A DNA stretch of 64,000 nt from Craspedostauros australis (taxonomy: Eukaryota > Bacillariophyta > Bacillariophyceae > Mastogloiales > Achnanthaceae). Under the pieces are notes generated by a model. That model saw nothing but the letters and a program-made list of their open reading frames with translations, did no database searches and was not told where the DNA came from. Both the position numbers and the translations under genes were made by a program. Positions 1-64,000 of this stretch are shown here, in pieces (position 1 is the first letter of the stretch; every line of letters begins with the position of its first letter). The stretch covers positions 930,001-994,000 of the forward strand of contig JAMXDE010000011.1 of assembly GCA_026770025.1 (NCBI GenBank), read 5' to 3'.

Positions 1-2763
1 ATATACCTAGCAACCGATTCCTCCAAGGTGCTGGATGAGATTGCGAAGGAGTGGCCACAGGAGGTGCAGGAACGACTCCGGACCATCGGTTCTGGCATCG
101 TCCGGTCCTCCGACTTCAAGGCGGTCTTTGAGATTGCATCGCACCATCGCACGAACACGGAGATTCTCATCGAGATCCTCGCCTTGGCCAAGTGCCAGTT
201 CATGGTCCACGGTCTGTCAGCTGTCACGGAGACCAGCGTCTGGATCAATGTCGACCTGCACTACACGTCCGTCAATTTGGAGGATCCCGATCGACGCAGC
301 GCGCAGCATTTTGCCAAGCTCGTCGCCGATGTCTTGAATGGCGCGAATGCCACGCAGCTTGTCCATGCCGAACGCTTTTCCAATTGGTGGAGGCAATCAG
401 GCATCGCACCCGGCCGTCTCAATTCTCCCACAACTAACAAGGCATGCGATGGATACAAGGGAGTTCTGCACATAGAATCAGTTGGAAAGGAAACGGCTGC
501 CTCGGGTGGGTTCTTCGTCAGCGTGCTGAATCAGCTGGCGTTTGCAGAGCAGAACAATCTCACGCCATGGGTACATTTGAACGGCGATTCGTCACGCATC
601 TACGATGCGGAGTTCCATGGCCATACCGAAAGCGCAAGGGCGCTCGTCGAGTCCATGACGGATGGGTTGCGGGTGGTGGCGAGGATGCATGACTCCAACC
701 ACACCATGGTCTATCCATCCGAGATCATGCAGAGAGATGATGTGATGCCGACGGCACGCAAAGTATTTTCGCAAACTGATGGCATTTGGGAGTACTACTT
801 CCATCCAGTTTCAGATTTCGTTCCTGGCGACACGTCATGCGATGGAAAGCCGATCATCTCATTGACGGCTGATCAGGTATCGCTCGGTCTCAATGCCTGG
901 TCTCCCAGCGCCATCCGAGCATGGAGGTACGATGACGTGCCTGAGGAGCTGTGGAATCCGAACAGCGCAGTCTCGCAACGCGAGTGGATGTCACCGATGA
1001 GGCTCAAGGCGCAGCGGCTGGTGGCCAAGTACTTCCAATTTCAGCCGCACATTCCGAACCGCGCACACGAGGTCAACCCGGTCCATGACGATTGCATACC
1101 GTGCCTGGCAGTGCATTTGCGCAACTCGGACAAGAGCGGAGCGTACCGCGCCAAATTTCCTGCCAAGAACATGCGGGAGTACATGGAGGCCTTCTTGGAG
1201 GCGGGCGGTGAGACGATCTACGTTGCAGCGGATTCCAGCATCTCGCTGGAATTCATCGAGCAGCACTTCACCGCGAGAGTGCGGCAGGCCATTCGAACGC
1301 AGGGACCGTATGTTGTTCGCGGTTCCAAGTTCTTTGGAATCCACGATCTGGCTGGCAGCCACCGCACCAACACTGAAGTGCTGGTAGACATCGTCGCCAT
1401 GTCCAAGTGCCAGTTCCTCCTGCACGGGTACTCGGCGGTGTCGGAGGCGGCGATCTACCTCAACCCGGCTCTACATGCAAACAGCATCAACATGGAGGTG
1501 GGCGATGAGATCATGGATGTGGAGGAGTTTTCGCGAACTGTGGGACAGCTGGTGAAACGTCCCGAATCGAAGTCGTGCCTGACAGCGGAAGAGCAGAAGA
1601 TGACCCTCGTGAAGCGCGAGCAGTTGCTGAGCAGAGGCGCCGGCAACTTGACCATCCACAGGCACGGCGATCGGCCCTGCCGTCGCAACGCCATCGTTTT
1701 CCTGGCACAGAAGAAGCACTCGTCCTACAAGCGCGATAGCTTTGCCAATCTGCTGGAAGCGTTGCGTCTGCTGGAGGTGAATTACCTCTCCATCGATAAG
1801 CATGCGGAGAACGCAGATGTCTTCATCTTTCACACTGGGGATTTCAACAGCACAGACCTGAAGGAGTTCCGAGCCTCGCTGACTCCGGCATCGATGGAGG
1901 CAATCCACATCGTCGATATCTCGTTGTCGCGGTACTGGAGACGCCCGAGCTGGCACGAATTCGACGATCCACACAAGTGGTACGTGTATCCCCTGTTCTC
2001 GGAGGGCTACAGACGCATGATCCACTTCTTCGCCATCGACATTTGGAAATTCTTTGATGACTACAACCATCATATGGGATGCAACTACACCTACATCATG
2101 CGGCTGGACGAGGACTCCTACATACATTCGAGGATCGAGTACGACCTCTTCGACTTCATGAACGATCATTCGTACGACTACGGCTACCGTTTGTGTGCCT
2201 ACGAGATGGGCGTCGCGCTGCCGATCTGGGGCAAGTGGCAGGCCAAACGCGGCAGGAACATCCCCATCCACCGCAACATCGAGGGCGACATGTGCGGCAT
2301 CTACAACAACTTCTTCATCGCCCGCGTGGGCTACTTCCTGAGCTGGCCGGTGAATTCGTTCCTCGGCTTCGTGGATCGTCAGGGGATGATCTACAGGAGG
2401 AGGCTGGGCGATCTGATGATCCATTCGATGGCTGTGTTCGCATTCGCACCGAAGGAAAGGGTGCACCGATTTCTGGACTTCACGTACGAGCACGGCACGC
2501 CCGATCAGATGACGGGATGCGTTGTTTGGGGTGGCATCCAGGCTGGTTACAAGGACACGAATGCCCGTGCCAACCTGATGAAGTACCATGACGAGAAGGT
2601 GAGCGCTCCAGGCTGCGACGTCAACATCACGTACATGAAGCCGCCGGATCTTTCCCCGAGCTACTCGCATCTGGTGGAGAACGGCGTGACCGATGAAGTC
2701 TCGTTGCACACCATCATGGTGGGTAAGGTGGAGCGCTTCGACATGGGCCAGCTCTCCGGTTGA
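1..2763 (+). CDS. Multidomain glycosyltransferase (tandem fucosyltransferase-like units + GT15 mannosyltransferase), 5' partial
   Basis: The frame is open from base 1, so the start lies outside the window; about 920 residues are visible and the stop is TGA at 2761-2763. Two related units are seen: one ending near nt 310 and one at about nt 1090-1530. Both carry a His-Arg-Thr-Asn-Thr-Glu stretch followed by a KCQF..HG.SAV.E stretch. The second unit has an HLRNSDK segment like the sugar-nucleotide-binding region of FUT8/O-fucosyltransferase-type enzymes. From about nt 1670 the protein resembles fungal KRE2/MNT1 alpha-1,2-mannosyltransferases (GT15): YIMRLDEDSYIHSRIEYDLF (around 2090-2150) is the metal-binding region, followed by a Trp/Gly-rich core with GDMCGIYNNFFIARV. 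The family acts in the Golgi lumen on glycoproteins. No signal anchor is visible because the N-terminus is missing. The GT15 call is firm; the fucosyltransferase-like call is a fold-level inference. Confidence 0.75.
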   Translation: MYLATDSSKVLDEIAKEWPQEVQERLRTIGSGIVRSSDFKAVFEIASHHRTNTEILIEILALAKCQFMVHGLSAVTETSVWINVDLHYTSVNLEDPDRRSAQHFAKLVADVLNGANATQLVHAERFSNWWRQSGIAPGRLNSPTTNKACDGYKGVLHIESVGKETAASGGFFVSVLNQLAFAEQNNLTPWVHLNGDSSRIYDAEFHGHTESARALVESMTDGLRVVARMHDSNHTMVYPSEIMQRDDVMPTARKVFSQTDGIWEYYFHPVSDFVPGDTSCDGKPIISLTADQVSLGLNAWSPSAIRAWRYDDVPEELWNPNSAVSQREWMSPMRLKAQRLVAKYFQFQPHIPNRAHEVNPVHDDCIPCLAVHLRNSDKSGAYRAKFPAKNMREYMEAFLEAGGETIYVAADSSISLEFIEQHFTARVRQAIRTQGPYVVRGSKFFGIHDLAGSHRTNTEVLVDIVAMSKCQFLLHGYSAVSEAAIYLNPALHANSINMEVGDEIMDVEEFSRTVGQLVKRPESKSCLTAEEQKMTLVKREQLLSRGAGNLTIHRHGDRPCRRNAIVFLAQKKHSSYKRDSFANLLEALRLLEVNYLSIDKHAENADVFIFHTGDFNSTDLKEFRASLTPASMEAIHIVDISLSRYWRRPSWHEFDDPHKWYVYPLFSEGYRRMIHFFAIDIWKFFDDYNHHMGCNYTYIMRLDEDSYIHSRIEYDLFDFMNDHSYDYGYRLCAYEMGVALPIWGKWQAKRGRNIPIHRNIEGDMCGIYNNFFIARVGYFLSWPVNSFLGFVDRQGMIYRRRLGDLMIHSMAVFAFAPKERVHRFLDFTYEHGTPDQMTGCVVWGGIQAGYKDTNARANLMKYHDEKVSAPGCDVNITYMKPPDLSPSYSHLVENGVTDEVSLHTIMVGKVERFDMGQLSG

Positions 2764-2861
2764 TTAAGAAGACGTGGAGGAATTGACTTGAATTGAATAG
2801 AGCAGGTATGCACTGTATACTCGTAGAACAGAGTAGAGCGGTAACTAAACAATCTTTTCGC

Positions 2862-4196
2862 TCAGTCCTCCCCCTCCAGATAGTACTGAGGCCTTGAATT
2901 GCGACCAGCGCTGCGTGGCGAGGCATACAGGTTGTCCTCTTCGAGACCTGATTCAGATTCAAAGATGTCAAAGATCTCGTCATCCTCGGCGAGCAGTGCC
3001 TCCATCTCAGGCCGGTTCAAGTACGGGTAGTCGCCGACCCAGCAGCCAGCGTCCGGTATCATGACGTCGGTGAGGCCGGCGAGGTTGGAGAACGATGTGA
3101 ATGGGCTCAGCAGGATGCAAAGGACGGGCATGCCAGGGAATATTTCCAGGTACTGCTCCATCATGCGCGTGTGCACCTGCAGCTCCCTGCCCTGCGTGTC
3201 AATCAGGTTGAGCCGCAGCAGATACGGCGTCCCCGCCCACCTCTTGTACTCGTCGGCGTTGACATCATAGTCGGCAAACTCGTCAAGGTCGTACTGCACA
3301 CGTGACGTCTCTTCCTCGACGATGCAGACATTGTTGACCCTGCCGACGTAGAGCGATCCGTACAGACCAGGGCTGGTGCGTCGCGCGGTTCCGTCGTCGT
3401 AGCTGAAGTCGTTGAATCCATCGTAGTATGCGTCATCGCTGGGGTCGCTTCCATCCGAGACCCACGGATCCACGAGCTCTCGTCCTGCCAACAGCTGCCA
3501 GTTGCGCTGACGCGCCTTCAACTCGGGCGACAGTATACCGTAGAATGCAAACAGACCGCCCATGAGCGTCGCCACGAAGCTTCCAAGGACGAAGCTGAGG
3601 AAGTAGCAGAAGATGACGCCGAGGAAGCTGATGGAGGCAGACTCTAGCAGCTGCTCGAAGCGATCTTGCTTTGGAGTACGAGTATTTGCAGCATCGAGTT
3701 GTGTGTGCGTGTGTGTAAGGTTGCATACAAGGTCATGGTTGTGTGAGAGGTATATGAGTACATTGGAATAGAATAGAATAGATGACATAGAATGAAGCAG
3801 CACAAGAGACTACGACGGATTGGATGATGGCGTGAAGGTGCGCAGCATAGGCCATAGTACTCTACCAATAATCTAAGTTCGCATGGATCCGCTCACCTTG
3901 GATATCCCCCAGTACGCCCCGTATTGATCTCCGGATGGAGTGCCCGTGACGAGGTACCGCTCGAGCTCATCGACAGGCAATGGGACGAGGGCCATGCCCT
4001 GCCGGAATGTTGCCTGGCGTTGCTGACATCGGGAACACGATTTGACGAAGCCATCACGGATGCGCCCCTTCCCAACAGCGGATGTTGCTGGAGTCCATGG
4101 GATGAAGCCACTGCAATTCGGAGGCGTGCATAGCAGCAGCAGAAGTAGAAAGAGGGGAGAGATCCGCCGCTTCGACGTCAAGGACATCATGTTCAT
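2862..4196 (-). CDS. Predicted plastid-targeted membrane protein, two exons
   Basis: Exons are complement 3897-4196 and 2862-3668; the 228-bp intron runs 3669-3896 with donor GTGAGC and acceptor AG, phase 0. The spliced protein has 368 aa. The N-terminus has a Leu-rich signal peptide (SPLFLLLLLLCTPPNCSGF) ending at a Ser-Gly-Phe site and then a basic, hydroxylated stretch, as in bipartite plastid presequences of diatom-type algae. Exon 2 begins QDRFEQLLESA and carries two closely spaced hydrophobic segments (ISFLGVIFCYF and FVATLMGGLFAFYGIL). A soluble acidic domain with many Tyr and Asp follows. SPELKARQRNW looks like a conserved block. I do not recognise a named family. The splice junction joins the reading frames cleanly, which supports the model. 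The gene converges on the glycosyltransferase, with 98 bp between the stops. Confidence 0.7.
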
Positions 4197-4327
4197 GGTC
4201 GGGGCTCAGTGATGGGATTGTGAACATGGACAATTGCGGTTGCGTGGGCGGGGCGATTGTTGGTGCGAAGCATGGTTAGCCATCAATCGCCTGAATGAAC
4301 TTCTTATGATCGCCGTTTCACAACAGC

Positions 4328-4399
4328 GTCTCCTTGGTCTAGAGGTATGATTTCTGCTTTGGGTGCAGAAGGTCCCGGGTTCGATTCCCGGAGGGGACC
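4328..4399 (+). tRNA. tRNA-Pro (anticodon UGG)
   Basis: The 7-bp acceptor stem GTCTCCT/AGGGGAC pairs with one U-G. The anticodon stem TCTGC/GCAGA encloses loop TTTGGGT (anticodon TGG). The T arm CCGGG TTCGATT CCCGG is perfect and the discriminator is C4399. The B box GGTTCGATTCC is intact. There is no intron and no encoded CCA. A short T run (4403-4406) follows as the Pol III stop. Confidence 0.95.
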
Positions 4400-4922
4400 C
4401 TCTTTTGTTTTAGCTGAAGCCAACTTCGCGGAAATGTTGAGCTCCCTTTCATCACTCTGCCCGAGCGTTCATCCAAACAGTCTGTCTCTTTTGTCATCGA
4501 TCGACGAGAACCAGAGATGTTGCCATGCACTTCCGAGAGCCCCGCAACGTGGTTTCCTCGAAGGAATCCTTTTAGTTGGAGGCATCCAAACTACTGAGGT
4601 TGCACAGTTGCTATCAAACGACGCAGCATTCATCTCATGAGATGCCGCTTCCGTCCCGGGACTGTGGCGTCGACAAGGCTGAAGGGAGGGAACAGCACCT
4701 GGAACTTCTCACCGCAACCCTGACGCGAAGATCTGAAAAGGTTTACTCCATGAGATCTGCGGTCCTATTCGCACGAATCATTCATGCTCAATTCCTCTAC
4801 ATGTCCTGACACAAACAAGCACAGCACAACGATTGTCATTGAAATGGAGGACCAGGAAGGCAAAACGCAACAAAACCGCCATCTTGATTCTTGTACCGAA
4901 AAAACGCACATTTTGTGAACGA
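4400..4922. other. Spacer between two tRNA genes
   Basis: About 520 bases between the tRNAs. Only overlapping short frames without recognisable motifs occur. I see no gene here apart from the Pol III T-run just after the Pro tRNA. Confidence 0.6.
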
Positions 4923-5008
4923 GCATCTATGGCCGAGCGGTCTAAGGCGTTGGGCTTAAGACCCACTGTACACACCAGTACGCGAGGGTTCAAATCCCTC
5001 TGGATGCA
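4923..5008 (+). tRNA. tRNA-Leu (anticodon UAA)
   Basis: The acceptor stem GCATCTA/TGGATGC pairs throughout with one U-G. The D arm GCCGAGCGGTCTAAGGC is typical of type II tRNAs. The anticodon loop CTTAAGA gives UAA. A long variable arm (around CTGTACACACCAGT) and T arm GAGGG TTCAAAT CCCTC complete an 86-nt Leu tRNA. The outermost anticodon-stem pair (T-C) appears mismatched. TTTT at 5010-5013 is the likely Pol III terminator. Confidence 0.93.
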
Positions 5009-5279
5009 CTTTTCGCTTTTGGTCAGCTTGTTTGACTCATTCGATTGCTTTTTCCATCTTCCTGCCCACGTTTCCACAGAGATAGCAATGTGGGAGCGCT
5101 GCCGGTACGCACTAATCATCATGGCAAAGCGTGTCGAGAAACAGGCCTCGGAAGACAGCAGACTGCTCTATATTACGAGTACTCATGGTCCATCTACCGT
5201 ACGTGTATGCATACGAAGTAGTCGAAAGATGCGATTGAACCATAATTCCAAAGCCTAAATCATCAAGATGATTGCTGCA

Positions 5280-6239
5280 TCACAGGTATCGCCTCGTCTC
5301 GAAGAACTTCCTCCAGTACAGCACTTGCCCTGTCGCAATTCCCATCACCAAAAGCATCTCGAGTATGCTCCACCGCTGGATGCGAGACAGAATGGACAAC
5401 GTTAGCGCTTCGTACTTTCCTTCTCTGTTGCGCATGAAGTCGAAGTGATCCTGCAGCAGATCCCACTCATCCGTTAGCGTGCGGGCCGTCCGCATCACAC
5501 GCATCACGCGATCGCTGTCCGGACCCGATTCGTCCTCTGGGAGGTTGCGGAGAATCGATCCCACCCGCAGATTGAATCCGATCTGCATCGCTCCTGTCTC
5601 TTCTGCTCTATTTCGGTTCTGGAAGCAGAGGGAGTACTTCTCCGATCCCTCTGTCTCGAACAGGAAGAGTCCCTGAGTGCGTCCCCTCGGTCCCTCCCAC
5701 ACAACATGCCCCGTGCGCGTTTCGAGCAGCACGACCTTCAAATCGTCTGGATTCATGTCATCGTCCACGACATCGTAGGTTCCGCTGTGAATCGTTGTTG
5801 CCGTTCCGCAGGATGGATGCCCAATGTTGGTGCAGTGTTCAATGTCGACAGTGCGTTGGAATGAGGTTGTGAGAGGAAGGGATGGGCTGCGTGCGCAGTT
5901 TACGAAGTATCGTAGAGCATACTGCACTGCAACACAATGCAATCAATACAGCATGAGCAGGAGTATATAGAGTACACCTCCATTTCGCTTCATTTCACTT
6001 CCACCAACATGAAGCGCTGAAAGATGCAGCAAACGTCATCATCATGATCATCATCTTGGTCACGCAGATGCGCAGATTCTCACGTACGCCAGATTGACAG
6101 CCCATGCTGGTGTGACCACGTGATAGCATTCTTCCGACTTTGGGTTGACGCTGATTGTGTAGGAGGCGTCTATCGTTGGCAGCATCGCCAGCACCACGAC
6201 GATGGCAGAGCAAATACGCGATATCATCGTCGTAATCAT
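5280..6239 (-). CDS. p24/TMED (emp24/gp25L) cargo receptor, two exons
   Basis: Exons are complement 6088-6239 and 5280-5784; the 303-bp intron runs 5785-6087 (donor GTACGT, acceptor CAG, phase 2). The protein has 218 aa, the usual p24 size. It has a signal peptide (SAIVVVLAMLPTIDA), then a GOLD domain beginning YTISVNPKSEECYH, with DVVDDDMNPDDLKVVLLE and a second Cys in KYSLCFQNR. Next come a coiled-coil stem with alternating Arg/Leu, one transmembrane helix (ILEMLLVMGIATGQVLYW) and a short cytosolic tail FFETRRYL. The tail has the diphenylalanine plus dibasic pattern bound by COPII and COPI coats. The role is ER-Golgi cargo sorting. The start used is the ATG at 6239, which puts the signal peptide at the N-terminus. 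Confidence 0.9.
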
Positions 6240-7181
6240 CTTGACTTGCTTGCGATTGTTGATTGATTGCCGATTGCGCTCCGGTTCGCCGCGACTTTTT
6301 GTGGTGGTGCGGCGTCTCTCTTGTCTTTCTTCGCCATCAGTCTCTGTCGCGGTTTGGGTTTGGGTTCTTGTTGGTGTCGTTGTTGGATCTTGTTCTCCTT
6401 GTTGTCTCCGCCCAGCCAAAACAGAGAGAGAGGACACGGTCATCTTGTGTGTGCGAGTGTCGAGATCCAAAAGAGCCTTTTTCAGTACACCCAGATGCCG
6501 TGAGAAATATCGAGATCGTTCACGACGCGACAGAGGCTTCCAATCGATGTACCCTACGAGCTACATTCATGACCTACGAATATATAGAGAGAGGCCGTAG
6601 AAAGAGTCCGACAACCAAGAAGAATACTATTTATGAAGCATGTGTAGTGAATGCTCCGTGCTAGAGTATACTACTCTCCTGAATTCCTGACAACGCCACG
6701 ACCTGTTCTCGATTAGTGCTGCCCTTTGCTGGTTCGTTCATCGGAGAGCTGATCTTCTTCCATCCATTATTGTGGACTTGGGCATGGTATGTTGATCTTG
6801 TGCTAGTTTGTGGGACACAGCCTTGAGCGTTCAGAGTGGATGCGGCATCCATGCAATAATGCATCCGATTCATGAAGCTTCCTTCTCGGATCGTTGTCTC
6901 AGGGATGGTAACTGTGTGCATTCCAAGGCTTCCCGACTTCTGTACTCACCAGAATCCCTGCTGTGTGGATATTTGTACTCGTACGTCCCATGCTTATATC
7001 CATGCCCACGCTCGTTGATGTCCTGTACATCCTCGCACAGTCAGCATCACTCGACGATATCGTGTGACAAATGGACATGCGATTGTTTTGCTGCTTCGCT
7101 TCTTTGCGGATGAACGGTATCCACTGTCACAGGTGGATCAACATCGCAGGACGCGCAAAATCACCCCGACAGTGAACTTGT
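6240..7181. other. Intergenic region upstream of the p24 gene
   Basis: About 940 bases between the p24 start codon and the stop of the HIG1 gene. Open frames here are short, Cys/Ser/Arg-rich and without motifs. It should contain the p24 promoter and the HIG1 3' UTR. No RNA gene or repeat was recognised. Confidence 0.5.
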
Positions 7182-7915
7182 TTACTCCTGTGCAGCATCT
7201 CCACCAGACGCAGCAGCCTCCGCCTCGAGCTTCTCCTGATGCTTTTTGTACTGTTGGTATCTTGGAGCGATTTCGACATTGAACGAACCGACTCCCACGT
7301 ATCCGATGAAAGCAAGCAGAGTGGCGAACTGTGCGCCGACGCGTGCTCTCATCATCTTCTGCGCTCGTCTTGTTTCGCGATTCTGGAAGGACTTGATGCC
7401 GGATCCCAGGAAGTACACTGTGGCGATGCATCCGATGGGCACCAACGGTTGCTTGGTGAACTGATGGTATTCATTTGCGGCGGTGTTGTTGTCAGTGTTG
7501 TCAGCAGTGTCGTTGTTGCGATGATGAAATTGGTGTAATGCGAAGCAATCCGATCAAGGGATGGAGTTGACGATGGTGATGGATGTGAGGTTGTCATCTG
7601 TGGTGAATGATAGCGTGCATGCCAATACTCTGTGTGCAGTTTGTCCAACACGCGGATCATGGAAACACTGCACTGAACTGTATTGCATAGCACATTGGAA
7701 TGCAATGATATGCCATACAATGTGCTTCCCGTAAGATGTAGCGTCAACGAACATACCTTGTCAAAGAGCTTCTCATCAAATGATTTCTGCCGCTCCATGG
7801 AGGGTGGCTTTGCGATGTAATCCTCCGGATTGTACGGCGCTTTGGATGGGTCGTTGCTTTGGCATTTGGTGGTGTTGGTGGTGGTTCCACCAAACGTGCT
7901 CTGAATTGATCCCAT
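7182..7915 (-). CDS. HIG1-domain mitochondrial protein, two exons
   Basis: Exons are complement 7757-7915 and 7182-7460; the 296-bp intron runs 7461-7756 (donor GTATGT, acceptor CAG, phase 0), giving 145 aa. Across the junction the protein reads KLFDK then FTKQPLVPIGCIATV, the start of the HIG1 fold. Two transmembrane hairpin helices follow (IGCIATVYFLGSGI and ATLLAFIGYVGVGSF), separated by a basic loop RRAQKMMRARVGAQ like the QRRARQ-type motif of Rcf1/HIGD proteins. The C-terminus is charged and helical. The family sits in the mitochondrial inner membrane and helps assemble or modulate cytochrome oxidase and respiratory supercomplexes. The 53-aa N-terminal extension is Thr/Asn-rich and not conserved-looking. 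Confidence 0.88.
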
Positions 7916-8540
7916 GGTGCGCTGCTCTTCTTCTACTACTCTGCGTATTCTATGGTCTGGCCCTTTGTTTGCGTTTTGTCCAGATGCTGAAATGCTTCTT
8001 GCGTTGCTGTGCGTGCTTGTGTGTCTTCAGATGCGGAGGGCGGGTGTTGACTCATTTGTGAGGGTGGAGTCCGGCGACGAGGATGTGGTTGATGTCTGTG
8101 ACGTGTTTGACACGCATTTCTTCTGTTGCTTGTTTGGGCAGAACTGTTCTGATGTTGGCGACACGTTGTCTCGTGATGGAATTTGTCAATCAAACGCTTC
8201 TCCCGATCTGGCCGACCCGACCACGAATTACACCAGTCGGACTTGTCAACACGCTCATTATTTCAGGGTGGACATCTCCACAAACCGCAAGGAGGGAGCT
8301 CGAGATACGTCACGAGTGTTCTATGTACCTATGGTACTCCACTCAACTTCATTGAAGATGTACCAATGATACTATGCCCAGAATTCGTTGTTGTTGCTGC
8401 TTTCCTTCTGCTATTGTGGCTCTTGACTAGGGAGTTGAGTAGTATTGTTTAGTATTGGATTTGTGCATGTTCCTGTTCGGATGTTTTGTTTTGTTCGGTT
8501 GCTTGTGTGCTTGATTCTCACCGAGTTGCTGTGCTCTGCT
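7916..8540. other. Intergenic region upstream of the HIG1 gene
   Basis: About 625 bases between the HIG1 start and the dioxygenase stop; both genes point left. It is T/G-rich, with only spurious frames, and should hold the HIG1 promoter. No recognisable RNA gene or repeat. Confidence 0.5.
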
Positions 8541-10473
8541 CTAAGCGAAGGTGGATTGCTGGGCGACGGTGCCCTTCATGGCCTCCTCGCCTTCCCATCC
8601 CTCGAACCAGGCAACAGCATGCTTTCTTGTTCCATCGAAGACGTTGCGTCCGTGCATGCACTTGTAGTTATCGAGCAAGACGACGTCACCCTCCGTCATC
8701 TTGACGAAACGGGTGTTCTTCATTGTGATATCGTTCATGTGTTGGAGCTGCTCGTCAGTGAGCTCGCCGTCGTCACCGAAGAACATGTCGGACTTGTTGA
8801 TTTGCGATGCGCCATCCTCGAATCGCTCGGCGCCGTAGCTGGATGGTGTATTGAGTTGTTAATCATCATGGTATGTGGAGTTGTGTTGAGTGTGCATCAC
8901 GGAAGGCAAGAGGCAAGGAAACAGATGCACCAACAGTACAGATGTGAGTCGAGGTACTCTTGGTCGATGCAGAGTTGTGACTGTACAGCAGCACTTGCGA
9001 TAGTAATCACCAGCATCACCAGCGACCCCCGACGCAACAAGGGAAACCAATCATTCCAACCCAACGTATGATCAACATTGTGTACATATCCGCACATGCG
9101 CAGGCAACTCTCGCCGAGGCGACACTTACACAGACTCTCTGTCCTTTCGCAGCTTGGAGGAATGGGAATGGACGTTGCAGAACCAGGTTGGCTCGCCGGT
9201 GACTGGATGCAGAACGATCGGCGGCTGGCTTGGTGCGCGTGCCTGCAGCATCTTGCTGCTGTCGTAGTCGCTCTTGCCCCACAGCATCTCGACGTCGAAG
9301 TCGACCTTGGCATTGATGGCGGCAGAGACGACGCCGCGCAGGACGTTCATGACAGGCTGCTGGACAGGCTCTGGGAAGTTGTCGACCCAGCTGAAGAATG
9401 GAAGCTCCATGACGGAGTAACGGATCTTGCGCTGGTAGAGCTCCTCGATGAGGTCGGCATCCAGGTCGCGGAACATGCGGCGTCCGTCGGCGATGAGGAA
9501 TTCACCACCCTCCTCGGCGGCCTTGAAGCAGACGAAGGCAGCGGCGCGTGGTGCGCGTGTGCCAACGAATTCGTTGTGCATGCCTGAAGTGACGAATGGG
9601 ACATTCATGAAATGGTAGACAAGAAGAGAAAGAGAGAGATTCATTGCAATAAAAAAGTGAGCGGAATTGTGTCGTACGCACGTAGATTGTGATTGTGCAC
9701 ATCACTGTGATGATGGACACAAGTTGCCTTTCCTGCCTCCATTGCCTCTCCATTCAATCATCAGTGAATTCATCGCATAGCAGTAGTATCCTTCATCTCT
9801 CTTTGCACTTCATGCAGCATTTGGTGAATTGCCCCAATCAAGATCTGTGCTCGCAACGCCTTCTCTGATCAATTGAAGTCCCGATCTTTTCCCAACAATG
9901 CAGCAAGACAAGAGGGCGGTACCATAGCATGATGGTGCCATCGGACTATGATGCGATGACGAACATACCAATGAAGAAGTTCTTTCGGCTCTCCTTGTTG
10001 ACGGCTTCGTAGACTGGAGAGTCCTTCTTTCCATCGGCCGTGGGCCGCGCCGACACGGACTGCAGCGGATCCTGGCAGATCTTCATCTGCAGGGCGGCGT
10101 AGAACTCCTGGAATCCGTCCTGCTCCTTCATGAGATCGAAATCGCGAAAGACGATGGCGCCATGCTGCTGCAGCTTCTGCAGGATTTCCTCGCGGTGGTC
10201 CTTGAAGTAGGCGAGCTGGGCCTCCTTGTCGTCGCTGGCGATGCCCAGATCCTTGGTGCTGGACAGCTCGGGTCCGAACTCCGGCAGATCCTGGTTGCGG
10301 AACGCCTGCTGCGTGTCGCGGATGTCGGAGATGCCGGTGCCCCAGGCCGTGAGGGGAGATGGCGGGGTCTCGACGGCGGACAGGCACGACGCGGCGCGGG
10401 TCTGTTGCTGTGGTGCGAAGGCGGCGGCCGAAGAGGCTGCCAGGAAGAGGACTGCTGCGGAAAGACGGACCAT
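8541..10473 (-). CDS. TauD/TfdA-family Fe(II)/2-oxoglutarate dioxygenase, plastid presequence, three exons
   Basis: Exons are complement 9969-10473, 9130-9583 and 8541-8838; introns are 385 bp (donor GTATGT) and 291 bp (donor GTAAGT), in phases 1 and 2. The spliced protein has 418 aa. The N-terminus LFLAASSAAAFAPQQQTR is a classic signal peptide with the AFAP cleavage motif of diatom plastid proteins. The iron-binding triad is visible. The proximal HxE (GMHNEFVG) is created exactly at the exon 1/2 junction, and the distal His is in CMHGRNVFDGTR, with the following Arg suited to 2-oxoglutarate. HxE in place of HxD occurs in part of the superfamily. The substrate is unknown. Clean phase matching at both junctions supports the model. 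A shorter protein starting further upstream in exon 1 is unlikely because it would bury the signal peptide. Confidence 0.85.
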
Positions 10474-12515
10474 TGTTGCTGTATTGAGTCGATTGGGTGA
10501 GTGATGTGAGTGATGTGTGTGGATGTTTATGGGGATTGCGGTTGCTGAAGCGAGAAGCTGTAACGCGAACCTTGGTGCTTGCGATGTGTTGTCGATAGCT
10601 GGTTTGGAAGAAGGATCAACAAGGACCAAGATGGAGGCTTCCTTTGGCGTGTGTTTCGGGATTGCAACTGGTCTGGATGTCGATGTCCTTGCTGTTGGGG
10701 TTGGGGGCTGTCGCCGATGTCGAAACTTGGTGAGACCGTTGTTGTCTGGTTGGGTGAGAATGATGATCCACCATGTCGTCAGCACCACGCAAAAAGCAGA
10801 AGGCAAAGAATCAATCCATCCAGAAGAAGATTGCGCGTCGCGATGAAATACGGATGCAAGTTCAACAAAAGCGCGACTGATAGGACTCACAAATATGAAT
10901 AAGTGCTACAACTACAAGTCTAGAGAGCGACGCAATTTGTTCCACTCCACGATGTGGCCAACTCGTGCAAAACAAGGTCTTGGTTGGTGTTCGCTTATGA
11001 CGTTTCACATTATGACCAATCGTGTCACATCAAAGACAGAATGACCATGGCATCAGGACATTTCTGGAAGAAAGAACCCAACATGTTTGTGACCGTTTGA
11101 TTAAATACAGTGCCCAGCGCGTGTGGCTGAGACTCCCGCCGCTTCCACGTCGTGTCGTGCGTTGTTCCCTTCGTGTCGCACTTTTGACTCTTTGTGTCCT
11201 TTCGTGTGTGTCGCTGGGCTCATGCGTTGGTGTGGGGAGCGCAAGAGTCGGTGCGGTCAGGGATCCCACAGAGAGAGGGAGAGGAAGAGAGCAAGAACAT
11301 CGTGGGTGGTCTTTGGCCCATGACAACCACGACGACAAGAACGGCAAGAAGAAGAGAGAGAAGAAACGCCGCATGGGCGGAGGACAGAACCCGAAACCGA
11401 GCAGCACGAAGGACATCACACACACGGAACAAAACGAGCGACAGCATCCCAGCCACCTTCGGGCAATGCAGCAAGCTGAGCGAAGGACCGTCAACAGACT
11501 GGAACAGAGGACCAAACCCCAATCATCATCACCAACACCAATCATCACCAACGCCAATCATCACCAATAGCTGCAACATCAACAGTATCAGCACCAACAC
11601 TCGGTCATCAACGATCTTTCCATCTACCAGCCGCCAACCTTCCACAAACCACCAGCCAACATCAGCCAACGCCAGCACCAAGGACACTTAGGACACTAAG
11701 GACACCAATCGCATTGCGCTGACTTGCATCGGTTCATCTCCGCCCCTCTGACAAATACACAGACAAATACACAGACACACACACAGACACCTTCTTCTCG
11801 CAGGTCGCCAACCACCTCCCCTTCATTCTCTTTCCCGAAAGGTCACTGGAGCAACAACAGCGAGCAAAGCCGTTGTGAACAAGAGCGTTTACAGCAGAGC
11901 AGGACACTCGTCAAGTGCTCGTGTTCATAGTTGTATTTGTGCCTGTGTCTGGAATTGTACGACCTATCACACACAAGATAAACCAGAAACAGCACAAGAC
12001 ACAGCAGCTGCAGCAATACAAGCAACAGGAACAACGGAACAACCATCCTACGAATACGAGCTACCTACTCTCCTCGTATCATCCATCATCGCCACAGACA
12101 ACCACAACTACAACTACAACCACAGCGCTGAGACACAACAGCGCCAATAGTTCCATCGGTCTCTGCCACCGTCGTCACCGTCGCAACCACGACAGCCAAG
12201 GGCGTCTTTGTTCCTTTTCATCCTTTGTCCCTGTGATTGCGCACCAGGAAAGACCAAAGACCAATACCACAACCGAGCTCAACTGAGGAAGGCAAAGCCC
12301 ATCCTCCATTCGCGGCAACGGCATCAGCCACAGACACAACCACGGACGCAACCACAGGCAATCGAACAAACCGCGAATACCGTTTCTCAACAACCAGGTT
12401 CAGCACAATACAACCCATCACATCACAATACAACCCATCACAATACAACGCAACGCAACCCATCACAACACAATACACAACCCATCACAACACACAATAC
12501 AACACAACAACCAAC
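10474..12515. other. Divergent intergenic region with long repetitive leader
   Basis: Two kilobases between the divergent dioxygenase and DPF-protein genes. The right part (about 11500-12515) is a Cys-free, His/Asn/Gln/Thr-coding low-complexity tract in all frames, with runs such as CAAATACACAGA (11750-11790) and CAACTACAAC (12105-12122). Its last 120 bases are CACAATACAACCCAT-type repeats, best read as a 5' leader. Large overlapping frames on both strands here are compositional. Confidence 0.5.
12396..12515 (+). repeat. Degenerate CACAATACAACCCAT-type tandem repeat in 5' leader
   Basis: Imperfect units built from CACAATACAAC and CCATCACAA run up to the ATG at 12516. The tract is A/C-rich with no G, like an unstructured leader for translation scanning. 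It is in frame with the downstream protein but low-complexity, so I place the start after it. Confidence 0.6.
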
Positions 12516-13985
12516 ATGACCGTCGATGTGGAAATCGAGGAACGGCTCAATGGCCTCATGAACCTGCTCAGCGCAGCAGGCATCAACATCAACTCCTCCA
12601 GCGAGGGCGCCAACAATGGTCAGGAGCAGCGACGCGCCGTCAAGGGCAACATCAGCGAGTCCACACCCTCCACCCAGTCCAGCTCCAGCGATGCGCAGAT
12701 CCTGGAAATCATCAAAAAGCTCAGACAGGCGCCGCCGGACTCGCCGGAGATTCTGGCCGCACTCAAGAGCCCGGAATTCCGCGCATTTGCGATGATCACA
12801 TCCCAGCAGGACAGCGGCGCTCGCAGAGGGGCAGCTCCTGCACCGCCCCGCAAACCCGCTCCCGCCTCCCTCGACGATGTCATAGACGACGATGATGCCT
12901 TTCCCAAAATCGGCCCTGGCTACTCAGACGAAGTCTCCGTCATGAGCGAGCTGTCCACGCCCACCGTCATGACCAAGCAGCCGATCGCCGAGGAAGAGCT
13001 TTACAAAGACGTCAACGGCAGCCCGGGAGGCCTGCCACCGCTCAATATCGCCCTCGGCCCTGGCCCAGCCCCGCCGTCACGGCCGCCCATGCAGATAGGT
13101 GCTGCTGCCTCCGGAGGAGCGCCCGCAAAGACGAGGAACCTCGTCAGCCAGGTCCGACCCGGCACATCCAGACGTGCCATTGCCAGAACTGGCGGAGCCG
13201 CGGCGCAGCGACGTCTCAACTACCAGCAGGCCATGGCCAAGCTCCACCCGAAGGATGCCGCCGCCGCCGCTGCTGCCGCTTCCTCCGGCAAGGCCGACAA
13301 GAACCACCTCGCCAACTTCTCGCCCAAGAAGGGCGCAGCCTTCTACCAGTCCTCGTCGCCGTCGCCAACCCAGGACCCTTCCGAATTCCCCAGCCTCGCA
13401 GACAACAAGAAGGGACGCGGCGTGCGCAAGGTCGCCACCGACGGCAAAAAGAAGAGCAAGCACAAATCCCTCGCGTCGCAGGAAGCGGCAGATCAATTCG
13501 ACGATCGCTCCTCGGAACACAAAAAGTCCTCCAGAAAAAAGAGCAGCAGGAAGGAATCCAGCTCCTCCAAGCAATCGCAAGCGGCATCGGGCTGGCCGGC
13601 ATTCGATGACGCCGCCAACACCAGCACCAGCAGCATCAACCGGAAGAAATCATCCTCCAAGGACCCCTTCGCTGTCGACGGCGACGGATTCTTCTCCAGC
13701 GATGCATTCGGCACCAACGCCTTCAGCTCTTCCAAATCAACGGGATCCGACCCATTCGCACCGTCCACAGGATCTGACCCCTTCTCCGAAGCCCCCTCCA
13801 AATCGAGACGCTCCAAGGAAGATCCCTTCGCCGACGCATCCGGTGGCAGCGGCAGCAAGTCCAGAAGTCGGAGCCAGAGATCTGGTGATGGCAACGTCTG
13901 GGCATCGGAAAAATCAGGCGGCAACAGGAAGGAACGATCGCGAAAGGGTGGCAAATCCAGCCGCCGGGCTTCGCTGTCCATGTAA
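12516..13985 (+). CDS. Disordered Ser/Lys-rich protein with four DPF motifs
   Basis: A 489-aa single-exon frame; the ATG at 12516 follows an ACAACCAAC leader. An upstream in-frame ATG at 12237 would add only low-complexity sequence. The N-terminus has a possible helix (VEIEERLNGLMNLLSAAG). The middle is Pro/Ala/Gly-rich with acidic patches, and an Ala run (KDAAAAAAAASS) lies near nt 13255. The C-terminal third is Ser/Lys-rich and contains DPF four times (SKDPFAVDG, GSDPFAPS, GSDPFSEA, KEDPFADA) plus Phe/Trp-Asp motifs (GWPAFDDAA). DPF/DPW/FxDxF motifs bind adaptor appendage domains in clathrin transport, so a role as an endocytic accessory linker is possible. This is inference from motifs only, with no folded domain to anchor it. 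The C-terminus is strongly basic (RKERSRKGGKSSRR). Confidence 0.65.
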   Translation: MTVDVEIEERLNGLMNLLSAAGININSSSEGANNGQEQRRAVKGNISESTPSTQSSSSDAQILEIIKKLRQAPPDSPEILAALKSPEFRAFAMITSQQDSGARRGAAPAPPRKPAPASLDDVIDDDDAFPKIGPGYSDEVSVMSELSTPTVMTKQPIAEEELYKDVNGSPGGLPPLNIALGPGPAPPSRPPMQIGAAASGGAPAKTRNLVSQVRPGTSRRAIARTGGAAAQRRLNYQQAMAKLHPKDAAAAAAAASSGKADKNHLANFSPKKGAAFYQSSSPSPTQDPSEFPSLADNKKGRGVRKVATDGKKKSKHKSLASQEAADQFDDRSSEHKKSSRKKSSRKESSSSKQSQAASGWPAFDDAANTSTSSINRKKSSSKDPFAVDGDGFFSSDAFGTNAFSSSKSTGSDPFAPSTGSDPFSEAPSKSRRSKEDPFADASGGSGSKSRSRSQRSGDGNVWASEKSGGNRKERSRKGGKSSRRASLSM

Positions 13986-15639
13986 AAGCCCCGCGGCCAA
14001 TCATCATAGAGCACAACGTGTTATGGTACGCTATTACACTGCACCGCATTACAACACGCTACGCTACCATACAGGTCTCGTATGTAGCAGTAGCAGTGGC
14101 AGGAACACTGCAAGGAAGATGCGAACGAAACGACAGGAGGAAGACGACTTTAAAGCGAGAGGAATACTATTATTTGCATGAGGACGGAACGAGGAACTAC
14201 CATGCACTTCGCCTTCATCCGCGTTTGTGAGGTGAGGACGCAGGTGCCGAAATAGACACTGGATGCAAACAGCGCAGAGGAATCATTTACGGCAACGCTT
14301 CATGCGATCTTCTGGAATTATGCGCATGCATGCAACCGAGCAACGATCGATCAATCAGCAACGAGCTGTGCTCAATTGGAGTTGGTACTTGTGCGACAAG
14401 GGTGTCATGCATACGTGCAATCCAACACATCCAGGCTGCTGTTGTGCTGCGCTCTGGGAGTATCGGCGGGAACCAAACAGACCAACCCGATACATCCTTC
14501 GGCAACACAATCATGCGTCAACGTGATCCAAGCAAAGCTGTATACTCTCTTCAAGTCTATTGGAACAGACGATGGTGCAAGCTGTCAATCAAGCATGCAG
14601 CGAATCAAGATGAAGACCGTCATCGTTGCAGAATTGTACAGTGCAAACAAAGGATGCGTCACCACCATGCCAAATGCAGTACTCCACCCCCCAATCTTCA
14701 AACCGCCGTTGAATTCTCCATGACCAACGTCCACTCCGCAAGTGCGTCGCTCGCTGCATTCGTGATTTCCTGACGCACCGCCTGGCATCGATCACCAGCG
14801 CTATGCTCGCCACTATCAATATCATCAACCACTACATATCAACGAATAATGTATTAGACCAAGCAAACGATCTCTGCTCGTCTGCGGAAATGCGGAGTTG
14901 TGGTGCAGGACACTCCTCGTTGTGCGCAGATCTGCGCCATCTTTCCAACTCCGAAACGAAGATAGCGCGAATGCGAGAGCGGGTGAGAGTATGTTTTCTT
15001 CTGCGTGAAAGGAGTATTGCACGAATGGGAGTACCAACCGGATACTCTCAAAGTTGGAACCCTTCCACTCCATTCTGCGACACCACGCCACACCACATCG
15101 CGCTGTACGAGCACCCTATTGACCTTCTTCTCCACATCTCGTCACCCAGGCCTACTTGCATGCTGGCACCATGGACTTCGCGACGCACCAATGTGGGTCA
15201 AAGACAACTCCTTTACAAGTACTCGTATGTATCAGCACAGCGAATTGGGTCGTTCGCCATGCCATCCAAAACTTCTTGCTACGAGAAATCGTGTTTCAAC
15301 ACGGTTGGCATTCCCTAAGAGGGAGACAACGCACGCCACGATAGAACATGCCGTGTGTACGATAAGAGGAGCGCTGCGATTGCAGTCACATCGTGGACTG
15401 TCGGAATCCATCATGTTGTCGTCCCACGCAATTCGGCATCTCCGATCGCAGCGAGCGGCAACCATGGCAACGCTCCTTTCTCATCGGTATCACCACGACC
15501 ATGTTTGCAATCGCCTCATTCATGTTCATAAAAATCACACATCACCTTCCGATCTCGCCACTGATCTGAATGTAACTGCGAGGCATTTCTCCACTCTACG
15601 CAGCAAGCACGAACAGCACCAGCAACATCCGACTTCCTC
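13986..15639. other. Intergenic region, no supported gene
   Basis: About 1.65 kb. Overlapping frames up to 265 aa exist on both strands but show no domain, signal or consistent composition, and none outcompetes its antisense partner. I see no RNA gene. Confidence 0.5.
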
Positions 15640-16329
15640 ATGTTCAACTTCTTCCTCAAAGATAACGAATCAAGCCAACGGCGCCGTTCATCGCGACGGT
15701 GCAAGAAGCCTCGACGACATCAGCAGAGTCTGTGGTCGTGGGCGCGTCCATACGGCAGCCGCCGATACCAACGGCACACCACCGAGGATACATGGAGCTT
15801 GATGGGAGATGAGAACGAAGAGCACCAGATTGAAGAAGACATCGATTATCATACGCCGGCACATGTGAGCAAACAGAAGCAGGCTGGGCCCATCAAGGCT
15901 TCGATGTCCTACGATGAGATATCGTCTCAGATTAGTGGTCCTGGCCCGGCAACATTGCTCTTCTGGAAGGACAATGTCTCGACCTTGACGAAGCCATCCC
16001 ATGCACCGGATCCGACGACACCCGACCGGCGAGATTCACCTGCGACCACGGCGGTGCCATCCCTGTCCCCGCAATCGATGCCAGGATTTTCAACCTTCCC
16101 CCTGCGCGCCGATCTGGATGATGTATCGTTCCAGGACTCCATCGAGAGCATGGATTCCTTGGCAGAGTCGTACTGGGATCCAGAAGACTGCGACGATGGA
16201 GATGCCTCCGTCCGGCGTATCGAGTTGCTGGCTACAAACAAGCAGAGCTTTCTGATGGAGCACATCCAATTCTTGTCCGTACAAACGCAACCGCGGCAGG
16301 TGCAGCTCGTGTACAATACGGATGCGTGA
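15640..16329 (+). CDS. Hypothetical acidic protein
   Basis: A 229-aa frame. The N-terminal 50 residues are Arg/Ser/His-rich and may not be coding. From about residue 55 (SLMGDENEEHQIEEDIDYH) the composition becomes protein-like: acidic stretches, a Ser/Pro/Thr-rich linker, and short motifs such as SMSYDEISSQISG, DDVSFQDSIESMDSLAESYW and HIQFLSVQTQPRQVQLVY. No family is recognised. The coding call rests on composition and length. An ATG at about 15801 (MGDENEE) would remove the odd N-terminus. A competing 205-aa antisense frame is less protein-like. Confidence 0.4.
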   Translation: MFNFFLKDNESSQRRRSSRRCKKPRRHQQSLWSWARPYGSRRYQRHTTEDTWSLMGDENEEHQIEEDIDYHTPAHVSKQKQAGPIKASMSYDEISSQISGPGPATLLFWKDNVSTLTKPSHAPDPTTPDRRDSPATTAVPSLSPQSMPGFSTFPLRADLDDVSFQDSIESMDSLAESYWDPEDCDDGDASVRRIELLATNKQSFLMEHIQFLSVQTQPRQVQLVYNTDA

Positions 16330-16627
16330 GTACTGCTCTGGCGATGACTGGTGCGAGTATGCATGCATGGATAAGTGGATAGATGGATGGACGACTTGGC
16401 TAAGTACACTAATTCACAAGTAGAGAATAGCTGTGTGTGAATGTTCGTAGTGGAAGGGATTACTGAGATTAAGCAAAGCACCCGAGTGCAGAGTGGCAAG
16501 GATTGCCAGAGGTATGCTACGTACGAGTCATGGTCTTCGAGCAATATGTTATCATCCTTCTCTCTCTCCAGAGAGACACAGAGAGAATGATGGTTCTCAA
16601 GAGCCGACTGTCTATCTACCTATTGAC

Positions 16628-19219
16628 CTACCTACGAGCACGAATGTGCGCACGGTCCTCAACCAGCCCGACTGCATACGTGTCGCTGCGGGGCTCGACG
16701 AATTCAGTGAAGAAAAGGTCGCGATAGCCGCTCAAGAATTTCCAGATCGAGCCATGGGCTGATTTTATCTCGTGCAGAGCTGAGAAGACCCGCCGTCCGG
16801 CGGGGGTGACTGGTTCGGATGGATTCTGCGTTCGCAGGTAGCGCCCAAGGTCTCTGCTTGAGACGGGTCTGCCACTCGCAACAATACAATCTCGAATGCA
16901 GTCTTTGAGATACTCGGCAGATGCGATGGCTTCTGCCGATGGTGGCGGCTCGACCTCCGTTGATGATGACGATGACAACGATGTCCATGGCGCTGTGCTT
17001 GCAGTCGACGTGTCGGCCGCTGATTGTAGCTCCTCCATTTGCTCCTTGACATCGTCTTGGATACGTTCCAGCAATACTTTCTTCAGCCCCGACACCTTCA
17101 GTCCGCGTTCGCGACAATACTCCTTCAGCTCAACAACGGTGCACGTGGTGTAATCCCTCGTTAGATGTGCTGACAACTCGACGGGCTCTGGGTTGGCGGA
17201 GGCGGGAGGCACATCATCGTGCGATTCGCCATACTCTGATCGGGCTATCGGTCGTGGTGCTCTCTCATGCAAGTGGGAAGGGATCGTGATGAGCTCTCGC
17301 GAATGTCTGGGGCGGTCTCTCCTACCCCTTCGCGCACCACCTTTCATATGCCTATGGCTTTCGGTGTACTCATATATCGAGAAGTGACAGTCAAGTGAAT
17401 CCGCCAAGTTTTCTATCTTGAGAAGCTCTTTCTCGTGATCGCTGAACGGCGCGACGGCCTGCTCTGCCCGAAGCACGTTCTCTGCCCTGTTCGTGGCTGA
17501 GATCCAGTACCCCGCAGATCTCCTATCCATGGATTTGTCCATTCTGAACACATCCCTTCTGGCTTCGAAGAAGTTCTTGAGACTTCCGTACCGCGCCTTG
17601 ACCTCCTGCGCCACCACGCGACGTCCGAGCTTCACCTCCTTGAGGAATCTCCCCACGTCGCGACTGAAGACGCGATCCTGACCAGATCCTTTGATGAAGT
17701 CGCAGACGATCTTCATCAGAGTATACGTCGTCATCGGAGGGTCTTCGTCGCCGCCGCTTTCGAGGATGAGATCATCGAAGTGATCTTCCAGCCAAATGGG
17801 ACGAAAATCCCGTAGCATCGGCGTCGTGTAGAGGTCCTGGTGACACGCGGTTCCCATGGACATGAGTGCGACCCTTCTGTTGTTCTGCCGGGTTCGGATC
17901 ATGGCGGGTAGGAAGTCCTTGTCGCCGGTGACGATGACACCGATATCGAAGGAGTCAGGGACGACGGATTCGTACACCATGTCGACAGCGAGCTGGATGT
18001 CGATGCATTTCTCAGCATGCCCCACGGTCTCGAGCACGTGGACTTTGAATCCGTGCTCCTGCATCTGCGTGAACATCTGCTTTCTCTTTTCTTTCGTGTT
18101 CGGTCTCATGGATGTGAACGCAGACACTCCCACGATCTCAATTTCTGGGATGGGTTCCGACTGGGTGCCATCGCCTCCTGCTGGGTTGTCCATGGGTGGC
18201 CGCTCACGACGTTGTTGAACGAGCTGGGCCTGGAGGTCGTCCCTGACGATGTCGGTAAACTTGCTCCAGTCAACGTACGACAGAGCCGTCCAGCTGCGGC
18301 TGGGGGAATACAGGGCAGCATTGCCGCTGCTCGACCTTTCGAAGAGAGAGTAGTAAAGCCACGTTCCATCGATGAAGATCTTCACCTTGTATTTGTTTGA
18401 TCGCTTCACAGTGTCTATCATGTCATCTTCGGTTGGCTCTGATTGCACCGAATTAGTGATGGCAGGGGTAGTAGAGGGAAACGCATCAACATCAACATCA
18501 GCGTCAACGTCAGCATCTGTATCAATATCAACAGTAGCCGCATCATCTTGTGCCTCATCCATGCCCAGAAGTTTGATCATGACGTTGAGTTGTTTCTGCT
18601 GCGCAAGAATTGCACGCTCAGACAGTCTCACCAATCGGCGTGCTTCTGCTAACGCAGCGCTAGCATGATCGATTGATTCTGCTTTCTCATTGTCGTCATC
18701 GTCCTCGAGATCTCCCTCTTCCGACGCGAACAGAGCCATGGGCAGTCGACATGAAATGGAACTTGGCGACTGATTTCTTAACCTGGCACTACGTTTGCGC
18801 TCAGTGCCAAGTTTCGAAATCGTGCATGTTGTTGATGTTGCTGGCGTTTTCTCGAACGCCGATGTGGATGTTGGGATGTGAGAGCGGGATGGCCGAACAA
18901 GACTGTGCACATAGTTGGATGACATGCAGTGTAATAGAATGCTGATGATCATCAACCCAGCTGCGCGAGGCACCCGCAATGTCGTCGTGATGTGCACCGG
19001 TGCAATGCCTGCTTTGCGTTTTCTCCTTGCGCCATTCTGTTCCAGCATTCTACTCGTAGGATGCTCATAATCCCCAAAGCATGACGCCGCATCTTCTGGA
19101 TGGCTTTGGCTGCAATCTGGTTGTTGCTGGTCCCGATTGCCATCGTCAGACCCATGTGTCTGATGCTGACGCTCATGCTGATGACTTCGTGGTCGATTAT
19201 GTTGCGGATCAATCCTCAT
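16628..19219 (-). CDS. NYN-domain nuclease with LOTUS-like and SAP domains
   Basis: An 863-aa frame ending in TAG. The likely start is the ATG at 18952 (MIISILLHCMSSNYVHS, a short hydrophobic, possibly targeting, N-terminus); an upstream ATG at 19219 is in frame. An acidic (D/V)n run follows (nt about 18480-18540). The NYN/LabA-like PIN-fold domain shows the expected acidic residues: KIFIDGTWLYYS, AEKCIDIQLAVDMVYE and GVIVTGDKDFLPAM, with SMRPNTKEKRK between them. Next is a winged-helix unit of OST-HTH/LOTUS type (FSRDVGRFLKEV ... YGSLKNFFEARRDVFRM). A SAP motif (CTVVELKEYCRERGLKVSGL) and a second LOTUS-like unit (VSSRDLGRYLRT ... HGSIWKFLSGYRDLFF) complete it. NYN domains are metal-dependent RNases; LOTUS and SAP bind RNA or DNA. 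A role in organellar or cytosolic RNA processing is inferred. Domain order is directly readable. Confidence 0.8.
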   Translation of the reverse strand: MRIDPQHNRPRSHQHERQHQTHGSDDGNRDQQQPDCSQSHPEDAASCFGDYEHPTSRMLEQNGARRKRKAGIAPVHITTTLRVPRAAGLMIISILLHCMSSNYVHSLVRPSRSHIPTSTSAFEKTPATSTTCTISKLGTERKRSARLRNQSPSSISCRLPMALFASEEGDLEDDDDNEKAESIDHASAALAEARRLVRLSERAILAQQKQLNVMIKLLGMDEAQDDAATVDIDTDADVDADVDVDAFPSTTPAITNSVQSEPTEDDMIDTVKRSNKYKVKIFIDGTWLYYSLFERSSSGNAALYSPSRSWTALSYVDWSKFTDIVRDDLQAQLVQQRRERPPMDNPAGGDGTQSEPIPEIEIVGVSAFTSMRPNTKEKRKQMFTQMQEHGFKVHVLETVGHAEKCIDIQLAVDMVYESVVPDSFDIGVIVTGDKDFLPAMIRTRQNNRRVALMSMGTACHQDLYTTPMLRDFRPIWLEDHFDDLILESGGDEDPPMTTYTLMKIVCDFIKGSGQDRVFSRDVGRFLKEVKLGRRVVAQEVKARYGSLKNFFEARRDVFRMDKSMDRRSAGYWISATNRAENVLRAEQAVAPFSDHEKELLKIENLADSLDCHFSIYEYTESHRHMKGGARRGRRDRPRHSRELITIPSHLHERAPRPIARSEYGESHDDVPPASANPEPVELSAHLTRDYTTCTVVELKEYCRERGLKVSGLKKVLLERIQDDVKEQMEELQSAADTSTASTAPWTSLSSSSSTEVEPPPSAEAIASAEYLKDCIRDCIVASGRPVSSRDLGRYLRTQNPSEPVTPAGRRVFSALHEIKSAHGSIWKFLSGYRDLFFTEFVEPRSDTYAVGLVEDRAHIRARR

Positions 19220-20036
19220 CCTGGACGATGGCTCACTCAGAGCGTCGGGCCCTTCCGCTCGATTTGGCTTGGCTCGGCTTGGCTCGGCTCGGCTCGGCTT
19301 GACTTGGGCTCACTTCACTTGACGAAACGCGGCTTTGGTCTCATCCACCACGATGCACTATTGTCCTTGATGGCTGCGTGTAATGGATGGTACGAGTACC
19401 AATGCTCTGCTCTGCTCTGCTCTCTCCTGGATGACTTTTGATGCCGATACGAAGCCTCTTCTGCTGACACTCCACGCGTTGCGTCTTGTCATACTATCAT
19501 GCGGCATCACATCAATCACCCCCATCAATCCCACACATCACCCAATCGCACTTCTTCAACAGGAACTTCGTGCGCACATGTTCTTTCTTCGCTTCCATTT
19601 TTTGCCGCGAAATTGGGATGGAAGGTGTGATATTCCACGTGGAAGTATCCGTGTTCGAGTGATTCGAAGAGTACTCACGAATGACACACGAATGGACTAC
19701 ACGGATCGAAAATGCTCCGATTCCCGAACAAAAAACACGTTTAGTAACTCGGTAAGGCACAGTGCGTGGTACAAAAACGACGTGCTCCTCACGGGCTTCA
19801 GCTCCGCGTTGTTTCGCGAAAACTGTCGGCGTGACATGAGGTGCCGCCGTGGTGGCCCAACATCAACGAGACAGAGGAGCAGGGAAGGAAGGAGATTTGG
19901 GAGACACGAGACGACGAGGCTGCACAGCACCCGACAGCGTTGACAACAACCGCTCGAGCATCTGCATCAGCACCAACCAAAGCAGCACCAAGAGGCAATA
20001 ACAAGCACCGACACATCCACTACCACCACCGCAACC
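19220..20036. other. Divergent intergenic region, NYN protein / RPL11
   Basis: About 820 bases containing the promoters of two divergent genes. A (GGCTC/GGCTT)n tract lies at 19264-19305. A 186-aa frame at 19383-19943 has no motif and looks spurious. The last 100 bases are a CAACA/CACCAC-rich leader for RPL11. Confidence 0.5.
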
Positions 20037-20567
20037 ATGGCCGAAGAGAAGAGCAACCCAATGCGGGACATCAAGGTTGACAAGCTCATCCTCAACTGCT
20101 GCGTCGGAGAGAGCGGAGATCGTCTCACGCGCGCCGCCCGTGTGCTGGAACAGCTCACAGGTCAGCAGCCAGTGTACTCCAAGGCCAGGTACACTCTGCG
20201 TAGTTTCGGTATCCGCCGTAACGAGAAGATCGCCGTGCACGTGACCGTCCGAGGAGAGAAGGCCCTCGAGATCCTGGAGCGTGGCCTCAAGGTCAAGGAG
20301 TACGAATTGCTCCAGAAGAATTTCAGCGAGACCGGCAACTTTGGATTCGGAATCAATGAGCACATCGACTTGGGTATCAAATATGATCCTACAACAGGTA
20401 TCTACGGAATGGACTTCTTCGTCTGCCTCACCCGACCAGGCGCCCGAGTAGCACGAAGAAAGATCCAGCAAGGACGTGTCGGACACAAGCACAAGATCAC
20501 CAAGGAGGACTCCATCAAGTGGTTCCAAGACAAGTTCGAGGGTGTTGTTCTTGCCAAGGCCATCTAA
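20037..20567 (+). CDS. RPL11: 60S ribosomal protein L11 (uL5)
   Basis: A 176-aa intronless frame, full length for eukaryotic uL5. Hallmarks are [20 protein letters not shown] at the N-terminus, [57 protein letters not shown] and [16 protein letters not shown]. The protein binds 5S rRNA in the central protuberance of the large subunit. The start context ACCATGG is strong and preceded by a CAC/CAA-rich leader. No targeting extension is present, so this is the cytosolic ribosome protein. Confidence 0.98.
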
Positions 20568-21171
20568 ACAATAGAAGCAAAGCATAAAAACCCCCCCACA
20601 CTCAAAGCTCCACTTGTAGTTCTGTTCGTTTCGTTTCTTCGAGCTGGTGTTTGGGAAGTCACGAGCGTGAGCTTTCGTGCATTGCTGGCTGATGTCTCCC
20701 AGACCATTTTCTGACAAGTCTCCTGATTTCAGGCGAAAGGAATTGCCTGCGAACGTGTTACTGCGAGTAGACGAGCACCTTGTTGGCATATGAATCTAGC
20801 TTCTTGGCATATGTCGCACGGATACGAGCTACGTCGAGGGATTGCCTGCCCTGAAGAAGACGGTTGAGGACTACACGCCCTTACCAATGCAACTCAGATT
20901 GCCGCTTTTAGTCTTCCTATTGTTAGTTACCAATAGTTACCAACTGTCATCAATAGCCAATTGTTAGAATTATTATGATACGTATAATATAATCGGTACG
21001 CCCAGTCTGGGCGATGACAGCAATCTCTTTACGACTTAACGATGATCAATGTTGACAATGCCAACGCAACGGAAAGCTCCCCCTATCACACGGCTTCTGC
21101 GTCCTGCCACGTTAGAATCAGAGCATCGCACTGCCCCAGCAGCAACATCAATATCAACCTCAACCCAGGGT
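20568..21171. other. Convergent 3' region
   Basis: About 600 bases between the RPL11 stop and the stop of the leftward helical-repeat gene. It contains an AT-rich stretch (20930-21000) with repeated TAGTTACCAA-like words, probably 3' UTR. No gene seen. Confidence 0.5.
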
Positions 21172-23568
21172 TCAATCATCCGCAAAGTCAAATAGACTTG
21201 TATCTCCCACCACGACGGGTTGCTGATTCACCGCCGGCTGCAAGAACCGATCTACGTCCATCGCGCTTGCACTTGCATTCACGCTCGCAGGAGTGCCGAA
21301 CATGATGTCCTTCTTCTCCACTTCGTCTATTGCTTTGTCAGGATCGGCCAATTCACCGCCTCTGTCCACATCACTGTTGCTTCTCTTCGTGCCATTCGAT
21401 ACGGTACTGCTGGTGCTACCCATGCTACCGCTGTTACCTTCTGTGTTGTTGCCACCGGTTGCTTTGGTAGTGTTCACCACGTCCATCAGATACTGCAGCG
21501 CACCATCCAGCAAGTACAGACGATAGTACTCGTCGTCCGGGCTGCCGAACGAGTTGCTCATGTACCCGTTCAACGTGTTCTGCAAGGCCTTGTGGAAGGT
21601 CTGCATCGTGTCGATCTTGAGCTTCTTGGGCATCTCCAACCGCACCATGCACCACAGCTGCAGCATGGTGACGGCGCCGATGTACAGCTCGACCTTTTCG
21701 ACGATCATGCTGACATTCGTGAGCACTTGTTCATCTTCGTCGATGCTCTGCCCCAGCTGCCGGATGTAGATGCCCAGGTACGACCACAGCGCATCCGTGG
21801 CGGAATCCTCGAACAGGATCCCTCGCAGCAGATCCATGAACTTCGCCTGCAACGCTGGATGCGGACAGTCGTGGATGAGCTTGCGCACGATGCTGACCTG
21901 ATTCTCGGGATGGTATCGCTGCAGCAGATCCTTCATCATTCCAAGCACCCTCCGCTTCTGAGTCATCACATCTGCTGCCATCATGTCCCCTTGCATTGCC
22001 ATCGCGTCGGCCATGCCTTCGCCGCCGGCGTCGCTGGTCATCTCCGCCATGCTTGCTGCCATCACCATGTTCGAGAGCTGCTGGAAGGTCCGGAAGGGGG
22101 CGATGGGGCCCTTCGAATTGGTGCGAACGGTCGGCAAGGAGAATCGTTCCACGAGGGGGAGGAAATCTTCCAGGTGGTCCATCGCCGCGCTTCTCAAGTA
22201 CGGCAGTCTTCTGGAGTGAGTCTCATCCAACAGAGTTGCGACGTGAGGAAACCACACGGTCCAAGCATAGAGAGGAGATAGCACGAGGGGTCGGTCATGG
22301 AAGGTTGACACAGAGAATGCCGCCACGCCGAGTGCATCCCACACCGTGTTCATCCCAGCAACCCGTTCGTGGCAGTGCGCAGTCTGGGTCCACCAGGCGA
22401 GATCCATTTCACGACGCAAGAACATGACGTCCTCATCCACTTCGTGGTCCGTAAATGACTCGATGTGCGCTCTCCATGGCTGCATCAAGATAGTCTCTGC
22501 TGATTCCCGCACTGTGCCGTCCTGGCAGATTTGATGTACCACGTTGTGATGCCTCGATATCCTGCTGGGGCGTTCGCTGAACGGGCCGTGCATGCAGCTG
22601 GCCTCGTAGTCCGACAGTGACACGAAGTTCTTCCCCATGAGCTGCATCGTGGAGCCTACAAGGCCAGCAAAGGTGGGGATATGGTAGGATTCAGCTGGCA
22701 GGGCTGTCACGACCTGCAGGCATGCCGGCACGACAAAGTCGCACCACAGCACATCCGAAAGCAGTTCCGCATTGTCATCCTCCGCACGGTAATGCTGAAA
22801 CATCCGAACGGTCTCAAAGAGCAGGCTTTGCCATCTCTTGACTCTCGATTCGATCTTGGGCTGCGGACCCCGCCGCAATGCATGGCAGCACAGCAGGATG
22901 CAGAGGGTGACGTGCGTCACGGAGCCTGCGGTGAAGACCACGCACTGGCTGGCGGCCGAATGAAGCTCGAACGGCGACAGCTTGGGCAAGATCTGCCGCA
23001 TGAGACTGACGCCATTCTTCCAACCTGCAACATCAGGACTGTTCATGGCCATGATGCCGCCACCACCACCACCATCATCCTCATCATCATCTGCGGCATG
23101 CTCCGATGACAGATTCTTCCAGAGGAATGGCGGGACTTCCGTCTGTCTGACATGGCTATCCGTGACAAGGTCCGAATGCGACGCCAGCGACGACAGGATC
23201 TCGCACAGCCTGGCTTCCGGGTCAGTGCTAGCATCCGTCGATTCCTTGATTCCATCACCCCGACCGTCGCCTTTTGCGTCCATCACGAACGGCGATGGTG
23301 ACGATGAAGGAATCTCGAAATGGACTCTGGGGGCCATCATGACCTCGTCCACGTCGCTGTTTGGCACTGCGTCCACGGTTGGTTGTGGTGCCGCCATTGT
23401 CATCGTGGGTACAGACGTCGACGTTGACGTTGACGTTGATGTCTCTGTTCCTGTTCCTGTTCCTTGTTTTGCTGGCGTTGCTGTTGTCCTGTCTGCCATG
23501 GTGGTCCCCTCAAGTGTGCGGAACGTCCTGCCTTGATGTTGTGCTCCTGTCTCCGTCGCTGCGTCCAT
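21172..23568 (-). CDS. Large helical-repeat protein, possibly Glomulin/ALF4/YBP-like
   Basis: A 798-aa single-exon frame ending in TGA. The first 170 residues are Thr/Ser/Asp-rich and disordered, with a poly-Gly run. From about residue 180 the sequence is alpha-helical, ARM/HEAT-like (GWKNGVSLMRQILPKLSPF, VTHVTLCILLCCHALRRG). The segment FHDRPLVLSPLYAWTVWFP and the later RYHPENQVSIVRKLIHDCPH plus QAKFMDLLRGILFE resemble the pattern of Glomulin/ALF4/YBP proteins, which bind cullin-RING ligases or stress regulators. This is weak, by-eye similarity. The C-terminus is Asn/Ser/Thr-rich, ending SLFDFADD. The gene is divergent from the beta-galactosidase gene, now 10 kb away, with MLE-1 lying between them. 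Confidence 0.6.
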   Translation of the reverse strand: MDAATETGAQHQGRTFRTLEGTTMADRTTATPAKQGTGTGTETSTSTSTSTSVPTMTMAAPQPTVDAVPNSDVDEVMMAPRVHFEIPSSSPSPFVMDAKGDGRGDGIKESTDASTDPEARLCEILSSLASHSDLVTDSHVRQTEVPPFLWKNLSSEHAADDDEDDGGGGGGIMAMNSPDVAGWKNGVSLMRQILPKLSPFELHSAASQCVVFTAGSVTHVTLCILLCCHALRRGPQPKIESRVKRWQSLLFETVRMFQHYRAEDDNAELLSDVLWCDFVVPACLQVVTALPAESYHIPTFAGLVGSTMQLMGKNFVSLSDYEASCMHGPFSERPSRISRHHNVVHQICQDGTVRESAETILMQPWRAHIESFTDHEVDEDVMFLRREMDLAWWTQTAHCHERVAGMNTVWDALGVAAFSVSTFHDRPLVLSPLYAWTVWFPHVATLLDETHSRRLPYLRSAAMDHLEDFLPLVERFSLPTVRTNSKGPIAPFRTFQQLSNMVMAASMAEMTSDAGGEGMADAMAMQGDMMAADVMTQKRRVLGMMKDLLQRYHPENQVSIVRKLIHDCPHPALQAKFMDLLRGILFEDSATDALWSYLGIYIRQLGQSIDEDEQVLTNVSMIVEKVELYIGAVTMLQLWCMVRLEMPKKLKIDTMQTFHKALQNTLNGYMSNSFGSPDDEYYRLYLLDGALQYLMDVVNTTKATGGNNTEGNSGSMGSTSSTVSNGTKRSNSDVDRGGELADPDKAIDEVEKKDIMFGTPASVNASASAMDVDRFLQPAVNQQPVVVGDTSLFDFADD

Positions 23569-23834
23569 CCACTTCCCTTCACCACACAGAACACTGTGCG
23601 CACAAGAGAAAACGCTTCGCTTGGCGAAGTTCGGATCTGTCTGTTTCGGACATTGTCAGTGCCCTTTTGCAACGAATACTTGTTTGTCTGTCAGTTTGTG
23701 TCACAGCCGGATTATCGTCGGATGAGTCGGACACTCATCAAACCAAAAAGATACTTTTTGGGAGCTCCGCGCCAAACGCCTCAACAGTCGCCAACAGAAA
23801 GATCGTTGTGCTATCGTCGTACCCGAAGCCCATA

Positions 23835-23884
23835 CTACCTCCAGGTCGCAGTTGATGCACTCACGATAACACTAGTTGTGGAGT
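23835..23884 (+). repeat. Left terminal inverted repeat of MLE-1
   Basis: Bases 23837-23884 are identical over 48 nt to the reverse complement of 33359-33406; the outer two bases are CT here and CG at the other end. Preceded by TA at 23833-23834. The inner part contains CACTAGTTGTGGAGT. Confidence 0.85.
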
Positions 23885-24588
23885 TTTGGCCCCTTGTTGT
23901 CACTGGTTTGCTTGCTTTTGGGAGAAACGGCGATTGGATATTTAGAGCTATTGTGTGTTTGCTCTCGCTGATCCGTCTTCTACGTCACAGGGAACGTATT
24001 CCACGTCATGAGAAACGAGTCACAACAGAGGAAGAGACATCGTGTGACTCTTCCTCTGCAAGACAACGTGATGACTGTGCGAAGCAACAACAGAATGTGC
24101 CAGGCCAGGACAGCCAACAACACTCCACGTTGACCAGTCTCACAATGGAAACCAGCAACATCCAATCGTCTCGGAATACGACGAAGCGCATTGGCGATCT
24201 GTACGACGCAGATGACAGTGCTTCGCCAATCACCACGACATCGTCTTCACCTCGGCTGCCAATCCTGTGAATGATGCATGCACAGCTCAGCCAATCCACT
24301 TTCTTGCCACTGTTGCTGTTTCCATTTTTCTTCTCCGATAACATGCGGTGCGCACATGATCAACTTGGTACGGTATGCATCCTGCGCAACCGTGCAGCAC
24401 GATCCTCCTGCATGAATGCCAAGGCGCAAGGGACAACATCAACACAACCAAAAGTACCAATCCAGCCACGAGTGTGAAGGAGCCTCGAAGCAAATACGAG
24501 CAATAGTAAACCGCTCGTCCAAATTCGAGAGGAAAGAAACAGCATTCCAGCAAACCACAACCAAGCAAAGATCACGTGGAAACCGAAG

Positions 24589-27311
24589 ATGCTCAACTTC
24601 AAGGCAGTTACCATCACGGCGATCTTGCTCGCCGAATGCAAGACGATCGATGCCATCCTTTGCGGCCATAGATTGATTGACCCAACCAACGAACTTCATA
24701 TTGCGATGCAGGCAACCAGACTGCTGAAGGGCGACGGCGGTTTCATTCCAAAGAACGTCAAGGGTAACAAACAGACGGGAGCACCGTCCAACAATCCAAG
24801 CAGCAATCCCAGTGTGGCACCAACCAGTTCGCCTACCAGCTCTCCTACATTGGCACCAACTGCGTTGGCCTGAATAATGACGACAACACCGACTTCTACA
24901 CCAACCTTGCCACCAACTGGGGCACCAACTTCAAGGCCAACTGGGCGGCCAGTTGCCTTGCCGACCAGCAATCCAACCCTGAGGCCTACCTCATCACCGA
25001 CCGACCAGCCAACAGGCGGAGCAACCAGCATGCCGACATCAGGGCCTACATCTGCACCGACAACCATCTCGTTTGCATTTGATTCCAGCATCTCCGTGGC
25101 CTGCGAGCCAGATGTTGCGCCGCCATGCTTTCCGCCGGAGGCATCCGAGCCGAAGACCATCATCTGCAATCCATCCAAGACATCGTACCGCAAGGCCGTC
25201 ACTGCTGTTCGAAGCACACCAGGATTGCAGAATTACTTTGCATGCGCTGGCCTCTTGACCGAGGGGGATGCGCACAAGCTATTCAACCGATATGCGTCCA
25301 GCCCCTTGCTAGCTGAGGAGCTGAAGCTATTGTCCGCCGCCGGCACCACTCTGCTCACAGCTCTCGGTGGCAAGGACATCTACTACATGTGCCAGGACGC
25401 TGGGGCTCCAAGCTGTGCAGAGGAGTATCACTGTACCAGCGCCGACGGTTACAGTTTCATGACCATTGCCACCACTGCCTGCATTGGGTCTGGATCTTGC
25501 GACAGGATGGGACAAAACACATTGGTCCTGGCTTCATCCTGTACCAGCAAAGGGGTATGCGCCGGCATGAACTCTCTTTATGTTTCCAATTGCTATGGTC
25601 CTCACCCAACATACGGTGTCACCTTCATTGGTCAACTGGCCTGCACTGATTATCTTTCCTGCGTCCTTGCTGGCACATACTCCTACAGAGACGCCATCAT
25701 ACAAAGCGGCGCCTGCGTTGGACCCTACGCCTGTGCGAGCGTTGGCTACCGCATTGAACAGTACGGGCCCAGCCGTTCCCAGAGCCACGTCAGAATTGGG
25801 TTCAACGCATGCCTTGGTGAATATGCATGCACCGCAGCACATGCGAGCGGTTACTACGACTGCACATGCACATCGTTGCCATCACCTGCGAAGATTCAGG
25901 GCAGCTTGAGCATCGGCGACAATGCCTGCGCCGCAGCCTACGCTTGCCCGGGATTGGGATTCGGTGACTCAGTGACAACTGACATCATTGTGCCAGACTA
26001 TGGCTGTGACAGCAGCGGCGCATGCTACGAATGCATGACAAAAACCAACTGCGACAGCGACGAAGTCTTCATTATCTACGATGCTGCCGTCGCCTGCCCC
26101 AAAGACGTCGATGGCGACCCAACCAGTGAAAAGAGTCGATCAATTCTGCATCAACAAAGACCAACGCCCAACAGATTGCCCAACTTTCGCCCCCTTCTCC
26201 GCTGGCAAGCGATACCCCAACGATGATTCCGACAGAGCAGCCATCCGATCTGTCAACTTTTGTTCCAACAAACTCCCCAACCATCAACAAGACCACCCTG
26301 CAGACCCTTTGCTTGAATGAGGCTGGGGAGGTTACTGCAGGCTTCACCTCCAGACAAGTCGTCCTCTGCGATGATGATGTGGGCACATGCGCACAATTCG
26401 TCAACGACAACGAGTCTCTCCCAACGAACAAGGACAGGTTCGTGAAAAGCATCTTCGGATGCGATGACGACCAAGGCAGCCGGACGTCGCAGCAACAGGC
26501 GCAGGTACGATTTGATCGCATCAAGAATGACCCCCAAGCAATCGCAGCCATCCTCACTGCTCTCGAAGGCGATGGCATCCTTCTCACTGCGAACGCCGCA
26601 AGCCTATCCACGAGATGCGGTGCTGTGGGCGGGGCCTGCCGCTGAGGAACTCTCGGTTGGACTCTCAGGGGCGACATCATCATCACCCTGGACTCATGTG
26701 CAAGTGATAGTTCCTGCGAAGAGGTTTCGAAGGATGCCATCATCCTCAGCAGCTGTCTGGGACCAAAATCCTGCAAGAATCTTGGATCTTTTTCCAGCCC
26801 TCCCAGTGCCACGGCCACCATTGGCTACCAGATCATCGGGCCAGCCGCATGAACCAGCACAAACAGCTGCGAGAATCTTGGGCAGAACATCTATGGTAAC
26901 ATCCGGACCCAACACGCAGGATGAAATGGCGGGGACGGCTGCAAAGGCCTTGGAATTTGCGCCGACCAGTCTCCCAGTATCGCCACACCTACGCTTGCCA
27001 ACATCGACGTGGGGATGAACGCTTGTGAGGGACAACGCGCTAGTCAGAATGTTCACGCTGGCCCGTTCAAGACTCTCGGTTGTATCACCATCGGCAGTGG
27101 CACATGCTTGTCACAAGACAGCTGTAATGGTGTTGCAAACTCCAACTTGGCGGTTGATGATCTGGTCGTGGCGGCGAACACCTGCGCGGCTCCAAGCAAC
27201 TGTCAGGACTGCGTGGCGACAGACATGTGCAGCGGCTCTCCTGGCCGGACCTACATCATCGACAGCCCATCCAACGACTGCCCTGGACAAAATAACGATG
27301 CATGCTCTTGA
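24589..27311 (+). pseudogene. Pro-Thr-repeat, Cys-rich secreted-type protein gene with in-frame TGAs and a frameshift
   Basis: One frame runs 24589-26226, interrupted by TGA at 24871-24873. A weak signal-like N-terminus (KAVTITAILLAE) leads into a linker of PTSSPTxxPT units (about 24780-25065), typical of stramenopile surface proteins. A Cys-rich domain follows (about 25085-26110) with repeated Cys-x5-Cys patterns (ACIGSGSC, ACVGPYAC, ACLGEYAC). Around 26115-26140 the frame shifts. A second PT linker and a second, related Cys-rich domain continue in the third frame to 27311, broken only by TGA at 26643, 26850 and 26922. The two domains align end to end (both close with CxxC..C then YII/FII). 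The natural reading is a tandem-domain gene that has decayed. Readthrough or recoding is the alternative. It lies between the MLE-1 ends. No enzymatic domain is seen. Confidence 0.65.
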
Positions 27312-28636
27312 AAAATGAAATGGCAGACCGCACTCTCAGGGCGCGAACAGGAGTGGGAGTACAAACATCGCGACATGTCCACATGTACGCCCATGCTCAT
27401 ACGGTCGCATCTTCCGCAGCGGCAAGACAGCATGGATGCGATCCATATTCAGAACGAATGGCTCAACTCAACTCCATCGTTGCATATGGCACGATGATCG
27501 AAGAATAGAATACATGTTACAATACAGTCATGGAACAATCGTTTGCATCCTGTGCTGTGCTGCGCCTTGCCAGTTGTGCATTCTCGTACTTCCATGTGCT
27601 AGTATAGCATGATATGGTACCTTTGCCCATGACTTCAAGGGAGCATATCCGAAGATGAACCACACAACTTGACTACAGTTTCAACCACTCCGTCCAGACA
27701 TCCATACGAGTGCACTTGCGTTCTTGTCGTACAACTCGTCGAGTATTCTAAACTTGTCTTGTTCGAGGCCAGCTCAGCGAGGAAACGTTATGTGCGAACT
27801 AAAACGAAGACTCGGTGATGCCACGTTTGGTTACCCAGAACGTCTGTATCTGCAGAAGGGGGCGTCCTGCGTGTTCGTCTTCAGCACGCAGACGACGGAA
27901 TAGCTCATCGAATGTAACATATTATAGGAGCTGCACTAGCACATCACAACATAGCATAGTATAGCATATGAGCATGGTATGGTGTGGATTCGTTGCGCTC
28001 TACTCTACTCTACTCTACTCTACCAATACATGACGATTGTGCTAGTGGCAGCGCCGTCGGCAGGGCACGAGCAGAGATGAATGATCAGAGGATGCATCGT
28101 TGGTGCTCCAGTGACGAGTACAGACGCTTGGACTTGATGGCAGCAACGATCGCGAGGGTTGCACATGTGTGATGAAGAGAAAGCGGAATACTGGCATGGC
28201 ACGATGTGGTACAGATGTACGAGTGCGGTACCAACCAAGAGGAGGCTTTGCCATTCGATTGGTTTGTGCGACACACACCGATTGTGCTGGCGCTCCGATC
28301 GACGCAGTTGAGGCCTTGGAGCGTTTTTGTGTGTGGTTCGGATGGAAATTTTCCGACCAGAACGGCACAACACAACGTGCCGGCTCCACGACGCGATGGC
28401 TCCACGACGCACACCATTCACGACACAAAAATACGGTCCGCGTCACACAATTCACACCACTCGTCACAAAACACAAAACAAACATCACACACCACACCAC
28501 ACCACACCACACCACACCACACCACACCACACACCACACATCACAATCCTCCATGCCATCAAACAGATGATGTGCACACAGGCACTCCAATCACAGGTGT
28601 GCCTATAACATATAATACTACTACTTCGATTTGCAG
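27312..28636. other. Non-coding spacer inside MLE-1 with simple repeats
   Basis: About 1.3 kb between the Cys-rich gene remnant and the transposase stop. It contains (CTCTA)n at about 28001-28022 and (ACACC/ACCAC)n at 28486-28540. A hairpin occurs at 27611-27649 (GATATG paired with CATATC). No gene is supported; open frames here are translations of the simple repeats. Confidence 0.5.
28486..28540. repeat. (ACACC)n microsatellite
   Basis: About ten near-perfect ACACC units just 3' of the MLE-1 transposase gene. Confidence 0.85.
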
Positions 28637-31183
28637 CTACATCTCTGCTGTGTTGGTATCCTGCTCTGCTTTGCTGTGATGCTCGTCCTTGCCAACGAAC
28701 ATGGCCACTTCGAATGTGTTCATGGTGGGTGCTGCTTCGGCTTTGCTGTTGTTGTTGCGAGGCTCAATGATGTCGGCTTTGCTCTTGCTGGGTTGCTTCT
28801 TTCTCTTCTCGTCTTTCTTCTGTTGCTCAGCCTCCTCGTTGGCTCTGGTTGTCGCAACGATTTGCTTCTCCAGCAACGGAATGAGGCTGCTGGTTGTTGG
28901 CAGATTCGTTTTCAGGCACTGCAGTCCACTGACAGCCATCACCTTGAGCGCATCATCGTACATACCTTTGATGTCGGGCTTGGCGTATTTGAAGTCAGCT
29001 GATTTGCCTTTGTTGTCTGTTGCAGTTGGTTTGTTGGTGGTCGCGCGGGTAGCCTCATCCTCCTCCAACACGAAGTCCGTGTGAGACACGGTAACGCCGA
29101 TCTTGTTGCCCTCTTTGTCGAATTCCGTGGACGTTTGTTTCCGCACATTCATGTGCAGTCCCTTGCGCTCCGTCACAAATTCGTCACCTCCTTTTGCAGC
29201 ACAAATTGCGTAGGCAATCTGATGGTGGCGAACATACGCGCTAGCCACCTTGTCCAGCTTGAATTGTTTCCAACAGGTTCCACAAGCATTCCACAATGCC
29301 TCAGTGGTAAGCAATCGGCTTCCATGGTGCTCACCTTGATACGCTGACACGTGTTTTGACATCGCTGGGAATATCGCATCGTCTTTCATATTCGTGATGG
29401 GAGAATTTGGTGGTTGCAGTCGTAAGTGCCATCCGCGACTGTCGAACTCCTTGTTGATGAATCTAAGTAGCTCCGTGTCTCTGTGTGGCCCTGCGCCATC
29501 CATCTGGTACCGAATCACCACGTTCTTTCCGGTTTCGGCCTTGATTTTGCTGGCGAGCGAATCCAGTGCGGGGAGTTCTTTTTCGCGGAAGAATTTCTTG
29601 AGGCTGTACTTCGGCTTGGGCTTAACACGATGACCATCTGTTTCCTTGCTGCCCGTGATTTCCAGTGGTTGGAAGTACAGTTCACCCTTCTTGCGAGAGA
29701 TTTTCTCGGGATCAGGAAGGTGCTTGTACTTGGTCGGCGAGACCCAAGTTCGCTTGTACGTGGTCTTCTGCGCTCGGACCATGCGCCCAACACGTTCGAA
29801 GTTCACCTTATACGCCTTTCCTCCTTTCGCAAAACAGTTATTTGTTGGGGCAAATGCTGTTGATGCAATTGCCATGGTCTTGTCAATGTGACACTTGTGA
29901 TGCACAGTCTGCTTCACAGGCTTAACTCCCATCTGGGGCACATGTTTCAGATGCATGCGAGCGACAATGGAGTAGAACCACTTTTCGTCCATGTGGACAA
30001 GGACAACTTGCGTATTCTCAAACAGCTCAGCTGATTCCCAGAACACACAGAAGTCCTGAGCCCAGATGTCGCGCTTTGCTGTAGTGGTGCCATTGATCAG
30101 AGGGAGTATTGTTGTAGAACGGTACTCACTGCCTTCCAATCCCATGACGAATTTGCGAATACACTTCGGACCAACGACTTGCGGGTTTCCGCTGCCTGCC
30201 AGTTTCCATGCAATTCTGTCCCACGAGATTGCGCCATTGCACCGTCGCAACACATCCTGGAGCTCAAATTGCAGGAAGGGACCACGCTCCAACCACAAAT
30301 CAGCCAGCACTTTTGCGGATGCCAGCTCTTCCGGCGAAGCAGAGGCATAGGCAGAAGCAATTTCGTCGTTCTTGAACTGTTGCTCTGGATGTCGAAGACG
30401 TAGTTGTTTCTCGAAGGCTGCGCGCTGCGTGAAGTACTGTCGTTGCTTGATGGGGCAGGTGAAGATGCTGCTGCCTGCGTCACTTCGCTTCTTGCATTCG
30501 AGCGTCTCCGTTTGGAATTTCACAATGTTGCGCCCCACTGTGGTGCGGTTGATACCCCATGCATGGGCGATCAACTCTGCATGTTCAGGAATCCCACCCA
30601 AATTGAAATAGAGAACAGTGTAGTTCCAATTGTCTTCTTTGTCAAGGCGCTTGCTAAGATTACCAGGCTTAGCAATACTATGCCCTCCATCCTTTCGCAA
30701 CCATCCTTTTGTTTTCGCGCCTTTCTTCATCTGGTTCGTGAGCTGGGCGATTGCTGTTGCTTTCTGACGCCGCGAGACCTCGAGAAAAGCGGCGATTTTG
30801 GCTTCTTGCGATTCTGTGGTAGTTGGGGATGGTGTGGGGGGCTTAGCCTTGTTGTTGACACGCGTGGCAGCGACGGAGTGATGCTGGGGAGAAAGGAGGG
30901 AAGGCTTAGCAAGGCCTCCAGCAGTGCGAGTCCGTGCGAAGGTAGCGAGGCTGTGTGGTGTGCACAGATCCTCGCGAACAACATACATTCGGCTCTGCCC
31001 CATCACTGGGGTCACCATGACCATTGCCACCTCTCCTGGTGCAAGAGGCCCATTGCGTTTGACTGTAGCGCCGTCCGTGGTCTGCTTCATTGCAAAATCA
31101 ACATGACATACGCCCAGGTCATGGACCCTGCCGCTTGAGCTCTGGTGGGATGCCACCTTCACACAGTCACCAGCGCGCAGCAT
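28637..31183 (-). CDS. MLE-1 mariner-like transposase, intact
   Basis: An uninterrupted 848-aa frame (ATG at 31183, TAG stop). Plant-type mariner transposases are roughly half this size. Residues 1-100 form an extra N-terminal region shared with the MLE-2 copy (YVVREDLCTPHSL versus YVVPESMCRVCNM). An HTH-like region follows (AELIAHAWGINRTTVGRNIV). Catalytic motifs: first Asp in VVLVHMDEKWFYSIV, second in RYQMDGAGPH, third in QPPNSPITNMKDDAIFP. By my count 38 residues lie between the second and third Asp, judged by the residue also kept in MLE-2. The Lys-rich C-terminus (EKRKKQPSKSKAD) may be a nuclear signal. The enzyme would cut and paste between the TIRs at TA sites. Intact length suggests recent activity. 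Confidence 0.85.
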   Translation of the reverse strand: MLRAGDCVKVASHQSSSGRVHDLGVCHVDFAMKQTTDGATVKRNGPLAPGEVAMVMVTPVMGQSRMYVVREDLCTPHSLATFARTRTAGGLAKPSLLSPQHHSVAATRVNNKAKPPTPSPTTTESQEAKIAAFLEVSRRQKATAIAQLTNQMKKGAKTKGWLRKDGGHSIAKPGNLSKRLDKEDNWNYTVLYFNLGGIPEHAELIAHAWGINRTTVGRNIVKFQTETLECKKRSDAGSSIFTCPIKQRQYFTQRAAFEKQLRLRHPEQQFKNDEIASAYASASPEELASAKVLADLWLERGPFLQFELQDVLRRCNGAISWDRIAWKLAGSGNPQVVGPKCIRKFVMGLEGSEYRSTTILPLINGTTTAKRDIWAQDFCVFWESAELFENTQVVLVHMDEKWFYSIVARMHLKHVPQMGVKPVKQTVHHKCHIDKTMAIASTAFAPTNNCFAKGGKAYKVNFERVGRMVRAQKTTYKRTWVSPTKYKHLPDPEKISRKKGELYFQPLEITGSKETDGHRVKPKPKYSLKKFFREKELPALDSLASKIKAETGKNVVIRYQMDGAGPHRDTELLRFINKEFDSRGWHLRLQPPNSPITNMKDDAIFPAMSKHVSAYQGEHHGSRLLTTEALWNACGTCWKQFKLDKVASAYVRHHQIAYAICAAKGGDEFVTERKGLHMNVRKQTSTEFDKEGNKIGVTVSHTDFVLEEDEATRATTNKPTATDNKGKSADFKYAKPDIKGMYDDALKVMAVSGLQCLKTNLPTTSSLIPLLEKQIVATTRANEEAEQQKKDEKRKKQPSKSKADIIEPRNNNSKAEAAPTMNTFEVAMFVGKDEHHSKAEQDTNTAEM

Positions 31184-33358
31184 GCTTGCGAGGTGAAGAG
31201 TTCAGTGGTTGCGGGATGATACAACTACGTCCAATGTTGGTGAAGGTTGATAGAACTGTGTTATTGTGTGTGCTTGTTTGAAGTGATGGTTTACAAAGTT
31301 AAGTTTGTTGAGATTATGAGCTCATCAATAAGAGCTCATCATCTTCCTGTTTTCTACTTCTTGGCTCCACTAATGGTGCTATTCACCATTGTCCATCGTG
31401 TTGTAACCATGCCAAACTTCTGGTTACTCTTGCTAATTAGTGTATCTGTGTCCAAACATGTGCAATGACACATGTTTGGAGGTCTAATAGAGTCTCTTTG
31501 ATCCTCTTGGATCATCTTCCTAATTTTGTCTTGGGTCTGAAACCCGCATCACATTTTCCGAATTCTTTCGAGTAGTTTTCTTGGATCTTTCGAATCGAAG
31601 TGTGATTGACACAAAGGACTCAAAACTCGAACAACGATTGGATTGATTCAGCACACATGGTCTAACAACAAGGGAACTCATGGTGAATACTAGCTGTGTG
31701 TCAATAGAGGTTGCAAGCTGATTGTACGAGATTGGCTGGTCGCGACGCACACCAGGCACACAAGGAGAACAGCACAGCACAGCACAGCACAGCACAGCAC
31801 CAGTCATTGACGCGCAGCACGGCGCAGCGCACCACAGAACGGCATGGACAACACAGGAGGATGGTCACAAGGTGCCTTGTACCATCCACTCTTTCCTTTG
31901 TGGGAAGGTCACAGTCATTCTACATTCTGTGTAAGCTATGACTACAAGCAGCAGAGAATCAACAGCAGCTCGTCGCAGATGCGCAATGTTTCCGTTGTCC
32001 ATTTTGTGAGGAGGATTTTGTGCCTTCGCTGTGTCGTTGTGGAATGGAGGTGCAATTCGGGACTCGCAAAGTGTTCTCATTGATGGGCGCATTTGGTAGA
32101 ATTGTGGTTAATCTCCATGGCCCCCAACAGCAAAAACTGTTTGAGAACACCAAACACAACACAACAACACGACAATGGAGAAACACAACAAAACTCCACA
32201 AGCGCTGTCGAATGGCATCGACGGCACTGCCACAACCAGCGGTCCAGTGCAAGATCTGAGGGCATAGGCGGAACCGCCATGGAAAGTTTGGTGGATGAGC
32301 GAGAGCGGGATGTCATCTTGGCTTATTTGGGGCCGTGGCAGGCCCACGCGCACACGGCACGATTCGGAGGAAAATATGCTCATTGGATATGGTCTCTGCC
32401 TGGAATGCACAGGCCATTCCAACGACCATGGATGGGCAAGACGTATCCAAGAGGATACAGTTAAGATGCACACGAAGTTTGAGGGTCGGGGGTGGCCTGG
32501 AAGGTGCCCTCCGCAAGAAACAAGTGGCGGGCAAGAGTTTTTTGGCGGGTGGCGGCGGACACATCACGTGACTTCGCTGGTGATGGGTGCCATTGAAAAG
32601 TCACCCATATCGCCAAACCACCCATTCAAGATGTGTTAGGAATCAACTCAATATGGCCATGGCGAAGTATCCTGCGCAGATACGTTCTGGAAGAGGCTGC
32701 AGCCTGGGATGCACACGAAAGGGATTTTTTTGGGTGTCGGAAAAACATCATGATGGCATCATCACATGGAGGTGCACCTTTGGAGGTATGAGCGCCCCAC
32801 CCATTCTGAACACATCAGTGTGTCGCCAGAGAATGTGGGAACGCATGAGGGGCATGTGAAGGAGCTGCAAGGATCGTATCGACGAGATACGGATCCAAAT
32901 CCGAACGGCATCCGTGTCGGAATCGGGTGTTCGAAAATTCTGCGTTTCAGTGCAGGGACAGTTTGGAGTATGAGATGCGGCTATCTGCGCAGGATCTTCA
33001 TGGAGTGGATAGATGGGGGGTATCCGGAGCCAGTGTGGTGCGCAGATTGTGAAAATGCCAGGGATGATAATGATGATCATGGGTGCTGAAGGTAGGGCAG
33101 CATGGTGCCATCGAGAATTTTTTGCACCCACCACCTGACAGACAGCAAGCCAAAACGACATTAAAAATAAAGTTCATACAAATTTAACTAAGATATTCAG
33201 AATAAACGATAGCCAAGCGTCCGAATGAACTGTCTAGTTTTAATTTTAAATGGTGCGTTGTTGAGATATAACATCATAAGCAGTTGTTTGGATGGTTTTG
33301 GGTGTGCTCTAATTTAGTCTACTTTATCACGACTCATCACGAGTAAAACTCAAAAAAC
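31184..33358. other. 5' subterminal region of MLE-1
   Basis: About 2.2 kb between the transposase start and the right TIR. It contains (AGCAC)6 at 31771-31800 and, at 33264-33280, a 17-nt block also found 82 nt inside the left end of MLE-2. Frames up to 137 aa are present on both strands without motifs. It should contain the transposase promoter. Confidence 0.6.
31771..31800. repeat. (AGCAC)6 microsatellite
   Basis: Six perfect AGCAC units in the MLE-1 5' region. Confidence 0.9.
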
Positions 33359-33408
33359 ACTCCACAACTAGTGTTATCGTGAGTGCATCAACTGCGACCT
33401 GGAGGTCG
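33359..33408 (-). repeat. Right terminal inverted repeat of MLE-1
   Basis: Reverse complement of the left TIR (48 of 48 plus one mismatch in the outer two bases). Followed by TA at 33409-33410. Lies about 190 bp upstream of the beta-galactosidase start codon. Confidence 0.85.
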
Positions 33409-33599
33409 TAGTAGTAGCAGTAGTATCACACACATCAACGAACGTATGACGCCTTTGACGCGTGGCATCATTCCATTCACCAGACCTGCCTCTCAGAAAT
33501 ACGATTGTACATCCAACAGGACATCGTCGTTTGCTCGTATCTGCGCCATTGTTTAGGAAACGCATCGTGGAGAGGCAGCGATTCTCGCGACAGTTCACG

Positions 33600-36500
33600 A
33601 TGGCAGACTCAACCCAACATCAATGGCGACAGCGCCAAACTCACGAAGGCGACAAAGGCGATGTCGACGGAGTTGCGGATGAGCATCAGTATCTGCTCGC
33701 AGAGGAAAGCTGCTGCGATCGAAGCCTGATGAGCATGAATAAGAACCATTCACTGTCGGGCAGTTGCGCTGAGATTGAAGATGATGAACGCGTGGAGCTG
33801 TGCCGTTCCGTTTGCACGCGCAAGCACGCAGCAATCATGGTTTGGGTGTTTACAAGCCTTCTCGTCGTGGCATTCCAAGCCTTGTTTCGTTGGACAAGCG
33901 CGGCCCACAATACCGCCGTTCAGAAGAAGTCTTTAGATACCGTGCAAAGCAGGCCTGGGTTTCCCTCATTTCATGATTTCGCTGGACATAATGCAAGCAT
34001 TGAAGTGTCCTACGATCGCAGGTCGCTACTCTTGAATGACCAGCGTTCCTTCTTCTTGTCCGGCAGCATGCACCCGGTCCGCGCGACGCGCCAAAGCTGG
34101 GAAGATGCGTTGGGTCAAGCGGTCCAGAATGGGTTGAACATGATCACGATGTACGTCATGTGGTCAGCACATCAACCACTTCCGGATCATCCGATCGATT
34201 GGAAATTTCCAGCTGGCGTGGGATGTGAAGGCGTCTCATATGATGATGATGATTCCATGGACGCATGTCGATGGGATCTGGCCACCGCTGTTCGGCTTGC
34301 TGGCAGCCGTGGGTTATTTGTCCATATCCGCATCGGACCATACACGTGCGCGGAGTACAGTTACGGCGGGATCCCAGAGTGGCTGCCGTTGGCGCATCCG
34401 GGCATCTCGATGCGGAGATACGATCTGACGTGGATGGCAGCGATGGAGGGATATGTCATCGAAGTCATCGAGTATCTGACCGAAGAGAAGCTGTGGTCAT
34501 ACCAAGGCGGGCCCATCATCTTGGGCCAAATCGAAAACGAACTTGGCAATGACATGGACGCACCGGATTCAGCTGCCAGTGATATCGATAACTGCAACTC
34601 CGCCAATGACGAACAGGCAAAAAATGAACCTGCAGGAGTACACGAGGATGCGATCTGTTCAGACCAAACCAAAGGAACAAGCGGAACGACCCAAGACTAT
34701 GCCAACTGGTGCGGCGATCTCGTTCAAAAGCTCGCACCTCAAGTTTCATGGACCATGTGCTTTGGCCTTTCGGCATCCAACACCGTCGAAACTTGCAATG
34801 GCGATTGCACCGGCTACTGGGTGGAGCAGCACGGTGACAGCGGAAGGATTCAGATCGACCAACCAGCGCTGCTGACGGAATTTGAGAATGGCTTCCAGAT
34901 ATGGGGAGAGAATGCGTCTCAACCCACAGACTACTTCTGGGGTCGCACTTCGAGGAACACGGGTCAGGAGGTACTGAAGTGGTTTGCTCGCGGAGGGGCT
35001 CATCTGAACTACTACATGTGGTGGGGAGGCTACAACCGTGGGCGGTGAGTTCGCATGGGTATTGCTCGTGCGCAGTACCTACGTCTTCTCATGGTATGGT
35101 CGATGCGCTGAGCGGGCTACGGATATTGCACTGCCTTGGCAACCCCGTCAGTCAGCAAGCCACTGTACTCCTCACTTTTTCTTCACACACCTCACATGGT
35201 TTGGTCTCCTACTTCAAATGCACGCTTTTCTACACAAAACAAACACCGTGTACAACACATCCACGTGGTTGCATCACTTCCATCTGCTTGGCCGCATCCA
35301 ACTACTCGAATTCCAAATCTTTTCGCGCATGTGCAGAAGCGCGGCGGCAGGGATATCCAACATGTATGCTGCCGATGGCGTGCTTTGCCCATCCGGGCAG
35401 CGGCACCACCCCAAGTTCGAGTATCTGCAATCTCTCCATGACATGTTGGCTACTATCGCGCCCGCATTACTGCATCGCGACAGCGCTCTACACCAGGACA
35501 AGGACCTTCTGGTCAAGAATTCAAACGGCGAATGGGCCCTTCAGGGTGACCAACGAATGTTCGAATACGGTGCCCAGAATACAAATGGGCCTGGCAAAGA
35601 CGGTGATGGAGGCAGCGAAAACGGCAGTCTACCACATGTCATATTCGTCGAAAACGATGCGAATTTTCCAGTGACGGCCTGGGTGTACGGTTACGGAGCT
35701 GTATCGCTATCACCCGCATCTGTCACAGTTATCGTCGACGGAGCCGTGGAATTTGACAGTGCCATCATCGATGGCCAAGCAGAGCAGTACCAACGCATCT
35801 TCGATGAAGATACCGCGAGCGAGCTCAGTTGGACGACGCAGCCAGAACCGTTACGATTGTCGGAGAAGGACAAGAAGGTAACGGCAAGCACTGAGCCGAT
35901 CGAGCAAACAGCACTCAACATCGCCTCTGACGTCTCCAGCGACTATGCGTGGTATGAAACCAACATCACTCTCAATGCAGACATGGACGACGCGACGTTG
36001 CATATTGATACAGCGGAAGCCAACAGCTTTGTCGCATACATCGATGGTCAATATGTTGCCGAGGCCAACCGTCACTTTCACAAGGAAGGACTTGTTACTT
36101 TAGATGTTCCAATTGGAGGCATCGACGCAGGAGTTCATCGTCTCCTGCTCCTCTCCGAGTCCTTGGGATACGACAACTTGATCGGGAGATGGGGAGTAGA
36201 CACGAAACGTAAGATGAAGGGCATAGTCGGGTCCGTCGTTCTCGGTGGATCTCAGGACGGTAGCAGCACATCCATTGTGGTGCAGAGCGAAACCATGGCC
36301 AGCGGTCGGCGTTGGCTTTCCTTCCCAGGATTGCATTGGGACCTTGGCAACATCCGCAATAACAACCCCAACGATGGCGATGATCACGATGGATCCATCG
36401 AAAAGACAGATGTTGCGGCAGGCATTGCAACATCATCCGTTCAAGCAAGATGGGCGCAAACAACGTTCCAGACTCCCCCATTCGACTCTCCACACAGGAG

Positions 36501-36789
36501 CCTCTTCTTGAAGGTATCAGAAGGCCGAGGTCACATCTGGTTGAATGGTCATGATCTTGGGCGTTTCTGGAACATCACGAAAGCAGGGAGCAGCAACCGC
36601 CCGACCCAGCTGTACTATCAACTTCCACCTGACTACTTGAACAAAGCTGACGGAGATGCCAATGATCTCACGATCTTTGACGTTTTTGGATCAGCCCACG
36701 TGACCGCGCAACTCGTGTTGAGCTCTCTCGAAGTGTCCGCTGAGCCCAACTTCAAGGACGAGGTCGACTACCTGGATGCATGCATCTGA
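33600..36789 (+). CDS. GH35 beta-galactosidase, type II membrane anchor, two exons
   Basis: Exons are 33600-35044 and 35337-36789; the 292-bp intron (donor GTGAGT, acceptor GCAG) is in phase 2 and the joined protein has 965 aa. The start is the ATG at 33600 (MADSTQHQ); an in-frame ATG at 33462 is possible. A hydrophobic anchor (IMVWVFTSLLVVAFQALF) follows an acidic cytosolic tail, so the catalytic part faces the lumen or outside. GH35 marks are FFLSGSMHPVRATRQSWEDA, IRIGPYTCAEYSYGGIPEWL, the acid/base Glu in PIILGQIENELG and the nucleophile region QPALLTEFENGFQIWG. Beta-sandwich segments near the C-terminus include HIWLNGHDLGRFWNI. The reaction is removal of terminal beta-galactose from glycans or polysaccharides. 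An acidic Asn/Asp-rich insertion follows the acid/base motif. The gene sits immediately right of the MLE-1 insertion, which may have displaced its promoter. Confidence 0.88.
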
Positions 36790-37149
36790 TGGATGGTAAT
36801 AATCTTGGAGGAAGGCACGCAGCTGCAACTGCAGGAAACGCAAAGCAAAATAACATCGCAGCAGCATCGCAAGTGCTCTTCCGTCTTCGCAATATGCCAT
36901 TAAATCTCTCATGGGCTTAAAATGTGCTACACATCAAAAACTGATATAATCGCCACGTCCCTCATCTTGTGGATGGACGCATGCTGACCGTTGCAATGTT
37001 CGCGGTGCGACGTCGTCGTGTTGCATCCGATAGGTAATTGCAAGCCTCCGTGCTCCTTCAGGGCCATTCCATCTTTCCGTTCCAGTTCTTCTCCGCAGCC
37101 ATGCACCGTACCCTCTCAAACCAGAGATACCATTTCTCTCTGTCTCTCC
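36790..37149. other. Convergent 3' region
   Basis: 360 bases between two convergent stop codons. No gene or repeat recognised; presumably overlapping 3' UTRs. Confidence 0.5.
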
Positions 37150-39549
37150 TCAAATCTTGTTTGCGAGACTCGTGAAAGGGAAGGAAAGAATGCTGCCTGT
37201 CAGCAATCCGAAATTGACCGCAAAGGACAGAATCTCGGATGATATCTCCTGCGCGTCGTGTTTGTTCGGGATCATCGACGGCGCATGGATGAAGGACCAT
37301 GACTGGAATAGGCCATTGGATATGGAGAATGCCATCATGACGACGAAGAAGTACACATCATTTTGCACATGATGATTGTCGATCACGACTTCGGCATCAC
37401 CCGCGCCACTGTGGCGATCATGGGACACGCACGACAGGAAGAGCGGGTAAGACAGGATGCGAAGCGCCGTGAGCATGACCAACCGTGATGACCCTTTCGG
37501 ACCCTTGGCGATTTGAAATTTGCCCGCCAGTATCCTGCCGGTGAAGTCACCGATGTTGAACAAAACGAAGATGTACGGCGTGTAGAGGTCATCGAAGAGA
37601 CGCGATTTGCCTTGGCATTGGTAGGAACCCTCCAGCTGCGACAGCCAGCCCGGGAATATGGACAGCGTCACAGCGAATGTTGTGAAGATGCCAAACACGG
37701 AACCCCAAACCAATGAAAATATCTGCCCTGTTGTAGCATCGGTATCGGCATCTGCAGATTCTGTGGTGGGCTCATCTTCGAATGGCGCTTCTTCTCCTCC
37801 TCCTCCTCCTGCTGCTGCTCCATTGTGGGCATTGGTCGCCGAAATGTTTTGATTTGGAAGAGTTCCACCGACGCGTTGTTGCGATGCGTTGTGATTCAGT
37901 TCTGCATTCGCCGCCGAATCTGAATGAAAACCGTGATGCCCCGTCATCTCAGATGCTGCTGCTACTGCTGCTACTGCTTCTCCGTTGGTCGTTCTCTTTG
38001 ATCCCGATGCCCCAGGAACTCCGTTCATTCCTGAATTCGACATGCCTTCATCAGTGCCATCGCGAGCACCAGACCACCGGGCTGCGTTCATCTCCAGCCC
38101 AATCCTCGGTGTCCCAAAGGAAGCCGGATCTTCCTGCATGGTATCCAGCCGTTCGTATGCAGTCGCAAATTGGTGCTTGTGAATGAAGTAAACGCCCCAA
38201 ATGCAAGGCACGATGATTGCGCACGAAATCGAAAAGAACACCAGTATGCCCCAATCAATCTTCGTGTACGGATAGCACTCGGGAGCCTCGCCTGCCACGG
38301 TCATGGCAAGGTCGCCATCGAGGTCTCGCTCTGCTTCCACAGCTGCGTATACCATCATGTCAAAAGCAAAAGTGCTGTTGGGCTGTTCGTCGTTGACGCA
38401 GAACTCCTCAATGAATTCCGATGCATCCTCTGACATGGCTGCGCCGAAATTGACGATGCTGATCCCCAAACCTCCCAACGCTTGCCCGGAAAAGAACGGC
38501 GCAACGCCGATCTCTGGTGAGTAGATGGCGGCTGTGGCCACGATGCCAGCGTTGGCAAAGGCGGCAAACATGCCGCTGATGTAAACCATCGCCAAGCTGA
38601 TCCAGCTGAAGGTGTACGCATCGATGTTGGGGATGAGAACAAACACCGTGGACAGGATGAAGCAAACGAGGTAGACAGTGAAGGCAACCATGATGAGAAT
38701 ATGCGTTGATCCTTCTTCGTGTTCATGGTTGGAAGGGACCGCAATGCCTTCATCCGTGTACGATGCATTCGTTTCATCGCTGCCTGACCCGTTGCTCGAC
38801 GCACGATTCAATGAAAGCGACTCTGTTGGGACCATGTGATCGCCATTCGCGCCCTCCGTTTGCTGGGCTCGCTGCTGATGAAGTTGCGAGGGAACACCGG
38901 TGCCATGATCTCCATCGTGTCGCATTTTCTTCTTCTTGTCCATGTAGATTCGGTAGATGATCATGCCACCCAACGCAGTAATAGAGGCAATGTTCCAGAT
39001 GAACCCAAACCAAAGCTCAAAGTTCGCGGTGTCCTTTCCATGAGATGTGCAGAGGCGCTTTTCGAAGTAGGCGTTCACGCTCATGAAGGCATTCCATGGC
39101 AGCAACACGCCGACGCCCAACAGGAAGAAGATGCTCTTCAATGCAAGCAATCTGTACCGCAACGTCCAATGGATCAATCCAGGTAAGATGGTGCATTCAC
39201 TCGTCTCCGGGCTGGACGTGTATGGCTCCCCACCGTTGATGCCGTGAGCATCCCCATTGTTGTGACCGTTGCTCATTGTAGCCTCTTGATGCGTTGGGTT
39301 CGTTGGGCCTTTCGCAAGTCTGATTGAGCAATCTGAATGGCTGAGAGCAGGAAAGCGAATGTAAGCAGGATAACTGATGGCACAGACGATGCTGCTGTGG
39401 TCTGCCTCTCTGTGATCCCTTCTTTGTCGGTATGATGGGGTCGACGATGGTGTCGACGATGGTGTCGACGATGGTGCCGACGATGGTGTTGGAAGTTGTG
39501 ACATCAGCTCAATCACTTTCTCTCTCTGGAGATCCACAAGGTCTGACAC
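37150..39549 (-). CDS. Equilibrative nucleoside transporter (ENT/SLC29 family)
   Basis: A 799-aa frame ending in TGA, longer than typical ENTs (about 450 aa) because of low-complexity insertions. The first helix FFLLGVGVLLPWNAFMSVNAYF is the ENT signature. Further helices include WFGFIWNIASITALGGMIIY, THILIMVAFTVYLVCFILST, SWISLAMVYISGMFAAFANAG, WGSVFGIFTTFAVTLSIFPGW and VMMAFSISNGLFQSWSF. Other ENT marks are YTPYIFVLFNIGDFTGRIL and SFAVNFGLLTGSILSFPF at the end. Two hydrophilic loops, one Gln/Asn/Ser-rich and one Ala/Gly-rich with acidic patches, account for the extra length. The family moves nucleosides or nucleobases through plasma or vacuolar membranes. The probable start is the ATG at 39276 (MSNGHNN); the upstream in-frame part encodes a Ser-Thr-Pro microsatellite. 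Confidence 0.9.
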   Translation of the reverse strand: MSDLVDLQREKVIELMSQLPTPSSAPSSTPSSTPSSTPSYRQRRDHREADHSSIVCAISYPAYIRFPALSHSDCSIRLAKGPTNPTHQEATMSNGHNNGDAHGINGGEPYTSSPETSECTILPGLIHWTLRYRLLALKSIFFLLGVGVLLPWNAFMSVNAYFEKRLCTSHGKDTANFELWFGFIWNIASITALGGMIIYRIYMDKKKKMRHDGDHGTGVPSQLHQQRAQQTEGANGDHMVPTESLSLNRASSNGSGSDETNASYTDEGIAVPSNHEHEEGSTHILIMVAFTVYLVCFILSTVFVLIPNIDAYTFSWISLAMVYISGMFAAFANAGIVATAAIYSPEIGVAPFFSGQALGGLGISIVNFGAAMSEDASEFIEEFCVNDEQPNSTFAFDMMVYAAVEAERDLDGDLAMTVAGEAPECYPYTKIDWGILVFFSISCAIIVPCIWGVYFIHKHQFATAYERLDTMQEDPASFGTPRIGLEMNAARWSGARDGTDEGMSNSGMNGVPGASGSKRTTNGEAVAAVAAASEMTGHHGFHSDSAANAELNHNASQQRVGGTLPNQNISATNAHNGAAAGGGGGEEAPFEDEPTTESADADTDATTGQIFSLVWGSVFGIFTTFAVTLSIFPGWLSQLEGSYQCQGKSRLFDDLYTPYIFVLFNIGDFTGRILAGKFQIAKGPKGSSRLVMLTALRILSYPLFLSCVSHDRHSGAGDAEVVIDNHHVQNDVYFFVVMMAFSISNGLFQSWSFIHAPSMIPNKHDAQEISSEILSFAVNFGLLTGSILSFPFTSLANKI
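39432..39486. repeat. 12-bp GTCGACGATGGT tandem repeat
   Basis: About four near-identical units. On the minus strand they encode SSTP/SSAP repeats if translation begins at 39549; otherwise they lie in the 5' leader of the transporter gene. Confidence 0.85.
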
Positions 39550-39930
39550 AGACAGAATTGGGCATCAAAGAACGAATGACAGAAGTCAGGAAAAGATGTG
39601 TCATTTTTGTGTGATGACCGAATCCCACACACGACTGGCGTTTTTCCAAGGCCATTTTCAGTCTATCAGAAGGTGTCTAGAAAGAGATGATGGGGCGCTG
39701 ACTGTCGACTTTGTAATACTGTGCACCATGCAAGCTGTGTAATAAAGTTCTAATCTTGACTAGAGCACGAGTATGCTGACCAAACAACACTTTCCTTCGT
39801 TTCATTTGCGTTTCCTTCGTTCTTTCCTATCATTATTGACACTACGTACGAATATGCTGCTGTTCCGGTGAATTTTCATCGTGTTTCCACTTCCGTGTTT
39901 CCACTTCCGTGTCCGTCGTCGCCGTGGACA
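39550..39930. other. Intergenic region upstream of the transporter gene
   Basis: About 380 bases between the transporter's 5' end and the stop of the RING gene; both genes point left. CGTGTTTCCACTTC is duplicated directly at 39890-39913. No gene seen. Confidence 0.5.
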
Positions 39931-42778
39931 TCACTGTCGCACGCCCCGAGTTCGCTTGATGGTTTTGATGAGGCGTTTGATGATCTCTTCCTTCTCGATG
40001 CAATCTGAGATCTTGACTTGGCATTCACGTGCCGTGCCTCGCAGCTCGGACAACGACATGGTCGCCAACGGTGCCAGTGTTCGCAGATACGGCAGGACAT
40101 GGGACTTCGCGCCGTGCGTGACTTCGCAAACGATGTGATCGACCATGGCCTCTCTGTCCGTGCAGTTGCTCAGATCGATCTGAACTTCATTGGCGAGCGC
40201 CCGAAGCTGCGATACGGACCATCTGTCGAGAGCATCCAGGCCCATGGAAGATCTGGAGAGGTCAGGGTTGGCCCGCGCTTCGATGAGCAAGCGGATGATG
40301 TCGCTGCGTTCGAAGCAGTTGGAAATATCCACGTTGTACACTTTTGCAATTTCGCTCAGGTCGGAGATAGAGAACGATTCGTACTGTGAATGTTCGCTCT
40401 GTGCCACCAGCCAGTTGTTCGTTGTGGTATCATTCGTCGAGGTTTCCACAGGAATCGTGTGCACCTCTTCGACGGTCGCAGCTTCCTGCGTTTCCATTTG
40501 GGCTGCAACACTTGTGCGGGGAAGATCGTCATATGCATTGTACCGTTGTGGTGGAGCTGTCGGCGGCGATGGTGGCGACGACTGTGACGACGACGGTGAC
40601 GATGTTGTTGACCGCCGTGGTGTGTCTGGCTGTAGCACTGCCTCAACTCCCGCTGATCTACTCGGCGCATGTTCCGAGTACTCGGTCGTTTGCACCGGCA
40701 TTCGCGCGACTCCTGCATCGTCCAAAGATTGCCGGAAATCATTGCTATTCTCGTTGCCGTTCTCATTGATGTCATCGATCGCATGGTTGGCGTACTCGTT
40801 GATTCTTTCGTCCCTCATCGGAGAGGCACTGGATGGAACTTCCGTGTACACCGAGGCTGTCATACACATGCTCACATCGCCTTCGCTGGCGTCGTCATCA
40901 AACTCAACAACTTCGATGTCTCGCGGTACATCAGACGGGATGTCATCATGTCTGGCGAAGTCTGCTTCGTCAAACGCATGACGAACCCGGACGCTGCGTG
41001 GTTCTTGATTGCGCATCAATCCTCTGATGGTGATGGGCGTGGCATGAGACCTGTATTGGTAATTTGTGAAGTTGGCGCCGGTCTCGTGGTTCAGAAAGTT
41101 GGCGCCGGCTTCATCGACCGAGTAGACTGTCTCGACCGTCATATCTCGCTGGGTTGGTTGCTGATCTTGTTCATCTCGCCGTCGCCCATCATCGCAGTCA
41201 TTGTTGTTCATGGCATTTCCGTAGGGATACGAATACGGGTATGCGTCATCCACGTTTCCACCGTCGTTCTCTTTGTCACTTTGGCCGTCCATGGGATCGT
41301 CTTCATCGAGAACCTCCAAGCGACCGCTGTTCTGGAAGAGGATCAGCATGTCGCTCTTCTCGACGACATCCTCGCGTCTGAAGAAGACGCCCTGCGCATA
41401 CAAGAGATATCCATTCGAAAACGAACATAGCAGAGGATGGCGTATCCATAACAGAGTGATGAGCAGTGCATACCGTCGGATTGCGTGAGCGTTCCAAAAT
41501 GTGACCGGAGTGTGAGCAGGATGTTGATGAACCACCGAAGAAGGCCGAAACGAATCAAGTCACCCACGAGCATGCAGGCTGGCCACAAATCAGTGCAGTG
41601 CAGAACATAGCAGTGTGGAGGGTGAAAGTGCCTTCCCTTCATGCGCATATTGATGAATGTAGACTTACCGCATCTTGCATGGCCTGCCGAAGCGCTGAGA
41701 TGCTCATTGCCTTGAGTTCGGAGAGCTGATACTGCACAGGTTCGGGCGCAGGCACCAACTCCACAATCCGCTTGTCGATGAGGTACTGGATGATATCTCG
41801 CTTCTCGACGCCGATGGATCGTGACTGCGGCTTTGAGTTGGCGAAGGCCTTCAATTCTGAAACTGTGAGGCGCTTCAATTCGTACATGGCAAATCGCGGC
41901 TTGCGGTGCCTCATGCGTTCGAGGCGGCCCACCTCGTAGTTTGGATCATCCGTCTCCAGCTCGAACCGGCAGATGGGACACGTGCAACGGTTTTTCAACC
42001 ATTGCTTCAAGCAGTCGGAATGGAAGATGTGCGCACAAGGCATCCTCAGCACGTAGTCATTCAGATTGTTCCTGATATGGCAAGATCGTCCAAGGGCGTC
42101 GTCCAATCACGACAGTGTGGCACAGCGCATTACAAACCGTGTCGTTGTTACCGTTCCCATCGTCGTGGTTGGTAACAAGGGGAGAGTAGAGTTTGGCATT
42201 GCAAGCACAGGAAGAGGTGAGATGGGTTAAGCACCCGCACGCACAAACACAATGTAGTGACATCGCGCATCGTCTGGTCCTGCATCTCTTCAGTCACATT
42301 GCATGATGCTGCGCATCACAGCACATTGTATCACGTGAACACCACCAGTAATGAAACAGGGTTTGGATCTCGCGTGGAGTGGACTACTCGCAGAAACTTA
42401 CGGTTCCAGGCAGATGCAACACTCCCGATTGCAAGGATCCACAAGGTCTTCGGGAGCCACCTTGATCGTCGGCAAGTGGCGAACCGCGCGAGCGCTGGCA
42501 CGTGCGTTGGTCCTCATGTTGCCAGGTTGTTGCGGTTGTTGTTGTTGTTGTTGTTCGTTGGCGCGGCTGCGGCGATTGCCCGGATAGCGACCCCGTCGTC
42601 CGCGATCGCGCTGCTGGGGATGTGGCCCAAACTGCTCCCGCACCGTTTCCTCTGCGGTCCTGGTGACGGAGTTGACGGTGCGCACAATTGAATCGAAGAG
42701 GTTGTTCATGGTTGCGTCGTTGTTGTTGTTCGCTGGCCTTCCTCCTGCCTCCGTCCTCTGCTTTGTGGTCTCTTCCAA
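39931..42778 (-). CDS. RING-finger protein with SAP-like repeats, three exons
   Basis: Exons are complement 42402-42778, 41669-42071 and 39931-41391; introns are 330 bp (donor GTAAGT) and 277 bp (donor GTAAGT), in phases 2 and 0, giving 746 aa. The RING is split by intron 1: CCICLEP from exon 1, then MPCAHIFHSDCLKQWL and CTCPICRFEL from exon 2, a RING-H2 type suited to an E3 ubiquitin ligase. After it come five or so repeats of about 35 residues: LTVSELKAFANS..EKRDIIQYL, MSISALRQAMQDAG..EKSDMLILF (assembled across intron 2), FSISDLSEIAKVYNVDISNC, WSVSQLRALANEVQIDLSNC and MSLSELRGTARECQVKISDC. Each pairs a hydrophobic helix with a Cys-x-(E/D)-(K/R) helix, like SAP/ARMET-C folds. A long acidic, Asn/Ser-rich disordered region lies between repeats 2 and 3. 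Exon 1 carries a poly-Gln run. The start could instead be the ATG at 42709. Confidence 0.78.
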
Positions 42779-43788
42779 TTGCTGAATTCGTGGCTCTCAC
42801 CACTATTGCGATTACTGTTGGCTGTTGATTGCTGATTGCTGATTGCTGAGCGTCGACGGAGGTCTGTTTGGCCCAAACACTCTGTTCTGCTGAATTCCAC
42901 CGAACGTCGCTGCACTCGTAAGGCACAGAAGAGCACTATGATTGTCTGTCTTGTTGACGGCCCCGCAAAGAACGCAAGGGCGGAAGCTCCTGCCGATCTC
43001 TTTTCCGTTGTGGTGTGTGCTTGTGTGTGTGCGTGTGTGTGTGAACCTTCCAGGTTCCGTGTGAGATTCATTCAATTGATGGATGGGTGTGTGTGTCACA
43101 GAATCAGTGCGTGCGAGCAGCGTATCACCATAGGCAGTAGAGGGAGAGCACTCCCTTGTTCTCCACAACGCGCTCGGATGCAGATCGCACAATGGCAACA
43201 ACCACGAGAAGAAGCCGTGTTCCCAAACCCGGCAGCTTCCGTTTCAAGGTGTCCTCATCGTGTTTCTGGTAGTCTTGGGTCCTCCTAATTTTCGAAACAT
43301 CTCTCCACGACTCGGCTTGGTGACACGACAACGAATGTTTTGTGCCTCAGAGTGTGTGTTTCCACGTTTTTTTATTAGTCGAAGTGGTCAAATGACACAA
43401 TCACAAGGAGAGACGCCAACGAATCCTTCGTTCCGCTTGATGACTTTGGCCAAAACAACCACAACGGAAAAGACCAATGAAGGAGGCGGTCAATGTGCCG
43501 TGTTCACATGTTCCATTCGTATTCGGATGATGGGCAATGGTATCGGAAGGACGGTAGCAATTGCAATAGAACAGGAGGGAGTGTTTCAGCATACTAGTAG
43601 TATACCCCGGAGTGCCCCGCTATTGATACTCGGGAGAGAGTACGTACTTGACGGGACAAGGGCGCGAAGGTGATGCGCAACACGCTCGCTTTCTGGATCT
43701 GACCAACCACCACGCTTTGATCTTCCGCGCCCTACGACTACGACTACGACTACGACTACCTCGTGCTCTGCACTCCTGAAGCGCTTCC
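42779..43788. other. Divergent intergenic region
   Basis: About 1 kb between divergent genes (RING protein leftward, GDPD rightward). It includes a (GT)n tract at about 43013-43047 and (CTACGA)n at 43731-43759. GATTGCTGATTGCTGATTGC repeats occur near 42828. No gene supported. Confidence 0.5.
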
Positions 43789-45480
43789 GTGACGAACGAC
43801 AACAGAGTCGTCAGGGAAAGCGGCATCACTCGTCCAGCATCAGTACACGTGGAGCAGGTGCCTGCTGCCCTCAACGTGCAGTTGCGTCACCCAACAACGA
43901 CTATCATGTGGCAAACAGAGCCTCATTCATCTCCGCCACGGGCATCACTGCCCACTGGGGCAACGGTGGCAAGGGCGTTGAGGTTGATGGTTGCAATGGC
44001 GATCCTGTCATGTGCGCGAGCCGTGGTGGAAATCGCACCAACCAAAAGCACTGACGCCATTGCACCAAGATCCCTCGAGGCAACGCACGGCAACGGCGAC
44101 GATTCAAACGAGAAGAGGCCACCATGCATACCACCTCCCATGAAACTCCCGGCCGATCTGACGGACCGACCCAACAAGGTCATCATTGCACATCGCGGAG
44201 CATCGGCCCATCTTCCAGAACACACACTCGCGGGATACCGGCTGGCCATGGAGCTGGGCGCCGATTACATAGAGCCGGATCTGGTGGCCACCAGGGACAG
44301 ACAGCTCATCGCCATCCATTCCATGGACCTCAACATCACGACGGACGTCGCAGAAAAGTTCCCCGATCGCAAAGCCTACTCGCAATACCTCAAACGAGAA
44401 GGTTACTTCGCCTACAACTTTGATTGGAGCGAGATTCAGACCTTGCGCGTGCGCCAGCGATTGCCGCACGCTCGCACCACCTTGTTCGACGGGATGTTCG
44501 GCGTGCCGTCCTTGACGCAGATCCTGGACCTCGTGCGGATGTGGAACGCGGAAATCGATCCGCTCCTCACCAATTCCACGCTCAAAGGACGGCATGCCAT
44601 GAAGGGCGTGTACGCCGAGTTGAAGGACTACACGTGGCTCACGCAAGAGACCGACATCGATCTCGTGCAGTTGCTGTTTGATCACATCGACGACAACACG
44701 GATCTGTGGGAATCTTCCATCCTCGACCGCCTCTGCTTCACGAAGAAGTTTCACGTGGGCGAATATGGGTTGCCGCCGCTGGTCCTCCAGTCCTTCGAGG
44801 CGTCCGTGCTGGAACAATTCACCAATAAATGGAAGGATCACTTCCAGAACGACACCTACCGACGGCCGGTCCCACCTCGCACGTTGCTCGTCGATCGGCA
44901 CGAGTGCTTGCTGGAGTCGTTCTGGTTCAACATCGGCGACAAGTGGGCTTCCTTCCTTACAGGGGTGGGACCCGAAAAGTCCTGCCTGCAGGAGGACTGG
45001 CGCACGTTCATGCAACCGGCCATCAAGCGCGGCCTGGCGGTGCACCCGTGGACGCAACGTCCGGAGTTGGACTTTGTGGAATCCGTATCCGCCGAAGACC
45101 CCTTCGAGAGCATGCTGGAGGAAACCATACGGCTGTTCTGCAGGGTCGGGATCCACGGCGTCTTCACGGAGGCGGTATCGACGACCTTGCTGGCGGCGGC
45201 GAGCTGCGACGAAGTCTTTGACGAGCAGGACGAGAAAGGAAAGAAGAATCACAAGGCTCCGTCAGGAACGGACGACGGCAGCAGCGGCGCCGCATCGTCG
45301 CTGTGTTATGAAAGCGACAACGAGGCCAACCTGTACGTCGGTTTCGCATCGTTCGTGATGGGGGCCTTCCTCTCTGGACTGGTGGCAGTGTGGTTTGCCA
45401 AGCGTCCGCCTGGCCGAGGTCGAAGGCAGCTCAGAATACCGACCGTCGAGGTCTCCGACGATCAGTTGGAGATGATGTAG
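43789..45480 (+). CDS. Glycerophosphodiester phosphodiesterase (GDPD family), membrane-anchored
   Basis: A 563-aa frame ending in TAG. The more likely start is the ATG at 43906 (MWQTEPHSS), which places a hydrophobic N-terminal signal (LRLMVAMAILSCARAVVE) near the start. The GDPD TIM-barrel begins VIIAHRGASAHLPEHTLAGY, with the catalytic His-Arg, then ELGADYIEPDLVATRD (metal-binding Glu and Asp) and the second His in LIAIHSMDLN. Later core segments are KGVYAELKDYTWL and HPWTQRPELDF, and VGIHGVFTE is the closing strand. A C-terminal transmembrane helix (GFASFVMGAFLSGLVAVWFA) and basic tail suggest a lumenal or extracellular enzyme anchored at the C-terminus. The reaction is glycerophosphodiester to sn-glycerol-3-phosphate plus alcohol, of use in phosphate or lipid recycling. 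The insertion between the second His and the barrel core resembles plant and bacterial GlpQ-type enzymes. Confidence 0.88.
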   Translation: MTNDNRVVRESGITRPASVHVEQVPAALNVQLRHPTTTIMWQTEPHSSPPRASLPTGATVARALRLMVAMAILSCARAVVEIAPTKSTDAIAPRSLEATHGNGDDSNEKRPPCIPPPMKLPADLTDRPNKVIIAHRGASAHLPEHTLAGYRLAMELGADYIEPDLVATRDRQLIAIHSMDLNITTDVAEKFPDRKAYSQYLKREGYFAYNFDWSEIQTLRVRQRLPHARTTLFDGMFGVPSLTQILDLVRMWNAEIDPLLTNSTLKGRHAMKGVYAELKDYTWLTQETDIDLVQLLFDHIDDNTDLWESSILDRLCFTKKFHVGEYGLPPLVLQSFEASVLEQFTNKWKDHFQNDTYRRPVPPRTLLVDRHECLLESFWFNIGDKWASFLTGVGPEKSCLQEDWRTFMQPAIKRGLAVHPWTQRPELDFVESVSAEDPFESMLEETIRLFCRVGIHGVFTEAVSTTLLAAASCDEVFDEQDEKGKKNHKAPSGTDDGSSGAASSLCYESDNEANLYVGFASFVMGAFLSGLVAVWFAKRPPGRGRRQLRIPTVEVSDDQLEMM

Positions 45481-45956
45481 AGCAAAGCAGAGAGCTCTTG
45501 TAGATGAACAGCAGCAGCGTCCTCAAGGGGAGGGCAGTCTTTGACCCGGAGCAGTGGTGCGGCCACAAAATCGTAGAGTAGTATAGTATTACTTACTAGT
45601 ACATCACCATGCATTTGAGTAGTTGTACTGTGCACAAGTGATAGGCATCCACCCTCTGCACTCGCACTCTCATCAGGTATGGCACATAGCAGCAGAATGC
45701 AGAGTATACAGATGTTTTAGTCTTACATGCGAGAGTAATTTGCTTTGCAGCGCCCTGCCTACGTGCTGCTTCTCTCTCAATCTCTCTCCCTCTGATTGTT
45801 GCCCTTTCGATGGCGTGTTCTTGTTGCTGGATCTGCTGTGATCATTGATCCCAACAAATACCCGCATGCTCCTCCACAGCGTACGCACAACTCGCCTTCT
45901 GCAACTTTCGTTTCTCAATTTGGAAGAGCATGCGTCATTGTGGGTGAGATAATTGC
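45481..45956. other. Convergent 3' region
   Basis: About 475 bases between convergent stops. Contains TAGTATAGTATTACTTACTAGTA-like AT-rich words, probably 3' UTR. No gene seen. Confidence 0.5.
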
Positions 45957-47441
45957 CTACGTGTCAGAATCGGGCACAGGTGATGATCGCAGCCCCTGTC
46001 CTCCGGCCGATGTCGTTGGAACACCGGAGGATCCAGCGCCGGAATCGGTCTTTTGCTTCTTGTGTACCGGGCCCTCTGGAATGAGGTCTGCGGCTGCCTT
46101 GAGGACAGGGATGCAGAGATGCGGGTGGTTCTTCATGTCCTCCTGGAAGGAGCTGTTGCCCGTCACTTGGCGCAAGTTCTTCATGATGAATTCGATGCAA
46201 GCACGCGACAGTCTGGACGCGTTGTAATCCTCAGTCACTCGGTACATCTGGCCGACCGTGTGAACTGTCATGTGGTTGCGGATGAGCTCGTGCTCGACCA
46301 GCTTCTTGAGATCTCGCAGCAGCCACTTGTCGGAGAGGTTGAGCAGCGAGAGGAGATCGTCTGTCGTGAGCGACTTGATGGTTGAGATGCGGTTGGTGTA
46401 GATGAACTCCATGGTCCAGCGAATGTGCGGCACGTTGAATTCTGGTTCGACAGCGATGGTGTTCTCGCTGGATTCTTTGAACGTCATGCTTGTGTTGACC
46501 CCGCCTCTGACCGTCGCGCCCTTGCGAAACAGCGCCTTGAAGTACTCCGTTCTCGCCGTGAGTATGCACTTGTGAGCGGCAATCTTAATCATGTTTTCAG
46601 GAACGGGCTGATCCGCCCCTTGCGGATGCACCATGAAGAAGGCATCCATGTGCTCTTCGTCTTCCAGCAGCTCCCGCATGTCCTGGAAGAAGTCGTCATC
46701 ATCCGCCGCAACCTCCGGGGGCTGCGGCTTCCGCCGTTTCCGGACCATGATGGTGTCCCCCCGTTGCAGCTGAACCGTCTCGGGCGTGTCTTCATTCTCC
46801 AGGGGGTTGACGAAGTAGTACTCAAGGTCTTCCTTGCGCAGTCCATGGTACTTGGCGTAGTGACGGAACAGCGAGGAGAAGCGCTGCCCCTTGAGCATGA
46901 GGCACGAGTAGTTCGTCTCCGCTGTCACTCGGCGGATCGTGTTCTCTGAACCTGTGAGGTACAGGTCTTCTTCTGCCTGTGATGGATGGTGATGATAGAG
47001 AGATGGGGAATGATAGCAAAGAACGAAGTAAAGTTAGATGGATGGATGGCATGGTACGCATGATATAGCATGAGTATCATTTGTCAATCCCAAGTGATGC
47101 CATGAAGAGGCATCAACAAGAAGGAATTCAAGCAAAGCAAAGCCAATTAATGAATAATGGCGCGATAACTCTTGAAGACCTGTGGACCAACACGATTGAT
47201 GGGAGTGAAGAACATCAACGTGGACGGCAACGTCTTCCCGCGCAACCACGCCTGTACTTGCATGCGATCAGAGGACAGGCAGCGCTTTAGGAACGCAGGC
47301 CAACTGCCCCCCATCTGTTTGCTTGTTCTCTTGCTCGCTCTCTTGCTGGCTTGTTCGTTGACTCACCTTGACTGTGAATTCAACATGCTCGTTTGCGCCT
47401 TGGCCATTGCCGCCGCCTTGTCTGCCTCCGTTGTTCGCCAT
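45957..47441 (-). CDS. Ubiquitin/SUMO-like + BTB/POZ protein, two exons
   Basis: Exons are complement 47367-47441 and 45957-46976; the 390-bp intron has donor GTGAGT and acceptor CAG, phase 0, giving 364 aa. The joined N-terminus (NEHVEFTVK then AEEDLYLTGSENTIRR) forms a beta-grasp, SUMO/Rad60-SLD-like domain. It continues QRFSSLFRHYAKYHGLRKED, LEYYFVNPL and DTPETVQLQRGDTIMV. An acidic linker precedes a BTB/POZ domain: MIKIAAHKCILTARTEYFKALF, VPHIRWTMEFIYTNRI and LLSLLNLSDKWLLRDLKKLV. BACK-like helices and a Ser/Gly-rich tail with KKQK follow. BTB proteins often act as Cullin-3 substrate adaptors; the Ubl could mediate partner binding. It has no C-terminal diglycine, so it is not a modifier. 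An upstream in-frame ATG at 47510 would add an Arg/Ser-rich leader. Confidence 0.78.
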
Positions 47442-47900
47442 CTTGGTGTCGATTGCAAGCTTTGTTATTCTGCTTCTGCTTCTGCTCCTTCTTGTTTCCT
47501 TCCAGTTCAATGAATGGTCCTCTTGGAGATGGGACGAGATCAGCCTCGGACTTTGGTGCCTCTTCTGCTTTGTGGATGTGTTTGCCTTTGCCTTTGCTTT
47601 TGTGGTTGCTTCGGAGCCATGTGTGTGGCTTTGGTTGTTGGAGTGTCCCGTGTTGCGTCGTGTTGTGGGACCCGCTTTCTGTTGCGCTTGTGTGTTTTTC
47701 TACGATGTTTGGCGTGTTTTTGAATCCCAAACAGTCTGGCATCGTTGTGGCACAATCTAGTCGATTGAGTCGATCAACGACTCCAAACACAACACAATGT
47801 CGATTTCGGACAGGGACGACGTCTACAACGCAATTGTCTAGAAACTAAATGCAATGATCGTTGGTTGGACGGTTCCGATCGAATGCGTAGTCGTACCATA
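47442..47900. other. Intergenic region between the Ubl-BTB gene and MLE-2
   Basis: About 460 bases, strongly T/G-rich on the plus strand (47540-47700), with frames up to 150 aa that are compositional. It should contain the Ubl-BTB promoter. The TA at 47899-47900 is the MLE-2 target duplication. Confidence 0.5.
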
Positions 47901-47944
47901 CCCTCTGTAAACTGGTAATTTCACCATGCAAATGCTAGTTGTGG
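47901..47944 (+). repeat. Left terminal inverted repeat of MLE-2
   Basis: Starts CCCTCTGTAAACTGG after TA and ends at the core CTAGTTGTGG, which MLE-1 also carries. The copy at the right end differs by four substitutions in the aligned 38 nt and by changes in the outermost bases. Confidence 0.8.
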
Positions 47945-49541
47945 ACCCCACTTCGGGATTCTGTCGTACTTTGCGGACAAATCACAACTAATCACGACTC
48001 AAGCTCCAAACCAGCCTCAGCAACCCCTTATGATGCTATATCTATACACCAACTCAGTTAAACCATAAACTGAGCATACCATGTGAATACCTGACTGTCA
48101 GTGATAGTGAATATCGAACTTAAAAAATAAATAACTTTAGTTTCAATACCATTTCGGTCCGTGATATCGCATGTTGTCACATCGAAAAACTCTGTGCGAC
48201 ACCCACCCACCCCCACTTCACGGTCCATGACCATGCCCTTCCTCGTCATATCCATCGTATCTGAGCACCCCATCGCCTCTGTATACTCCCATATCCATCG
48301 TCTGGGCACGTGTTCGACTCAGAAAGTCCATATCCATCTCCCCAGGTTGCGATTTCTGGAATTCAGGATTTCCAAAAATGGACGCAAACTCCAGTCCGCC
48401 TTCCTGCAACCAAGATATCTCATCCATCCGACCTTGTTCACCACCACCACACAGCATTCCGGATCCAGTAGGCTTCAGGAAACACAATGGTGCGTCCAAA
48501 AGCACTCGCAAGTGGATATCCATGACGGGCAGCTTGGTTCTGCACTTGTCACCCTCGAGTTTTTCAATGTCCCAAAATTGACCATCTGTCTTTGGCGGCA
48601 AGAGCGACCGCATGTCGCAATGCTTCCGGCGCACACACATTGCTCAATCAACTCTCCAAGTGATTTTGAGTGCTTCTTTCATGGGAGAGTTGTCCATTTG
48701 GTGGATGTGTGGCGTGCCACTGGTGCCCAAAGGAAGGGCATCAGGCTCTGTCACCACCTCCAAAAACTCTTGTTATCCACTTCTGCTTGTCGATGACGAC
48801 CTTGCCGCTGCTGGATGGACGCCAAACTTTGTGGGTACCTCCAATATGATCCACTTCGTGCATCTTGCGCATCAATAGTGGCTGGAATGGTCTGTGTCGA
48901 TCATGCCGCCTCTGTATCTTGAAAGGGCATGTTGAGTGCAAATGACCTTCCTGTTTCTTTTTGCTATATCTCCCTCCATTGGCAGGGTATACATTTGAAG
49001 CCTCACCCATCAACCATATGAAGCACAGCGGATCCACTGATGTGCTTGGATGTCTTCATGGAGGCGTGATAGTTGCGGCCCATTCAGCGGCTGTTGCTGA
49101 GTGTTGTTGTGAGACGCCATTGTCATGTCGTTGTGTGTGTTTTGTTGTTCACATCGTTGGGGTTTGCGGAAGTTGACCATGTTTCAGACGAATACATGCA
49201 CATTGACGACTTCGATTTTGTTCTTCGCGGTGGTGTCGAGTGCGTTAGAATGACATCGGGTTCTTGTTCCATCGTTCTTCACAGAACATTGCTTGTGGTC
49301 GCACGAATGATGAGGTTTGGACGACCAGCAGGGCAATCGGAACCTCTCCAACCTGCTCTCTTGTTGCTGCAATCGTTGATGCTTTTCTGCGGCCATGTGC
49401 TGTGGGAACATGACCATCATGCTTCTACAGGCACTGTGTGCCTGCGATATTCCTTCGTTGTTCACATCTCTGTCATCATCAACAAAATCGTGCACACACA
49501 CACACCAACCCAAGCCATCATTCCATCTTTCATTCGCCACC
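47945..49541. other. 5' subterminal region of MLE-2
   Basis: About 1.6 kb before the transposase start. It carries the 17-nt block CTTATGATGCTATATCT (48027-48043) shared with MLE-1. The right half (49395-49541) is a CA-rich leader. A 211-aa frame at 48161-48796 has no motif and is not supported as a gene. Confidence 0.6.
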
Positions 49542-52192
49542 ATGATCCGTATTGGTATTGGCCAATACGTGGAGGTGGCTCCCCATGTCTCCAACGGCAA
49601 GTACTTTAATCTGGGCATGGCCTTCATTGTCGGCCTGAGCAAGACAGTAAAGAATAGGAATGATGAATACGCGGACAGAGGCGATGAACCCCTTGCAGCA
49701 GATGAAGAGGCCTTCGTGAAGGTGAATCCTGTTCTCTCGCGAGATCATTGCTACGTCGTTCCAGAGTCAATGTGCAGGGTGTGCAACATGGAGGCTCTGG
49801 CAAGGGCAACCAAACAGGAACCCAGTGACGCCTTTCCATTACCGTCGTTGCTGTCTCCCGACCATCACTCTGCCGCCGAGCTCCGCAACCTCACGACTGC
49901 AGCTCCCAGCGCCACCCAGAAAGAAGCAGAGAAACCGGAAATAACGCCAATCCGACGCCTTCTAATACGTTGTTTGGATGACAAGGCCGAAGTGCTGGCC
50001 GATTTGCAAAAGCATCACAACGACATGAACAAAAGGGGTTGGTTGCGGACGGTTGTAGGCAGCAGCGGGCAAACAGCACCAAAAGGAAAGAAGCATCTGG
50101 ATGAGGAAGAGAAAGACAACATCGTCAAGCTTCGTCTCATCCTTGGCTCACCTCCCTTTCTCATCAGTTGCATTGCGCATGCATGGGGTGTAGACAGGAG
50201 CTGCGTTTCGCGCGTGTTGAAAGATTTCCGCGAAGGCAATACGGAACGGAAGAAGCGCGATGACGCTGGGCTTTCTGTGTTCACGAGCACACGCATACAA
50301 GCTCAACACTTCACAGCTCGGAAAGCCTTCGAGAGGATGTTGCGTGCAGACAACGCTGGGCAGAAACTGAACAAAGAATACATCGACATGGCCTTCACCA
50401 ATGCGACAACGGACCAAAAGAAGGCTGCAGAGGACCTTGCGAAGGAGTGGCGTGACCGTGGTCCGCACCTCCTGAGCGATCTTCAACGGGTGTTGCAGAG
50501 GTCCGGAGGAGCCCTATCCTGGCGGGACATTGCAAGCGAGATCGCGGGAAGTGGAAAAGTGCACATTGTCAGTCCCATGTCCATCCGAAAGTTTGTACTG
50601 GGGCTCGAAGGCAGCAAGTACACATCCACCAAAATCCTCCCCTTCCTCAGCAAAGGTACAGTGCAGAAGCGCATCGATTGGGCCAACGAGTTCTGCATGT
50701 TCTGGGAGTCAGCAAAGCACTTCAAAAACACGCAAGTGATTGTTGTTCACATGGATGAGAAGTGGTTCTGGTCGATTGTCGGATGAAAGCACATCAAGTC
50801 CGTTGAGAAATTGAAGGTGAAACCAGTTGTGCACCATTGTCAACATCGCAACCACTTGGTCAAGACTATGGCCATTGCTTCTTCCGCCTTTGTGCCCAAC
50901 GACAACTGCCTCGAGAAGGGCGGAACGGCGCACCTCTTGAACTTCGAGCGAGTTGGTCATTGGAAGGTCGCGATGAAGGATTCGTTCGGCCGCGTCTACG
51001 ACAGCAGGGGCAACTACAAATGCCCACCAACCCCAGAGAACCGCTTGAGGAAGAAAGGTGAGCGCAGGTGGCAAGCGCTGGAGATCACGGGGACCAAAGA
51101 AGAAGTGAACGGCAAGAAGAAGTTCAGTCTCAAAAAGTACTTCGAGACCTCGGAGATCCCAGCCATCCAAGATCTTGTTTCCAGAGTCCGCGGAGACAAC
51201 AAAGAGATGCGAGTCGTTGTTCGCTACCAAATGGATGGTGCGGGCCTCATCAAAACCAGGAACTGCTGGAGTTCATCAACGAACGGTTCAAAGGCCTCGG
51301 TTGGCATCTCCGCATTCAACCTCCAAACTCCCCAATCACCAACGTCAATGACAACTGCGTCTTCCCCGTATTGTCGCGTAATGTGTCATCATACCAAGCC
51401 AGAAACCACGGAAGCAACATCATGTCGTCTGAAGAATTGTGGCAAGCTTCCCTGAAGTGCTGGGAGCACTTGTCACTCAAGACACTTGCCACTGCCTACA
51501 TTCGTCATCACCAAATTGCTTACGCGATCTGTGCCTGCAAAGGCAGCGACAAGTTCGTGACGGAATCCAGAGGGCTCAGGATGAACGTGACCAAGAGGCA
51601 AGTCCCAATGAAAGATGAAGATGGACAAGTCATCGGCGTGGAGTACACCAACATGGAATTGGCACGCCCAGTGCGGGATGAAACAAAGAGCGACAGCAAC
51701 AAACTGAAATACGAGAAACCGAATGTGGAGGCCACTCGCGAGCAGATCCTTCAGAAGATGAGCGTGGCGGAATTGAGCTGCATCGAGCAACACCATGGGG
51801 AACTCTGTGACGCTGAGAGAGAGGAATTGGCTGCCATGATAAAAAAGAAAGTCGAGCAACAGGATATAGATAGTAGGCAACCTGCAAAGGCCACCAGCAA
51901 GAGGAAGGGCAAGGACGGAACGAAGACAACATCGAGGCCCTTGAAGAAGGCGAAGACCAGCAGCAACAACACCACAGCAAAGGCAACTGCAAAGGACAGC
52001 AGCAAGAAGGCAGCAGCAAAGGCAACCGCAAAGTGCAGCAACAAGAAGACTGCAGCAAAGGCAACCGCGAAGGACAGCAGCAAGAAGACCACAGCAAAGG
52101 CAACTGCGAAGCCATGCAAGAGCGAGGGAGTAGTCACAAGAGCGCGAGCAACAGCCTTCCGGTTGAACGGCCGCAAGAGAGTCAGCATGTAG
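49542..52192 (+). pseudogene. MLE-2 mariner-like transposase, disrupted
   Basis: Homologous throughout to the MLE-1 transposase, starting at ATG 49542 (MIRIGIGQYVEVAPH). The HTH-like region LISCIAHAWGVDRSCVSRVL and the first catalytic motif VIVVHMDEKWFWSIV are intact. Two breaks follow. TGA at 50784-50786 replaces what is Arg in MLE-1, which fits a CGA-to-TGA change. A single-base deletion at about 51241-51246 falls directly after the second catalytic motif RYQMDGAG. The downstream frame 51250-52192 keeps QPPNSPITNVNDNCVFP with the third Asp. The C-terminus has tandem Lys/Ala repeats (AKATAKDSSKK and variants, nt about 51960-52115), a likely nuclear or DNA-contact tail absent from MLE-1. Inactive as it stands. 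Confidence 0.85.
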
Positions 52193-52283
52193 CCGCTGCA
52201 TCCCGAAGAAGTAGAGAAATACGATACATTTATTAGCATTTCGTAGAACAACAACAGATCATGCATGTGTGTTGATGGTTGTG
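52193..52283. other. 3' subterminal remnant of MLE-2, left of the Copia insertion
   Basis: Ninety bases after the transposase stop, ending at the Copia target site. The sequence resumes at 58132. Confidence 0.6.
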
Positions 52284-52288
52284 TGTGA
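52284..52288 (+). repeat. 5-bp target site duplication TGTGA (left)
   Basis: TGTGA directly precedes the left LTR and recurs at 58127-58131 directly after the right LTR, proving the element boundaries. Confidence 0.9.
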
Positions 52289-52451
52289 TGTCAAAGTGCA
52301 CAAGTAGCTACTATAGACGTATTGGTCTGTTGTTGCGTGCCCTGGCCGGAGCTCTTGTTCTTATTTGTGAGTTGTCCGAAGACAATCCCCCGACCAGTAT
52401 ATTGACTAATATGATTTGTAAAGAGGTAAGAAGGTACAGAGAAAGTTGTCA
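52289..52451 (-). repeat. 3' LTR of the nested Copia element
   Basis: 163 bp, from TGTCAAAGTGCACAAG to AAAGTTGTCA on the plus strand. The RNase H frame stops at its boundary (TGA at 52449-52451). Confidence 0.93.
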
Positions 52452-55400
52452 CGCCCCTTGATCTTGAGGTAGACCCGGATAGAAGAGAGCTGTGACAAGA
52501 AGCGTTAGTGTTGGCTTTGCCAATGCCTTGGTGAGCATGTCAGCAAAGTTGTGAGCCGATGGGACGTGTACTGGGACCAGTATCCCGGCGCCGACGGCCT
52601 CCCGGACTCGATGAAATGAGATGGCCACATGCTTCTTCTGCAGCAGGCTGTCTGCGATGGTCGTGTTCGAGATTACCGCATTGTTGTCACAGAATGTGAT
52701 CGTTGGCGATTTGACGCGTACTCCCAGCGATCGGAGCGCATATCGTAGTTCAATGATTTCCTCCGTCACTGATCGCATCGCGTTGAATTCTGTGCTGTAC
52801 GTTGACGTGGTAACCAATGTTTGCCTCTTGCTCACGAAGTACACAGGTGTCCTGCCAAGGAATAGTATGATGCCAGTGTTGGATCGTCGTGTGACGAGAT
52901 CGTGTGCGTGGTCCGCATTGACGAATGCATACATGGGTAGCTCTGGATAAATCGGCTTGGGCGATCGGTCGTCGATGTCCTCCGTCGCCTCAGGGTACTC
53001 TTCCTTCGTTTGCACAACCAAGTCTGGGTTGGAGGGCGTCGAATCGAAGTTTTCAAGTATCATGGGTCTGGAGTCGACTTGCGTTCTGAGTGTGGACTTT
53101 GCCTTGAGGTAGCCCCAGATCTTGAGCACCCGCACAAGGTGTCCTTTGCGTGGTGATGCAGTGAATCGAGAAAGTGAAGAAGCTGCAAAAGCGACGTTGA
53201 AACGTCCAAGTTGAACAACCCAGTTCAGCATGCCAATAAGCTGCTGGCACTGTTGATGTTCATCAGGTGTGAGTAGTTTGGAGTTGTCCGTTTCCGGATG
53301 ATCCTTGTTGCACATGGCCACGAGCTGTTTGTTCAGCACACCATGTTGCCGCTCGACTTTGTCCAGTGCGTTCGCGATGTATTTGTCACATCCAACGCTC
53401 CATTTGCCCTTGGCATTCTTGGAATAGTCGTTGCCCAGATAGTATTTGGGTGGTCCAATGTCTTTGATTGTGTAGACTTGCTGGATAGACTTCATGTATT
53501 GATCTGGATCCCTTGCCACGATCTTGAAGTCGCCAACATGTGTGCAGATGTAATCATAGCCAGTATCATCTCTGAGCTTGATCCATACATCTTTTGATCA
53601 TGTCGAGATGGGGAGAACCCCATGGATGAGAGTGTGTTTGCAAAGTGAGCATGGAAGCGTTGTGCACTCGATCAAAGTCCATACAGCACCTTCTTGAGTA
53701 CGATGGTCTGACCTTCACGGTGATTGAATTCCTTTCCAGCTCTCGCGTAGATCTTCTCGTTGGTGTATGCGTTGACAAATGCGTTGCCAACGTCGCCGCA
53801 CAGTTGTTTCAGCTTGTTGGCGTCAGCAATGACGTCGAGTATTCAAACACTGGTGGACTTCACTGTGGACAAGTATACTCTGATGTTGTCAGCGAGTTCG
53901 ATGAGGTGGCCTCCGGTGACCAGGCGCCCCTTGCGTTGCAGATCCTATTTCACTGCGAAGACTAACCGTTTCTTGGTGCTATGATAGTCTGAGGAAGGTT
54001 GGTGTGTTGATGGATGAAACTTGAAGCAGTTGAGTTTGATGAAAGCGTCGATCTCCTTCTTTGCCGCGTCTCTCCACAATGTGTTGCCGTTGGACTCGTC
54101 AAGCTGGAGTGCGTGCTTCATGTTGCGCAGCACTTCCACTCCGCAGTGAAACACGGTGGCGAAGAAGTCCTTCTTTGGTTTCTTATTCCCTGGCCATATG
54201 CGTCGCAAGATGGATATGTTATCGTCGTTGTCAACTGTGAATATGTGCGTGCGTTCGATGCGTCGCATGCGTCTTCGTATTGCGCGCACAGCGTGCTTTG
54301 CCCATTTCAGCATTGTTGTGGACTGCCAATTGTGTCTGTCATGCCGTTTCGGTTCGTTTGCGATGATGTATCGCGCCACGAGCTCGGGATGGTCTGCCTT
54401 CAGGATGTCGTATCGGAACCACCGCATCTCATCGTTGTCCCATTTCACATTGAGATGGAGATGTCCGCCTTGGAATGAATGGCCATCGACAGATGCGATC
54501 GCTGGGTCGTTCGTTTCGTCTTTTGTGATCTGATTTTGGAACATTTCGTCATGCTCGCGCTCAGCCAGAGTGTCGACACGCCCCTGAATCCGCTGCTAGG
54601 GTGGATCTGGAATCCTCACCGGTTCATAGCCATCGGATTCGTCCGAGATGTTGCCAGTTGAGTGATCGTCGTCCAGTCTTTGTCGGATATTGCGCCTGTG
54701 GGCCCGCTGTCGCGGTCGTCTTCGTCGTCTGCGATGACATTTGGCTGACCGAACCATCGGTCTGCATTGGGAGTACTGTTTTCGTTCACCGCAACGCCCC
54801 TGACCTCCGGTGGTCCTGCTTCAGGAATGCGAGCCGCCGCCCCTGACCGCACGACAATCGCGTGGATGGTCTCACGGACCTGTCGAGCAAGCTGCGCCAG
54901 CATAGTCTTGGTCCGTGCCCGCTTCCCCGATTCGCCATTGGTTGTGTAGTGTATGAGATCAAGGCGTACAATTCGTTGCACTTCTTTGTCAGTGATTTGC
55001 GGTGCACTTGCGTCTTCCGCGATTCGTGGTTTCACGATGTTGCGCCCCAGGGCCGTTCCCTTGGTTACCTCTTCACCTTTTGGCGACCAAATGTGAAAAA
55101 TGAAAGGGTCCCCATGGTCCCATGCAATTCCCAAGAAGTGTCCAGGCTAGAATGGGTGATGTGGGAACTTTGCCATTGGCTCAAAATACCAGACCGGCTG
55201 AAAGGATGTGAATCCGAACATGGAGATGTCCGGAGTGTTCCCACGGAGCATCTCGACAGGAGTTCGCTATTGGATGCTTTCCTTTACCGTGTAGTTCCAT
55301 ACATCAATCGCATGTTGCACCGCGTGACACCAGAATGTGAGAGGTGCATTGGCCGCCCACAACATCTGGTATGCGTGCCGTTTGATATCGCCGATAGCTC

Positions 55401-57909
55401 TTTCCGCGCGGTTCTGATTTTGGTTCATTGGAGCAGTGAAGGAGTGCTTGATCATGTACCTCGTGGTGACAGCCTTCCATGCCTTTCCGGCTTGGACTTG
55501 TGAGTTGTCCGAGATGAGTAGATCGGGTGCCCCAACCTGCACAATGAATTCCGTCAGCGCCCCTGGCGCCATTGCCTCTCTGCGTAGCGGCTTGGCCCAG
55601 ATGAACTTGGATTCGCTGTGCGTGAAGAGTTGGATGCATCAGTAATGTCGAATGGATGGGACTGTGGAGAAAAATGGATCTGTGTCCACTCTTCCCTTGA
55701 TTCGGTGTGGTTGCAGCGCACCTGCTTGCTGTGCTCGGTACTGCCTCGGGATGAGTCTTGACTCTGCTTCGATGGGAGTATCTGCCAGCTGGGTGGATGC
55801 TTCCTTGGTCTTTGCCACCACTTGTGGTGGGAGATGTTGGACTACTTTGTCGAAGTCGACATGTGTGTGTGATCGCCTTAGGCGTCGGTGCCTGTCGCAT
55901 ATCGTGATGTGCGCGGCTTGGGTGAGCTCGTGAGCTGTTGGTTTGCGGATTGGGATGCGCAGGGTATTTCCGTCATGATTTGCCAGTGGGATGCCGATGT
56001 CACCGGACAATATCCGTTGCTGCCCATCGTGTTGTCGAAGTCTGTCGTAGACGTGAACGCCGGAAACTCGTATGTGGTGCATGTTGAATAGCAACTCCAT
56101 CTGTCGTGGATGCTTGTCGAGAGCCACGAAATATGCCTTGATGAGAATCACTCCGCCGTCTGGCGGATCGTATGCTGCCACTGCGTCAACCATTGCAAAT
56201 GCCTCGACCAGTGAATCCACGGTCGCGCTGCGAGCGTGAAACTTCTGCAGATGCTGTCGGGTCACTTCCCATCCAGACTCATGTACAATGCTGCCGTCCG
56301 CCCCTGAGTCTAGAATGATATAGCCGTGGCTACTATTCATTACTCTTGCCCGTCGAATTGTGTGCTCTGTATTTGGGTGGGTTGTGCTGTGACGCGATAC
56401 CTGTAGCGTTTCCGGGGCTCTGGCCGCCAGCTTACTCTCCGCAGTATCATACACCAGGTCAGTGTTATCCCGATCCTTGATACGAATGCTGACTTCCGAT
56501 TGACGGCGTGTGATAGCTGCTGGTGGTTGTCAGGAACTGTTGTCACACGGTCCATACTTCTAGACATGATTAGTCTTGTTTCCGAATCTTGCGCGCTTGT
56601 GGGACTTGCGCTGAGCTTGTTGCTCTTGGGTCTTGGCGAACTCGGCAGGCTTGGCGCGTTTGAGCGCAGCCTCGCTGATTTGTTCTCGGGTGTTGCGGAA
56701 GTGGCGTGAAGAATCCATCACTAGCACTTGTGCTGCGGCTGGTAGGCTTCTGAACACCATGTTCGGCAGACGGTAGTGGGAGGACTTCTTGCAGTCACCG
56801 GATGCTTCGTCGTACGGCCGCTTGCGGTCCGGACGACTGTCTTTCTGATGCGTGCGGCGGCTGCGTCCTGGAGACTTGTCGACGTCGTCGTTGGCGAGGA
56901 TCTTGTCATGGCGCATGAGCGCTTCGCGGACTCAGGAGAATGATTCCTTTGTCTGCTGTAGGCTGGTGATCATGCTTGCAAATCGCTCGTCGCGGATGTT
57001 GCAGAAGAATCTCGCAATCTTCTCCTGATCGTTCATCGGCTTGCCGTTGTCCTCGATAGGGTGAATAGACATTGAGAAGTTGTTGATGAATGTTGCGAAT
57101 GGACCGTCCCCAGTGTAGATGAGCTTGAAGAGCCTTGCCTCCTCCTCCGCCACGATGCCAGCCCGATTCTCACTGGACTCGTAGATCCAAATGAGAGATT
57201 GGAATGCGGCGTGACAGCTTGGTTCCTTGGCAGTGACAATGTACTGCTTGTCACCCTTGCATGTCCTGGACTTGAAGACCACGTAGAATTGAGTGTCCAC
57301 TGATGCTCGGTAGTGTGCCAGCTTCTCCGCTTCCATGTAGTCTGCATATCTGGTGGTGACCAGTTGTTGCATGAAGTCCGTCTTCCACTGGTACCACTCA
57401 ATGTTGAGTCCGCTGAACGGCTCGGCCTCCAGCATGGTGACCTTATCGTATTGCTAGCCAGATGGCGTAGATGGCGATCGTTGCAGGTCCGGCTGGCACT
57501 GTGGTGAGTGCGCCACGACCTCGCAGCTCGAAGCATCTGTGAGCTCTTGGCTTGCTGCCTTCATGTCCGCCTCTAATTGCAACTGAATTGCTTGGAGTGA
57601 GACTGGGGTCTCGATAGATGGCACTTCATATCCAGAGGACTTGATGAACTCATTGATTGTGTCCCAATCAGTGGCCTAATCAATCTGTCGCTCTTTTGCG
57701 GAAGCAAAGATGCGAAGAATGTTTTCGATGTTGATCGAAGTAAGCGTTGGCGAAAGAGACAATGCTTGGATGATGTTTTTCTCCGGACTCTGGATGGCTC
57801 GTTTGATCCTTCCAAGTTTCTTGCAGATGAACTCCATGTCCGCATCTTCAAGCTCAACAAGCTCCTTGATGACAGTCGTCCAGGTACGGTTGTTGTTTGG
57901 TCTTGCCAT
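52449..57909 (-). pseudogene. Copia gag-pol remnant
   Basis: Fragments in changing frames on the minus strand. Gag: 57676-57909 (MARPNNNRTWTTVIKEL), stopped by TAG, then 56932-57435 (SGLNIEWYQWKTDFMQQL, typical Copia gag). Protease: 55639-56454 with YIILDSGADGSIVHE. Integrase: around 55267-55640 with LLISDNSQVQAG (second Asp) and NRAERAIGD (Glu); a zinc-finger region is not clear. Reverse transcriptase N-terminal part: 53945-54544 (KKEIDAFIKLNCFKF). The RT core between about 53520 and 53945 is badly eroded. The RT end and RNase H are best preserved (52449-53519): IGMLNWVVQLGRFNVAF, ADHAHDLVTRRSNTGIILFL, SKRQTLVTTSTYSTEF, FCDNNAVISN and HNFADMLTKALAKP. No intact polyprotein. Confidence 0.88.
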
Positions 57910-57962
57910 GGTGGTTGGTATTGTAATGTGAAAAGCTTGGTGGTAGATCACAACTCTTAATC

Positions 57963-58126
57963 TGTCAAAGTGCACAAGTAACTACTGTAGACGTATTGGC
58001 CCGTTGTTGCATGCCCTGGTTGGAGCTCTTGTTCTTTATTTGTGAGTTGTCCGAAGACAATCCCCCAACCAGTGTTTTGACTAATATGATTAGTAAAGAG
58101 GTAAGAAGTTACAGAGAAAGTTGTCA
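57963..58126 (-). repeat. 5' LTR of the nested Copia element
   Basis: 164 bp, the partner of 52289-52451. Transcription runs leftward. The bases just inside (57962 leftward, GATTAAGAGTTGTGATC on the minus strand) should hold the primer site, but I could not match them to a specific tRNA. Confidence 0.93.
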
Positions 58127-58131
58127 TGTGA
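58127..58131 (+). repeat. 5-bp target site duplication TGTGA (right)
   Basis: Identical to 52284-52288. MLE-2 sequence continues from here. Confidence 0.9.
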
Positions 58132-58590
58132 TGTCGATGTGCGTGGCTTGTGTGGATTTTGGTTTGGGCACGGAGTTCTGCGTGATGTTGATGTTGATGG
58201 TTTGTGTGTGTTTTTGTTGGTGATGGGTTGAGCGAGCTTGGGCGTGGGCATCGCAAGTTCTGCATGATACGGATGGCTTGTGTGTGTGTGCTGTGGCTTG
58301 GTTGTGCGGGCTTTTGTACGCGTGACCATAAAAATGCGCGCAACGCGCAGATTTGGGCATGAAAAGTGACTCTGTGTTCCGAGTGAATTCTCGGCAGATT
58401 GCGTCCAGGTTCGGAACAAAACCATTGATATGTACGAGGTTTGTTCCATGTTACGAGCTCTGTATTTGTGACTGTTTGTCAAAACTGGAATCCAGGGAAC
58501 AAATCTAGAAACAGCAGGTAGATAGCAATTGCCGCTACCCCCACTTGAGGAGCAGGAGGAGGTAATCACGACCCAAAACAAGAGAAAACC
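58132..58590. other. 3' subterminal region of MLE-2, right of the Copia insertion
   Basis: About 460 bases, T/G-rich on the plus strand, with TTGATGTTGATGG and GTGTGTGT runs. Only compositional frames. Confidence 0.55.
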
Positions 58591-58635
58591 CCACTACTAG
58601 CTTTTGCGTGGTGAAATTACCTGTTTACTGACTTG
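58591..58635 (-). repeat. Right terminal inverted repeat of MLE-2
   Basis: Inverted partner of 47901-47944; contains CCACTACTAG (core) and GGTGAAATTACC. Followed by TA at 58636-58637. Confidence 0.8.
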
Positions 58636-58964
58636 TACAGTTGATGAAAGAGATCCTTCCCTACGTATTTCAGAGAAGGCTCACAAAAGTAGAGCGTCGA
58701 TGACACGTACGCCAACATGTCTACCATGGAGATGAACGAAGCATTGGATGAATGCGAGGGAGCGCGTGTAGACTCGTACATGAACCGATCATCTTTGCTT
58801 GAACTAGTCCGCTTCTCACGGCCAGCAGTGGACAAGTCGACATCTGGGCGTATAGTACGCGAAACACATTCTTGTTGATTGGTCGTACTTAATTCATATA
58901 ATACCTGCTTGGAGTCCATATAGAGTAATTCTAATTCGTCCTCTGTTAACATAGAAAATGCCAT
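58617..58964 (-). pseudogene. Hypothetical host frame apparently cut by the MLE-2 insertion
   Basis: A 115-aa leftward frame (MAFSMLTEDELELLYMDSKQ ...) whose last residues and TAA stop come from the MLE-2 right TIR. The host part ends about LFHQLY at the TA insertion site (58636). It is acidic and Ser-rich with no recognised domain. Its original 3' end would lie left of MLE-2, below 47900, where the minus strand stays open for only about 16 codons before TAG. So either the gene lost only its last residues or the frame is chance. Host status is uncertain. Confidence 0.4.
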
Positions 58965-59011
58965 ATCGCCATATCAATACAAGGTCAATGGAAGGTTGGT
59001 CTGGTCTGACG

Positions 59012-60493
59012 CTACCATCCTTCGACGGCCGCAATGCAATCACCGACTGTCGCCGATCCACTCGTCAACCGTTTCGTAATCTCCGTCACCAGGGGCGTGT
59101 TTCGTCGCAGGAGGATGTCAGCCTCGGCGTAGGCCCATTTCAACAGGTCCATCTTCTCTTGGCCTGTTAGGTCTTGCATCCACCACAGTTCGTCTCGGTT
59201 GATGGTATTGGAACCTTCCAACCGTTTGAGAAGACCCTGCCCTTCCTTGGGATCCGAAAAGATCAGCTGCGCGTGTTTGCTGTTCTCCATGGCGACCGGC
59301 GCCATCAACCAAATCAGCATCTTCATGATTCCCGTGTTGGACAGCAGGCTGTCCAGCGTTTGCGTTTCATCCGGCTGCGCGGATTCCGCGACCAACACGG
59401 CGGCCTCCAACGAGTTGGGGCGGAAGGCAAAGTTGGGCAGTCCCAAGACGTAGGCCGCAAAGAACGCAGCGGCCTCGCATTCGCACTCTCGTTCCGTATC
59501 GACCTGCAGCAGCCGTCCGAAACCCTTGACGACCGTGCCGGAGACCTGTCCGGATCCCAGCGAAAGCGGAAGATTCTTCGGCAGCTTCTCCGAGACGCTG
59601 CTGGCAAAGGTTTTGGTTCCCATCTTGATGAGGTCGTAGAAGTTGTCCACCACGCCCACAGTGACGATGGTGAACCACACGACGTTGGTGAATGGGCTGA
59701 TTTCATCGAGCCCCAGCACGTTGACGGTGCCGCAGAAGCCGACAATGCCTGCCACGGCCAGAGCGCTGGTGATCTCAGCCGCCCGTTGGTCCGACGGCAC
59801 GTCGACAAGCTCCTGAATGCGTTCCAACCGCGTCCTGGTGCGTCCATCCGAACAACGGACCTTGCTGTCGTTGTTGGGTGGCAGTGCGGTCACCTCAGTC
59901 TGCTGCTTGCCGTACTGATTGACGGCCCCGTTCTTAGAACCCAACGACACGATCTGCGCCATGAGCCTGGCATCTTGCGCGGCGACGGCTGCGTCGACCA
60001 GCGCGCACATGGATCGTCCGCTGGCTCTGATGCGACGCGAATTCATCTCGTGCAGGAGGTTGATGGGATCCTGGATGGACGTGCTGATCTGACCTCCGCT
60101 CGATGACGAATCAAGGATCTTGGCGCACAACCCGGTGAGGACAGCGTCGTACTGATCGCTCTCGTCCAGCGCGCTGAATGCCGAGGCGAGCGTCGAACGA
60201 GCAGCGTCGATGTTGATGAGGCCGCCCGTCATCGACATGACGCCGTTGACCACAGATTCCGCGGCGGAGGTCCTTTCGGTGTCCTTGGAGGCGTCGTTGT
60301 TCGTCGAACGCAAGCTCGTCGTTGTCGTTGTTTCTGCCGTCTTTGGGGTCAACACTGATCGGAACTTGGACGGTGTAATCGGCCTGTAAACTTGACCGGA
60401 CGGACGGAAGCCATCACAACCAGACATCAGCAGCAATGCCGCAACCGTGGAGACTCGCAACATCTCGAGCATGCTTGCTTGGAATCGAGCCAT
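59012..60493 (-). CDS. Plastid-type membrane protein with degenerate metalloprotease-like motif
   Basis: A 493-aa single-exon frame. The N-terminus has a signal peptide (MLRVSTVAALLLMSGCDGF) with Phe at the presumed cleavage site, then a basic/Ser-Thr transit-like stretch, as in plastid proteins of diatom-type algae. A helical region of about residues 95-190 precedes two hydrophobic segments (ITSALAVAGIVGFCGTVNVL and VVWFTIVTVGVVDNFYDL). After these comes ERECECEAAAFFAAYVLGLP. This resembles a family of plant plastid proteins related to M41 proteases, in which HEAGH is followed by a YLLG-LP segment. Here both His are replaced, so catalysis is unlikely. That relationship is from memory and tentative. 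The C-terminal part is helical and soluble, ending DCIAAVEGW. I assign no function. Confidence 0.65.
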   Translation of the reverse strand: MARFQASMLEMLRVSTVAALLLMSGCDGFRPSGQVYRPITPSKFRSVLTPKTAETTTTTSLRSTNNDASKDTERTSAAESVVNGVMSMTGGLINIDAARSTLASAFSALDESDQYDAVLTGLCAKILDSSSSGGQISTSIQDPINLLHEMNSRRIRASGRSMCALVDAAVAAQDARLMAQIVSLGSKNGAVNQYGKQQTEVTALPPNNDSKVRCSDGRTRTRLERIQELVDVPSDQRAAEITSALAVAGIVGFCGTVNVLGLDEISPFTNVVWFTIVTVGVVDNFYDLIKMGTKTFASSVSEKLPKNLPLSLGSGQVSGTVVKGFGRLLQVDTERECECEAAAFFAAYVLGLPNFAFRPNSLEAAVLVAESAQPDETQTLDSLLSNTGIMKMLIWLMAPVAMENSKHAQLIFSDPKEGQGLLKRLEGSNTINRDELWWMQDLTGQEKMDLLKWAYAEADILLRRNTPLVTEITKRLTSGSATVGDCIAAVEGW

Positions 60494-60857
60494 CGTGTTT
60501 GTCTGGTGGTGTGAGTGTCACTGTGATGATGATGATGATGATAGTGATAGGGATGGACCTTTTGATTGTTCTCTGTCTCCTTCTTTGCGATTGTTGCTTG
60601 TGGTGGCTTTGTAGGTAGTGATGCCAGTGATGGGTTGTTCGTCATGTGTGGCTTGGGTCATCGGAAGCGTTTTGTTTGCGATCCTCCCCTTGGATCAAAC
60701 GAAAGCACACAAAGATACAGAGCGAGTTTTAGGGTCAAACGAGTCGCGTAGCTCGTATTGGTCAAAGATTCTGTGACCGTACAGTCATAAGCAACCAAGG
60801 TGGAGTGTTTGTGGCTGAAACAACACAAAGGGAAAAAACGAACAGAGCATGTGTCTT
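60494..60857. other. Upstream region of the plastid-type protein gene
   Basis: About 360 bases between the start codon at 60493 and the presumed left edge of the next retroelement. TGATGATGATGATGATAG lies at 60524-60541. Probably promoter and leader; no gene seen. Confidence 0.5.
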
Positions 60858-61165
60858 TGTTGGATTCATGGCATGCGGTCACAATCTGGTTCACAACAAG
60901 GAGTGTATCAGCAATACACCAACAACAGATAAGCAATAGAAGACTGTCATCTGTGTGCCTGCGAGTGCTTCATTTCGCGTCCTGAGCACGCAAGCAAGCC
61001 AGAATCATTCGGTTTATCAGTTGCTTCGCTCTGCGATTTGGAACCAGTGACGGCAGGAGCGACGGCTCGCAGAAGTCAGGTCACTTGGGAGCTCAACGGA
61101 CTCACGGATTGATCATCCAAGTGAGGGTGTCCAGCAGCGGCAGTACCGACTGACCACCACACAGC

Positions 61166-62605
61166 ATGGCGATCACACTGACCCAGATCTTCACCTGGTT
61201 GGGGTTTGACTCGATTCCCCACCGCAACATCGTTCGCGACGACTTCGTGCCGCAGAACGTTGGACTCGAAGGGTTGCAACATGAGACAGCGGAAGCCATC
61301 GACACCGCTTGCAACCAGTACTCTCGCAGAGGTCAAGACGCCTTCCATGTCTCCAGAGCGACGAGGCGCCTGCTCATCGCCCTCATGTATTGGGTGCAAG
61401 ACCAAGTGCGGTTGGATCTCGAGGTTGAGTTCGACGATGACACCACGCGTCAGGAATTCTTTTCCGAGATACTGGAAGCGAAGGCACGGCACGACCGGCG
61501 CGTCACACAGACGAAGAAGGGTGACAAGCTGTTGACGCACACCTTCTGTGTCCAGCTCAAGTCAGGCGCGCAATGGCGACGCTGGGTGGATGAACTTGTG
61601 AGCACCCTTGAGGCCATCATTGGTGCCAAAGGCATCCCACTCAGCTATGTCATCAGAGAGCAGGCGGAACCATCCGACGAACCCGATCTCAGCTGGGAAC
61701 ACAACGCTCTCACGCTGGCGCCGCTGACCGGCGAAACCTATCGCCTGGACACAGCAACGGTGCACCGCATCATCCTCCAGAACATCGCAGAGGATTCCGA
61801 CGCGTACACCTACATCAAGCCATTCATCAGGGCGCGCGACGGCAGGCGTTGCTTCAAGGCACTGGCTGAAAGGTACGACAACCCAGCCAGCGTCGAGGCC
61901 AGGGTCACAGCCGCCAAGCAAGTCCTTCGCACCATTCGCTACAACAACGAGCGCCACCTGTCCTTCGAACAGTACTCGGCCAAGCTGCAACGTGCAGTGG
62001 ACGAACTTGACGACTGCGACCGACCGATGTATGACCAAGACATCGTTGACACCATCTTCCAGACAATCCATGCACCGGGATTGCAGATGCTCAAGTCCAC
62101 ACTCAAGCTGGACTACAGCCGCAACCCAACCAATTACAAGACAGTCCTCTTGGAGTTTGCGAAGGAAATACCTGAGCATTCAACCAGCATGCGGGGCAAC
62201 CGACAAGTCGCTCAAACAACCTCCAACGGCCGCACCACATCGCAAGGATCACCACCAGCCGTGGGCGCCATCACAGCTGATGGATCCCTGTACATCGGCA
62301 AGTACAGTCCAAAGCAGTGGTTCAGCGCCGAGGTGCAGCAACACCGCGAAGAGATCCTGAAGGCCAGGGGCACGAAGCGCAACGGACGCGGAGGGAAGGG
62401 CAAGCAGAACCTCCAGCGACAGGTCCAGCAACTCAAGAGACAAGTGAGCCAACTCAAGTCATCCGCATCCGCGCAACAGAAGCGCAATCACGATGCCAAC
62501 GACGAGCCCGCCATGGATCGTGGGCAGCCAGCGTCCGATCGACACGACCAAGCTGGCACAGCATTTGGTGGAAGGGACTCCAAGCGACAGAACACCGGAA
62601 GCTGA
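61166..62605 (+). CDS. Copia-type Gag
   Basis: A 479-aa frame from ATG 61166 (ACAGCATGG context) to TGA 62603. The N-terminal half is charged, with Trp-rich helices (LLIALMYWVQDQVRLDLEVE). The central region is the Copia gag fold (DSDAYTYIKPFIRARDGRRC, FKALAERYDNPASVEARVTA, SFEQYSAKLQRAVDELDDCD), which builds the virus-like particle. The C-terminus is Arg/Gln/Lys-rich and probably coiled-coil (QRQVQQLKRQVSQLKSSAS), taking the place of the CCHC zinc knuckle, which is absent here. The upstream leader (about 190 bp) contains no competing ATG in good context. The stop is followed in the same frame by pol. Confidence 0.85.
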   Translation: MAITLTQIFTWLGFDSIPHRNIVRDDFVPQNVGLEGLQHETAEAIDTACNQYSRRGQDAFHVSRATRRLLIALMYWVQDQVRLDLEVEFDDDTTRQEFFSEILEAKARHDRRVTQTKKGDKLLTHTFCVQLKSGAQWRRWVDELVSTLEAIIGAKGIPLSYVIREQAEPSDEPDLSWEHNALTLAPLTGETYRLDTATVHRIILQNIAEDSDAYTYIKPFIRARDGRRCFKALAERYDNPASVEARVTAAKQVLRTIRYNNERHLSFEQYSAKLQRAVDELDDCDRPMYDQDIVDTIFQTIHAPGLQMLKSTLKLDYSRNPTNYKTVLLEFAKEIPEHSTSMRGNRQVAQTTSNGRTTSQGSPPAVGAITADGSLYIGKYSPKQWFSAEVQQHREEILKARGTKRNGRGGKGKQNLQRQVQQLKRQVSQLKSSASAQQKRNHDANDEPAMDRGQPASDRHDQAGTAFGGRDSKRQNTGS

Positions 62606-64000
62606 TGGTGTTGGCGAGAGTGCACGTTAGTGGTGATGTTCGGTATCTGGATTCGTAATCTAAGACGCTGTTACTCACATACCCAACGACACTCTTGCGA
62701 GTACACCAGTTGCATATCCGTGTTTCGTACGTCCCAAAGATCACGACGTGTTAGCACCATACATGCCAACAATCCGCATGATGGCCATGAGGTACAGTCC
62801 AGGCTTGAACTGGACTCTCATGCCGACACCATTGTTGCCGGCCGACAGTGCGTGGTGCTACATTATACTGACAGGTGCTGTGACGTGTCACCATACACTG
62901 ACAGCTATGATCCAGTCAAAGATGTGCCCATAGTGACAGCCGCAACTGGATACACATCCGCAGCAGGCCGGCGGTACATACTCGTGTTCAACGAGGCATT
63001 GTCAATGCCAAGCCTCGACCACTCGTTGGTCAATCCAAACCAACTGCGGCATCATGGCGTTGACATACAGGACAACCCATACGCTGGGAAGCCTATGGTC
63101 ATACGACATGACGAGCAGGGTTTTGCGGCGTGTCTGCAATCAGAGGGTACCACCATATACCTTGACACATGGAGGCCATCATCCGCAGATCTGAGCCAGC
63201 TACCACACATCGTACTGTCCAGCCCGACACCTTGGAACCCAGAACGCGTCCGGTTCCCAGTCATCCCATACCACGAACAGGAAGAGATCGAGGTCCGAAA
63301 CACGCATGCGGTTCGCTCATCCACCCACCACGCTGACATGGATAGCCATTATGGATCCATCAATTGCCATTTCAACCAACGGCTGATTCGGAGTGTGCGT
63401 GTGGATGAGAAGGCAATAGACCGCAAGCCTGCGGTGTCAATGGAGATGACGGACAACCCCGATGTCCATATCCCTGGTCCCATCACAGAGGACGAGATCC
63501 AGGTACCGAGATCGTTCCTGTCGGCTGATCGGCACTCGAAGATGACGGCCGAAGAGCTCAGCGATCGGTGGCACCTCAGCCTCGAGCAAGCACGGCTTAC
63601 TCTTCGGGCTACGACTCGGAACCTCGTGCGATCGGCGGTCATGCCGTTGGCTCGGCGCTACCGTGCCGATCGCATGTACATCCCAAAGCGGATCCAGGGG
63701 ACTATGGCAACGGATACGATGTATGCCCGATGTGAGGATCTACATGGGCACAAGTACTCGCAGATCTTCGCATCTCCTCAATTCTTCGTTGAGGCATACC
63801 ACATGTTCCGGAAGTCGGAGGCACATGAGGCCCTCGACACCTTCGTCCGTGACTATGGGGCTCCGGATATACTCATCGCAGACGGTGCGCCGGAGCAGGT
63901 TGGACCACACAGCCAATTCCGAAAACGATGTCGCAAGTACAACATCCAGTTGCATGTCACGGAAGTTGAGCGGCACAACCAGAACCCGGCGGAAGGTGTC
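62606..64000 (+). CDS. Copia-type Pol (protease-integrase part), 3' partial
   Basis: Continues in the same frame as gag after TGA and is open to base 64000 (465 codons). The first 50 codons are a linker. The aspartic protease motif LELDSHADTIVAG lies at about 62803-62841, followed by VPIVTAATGYTSAAGRRY. A GAG-pre-integrase-like block is PSLDHSLVNPNQLRHHG (about 63008-63058). The integrase core shows the first Asp in MATDTMYARCEDLHG (about 63703), the second in LIADGAPEQVG (about 63871) and the Glu in NQNPAEG near the edge, matching D,D-35-E. RT and RNase H lie beyond the window. No internal ATG is needed if the TGA is read through. The first usable in-frame ATGs are at 62636 and 63005, the latter already past the protease. 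Confidence 0.85.

Follow-up and report, generated by a model that had tools for sequence, protein, structure and literature searches.

Does the segment between positions 23,835 and 33,408 of the window (the whole 64,000-nucleotide stretch analysed here) move as one unit, and is the PT-repeat/Cys-rich gene inside it the cargo of a transposon? Gene capture by eukaryotic cut-and-paste transposons has been described mostly for non-autonomous elements carrying gene fragments. By comparing the window element (W) with related loci (L) on contigs (C) of the same genome (74.8 Mb, 90 contigs), we arrive at a reading to which we assign a probability of about 0.8: an autonomous, recently active Tc1/mariner-type DDD transposon with a cargo slot, in which N-acetylglutamate synthase (NAGS) would have been replaced by PT/Cys-rich or PCMT-like DNA. 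The family described here combines an open transposase of its own with alternative long cargos at one place, the fossil of a replaced gene, many near-identical copies, and an exact empty site. The steps of cargo replacement can be read in one genome, and the usefulness of cargo to a transposon with terminal inverted repeats (TIRs) becomes directly testable.

A single mobile unit

The element spans 9,574 bp (23835..33408), beginning with CTACCTCC and ending with GGAGGTCG. Self-comparison placed inverted repeat arms at 23833-23887 and 33356-33410, each 55 nt long including the TA, 96% identical, and with 9,468 nt between them. The TIRs proper are 53 bp long, the left at 23835..23887 on the plus strand and the right at 33356..33408 on the minus strand, both also recovered by genome searches with the respective end, and are bordered by TA target-site copies at 23833..23834 and 33409..33410. 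Their longest perfect stretch is 48 nt and starts at base 3 of each end, which bears out an earlier interpretation made from the letters alone (hereafter, the sequence-only reading) of a 48-nt perfect inverted repeat about 9.5 kb apart with both copies flanked by TA. The same reading had reported a 17-nt block shared with MLE-2 (transposase pieces at 49560-51787 of the window). No such block was found. Among the end regions compared, exact sharing goes no further than an 11-nt word within the TIR (CTAGTTGTGGA), and the longest exact match of the element to the rest of the window is 16 nt, at 17539, short of the 17 nt reported.

Most genome searches scored part of their candidates (40/123, 40/141, 40/116, 40/146, 150/358, 92/170, 40/90, and 113/430), and the counts from them are lower bounds; four scored every candidate (25; 81, for light-harvesting proteins; 35, for NAGS; and 31, for the NAGS-start/PCMT frame described below). 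The light-harvesting search gave 61 matches, one of which, compared with the PDB, hit long multi-domain LHCI chains of 9vfj first and, as the best chain with a single domain, a fucoxanthin chlorophyll a/c protein; the host is accordingly a photosynthetic alga, probably of chlorophyll a/c type. The left end gave at least 42 matches in its own genome (37 left ends and 5 right ends; 40 of 123 candidates scored) and the right end at least 40 (40 of 141 scored), and the recurrence of both ends about 9.6 kb apart at many genome sites places the TIR pair far beyond chance. We extracted another 20 copies, each about 9.6 kb long (L009-L028), three related units of 7.0, 7.2, and 9.3 kb (L029-L031), three older copies (L032-L034), one without a right end and one without a left end, and, from a further type (type C), a 3.7-kb piece (L041, on contig C43). 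The terminal sequences given above, with TA on both sides, are found in 24/24 units (W and L009-L031), and the left TIRs of L032 and L033 show a few differences from those of other copies.

The 21 recent copies of the PT/Cys-bearing type (type A; W and L009-L028) are 9,449-9,667 bp long and differ pairwise at 0-93 positions over about 9.5 kb, with a core of 12 copies separated by 2-21 differences and L022 nearest to the window element (30 differences). At least 32 type-A matches reach 99% identity or more; about 30 of them are separate sites, because C61 and C75 share one junction (L004 vs L005). The flanks differ among type-A copies, save for L010 and L011, two head-to-head neighbours on C75 with about 51 bp between them.

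The joined flanks of 12 of the 24 sites, and most of those of a 13th (1,531 bases in all; 40 of 90 candidates scored), were searched for empty sites. For L012, an empty site with a single TA matches at 118/118 bases at six or more other loci and at 96-99% at no fewer than seven more; this copy had inserted into a repeat that is unoccupied at its other locations. The joined flanks of L018 and L020 found matches across the junction of up to 92% and 87%, respectively, and those of L017 a match of 93%, which is less clean because the two flanks resemble each other. No empty site for the window's own insertion was among the matches listed (40 of 90 candidates scored).

The stretch 23835-33408 is thus one mobile element. 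An alternative, that the TIR at 23835 is a solo end or a MITE unrelated to a shorter mariner ending elsewhere and that the PT gene lies by chance between the two, drew on position in one copy. It is refuted by the same arrangement in 21/21 recent copies and by the exact empty site of L012, and we give it next to no weight. Similarly, the sequence-only reading had named two findings that would refute it, namely other copies ending near 28.5 kb or the TIR at 23835 being a separate MITE-sized insertion; since all 21 copies have paired ends at a distance of 9,449-9,667 bp and the PT/Cys gene within, neither is the case. We also considered copies of 17.6-18.8 kb (C54, C42, C16, and C17) as larger moving units. 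Judged from match coordinates, the position of their extra DNA differs (C42, within the PT gene; C54 and C16, between PT gene and transposase; C17, right of the transposase), as expected of nested insertions, and larger units are not favoured.

The transposase and its superfamily

Only two open reading frames (ORFs) of at least 300 aa lie inside the window element: the PT/Cys ORF and, on the minus strand, the transposase gene (28637..31183; 848 aa, stop TAG), which is open, as the sequence-only reading had it. Counting W, the frame is open in 20 of the 21 recent copies (848-850 aa), with L011 broken. The motifs HMDEKWF, QMDGAGPH, and PPNSPITNMKDD give a DD(162)D(38)D spacing, with the three Asp at D399, D562, and D601; the third, with 38 residues between it and the second, was picked by an N-x-x-D motif. 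Between diverged copies (W, L018, L030, L031, and L034), dN/dS is 0.32-0.43, with L029, L032, and L033 omitted for a broken or partial ORF (698 aa in L033); for the near-identical W and L018, which have 9 differences, it is 1.0. We infer that the 848-aa protein is the active transposase.

The protein has no meaningful match in Pfam, PHROGs, NCBIfam, or PDB. Its relative MLE-2, about 43% identical, matches HTH_Tnp_Tc3_2 weakly (E 0.0054, below the family cut-off) and has itself more than 80 genome matches to its transposase at 38-43% identity (92 of 170 candidates scored). The label 'mariner-like', given by the sequence-only reading, stands on the TA duplication, the TIRs, and the DDD motifs, with neither a profile nor a fold match behind it; on these traits, membership is probable. 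A different or unnamed TA-targeting DDE superfamily (a pogo or Zator relative, or a new IS630-like branch) might instead account for the missing profile and PDB matches, the length of 848 aa, the DD38D signature in place of DD39D or DD34D, and the element's 9.6 kb. Against this, two Tc1/mariner traits are present: a TA target-site duplication and TIRs of 55 nt at 96%, 48 nt of them perfect. In addition, HMDEKWF, QMDGAGPH, and PPNSPITNMKD in the 848-aa protein presumably resemble plant mariner motifs, and MLE-2 carries the weak Tc3-type HTH. We hold this placement to be unlikely. A literature search returned no paper describing such a transposase motif.

The PT/Cys-rich cargo gene

On the plus strand, the gene at 24589..27311, defined by ORFs, Pfam, and copy comparison, consists of two units, each with a PT repeat and a Cys-rich part (Pfam PT repeat, 1.1e-6; DUF7640, only 0.14). 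The sequence-only reading was right about its presence opposite the transposase. The gene is, however, not intact here: it has in-frame TGA codons at 24871, 26643, 26850, and 26922 and a frame change between about 26140 and 26223. Every one of the 21 recent copies has the gene, as do L031-L034. Among the recent copies, the TGAs at 24871 and 26643 occur in 21/21 and those at 26850 and 26922 in 20/21, together with the frame change at ~26.15-26.22 kb, while the stop at 24871 is missing from L031-L034. On C13, one copy is open for 919 aa around the PT/Cys match (stop to stop, from the search row). Internal stops are all TGA in the fetched copies, with TAG in three older copies known from search rows. 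As 33 of the 97 singleton changes among recent copies fall at CpG sites, decay from CGA to TGA is plausible for some of the stops.

Two other accounts of the interruptions are not favoured. Introns are at odds with the absence of the 24871 stop from L031-L034 and with the 919-aa frame of C13, and TGA as a sense codon with the 13 of 20 ORFs of at least 300 aa in the window (mechanical ORFs) that end in TGA.

Past constraint on the gene is weakly indicated. Among four old copies, dN/dS is 0.35-0.78 for part A and 0.40-0.76 for part B, and differences by codon position (42/41/59 in part A and 43/35/55 in part B) show a mild third-position excess, given here without a significance test. Among recent copies, part A has 14/6/12 differences by codon position, with no third-position excess.

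A search with the PT/Cys protein gave at least 46 matches at 76-100% identity, followed by at least 67 loci at 45-50% (113 of 430 candidates scored). At the 67 host loci, the open frames span 538-1520 aa. None of these 67 has a listed transposase within 16 kb on either strand, whereas 41 of the 46 type-A cargos have a convergent one within 16 kb downstream. This difference argues for a gene of host type, as the sequence-only reading had proposed. That the gene is cargo, previously deduced from its position, follows from its place inside a unit shared by 21/21 recent copies and from the exact empty site of L012. The search for other copies of the TIR, which that reading had envisaged, did return copies with the PT/Cys gene inside, but no close donor for the cargo was among the matches listed, the best relatives being at 45-50% (113 of 430 scored).

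Other cargos at the same place

Two units, L029 (C64) and L030 (C38), both of type B, align with the window element over the left 334-363 bp, over element positions 4074-7386, and from 7906 rightwards to its end; where W has the PT/Cys gene, they carry another segment. The left region common to W and these NAGS-bearing copies (23835..24197, plus strand) is 89% identical over 334 bp to L029 and 91% over 363 bp to L030, and possibly serves the cargo genes as a shared 5' region, in which a promoter might reside. On the far side of the transposase, a segment of about 520 bp (31221..31739) is found in recent copies and L034 and is largely missing from L029-L032, while the right non-coding part (31740..33355) is ~89-90% conserved between W and L029, L030, L031, and L032.

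The segment of L029 and L030 encodes NAGS. Both domains, amino-acid kinase and GNAT, were found on L030, whose halves were scanned apart and each score below the whole-protein NCBIfam cut-offs (NF003641, 1.7e-54 for the kinase-like part and 7e-59 for the GNAT part; Pfam AA_kinase, 1.2e-8, and GNAT, 2.1e-8; PDB 2r8v, 1.5e-30 and 3.9e-22). The two NAGS copies that were read, those of L029 and L030, both have lesions, and their mutual dN/dS is 0.41. By search rows (35 of 35 candidates scored), copies on C52, C33, and C72 have a 617-aa open frame around the match to the NAGS kinase part. A host-like NAGS on C8 is 39-43% identical to the element NAGS. The locus C11:537746 was entertained as an intron-bearing NAGS donor and dropped, as the protein search there gave only 55 aa at 64%.

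In type C, represented by L041 on C43, the start of NAGS is followed by PCMT-like sequence (PF01135, 1.2e-8) in one 307-aa frame, which occurs at 98-100% in eight places (31 of 31 candidates scored). This type is known from the internal piece L041 and from search rows.

A listed transposase lies convergently downstream of 8 of the 9 type-B and 11 of the 15 type-C cargos (one of the latter 15.5 kb off). These counts, like that for type A, used listed transposases, and none is listed for 4/15 type-C, 5/46 type-A, and 1/9 type-B cargos; C75:9993 and C18:338507 count as misses, yet the corresponding loci L011 and L033 carry a transposase (broken and with a 698-aa ORF, respectively). Taken together, the comparisons support a slot next to the transposase that appears to hold different genes (PT/Cys, NAGS, and PCMT-like) in related elements.

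The NAGS fossil and a probable order of replacement

Downstream of its PT/Cys gene, the window element retains a C-terminal fossil of NAGS (27814..27912, plus strand), 33 aa long, 72.7% identical to the L030 NAGS, and with one stop. The C-terminal 80 aa of NAGS, with the same start residue, are present in type-A L031-L034 (one stop in L032) and in type-C L041. In W and L018, the remnant is the 33 aa with one stop, a deletion at a short ATGT repeat (read by eye) having removed the remainder. The fossil lies in a 403-bp block (27512..27914, plus strand) common to W and L041 at 90.6% identity, and the NAGS end is the sole part of this block present in type B. Types A and C also share about 300 bp upstream of the NAGS piece (element positions 3678-3975, window 27512-27809), a segment with no match in L029 or L030.

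Because the window element keeps this scrap of the NAGS 3' end, the PT/Cys gene seems to have replaced an older cargo. The simplest order would have NAGS first, then loss of its middle, and then PT/Cys or PCMT-like DNA in its stead; the reverse would require a partial NAGS to be completed later and is less simple. One recent copy, L020, resembles older copies in a tract at ~26.85-26.99 kb, and exchange between lineages, of which this tract may be a sign, could blur the order.

How the cargo may have come and gone

A model that would unite these observations starts with an ancestor carrying NAGS in a slot between the left end and the transposase, read convergently with the latter. The element's own transposase (28637-31183, minus strand) would cut at the two 53-bp ends and insert the whole 9.6-kb unit at a TA, duplicating the TA. 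In one branch, the middle of NAGS would have been swapped for other DNA, including the PCMT-like sequence; in the window's branch, a PT/Cys-rich surface-type gene would have taken the place of NAGS, leaving the NAGS 3' fossil behind. The PT/Cys gene would then have decayed while the element, with its open transposase, spread to about 30 sites. The successive cargos might share a left-end promoter within the conserved left 363 bp, and cargo might be exchanged when the gap left by excision is misrepaired through template switching, the mechanism usually invoked for how TIR transposons capture genes.

Whether the cargo ever served a purpose after capture is a closer question. The element may be a plain, large mariner-like transposon whose cargos are accidental filler, functionless at any time once captured. 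The PT/Cys gene is broken in 21/21 recent copies, yet these are the most numerous type seen; its part A lacks a third-position excess among them, and the NAGS of both L029 and L030 is lesioned. The prevalence of copies in which PT/Cys is broken suggests that movement does not depend on this cargo. Against filler speak the long open cargo frames in other copies (617 aa in C52, C33, and C72; 307 aa in eight copies; and 919 aa in C13) and dN/dS below 1 between diverged copies for NAGS and for both parts of the PT/Cys gene, although part of this constraint may predate capture. We judge that an inert passenger has somewhat less than even odds. The same open frames (NAGS, 617 aa; NAGS-PCMT, 307 aa; PT/Cys, 919 aa) are those cited for the opposite view, which we find rather doubtful: a mariner-like family with a truly exchangeable slot, in which cell-type genes are exchanged in a chassis made up of the ends, a promoter in the left end, and the convergent transposase, and are each kept open for a while as helpful to the host or to spread.

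Another source for the cargo would be viral instead of host DNA, brought by virus-borne mariner elements. Mariners with changing accessory genes have been described from algal viruses, as far as the available part of that account goes (PMC3627910), and identity between the element NAGS and the host-like one of C8 is only 39-43%. However, IMG/VR yielded no exact TIR match and no relative of the transposase (by a search that detects close relatives only), and the relatives of PT/Cys form a large genome family outside the elements. A viral origin thus seems quite improbable to us, and the preferred reading remains that of an autonomous element whose NAGS gave way to PT/Cys-rich or PCMT-like DNA.

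Comparison with known elements

Extra genes beside the transposase are not new in themselves. The ciliate TBE/Tec elements, related to Tc1/mariner, have a fixed set of them, while here the content of the slot changes between lineages. The nearest precedents are the Fanzor-bearing Mariners and the Pack-Mariners. The part of the report on algal-virus mariners available to us (PMC3627910) describes a TA duplication, a shared TIR and transposase part, and variable accessory genes, and lists four single-copy, virus-linked elements with nuclease, methyltransferase, or Fanzor genes. The present element resembles these in its TA duplication, common TIR/transposase part, variable part, and algal setting; it differs in its ~30 recent copies in a cellular genome, its cell-type genes (NAGS, PCMT-like, and PT/Cys), and its fossil of a replaced cargo. 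Neither ORF of at least 300 aa in the window element matches a Fanzor-type family, including Fanzor1, in Pfam.

Pack-Mariners of rice, in the portion of the source consulted (PMC8903248), are non-autonomous TIR elements with captured coding fragments. Like these and other Pack-TYPE elements, the family described here has mariner-type TIRs with captured coding DNA between them, and its content varies among members, but the transposase is open, the cargo genes are long in place of fragments, and the unit measures ~9.6 kb. PlantMar elements (DD39D; 2-6 kb), found in plants and stramenopiles according to the accessible text of PMC7325037, share TA, short TIRs, a DDD transposase, and stramenopile hosts, and are unlike the present element in size (here 9.6 kb, or 7.0-7.2 kb in two NAGS copies), in spacing (here DD38D), and in that no profile matches its transposase. 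A literature search covering titles and abstract openings, with most subscription papers outside it, returned no mariner family of this kind, and the word 'mariner' is absent from the main text, as available, of a review of giant eukaryotic transposons (PMC6431247).

At a larger scale, Starships, as presented in the excerpts at hand of PMC12134995 and PMC12506042, use a tyrosine recombinase, are far larger, and differ in cargo between relatives. The last trait they share with the present family, which has instead DDD-type motifs, TIRs, and TA; no tyrosine recombinase was among the Pfam matches of the ORFs scanned. Were the slot truly exchangeable, the family would be a small-scale, DDD-transposase counterpart, in an alga, of Starship cargo exchange.

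Sequence Exchange and Copy Arrangement

In the recent type-A copy L020 (~9.6 kb, with PT/Cys-rich cargo), a tract corresponding to approximately positions 26848–26987 of the window agrees with the older type-A copies L031 and L034 and differs from the near-identical sisters of L020. L020 also lacks both TGA stops of this tract, which, judged from the aligned copies, appears to be the product of an exchange between element lineages. Two other recent type-A copies, L010 and L011, lie head-to-head on contig C75 (2639–22019) of the same genome, separated by ~51 bp, and are near-identical, with two differences between them. Because the same junction is found on both C61 and C75, one of these two contigs may be a haplotig or an overlap.

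Copies of 17.6–18.8 kb carry extra DNA and are located at C54:240812–258937, C42:306934–325007, C16:1109342–1126965, and C17:1160827–1179611. The position of the extra DNA varies among them, and it probably represents nested insertions. Another mariner-like element in the window, MLE-2 (47904–58631), likewise has a long-range inverted repeat of 41 nt (88%), the arms of which are separated by 10,646 nt; its own transposase is broken. By eye, several kb of its interior (~52.4–57.6 kb) resemble a minus-strand retrotransposon of Copia type.

Genomic Relatives of the Cargo

A sequence resembling the type-B cargo, N-acetylglutamate synthase (NAGS), lies at C24:208198–209445 (88%) inside an 891-aa open frame, with no convergent transposase nearby among the transposase matches listed; this locus could represent an old element, be a relict, or have been domesticated. 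A PCMT-like match at C2:2154972–2155256 (73%; 165-aa frame) lacks the NAGS start that is joined to PCMT-like sequence in type-C cargo, and is possibly the source or a host relative of that cargo. DUF7640 Cys-repeat proteins form a large family spread over many contigs (e.g., loci L035 and L039), with at least 180 matches in the genome (150 of 358 candidates scored), some of them near light-harvesting genes on C2.
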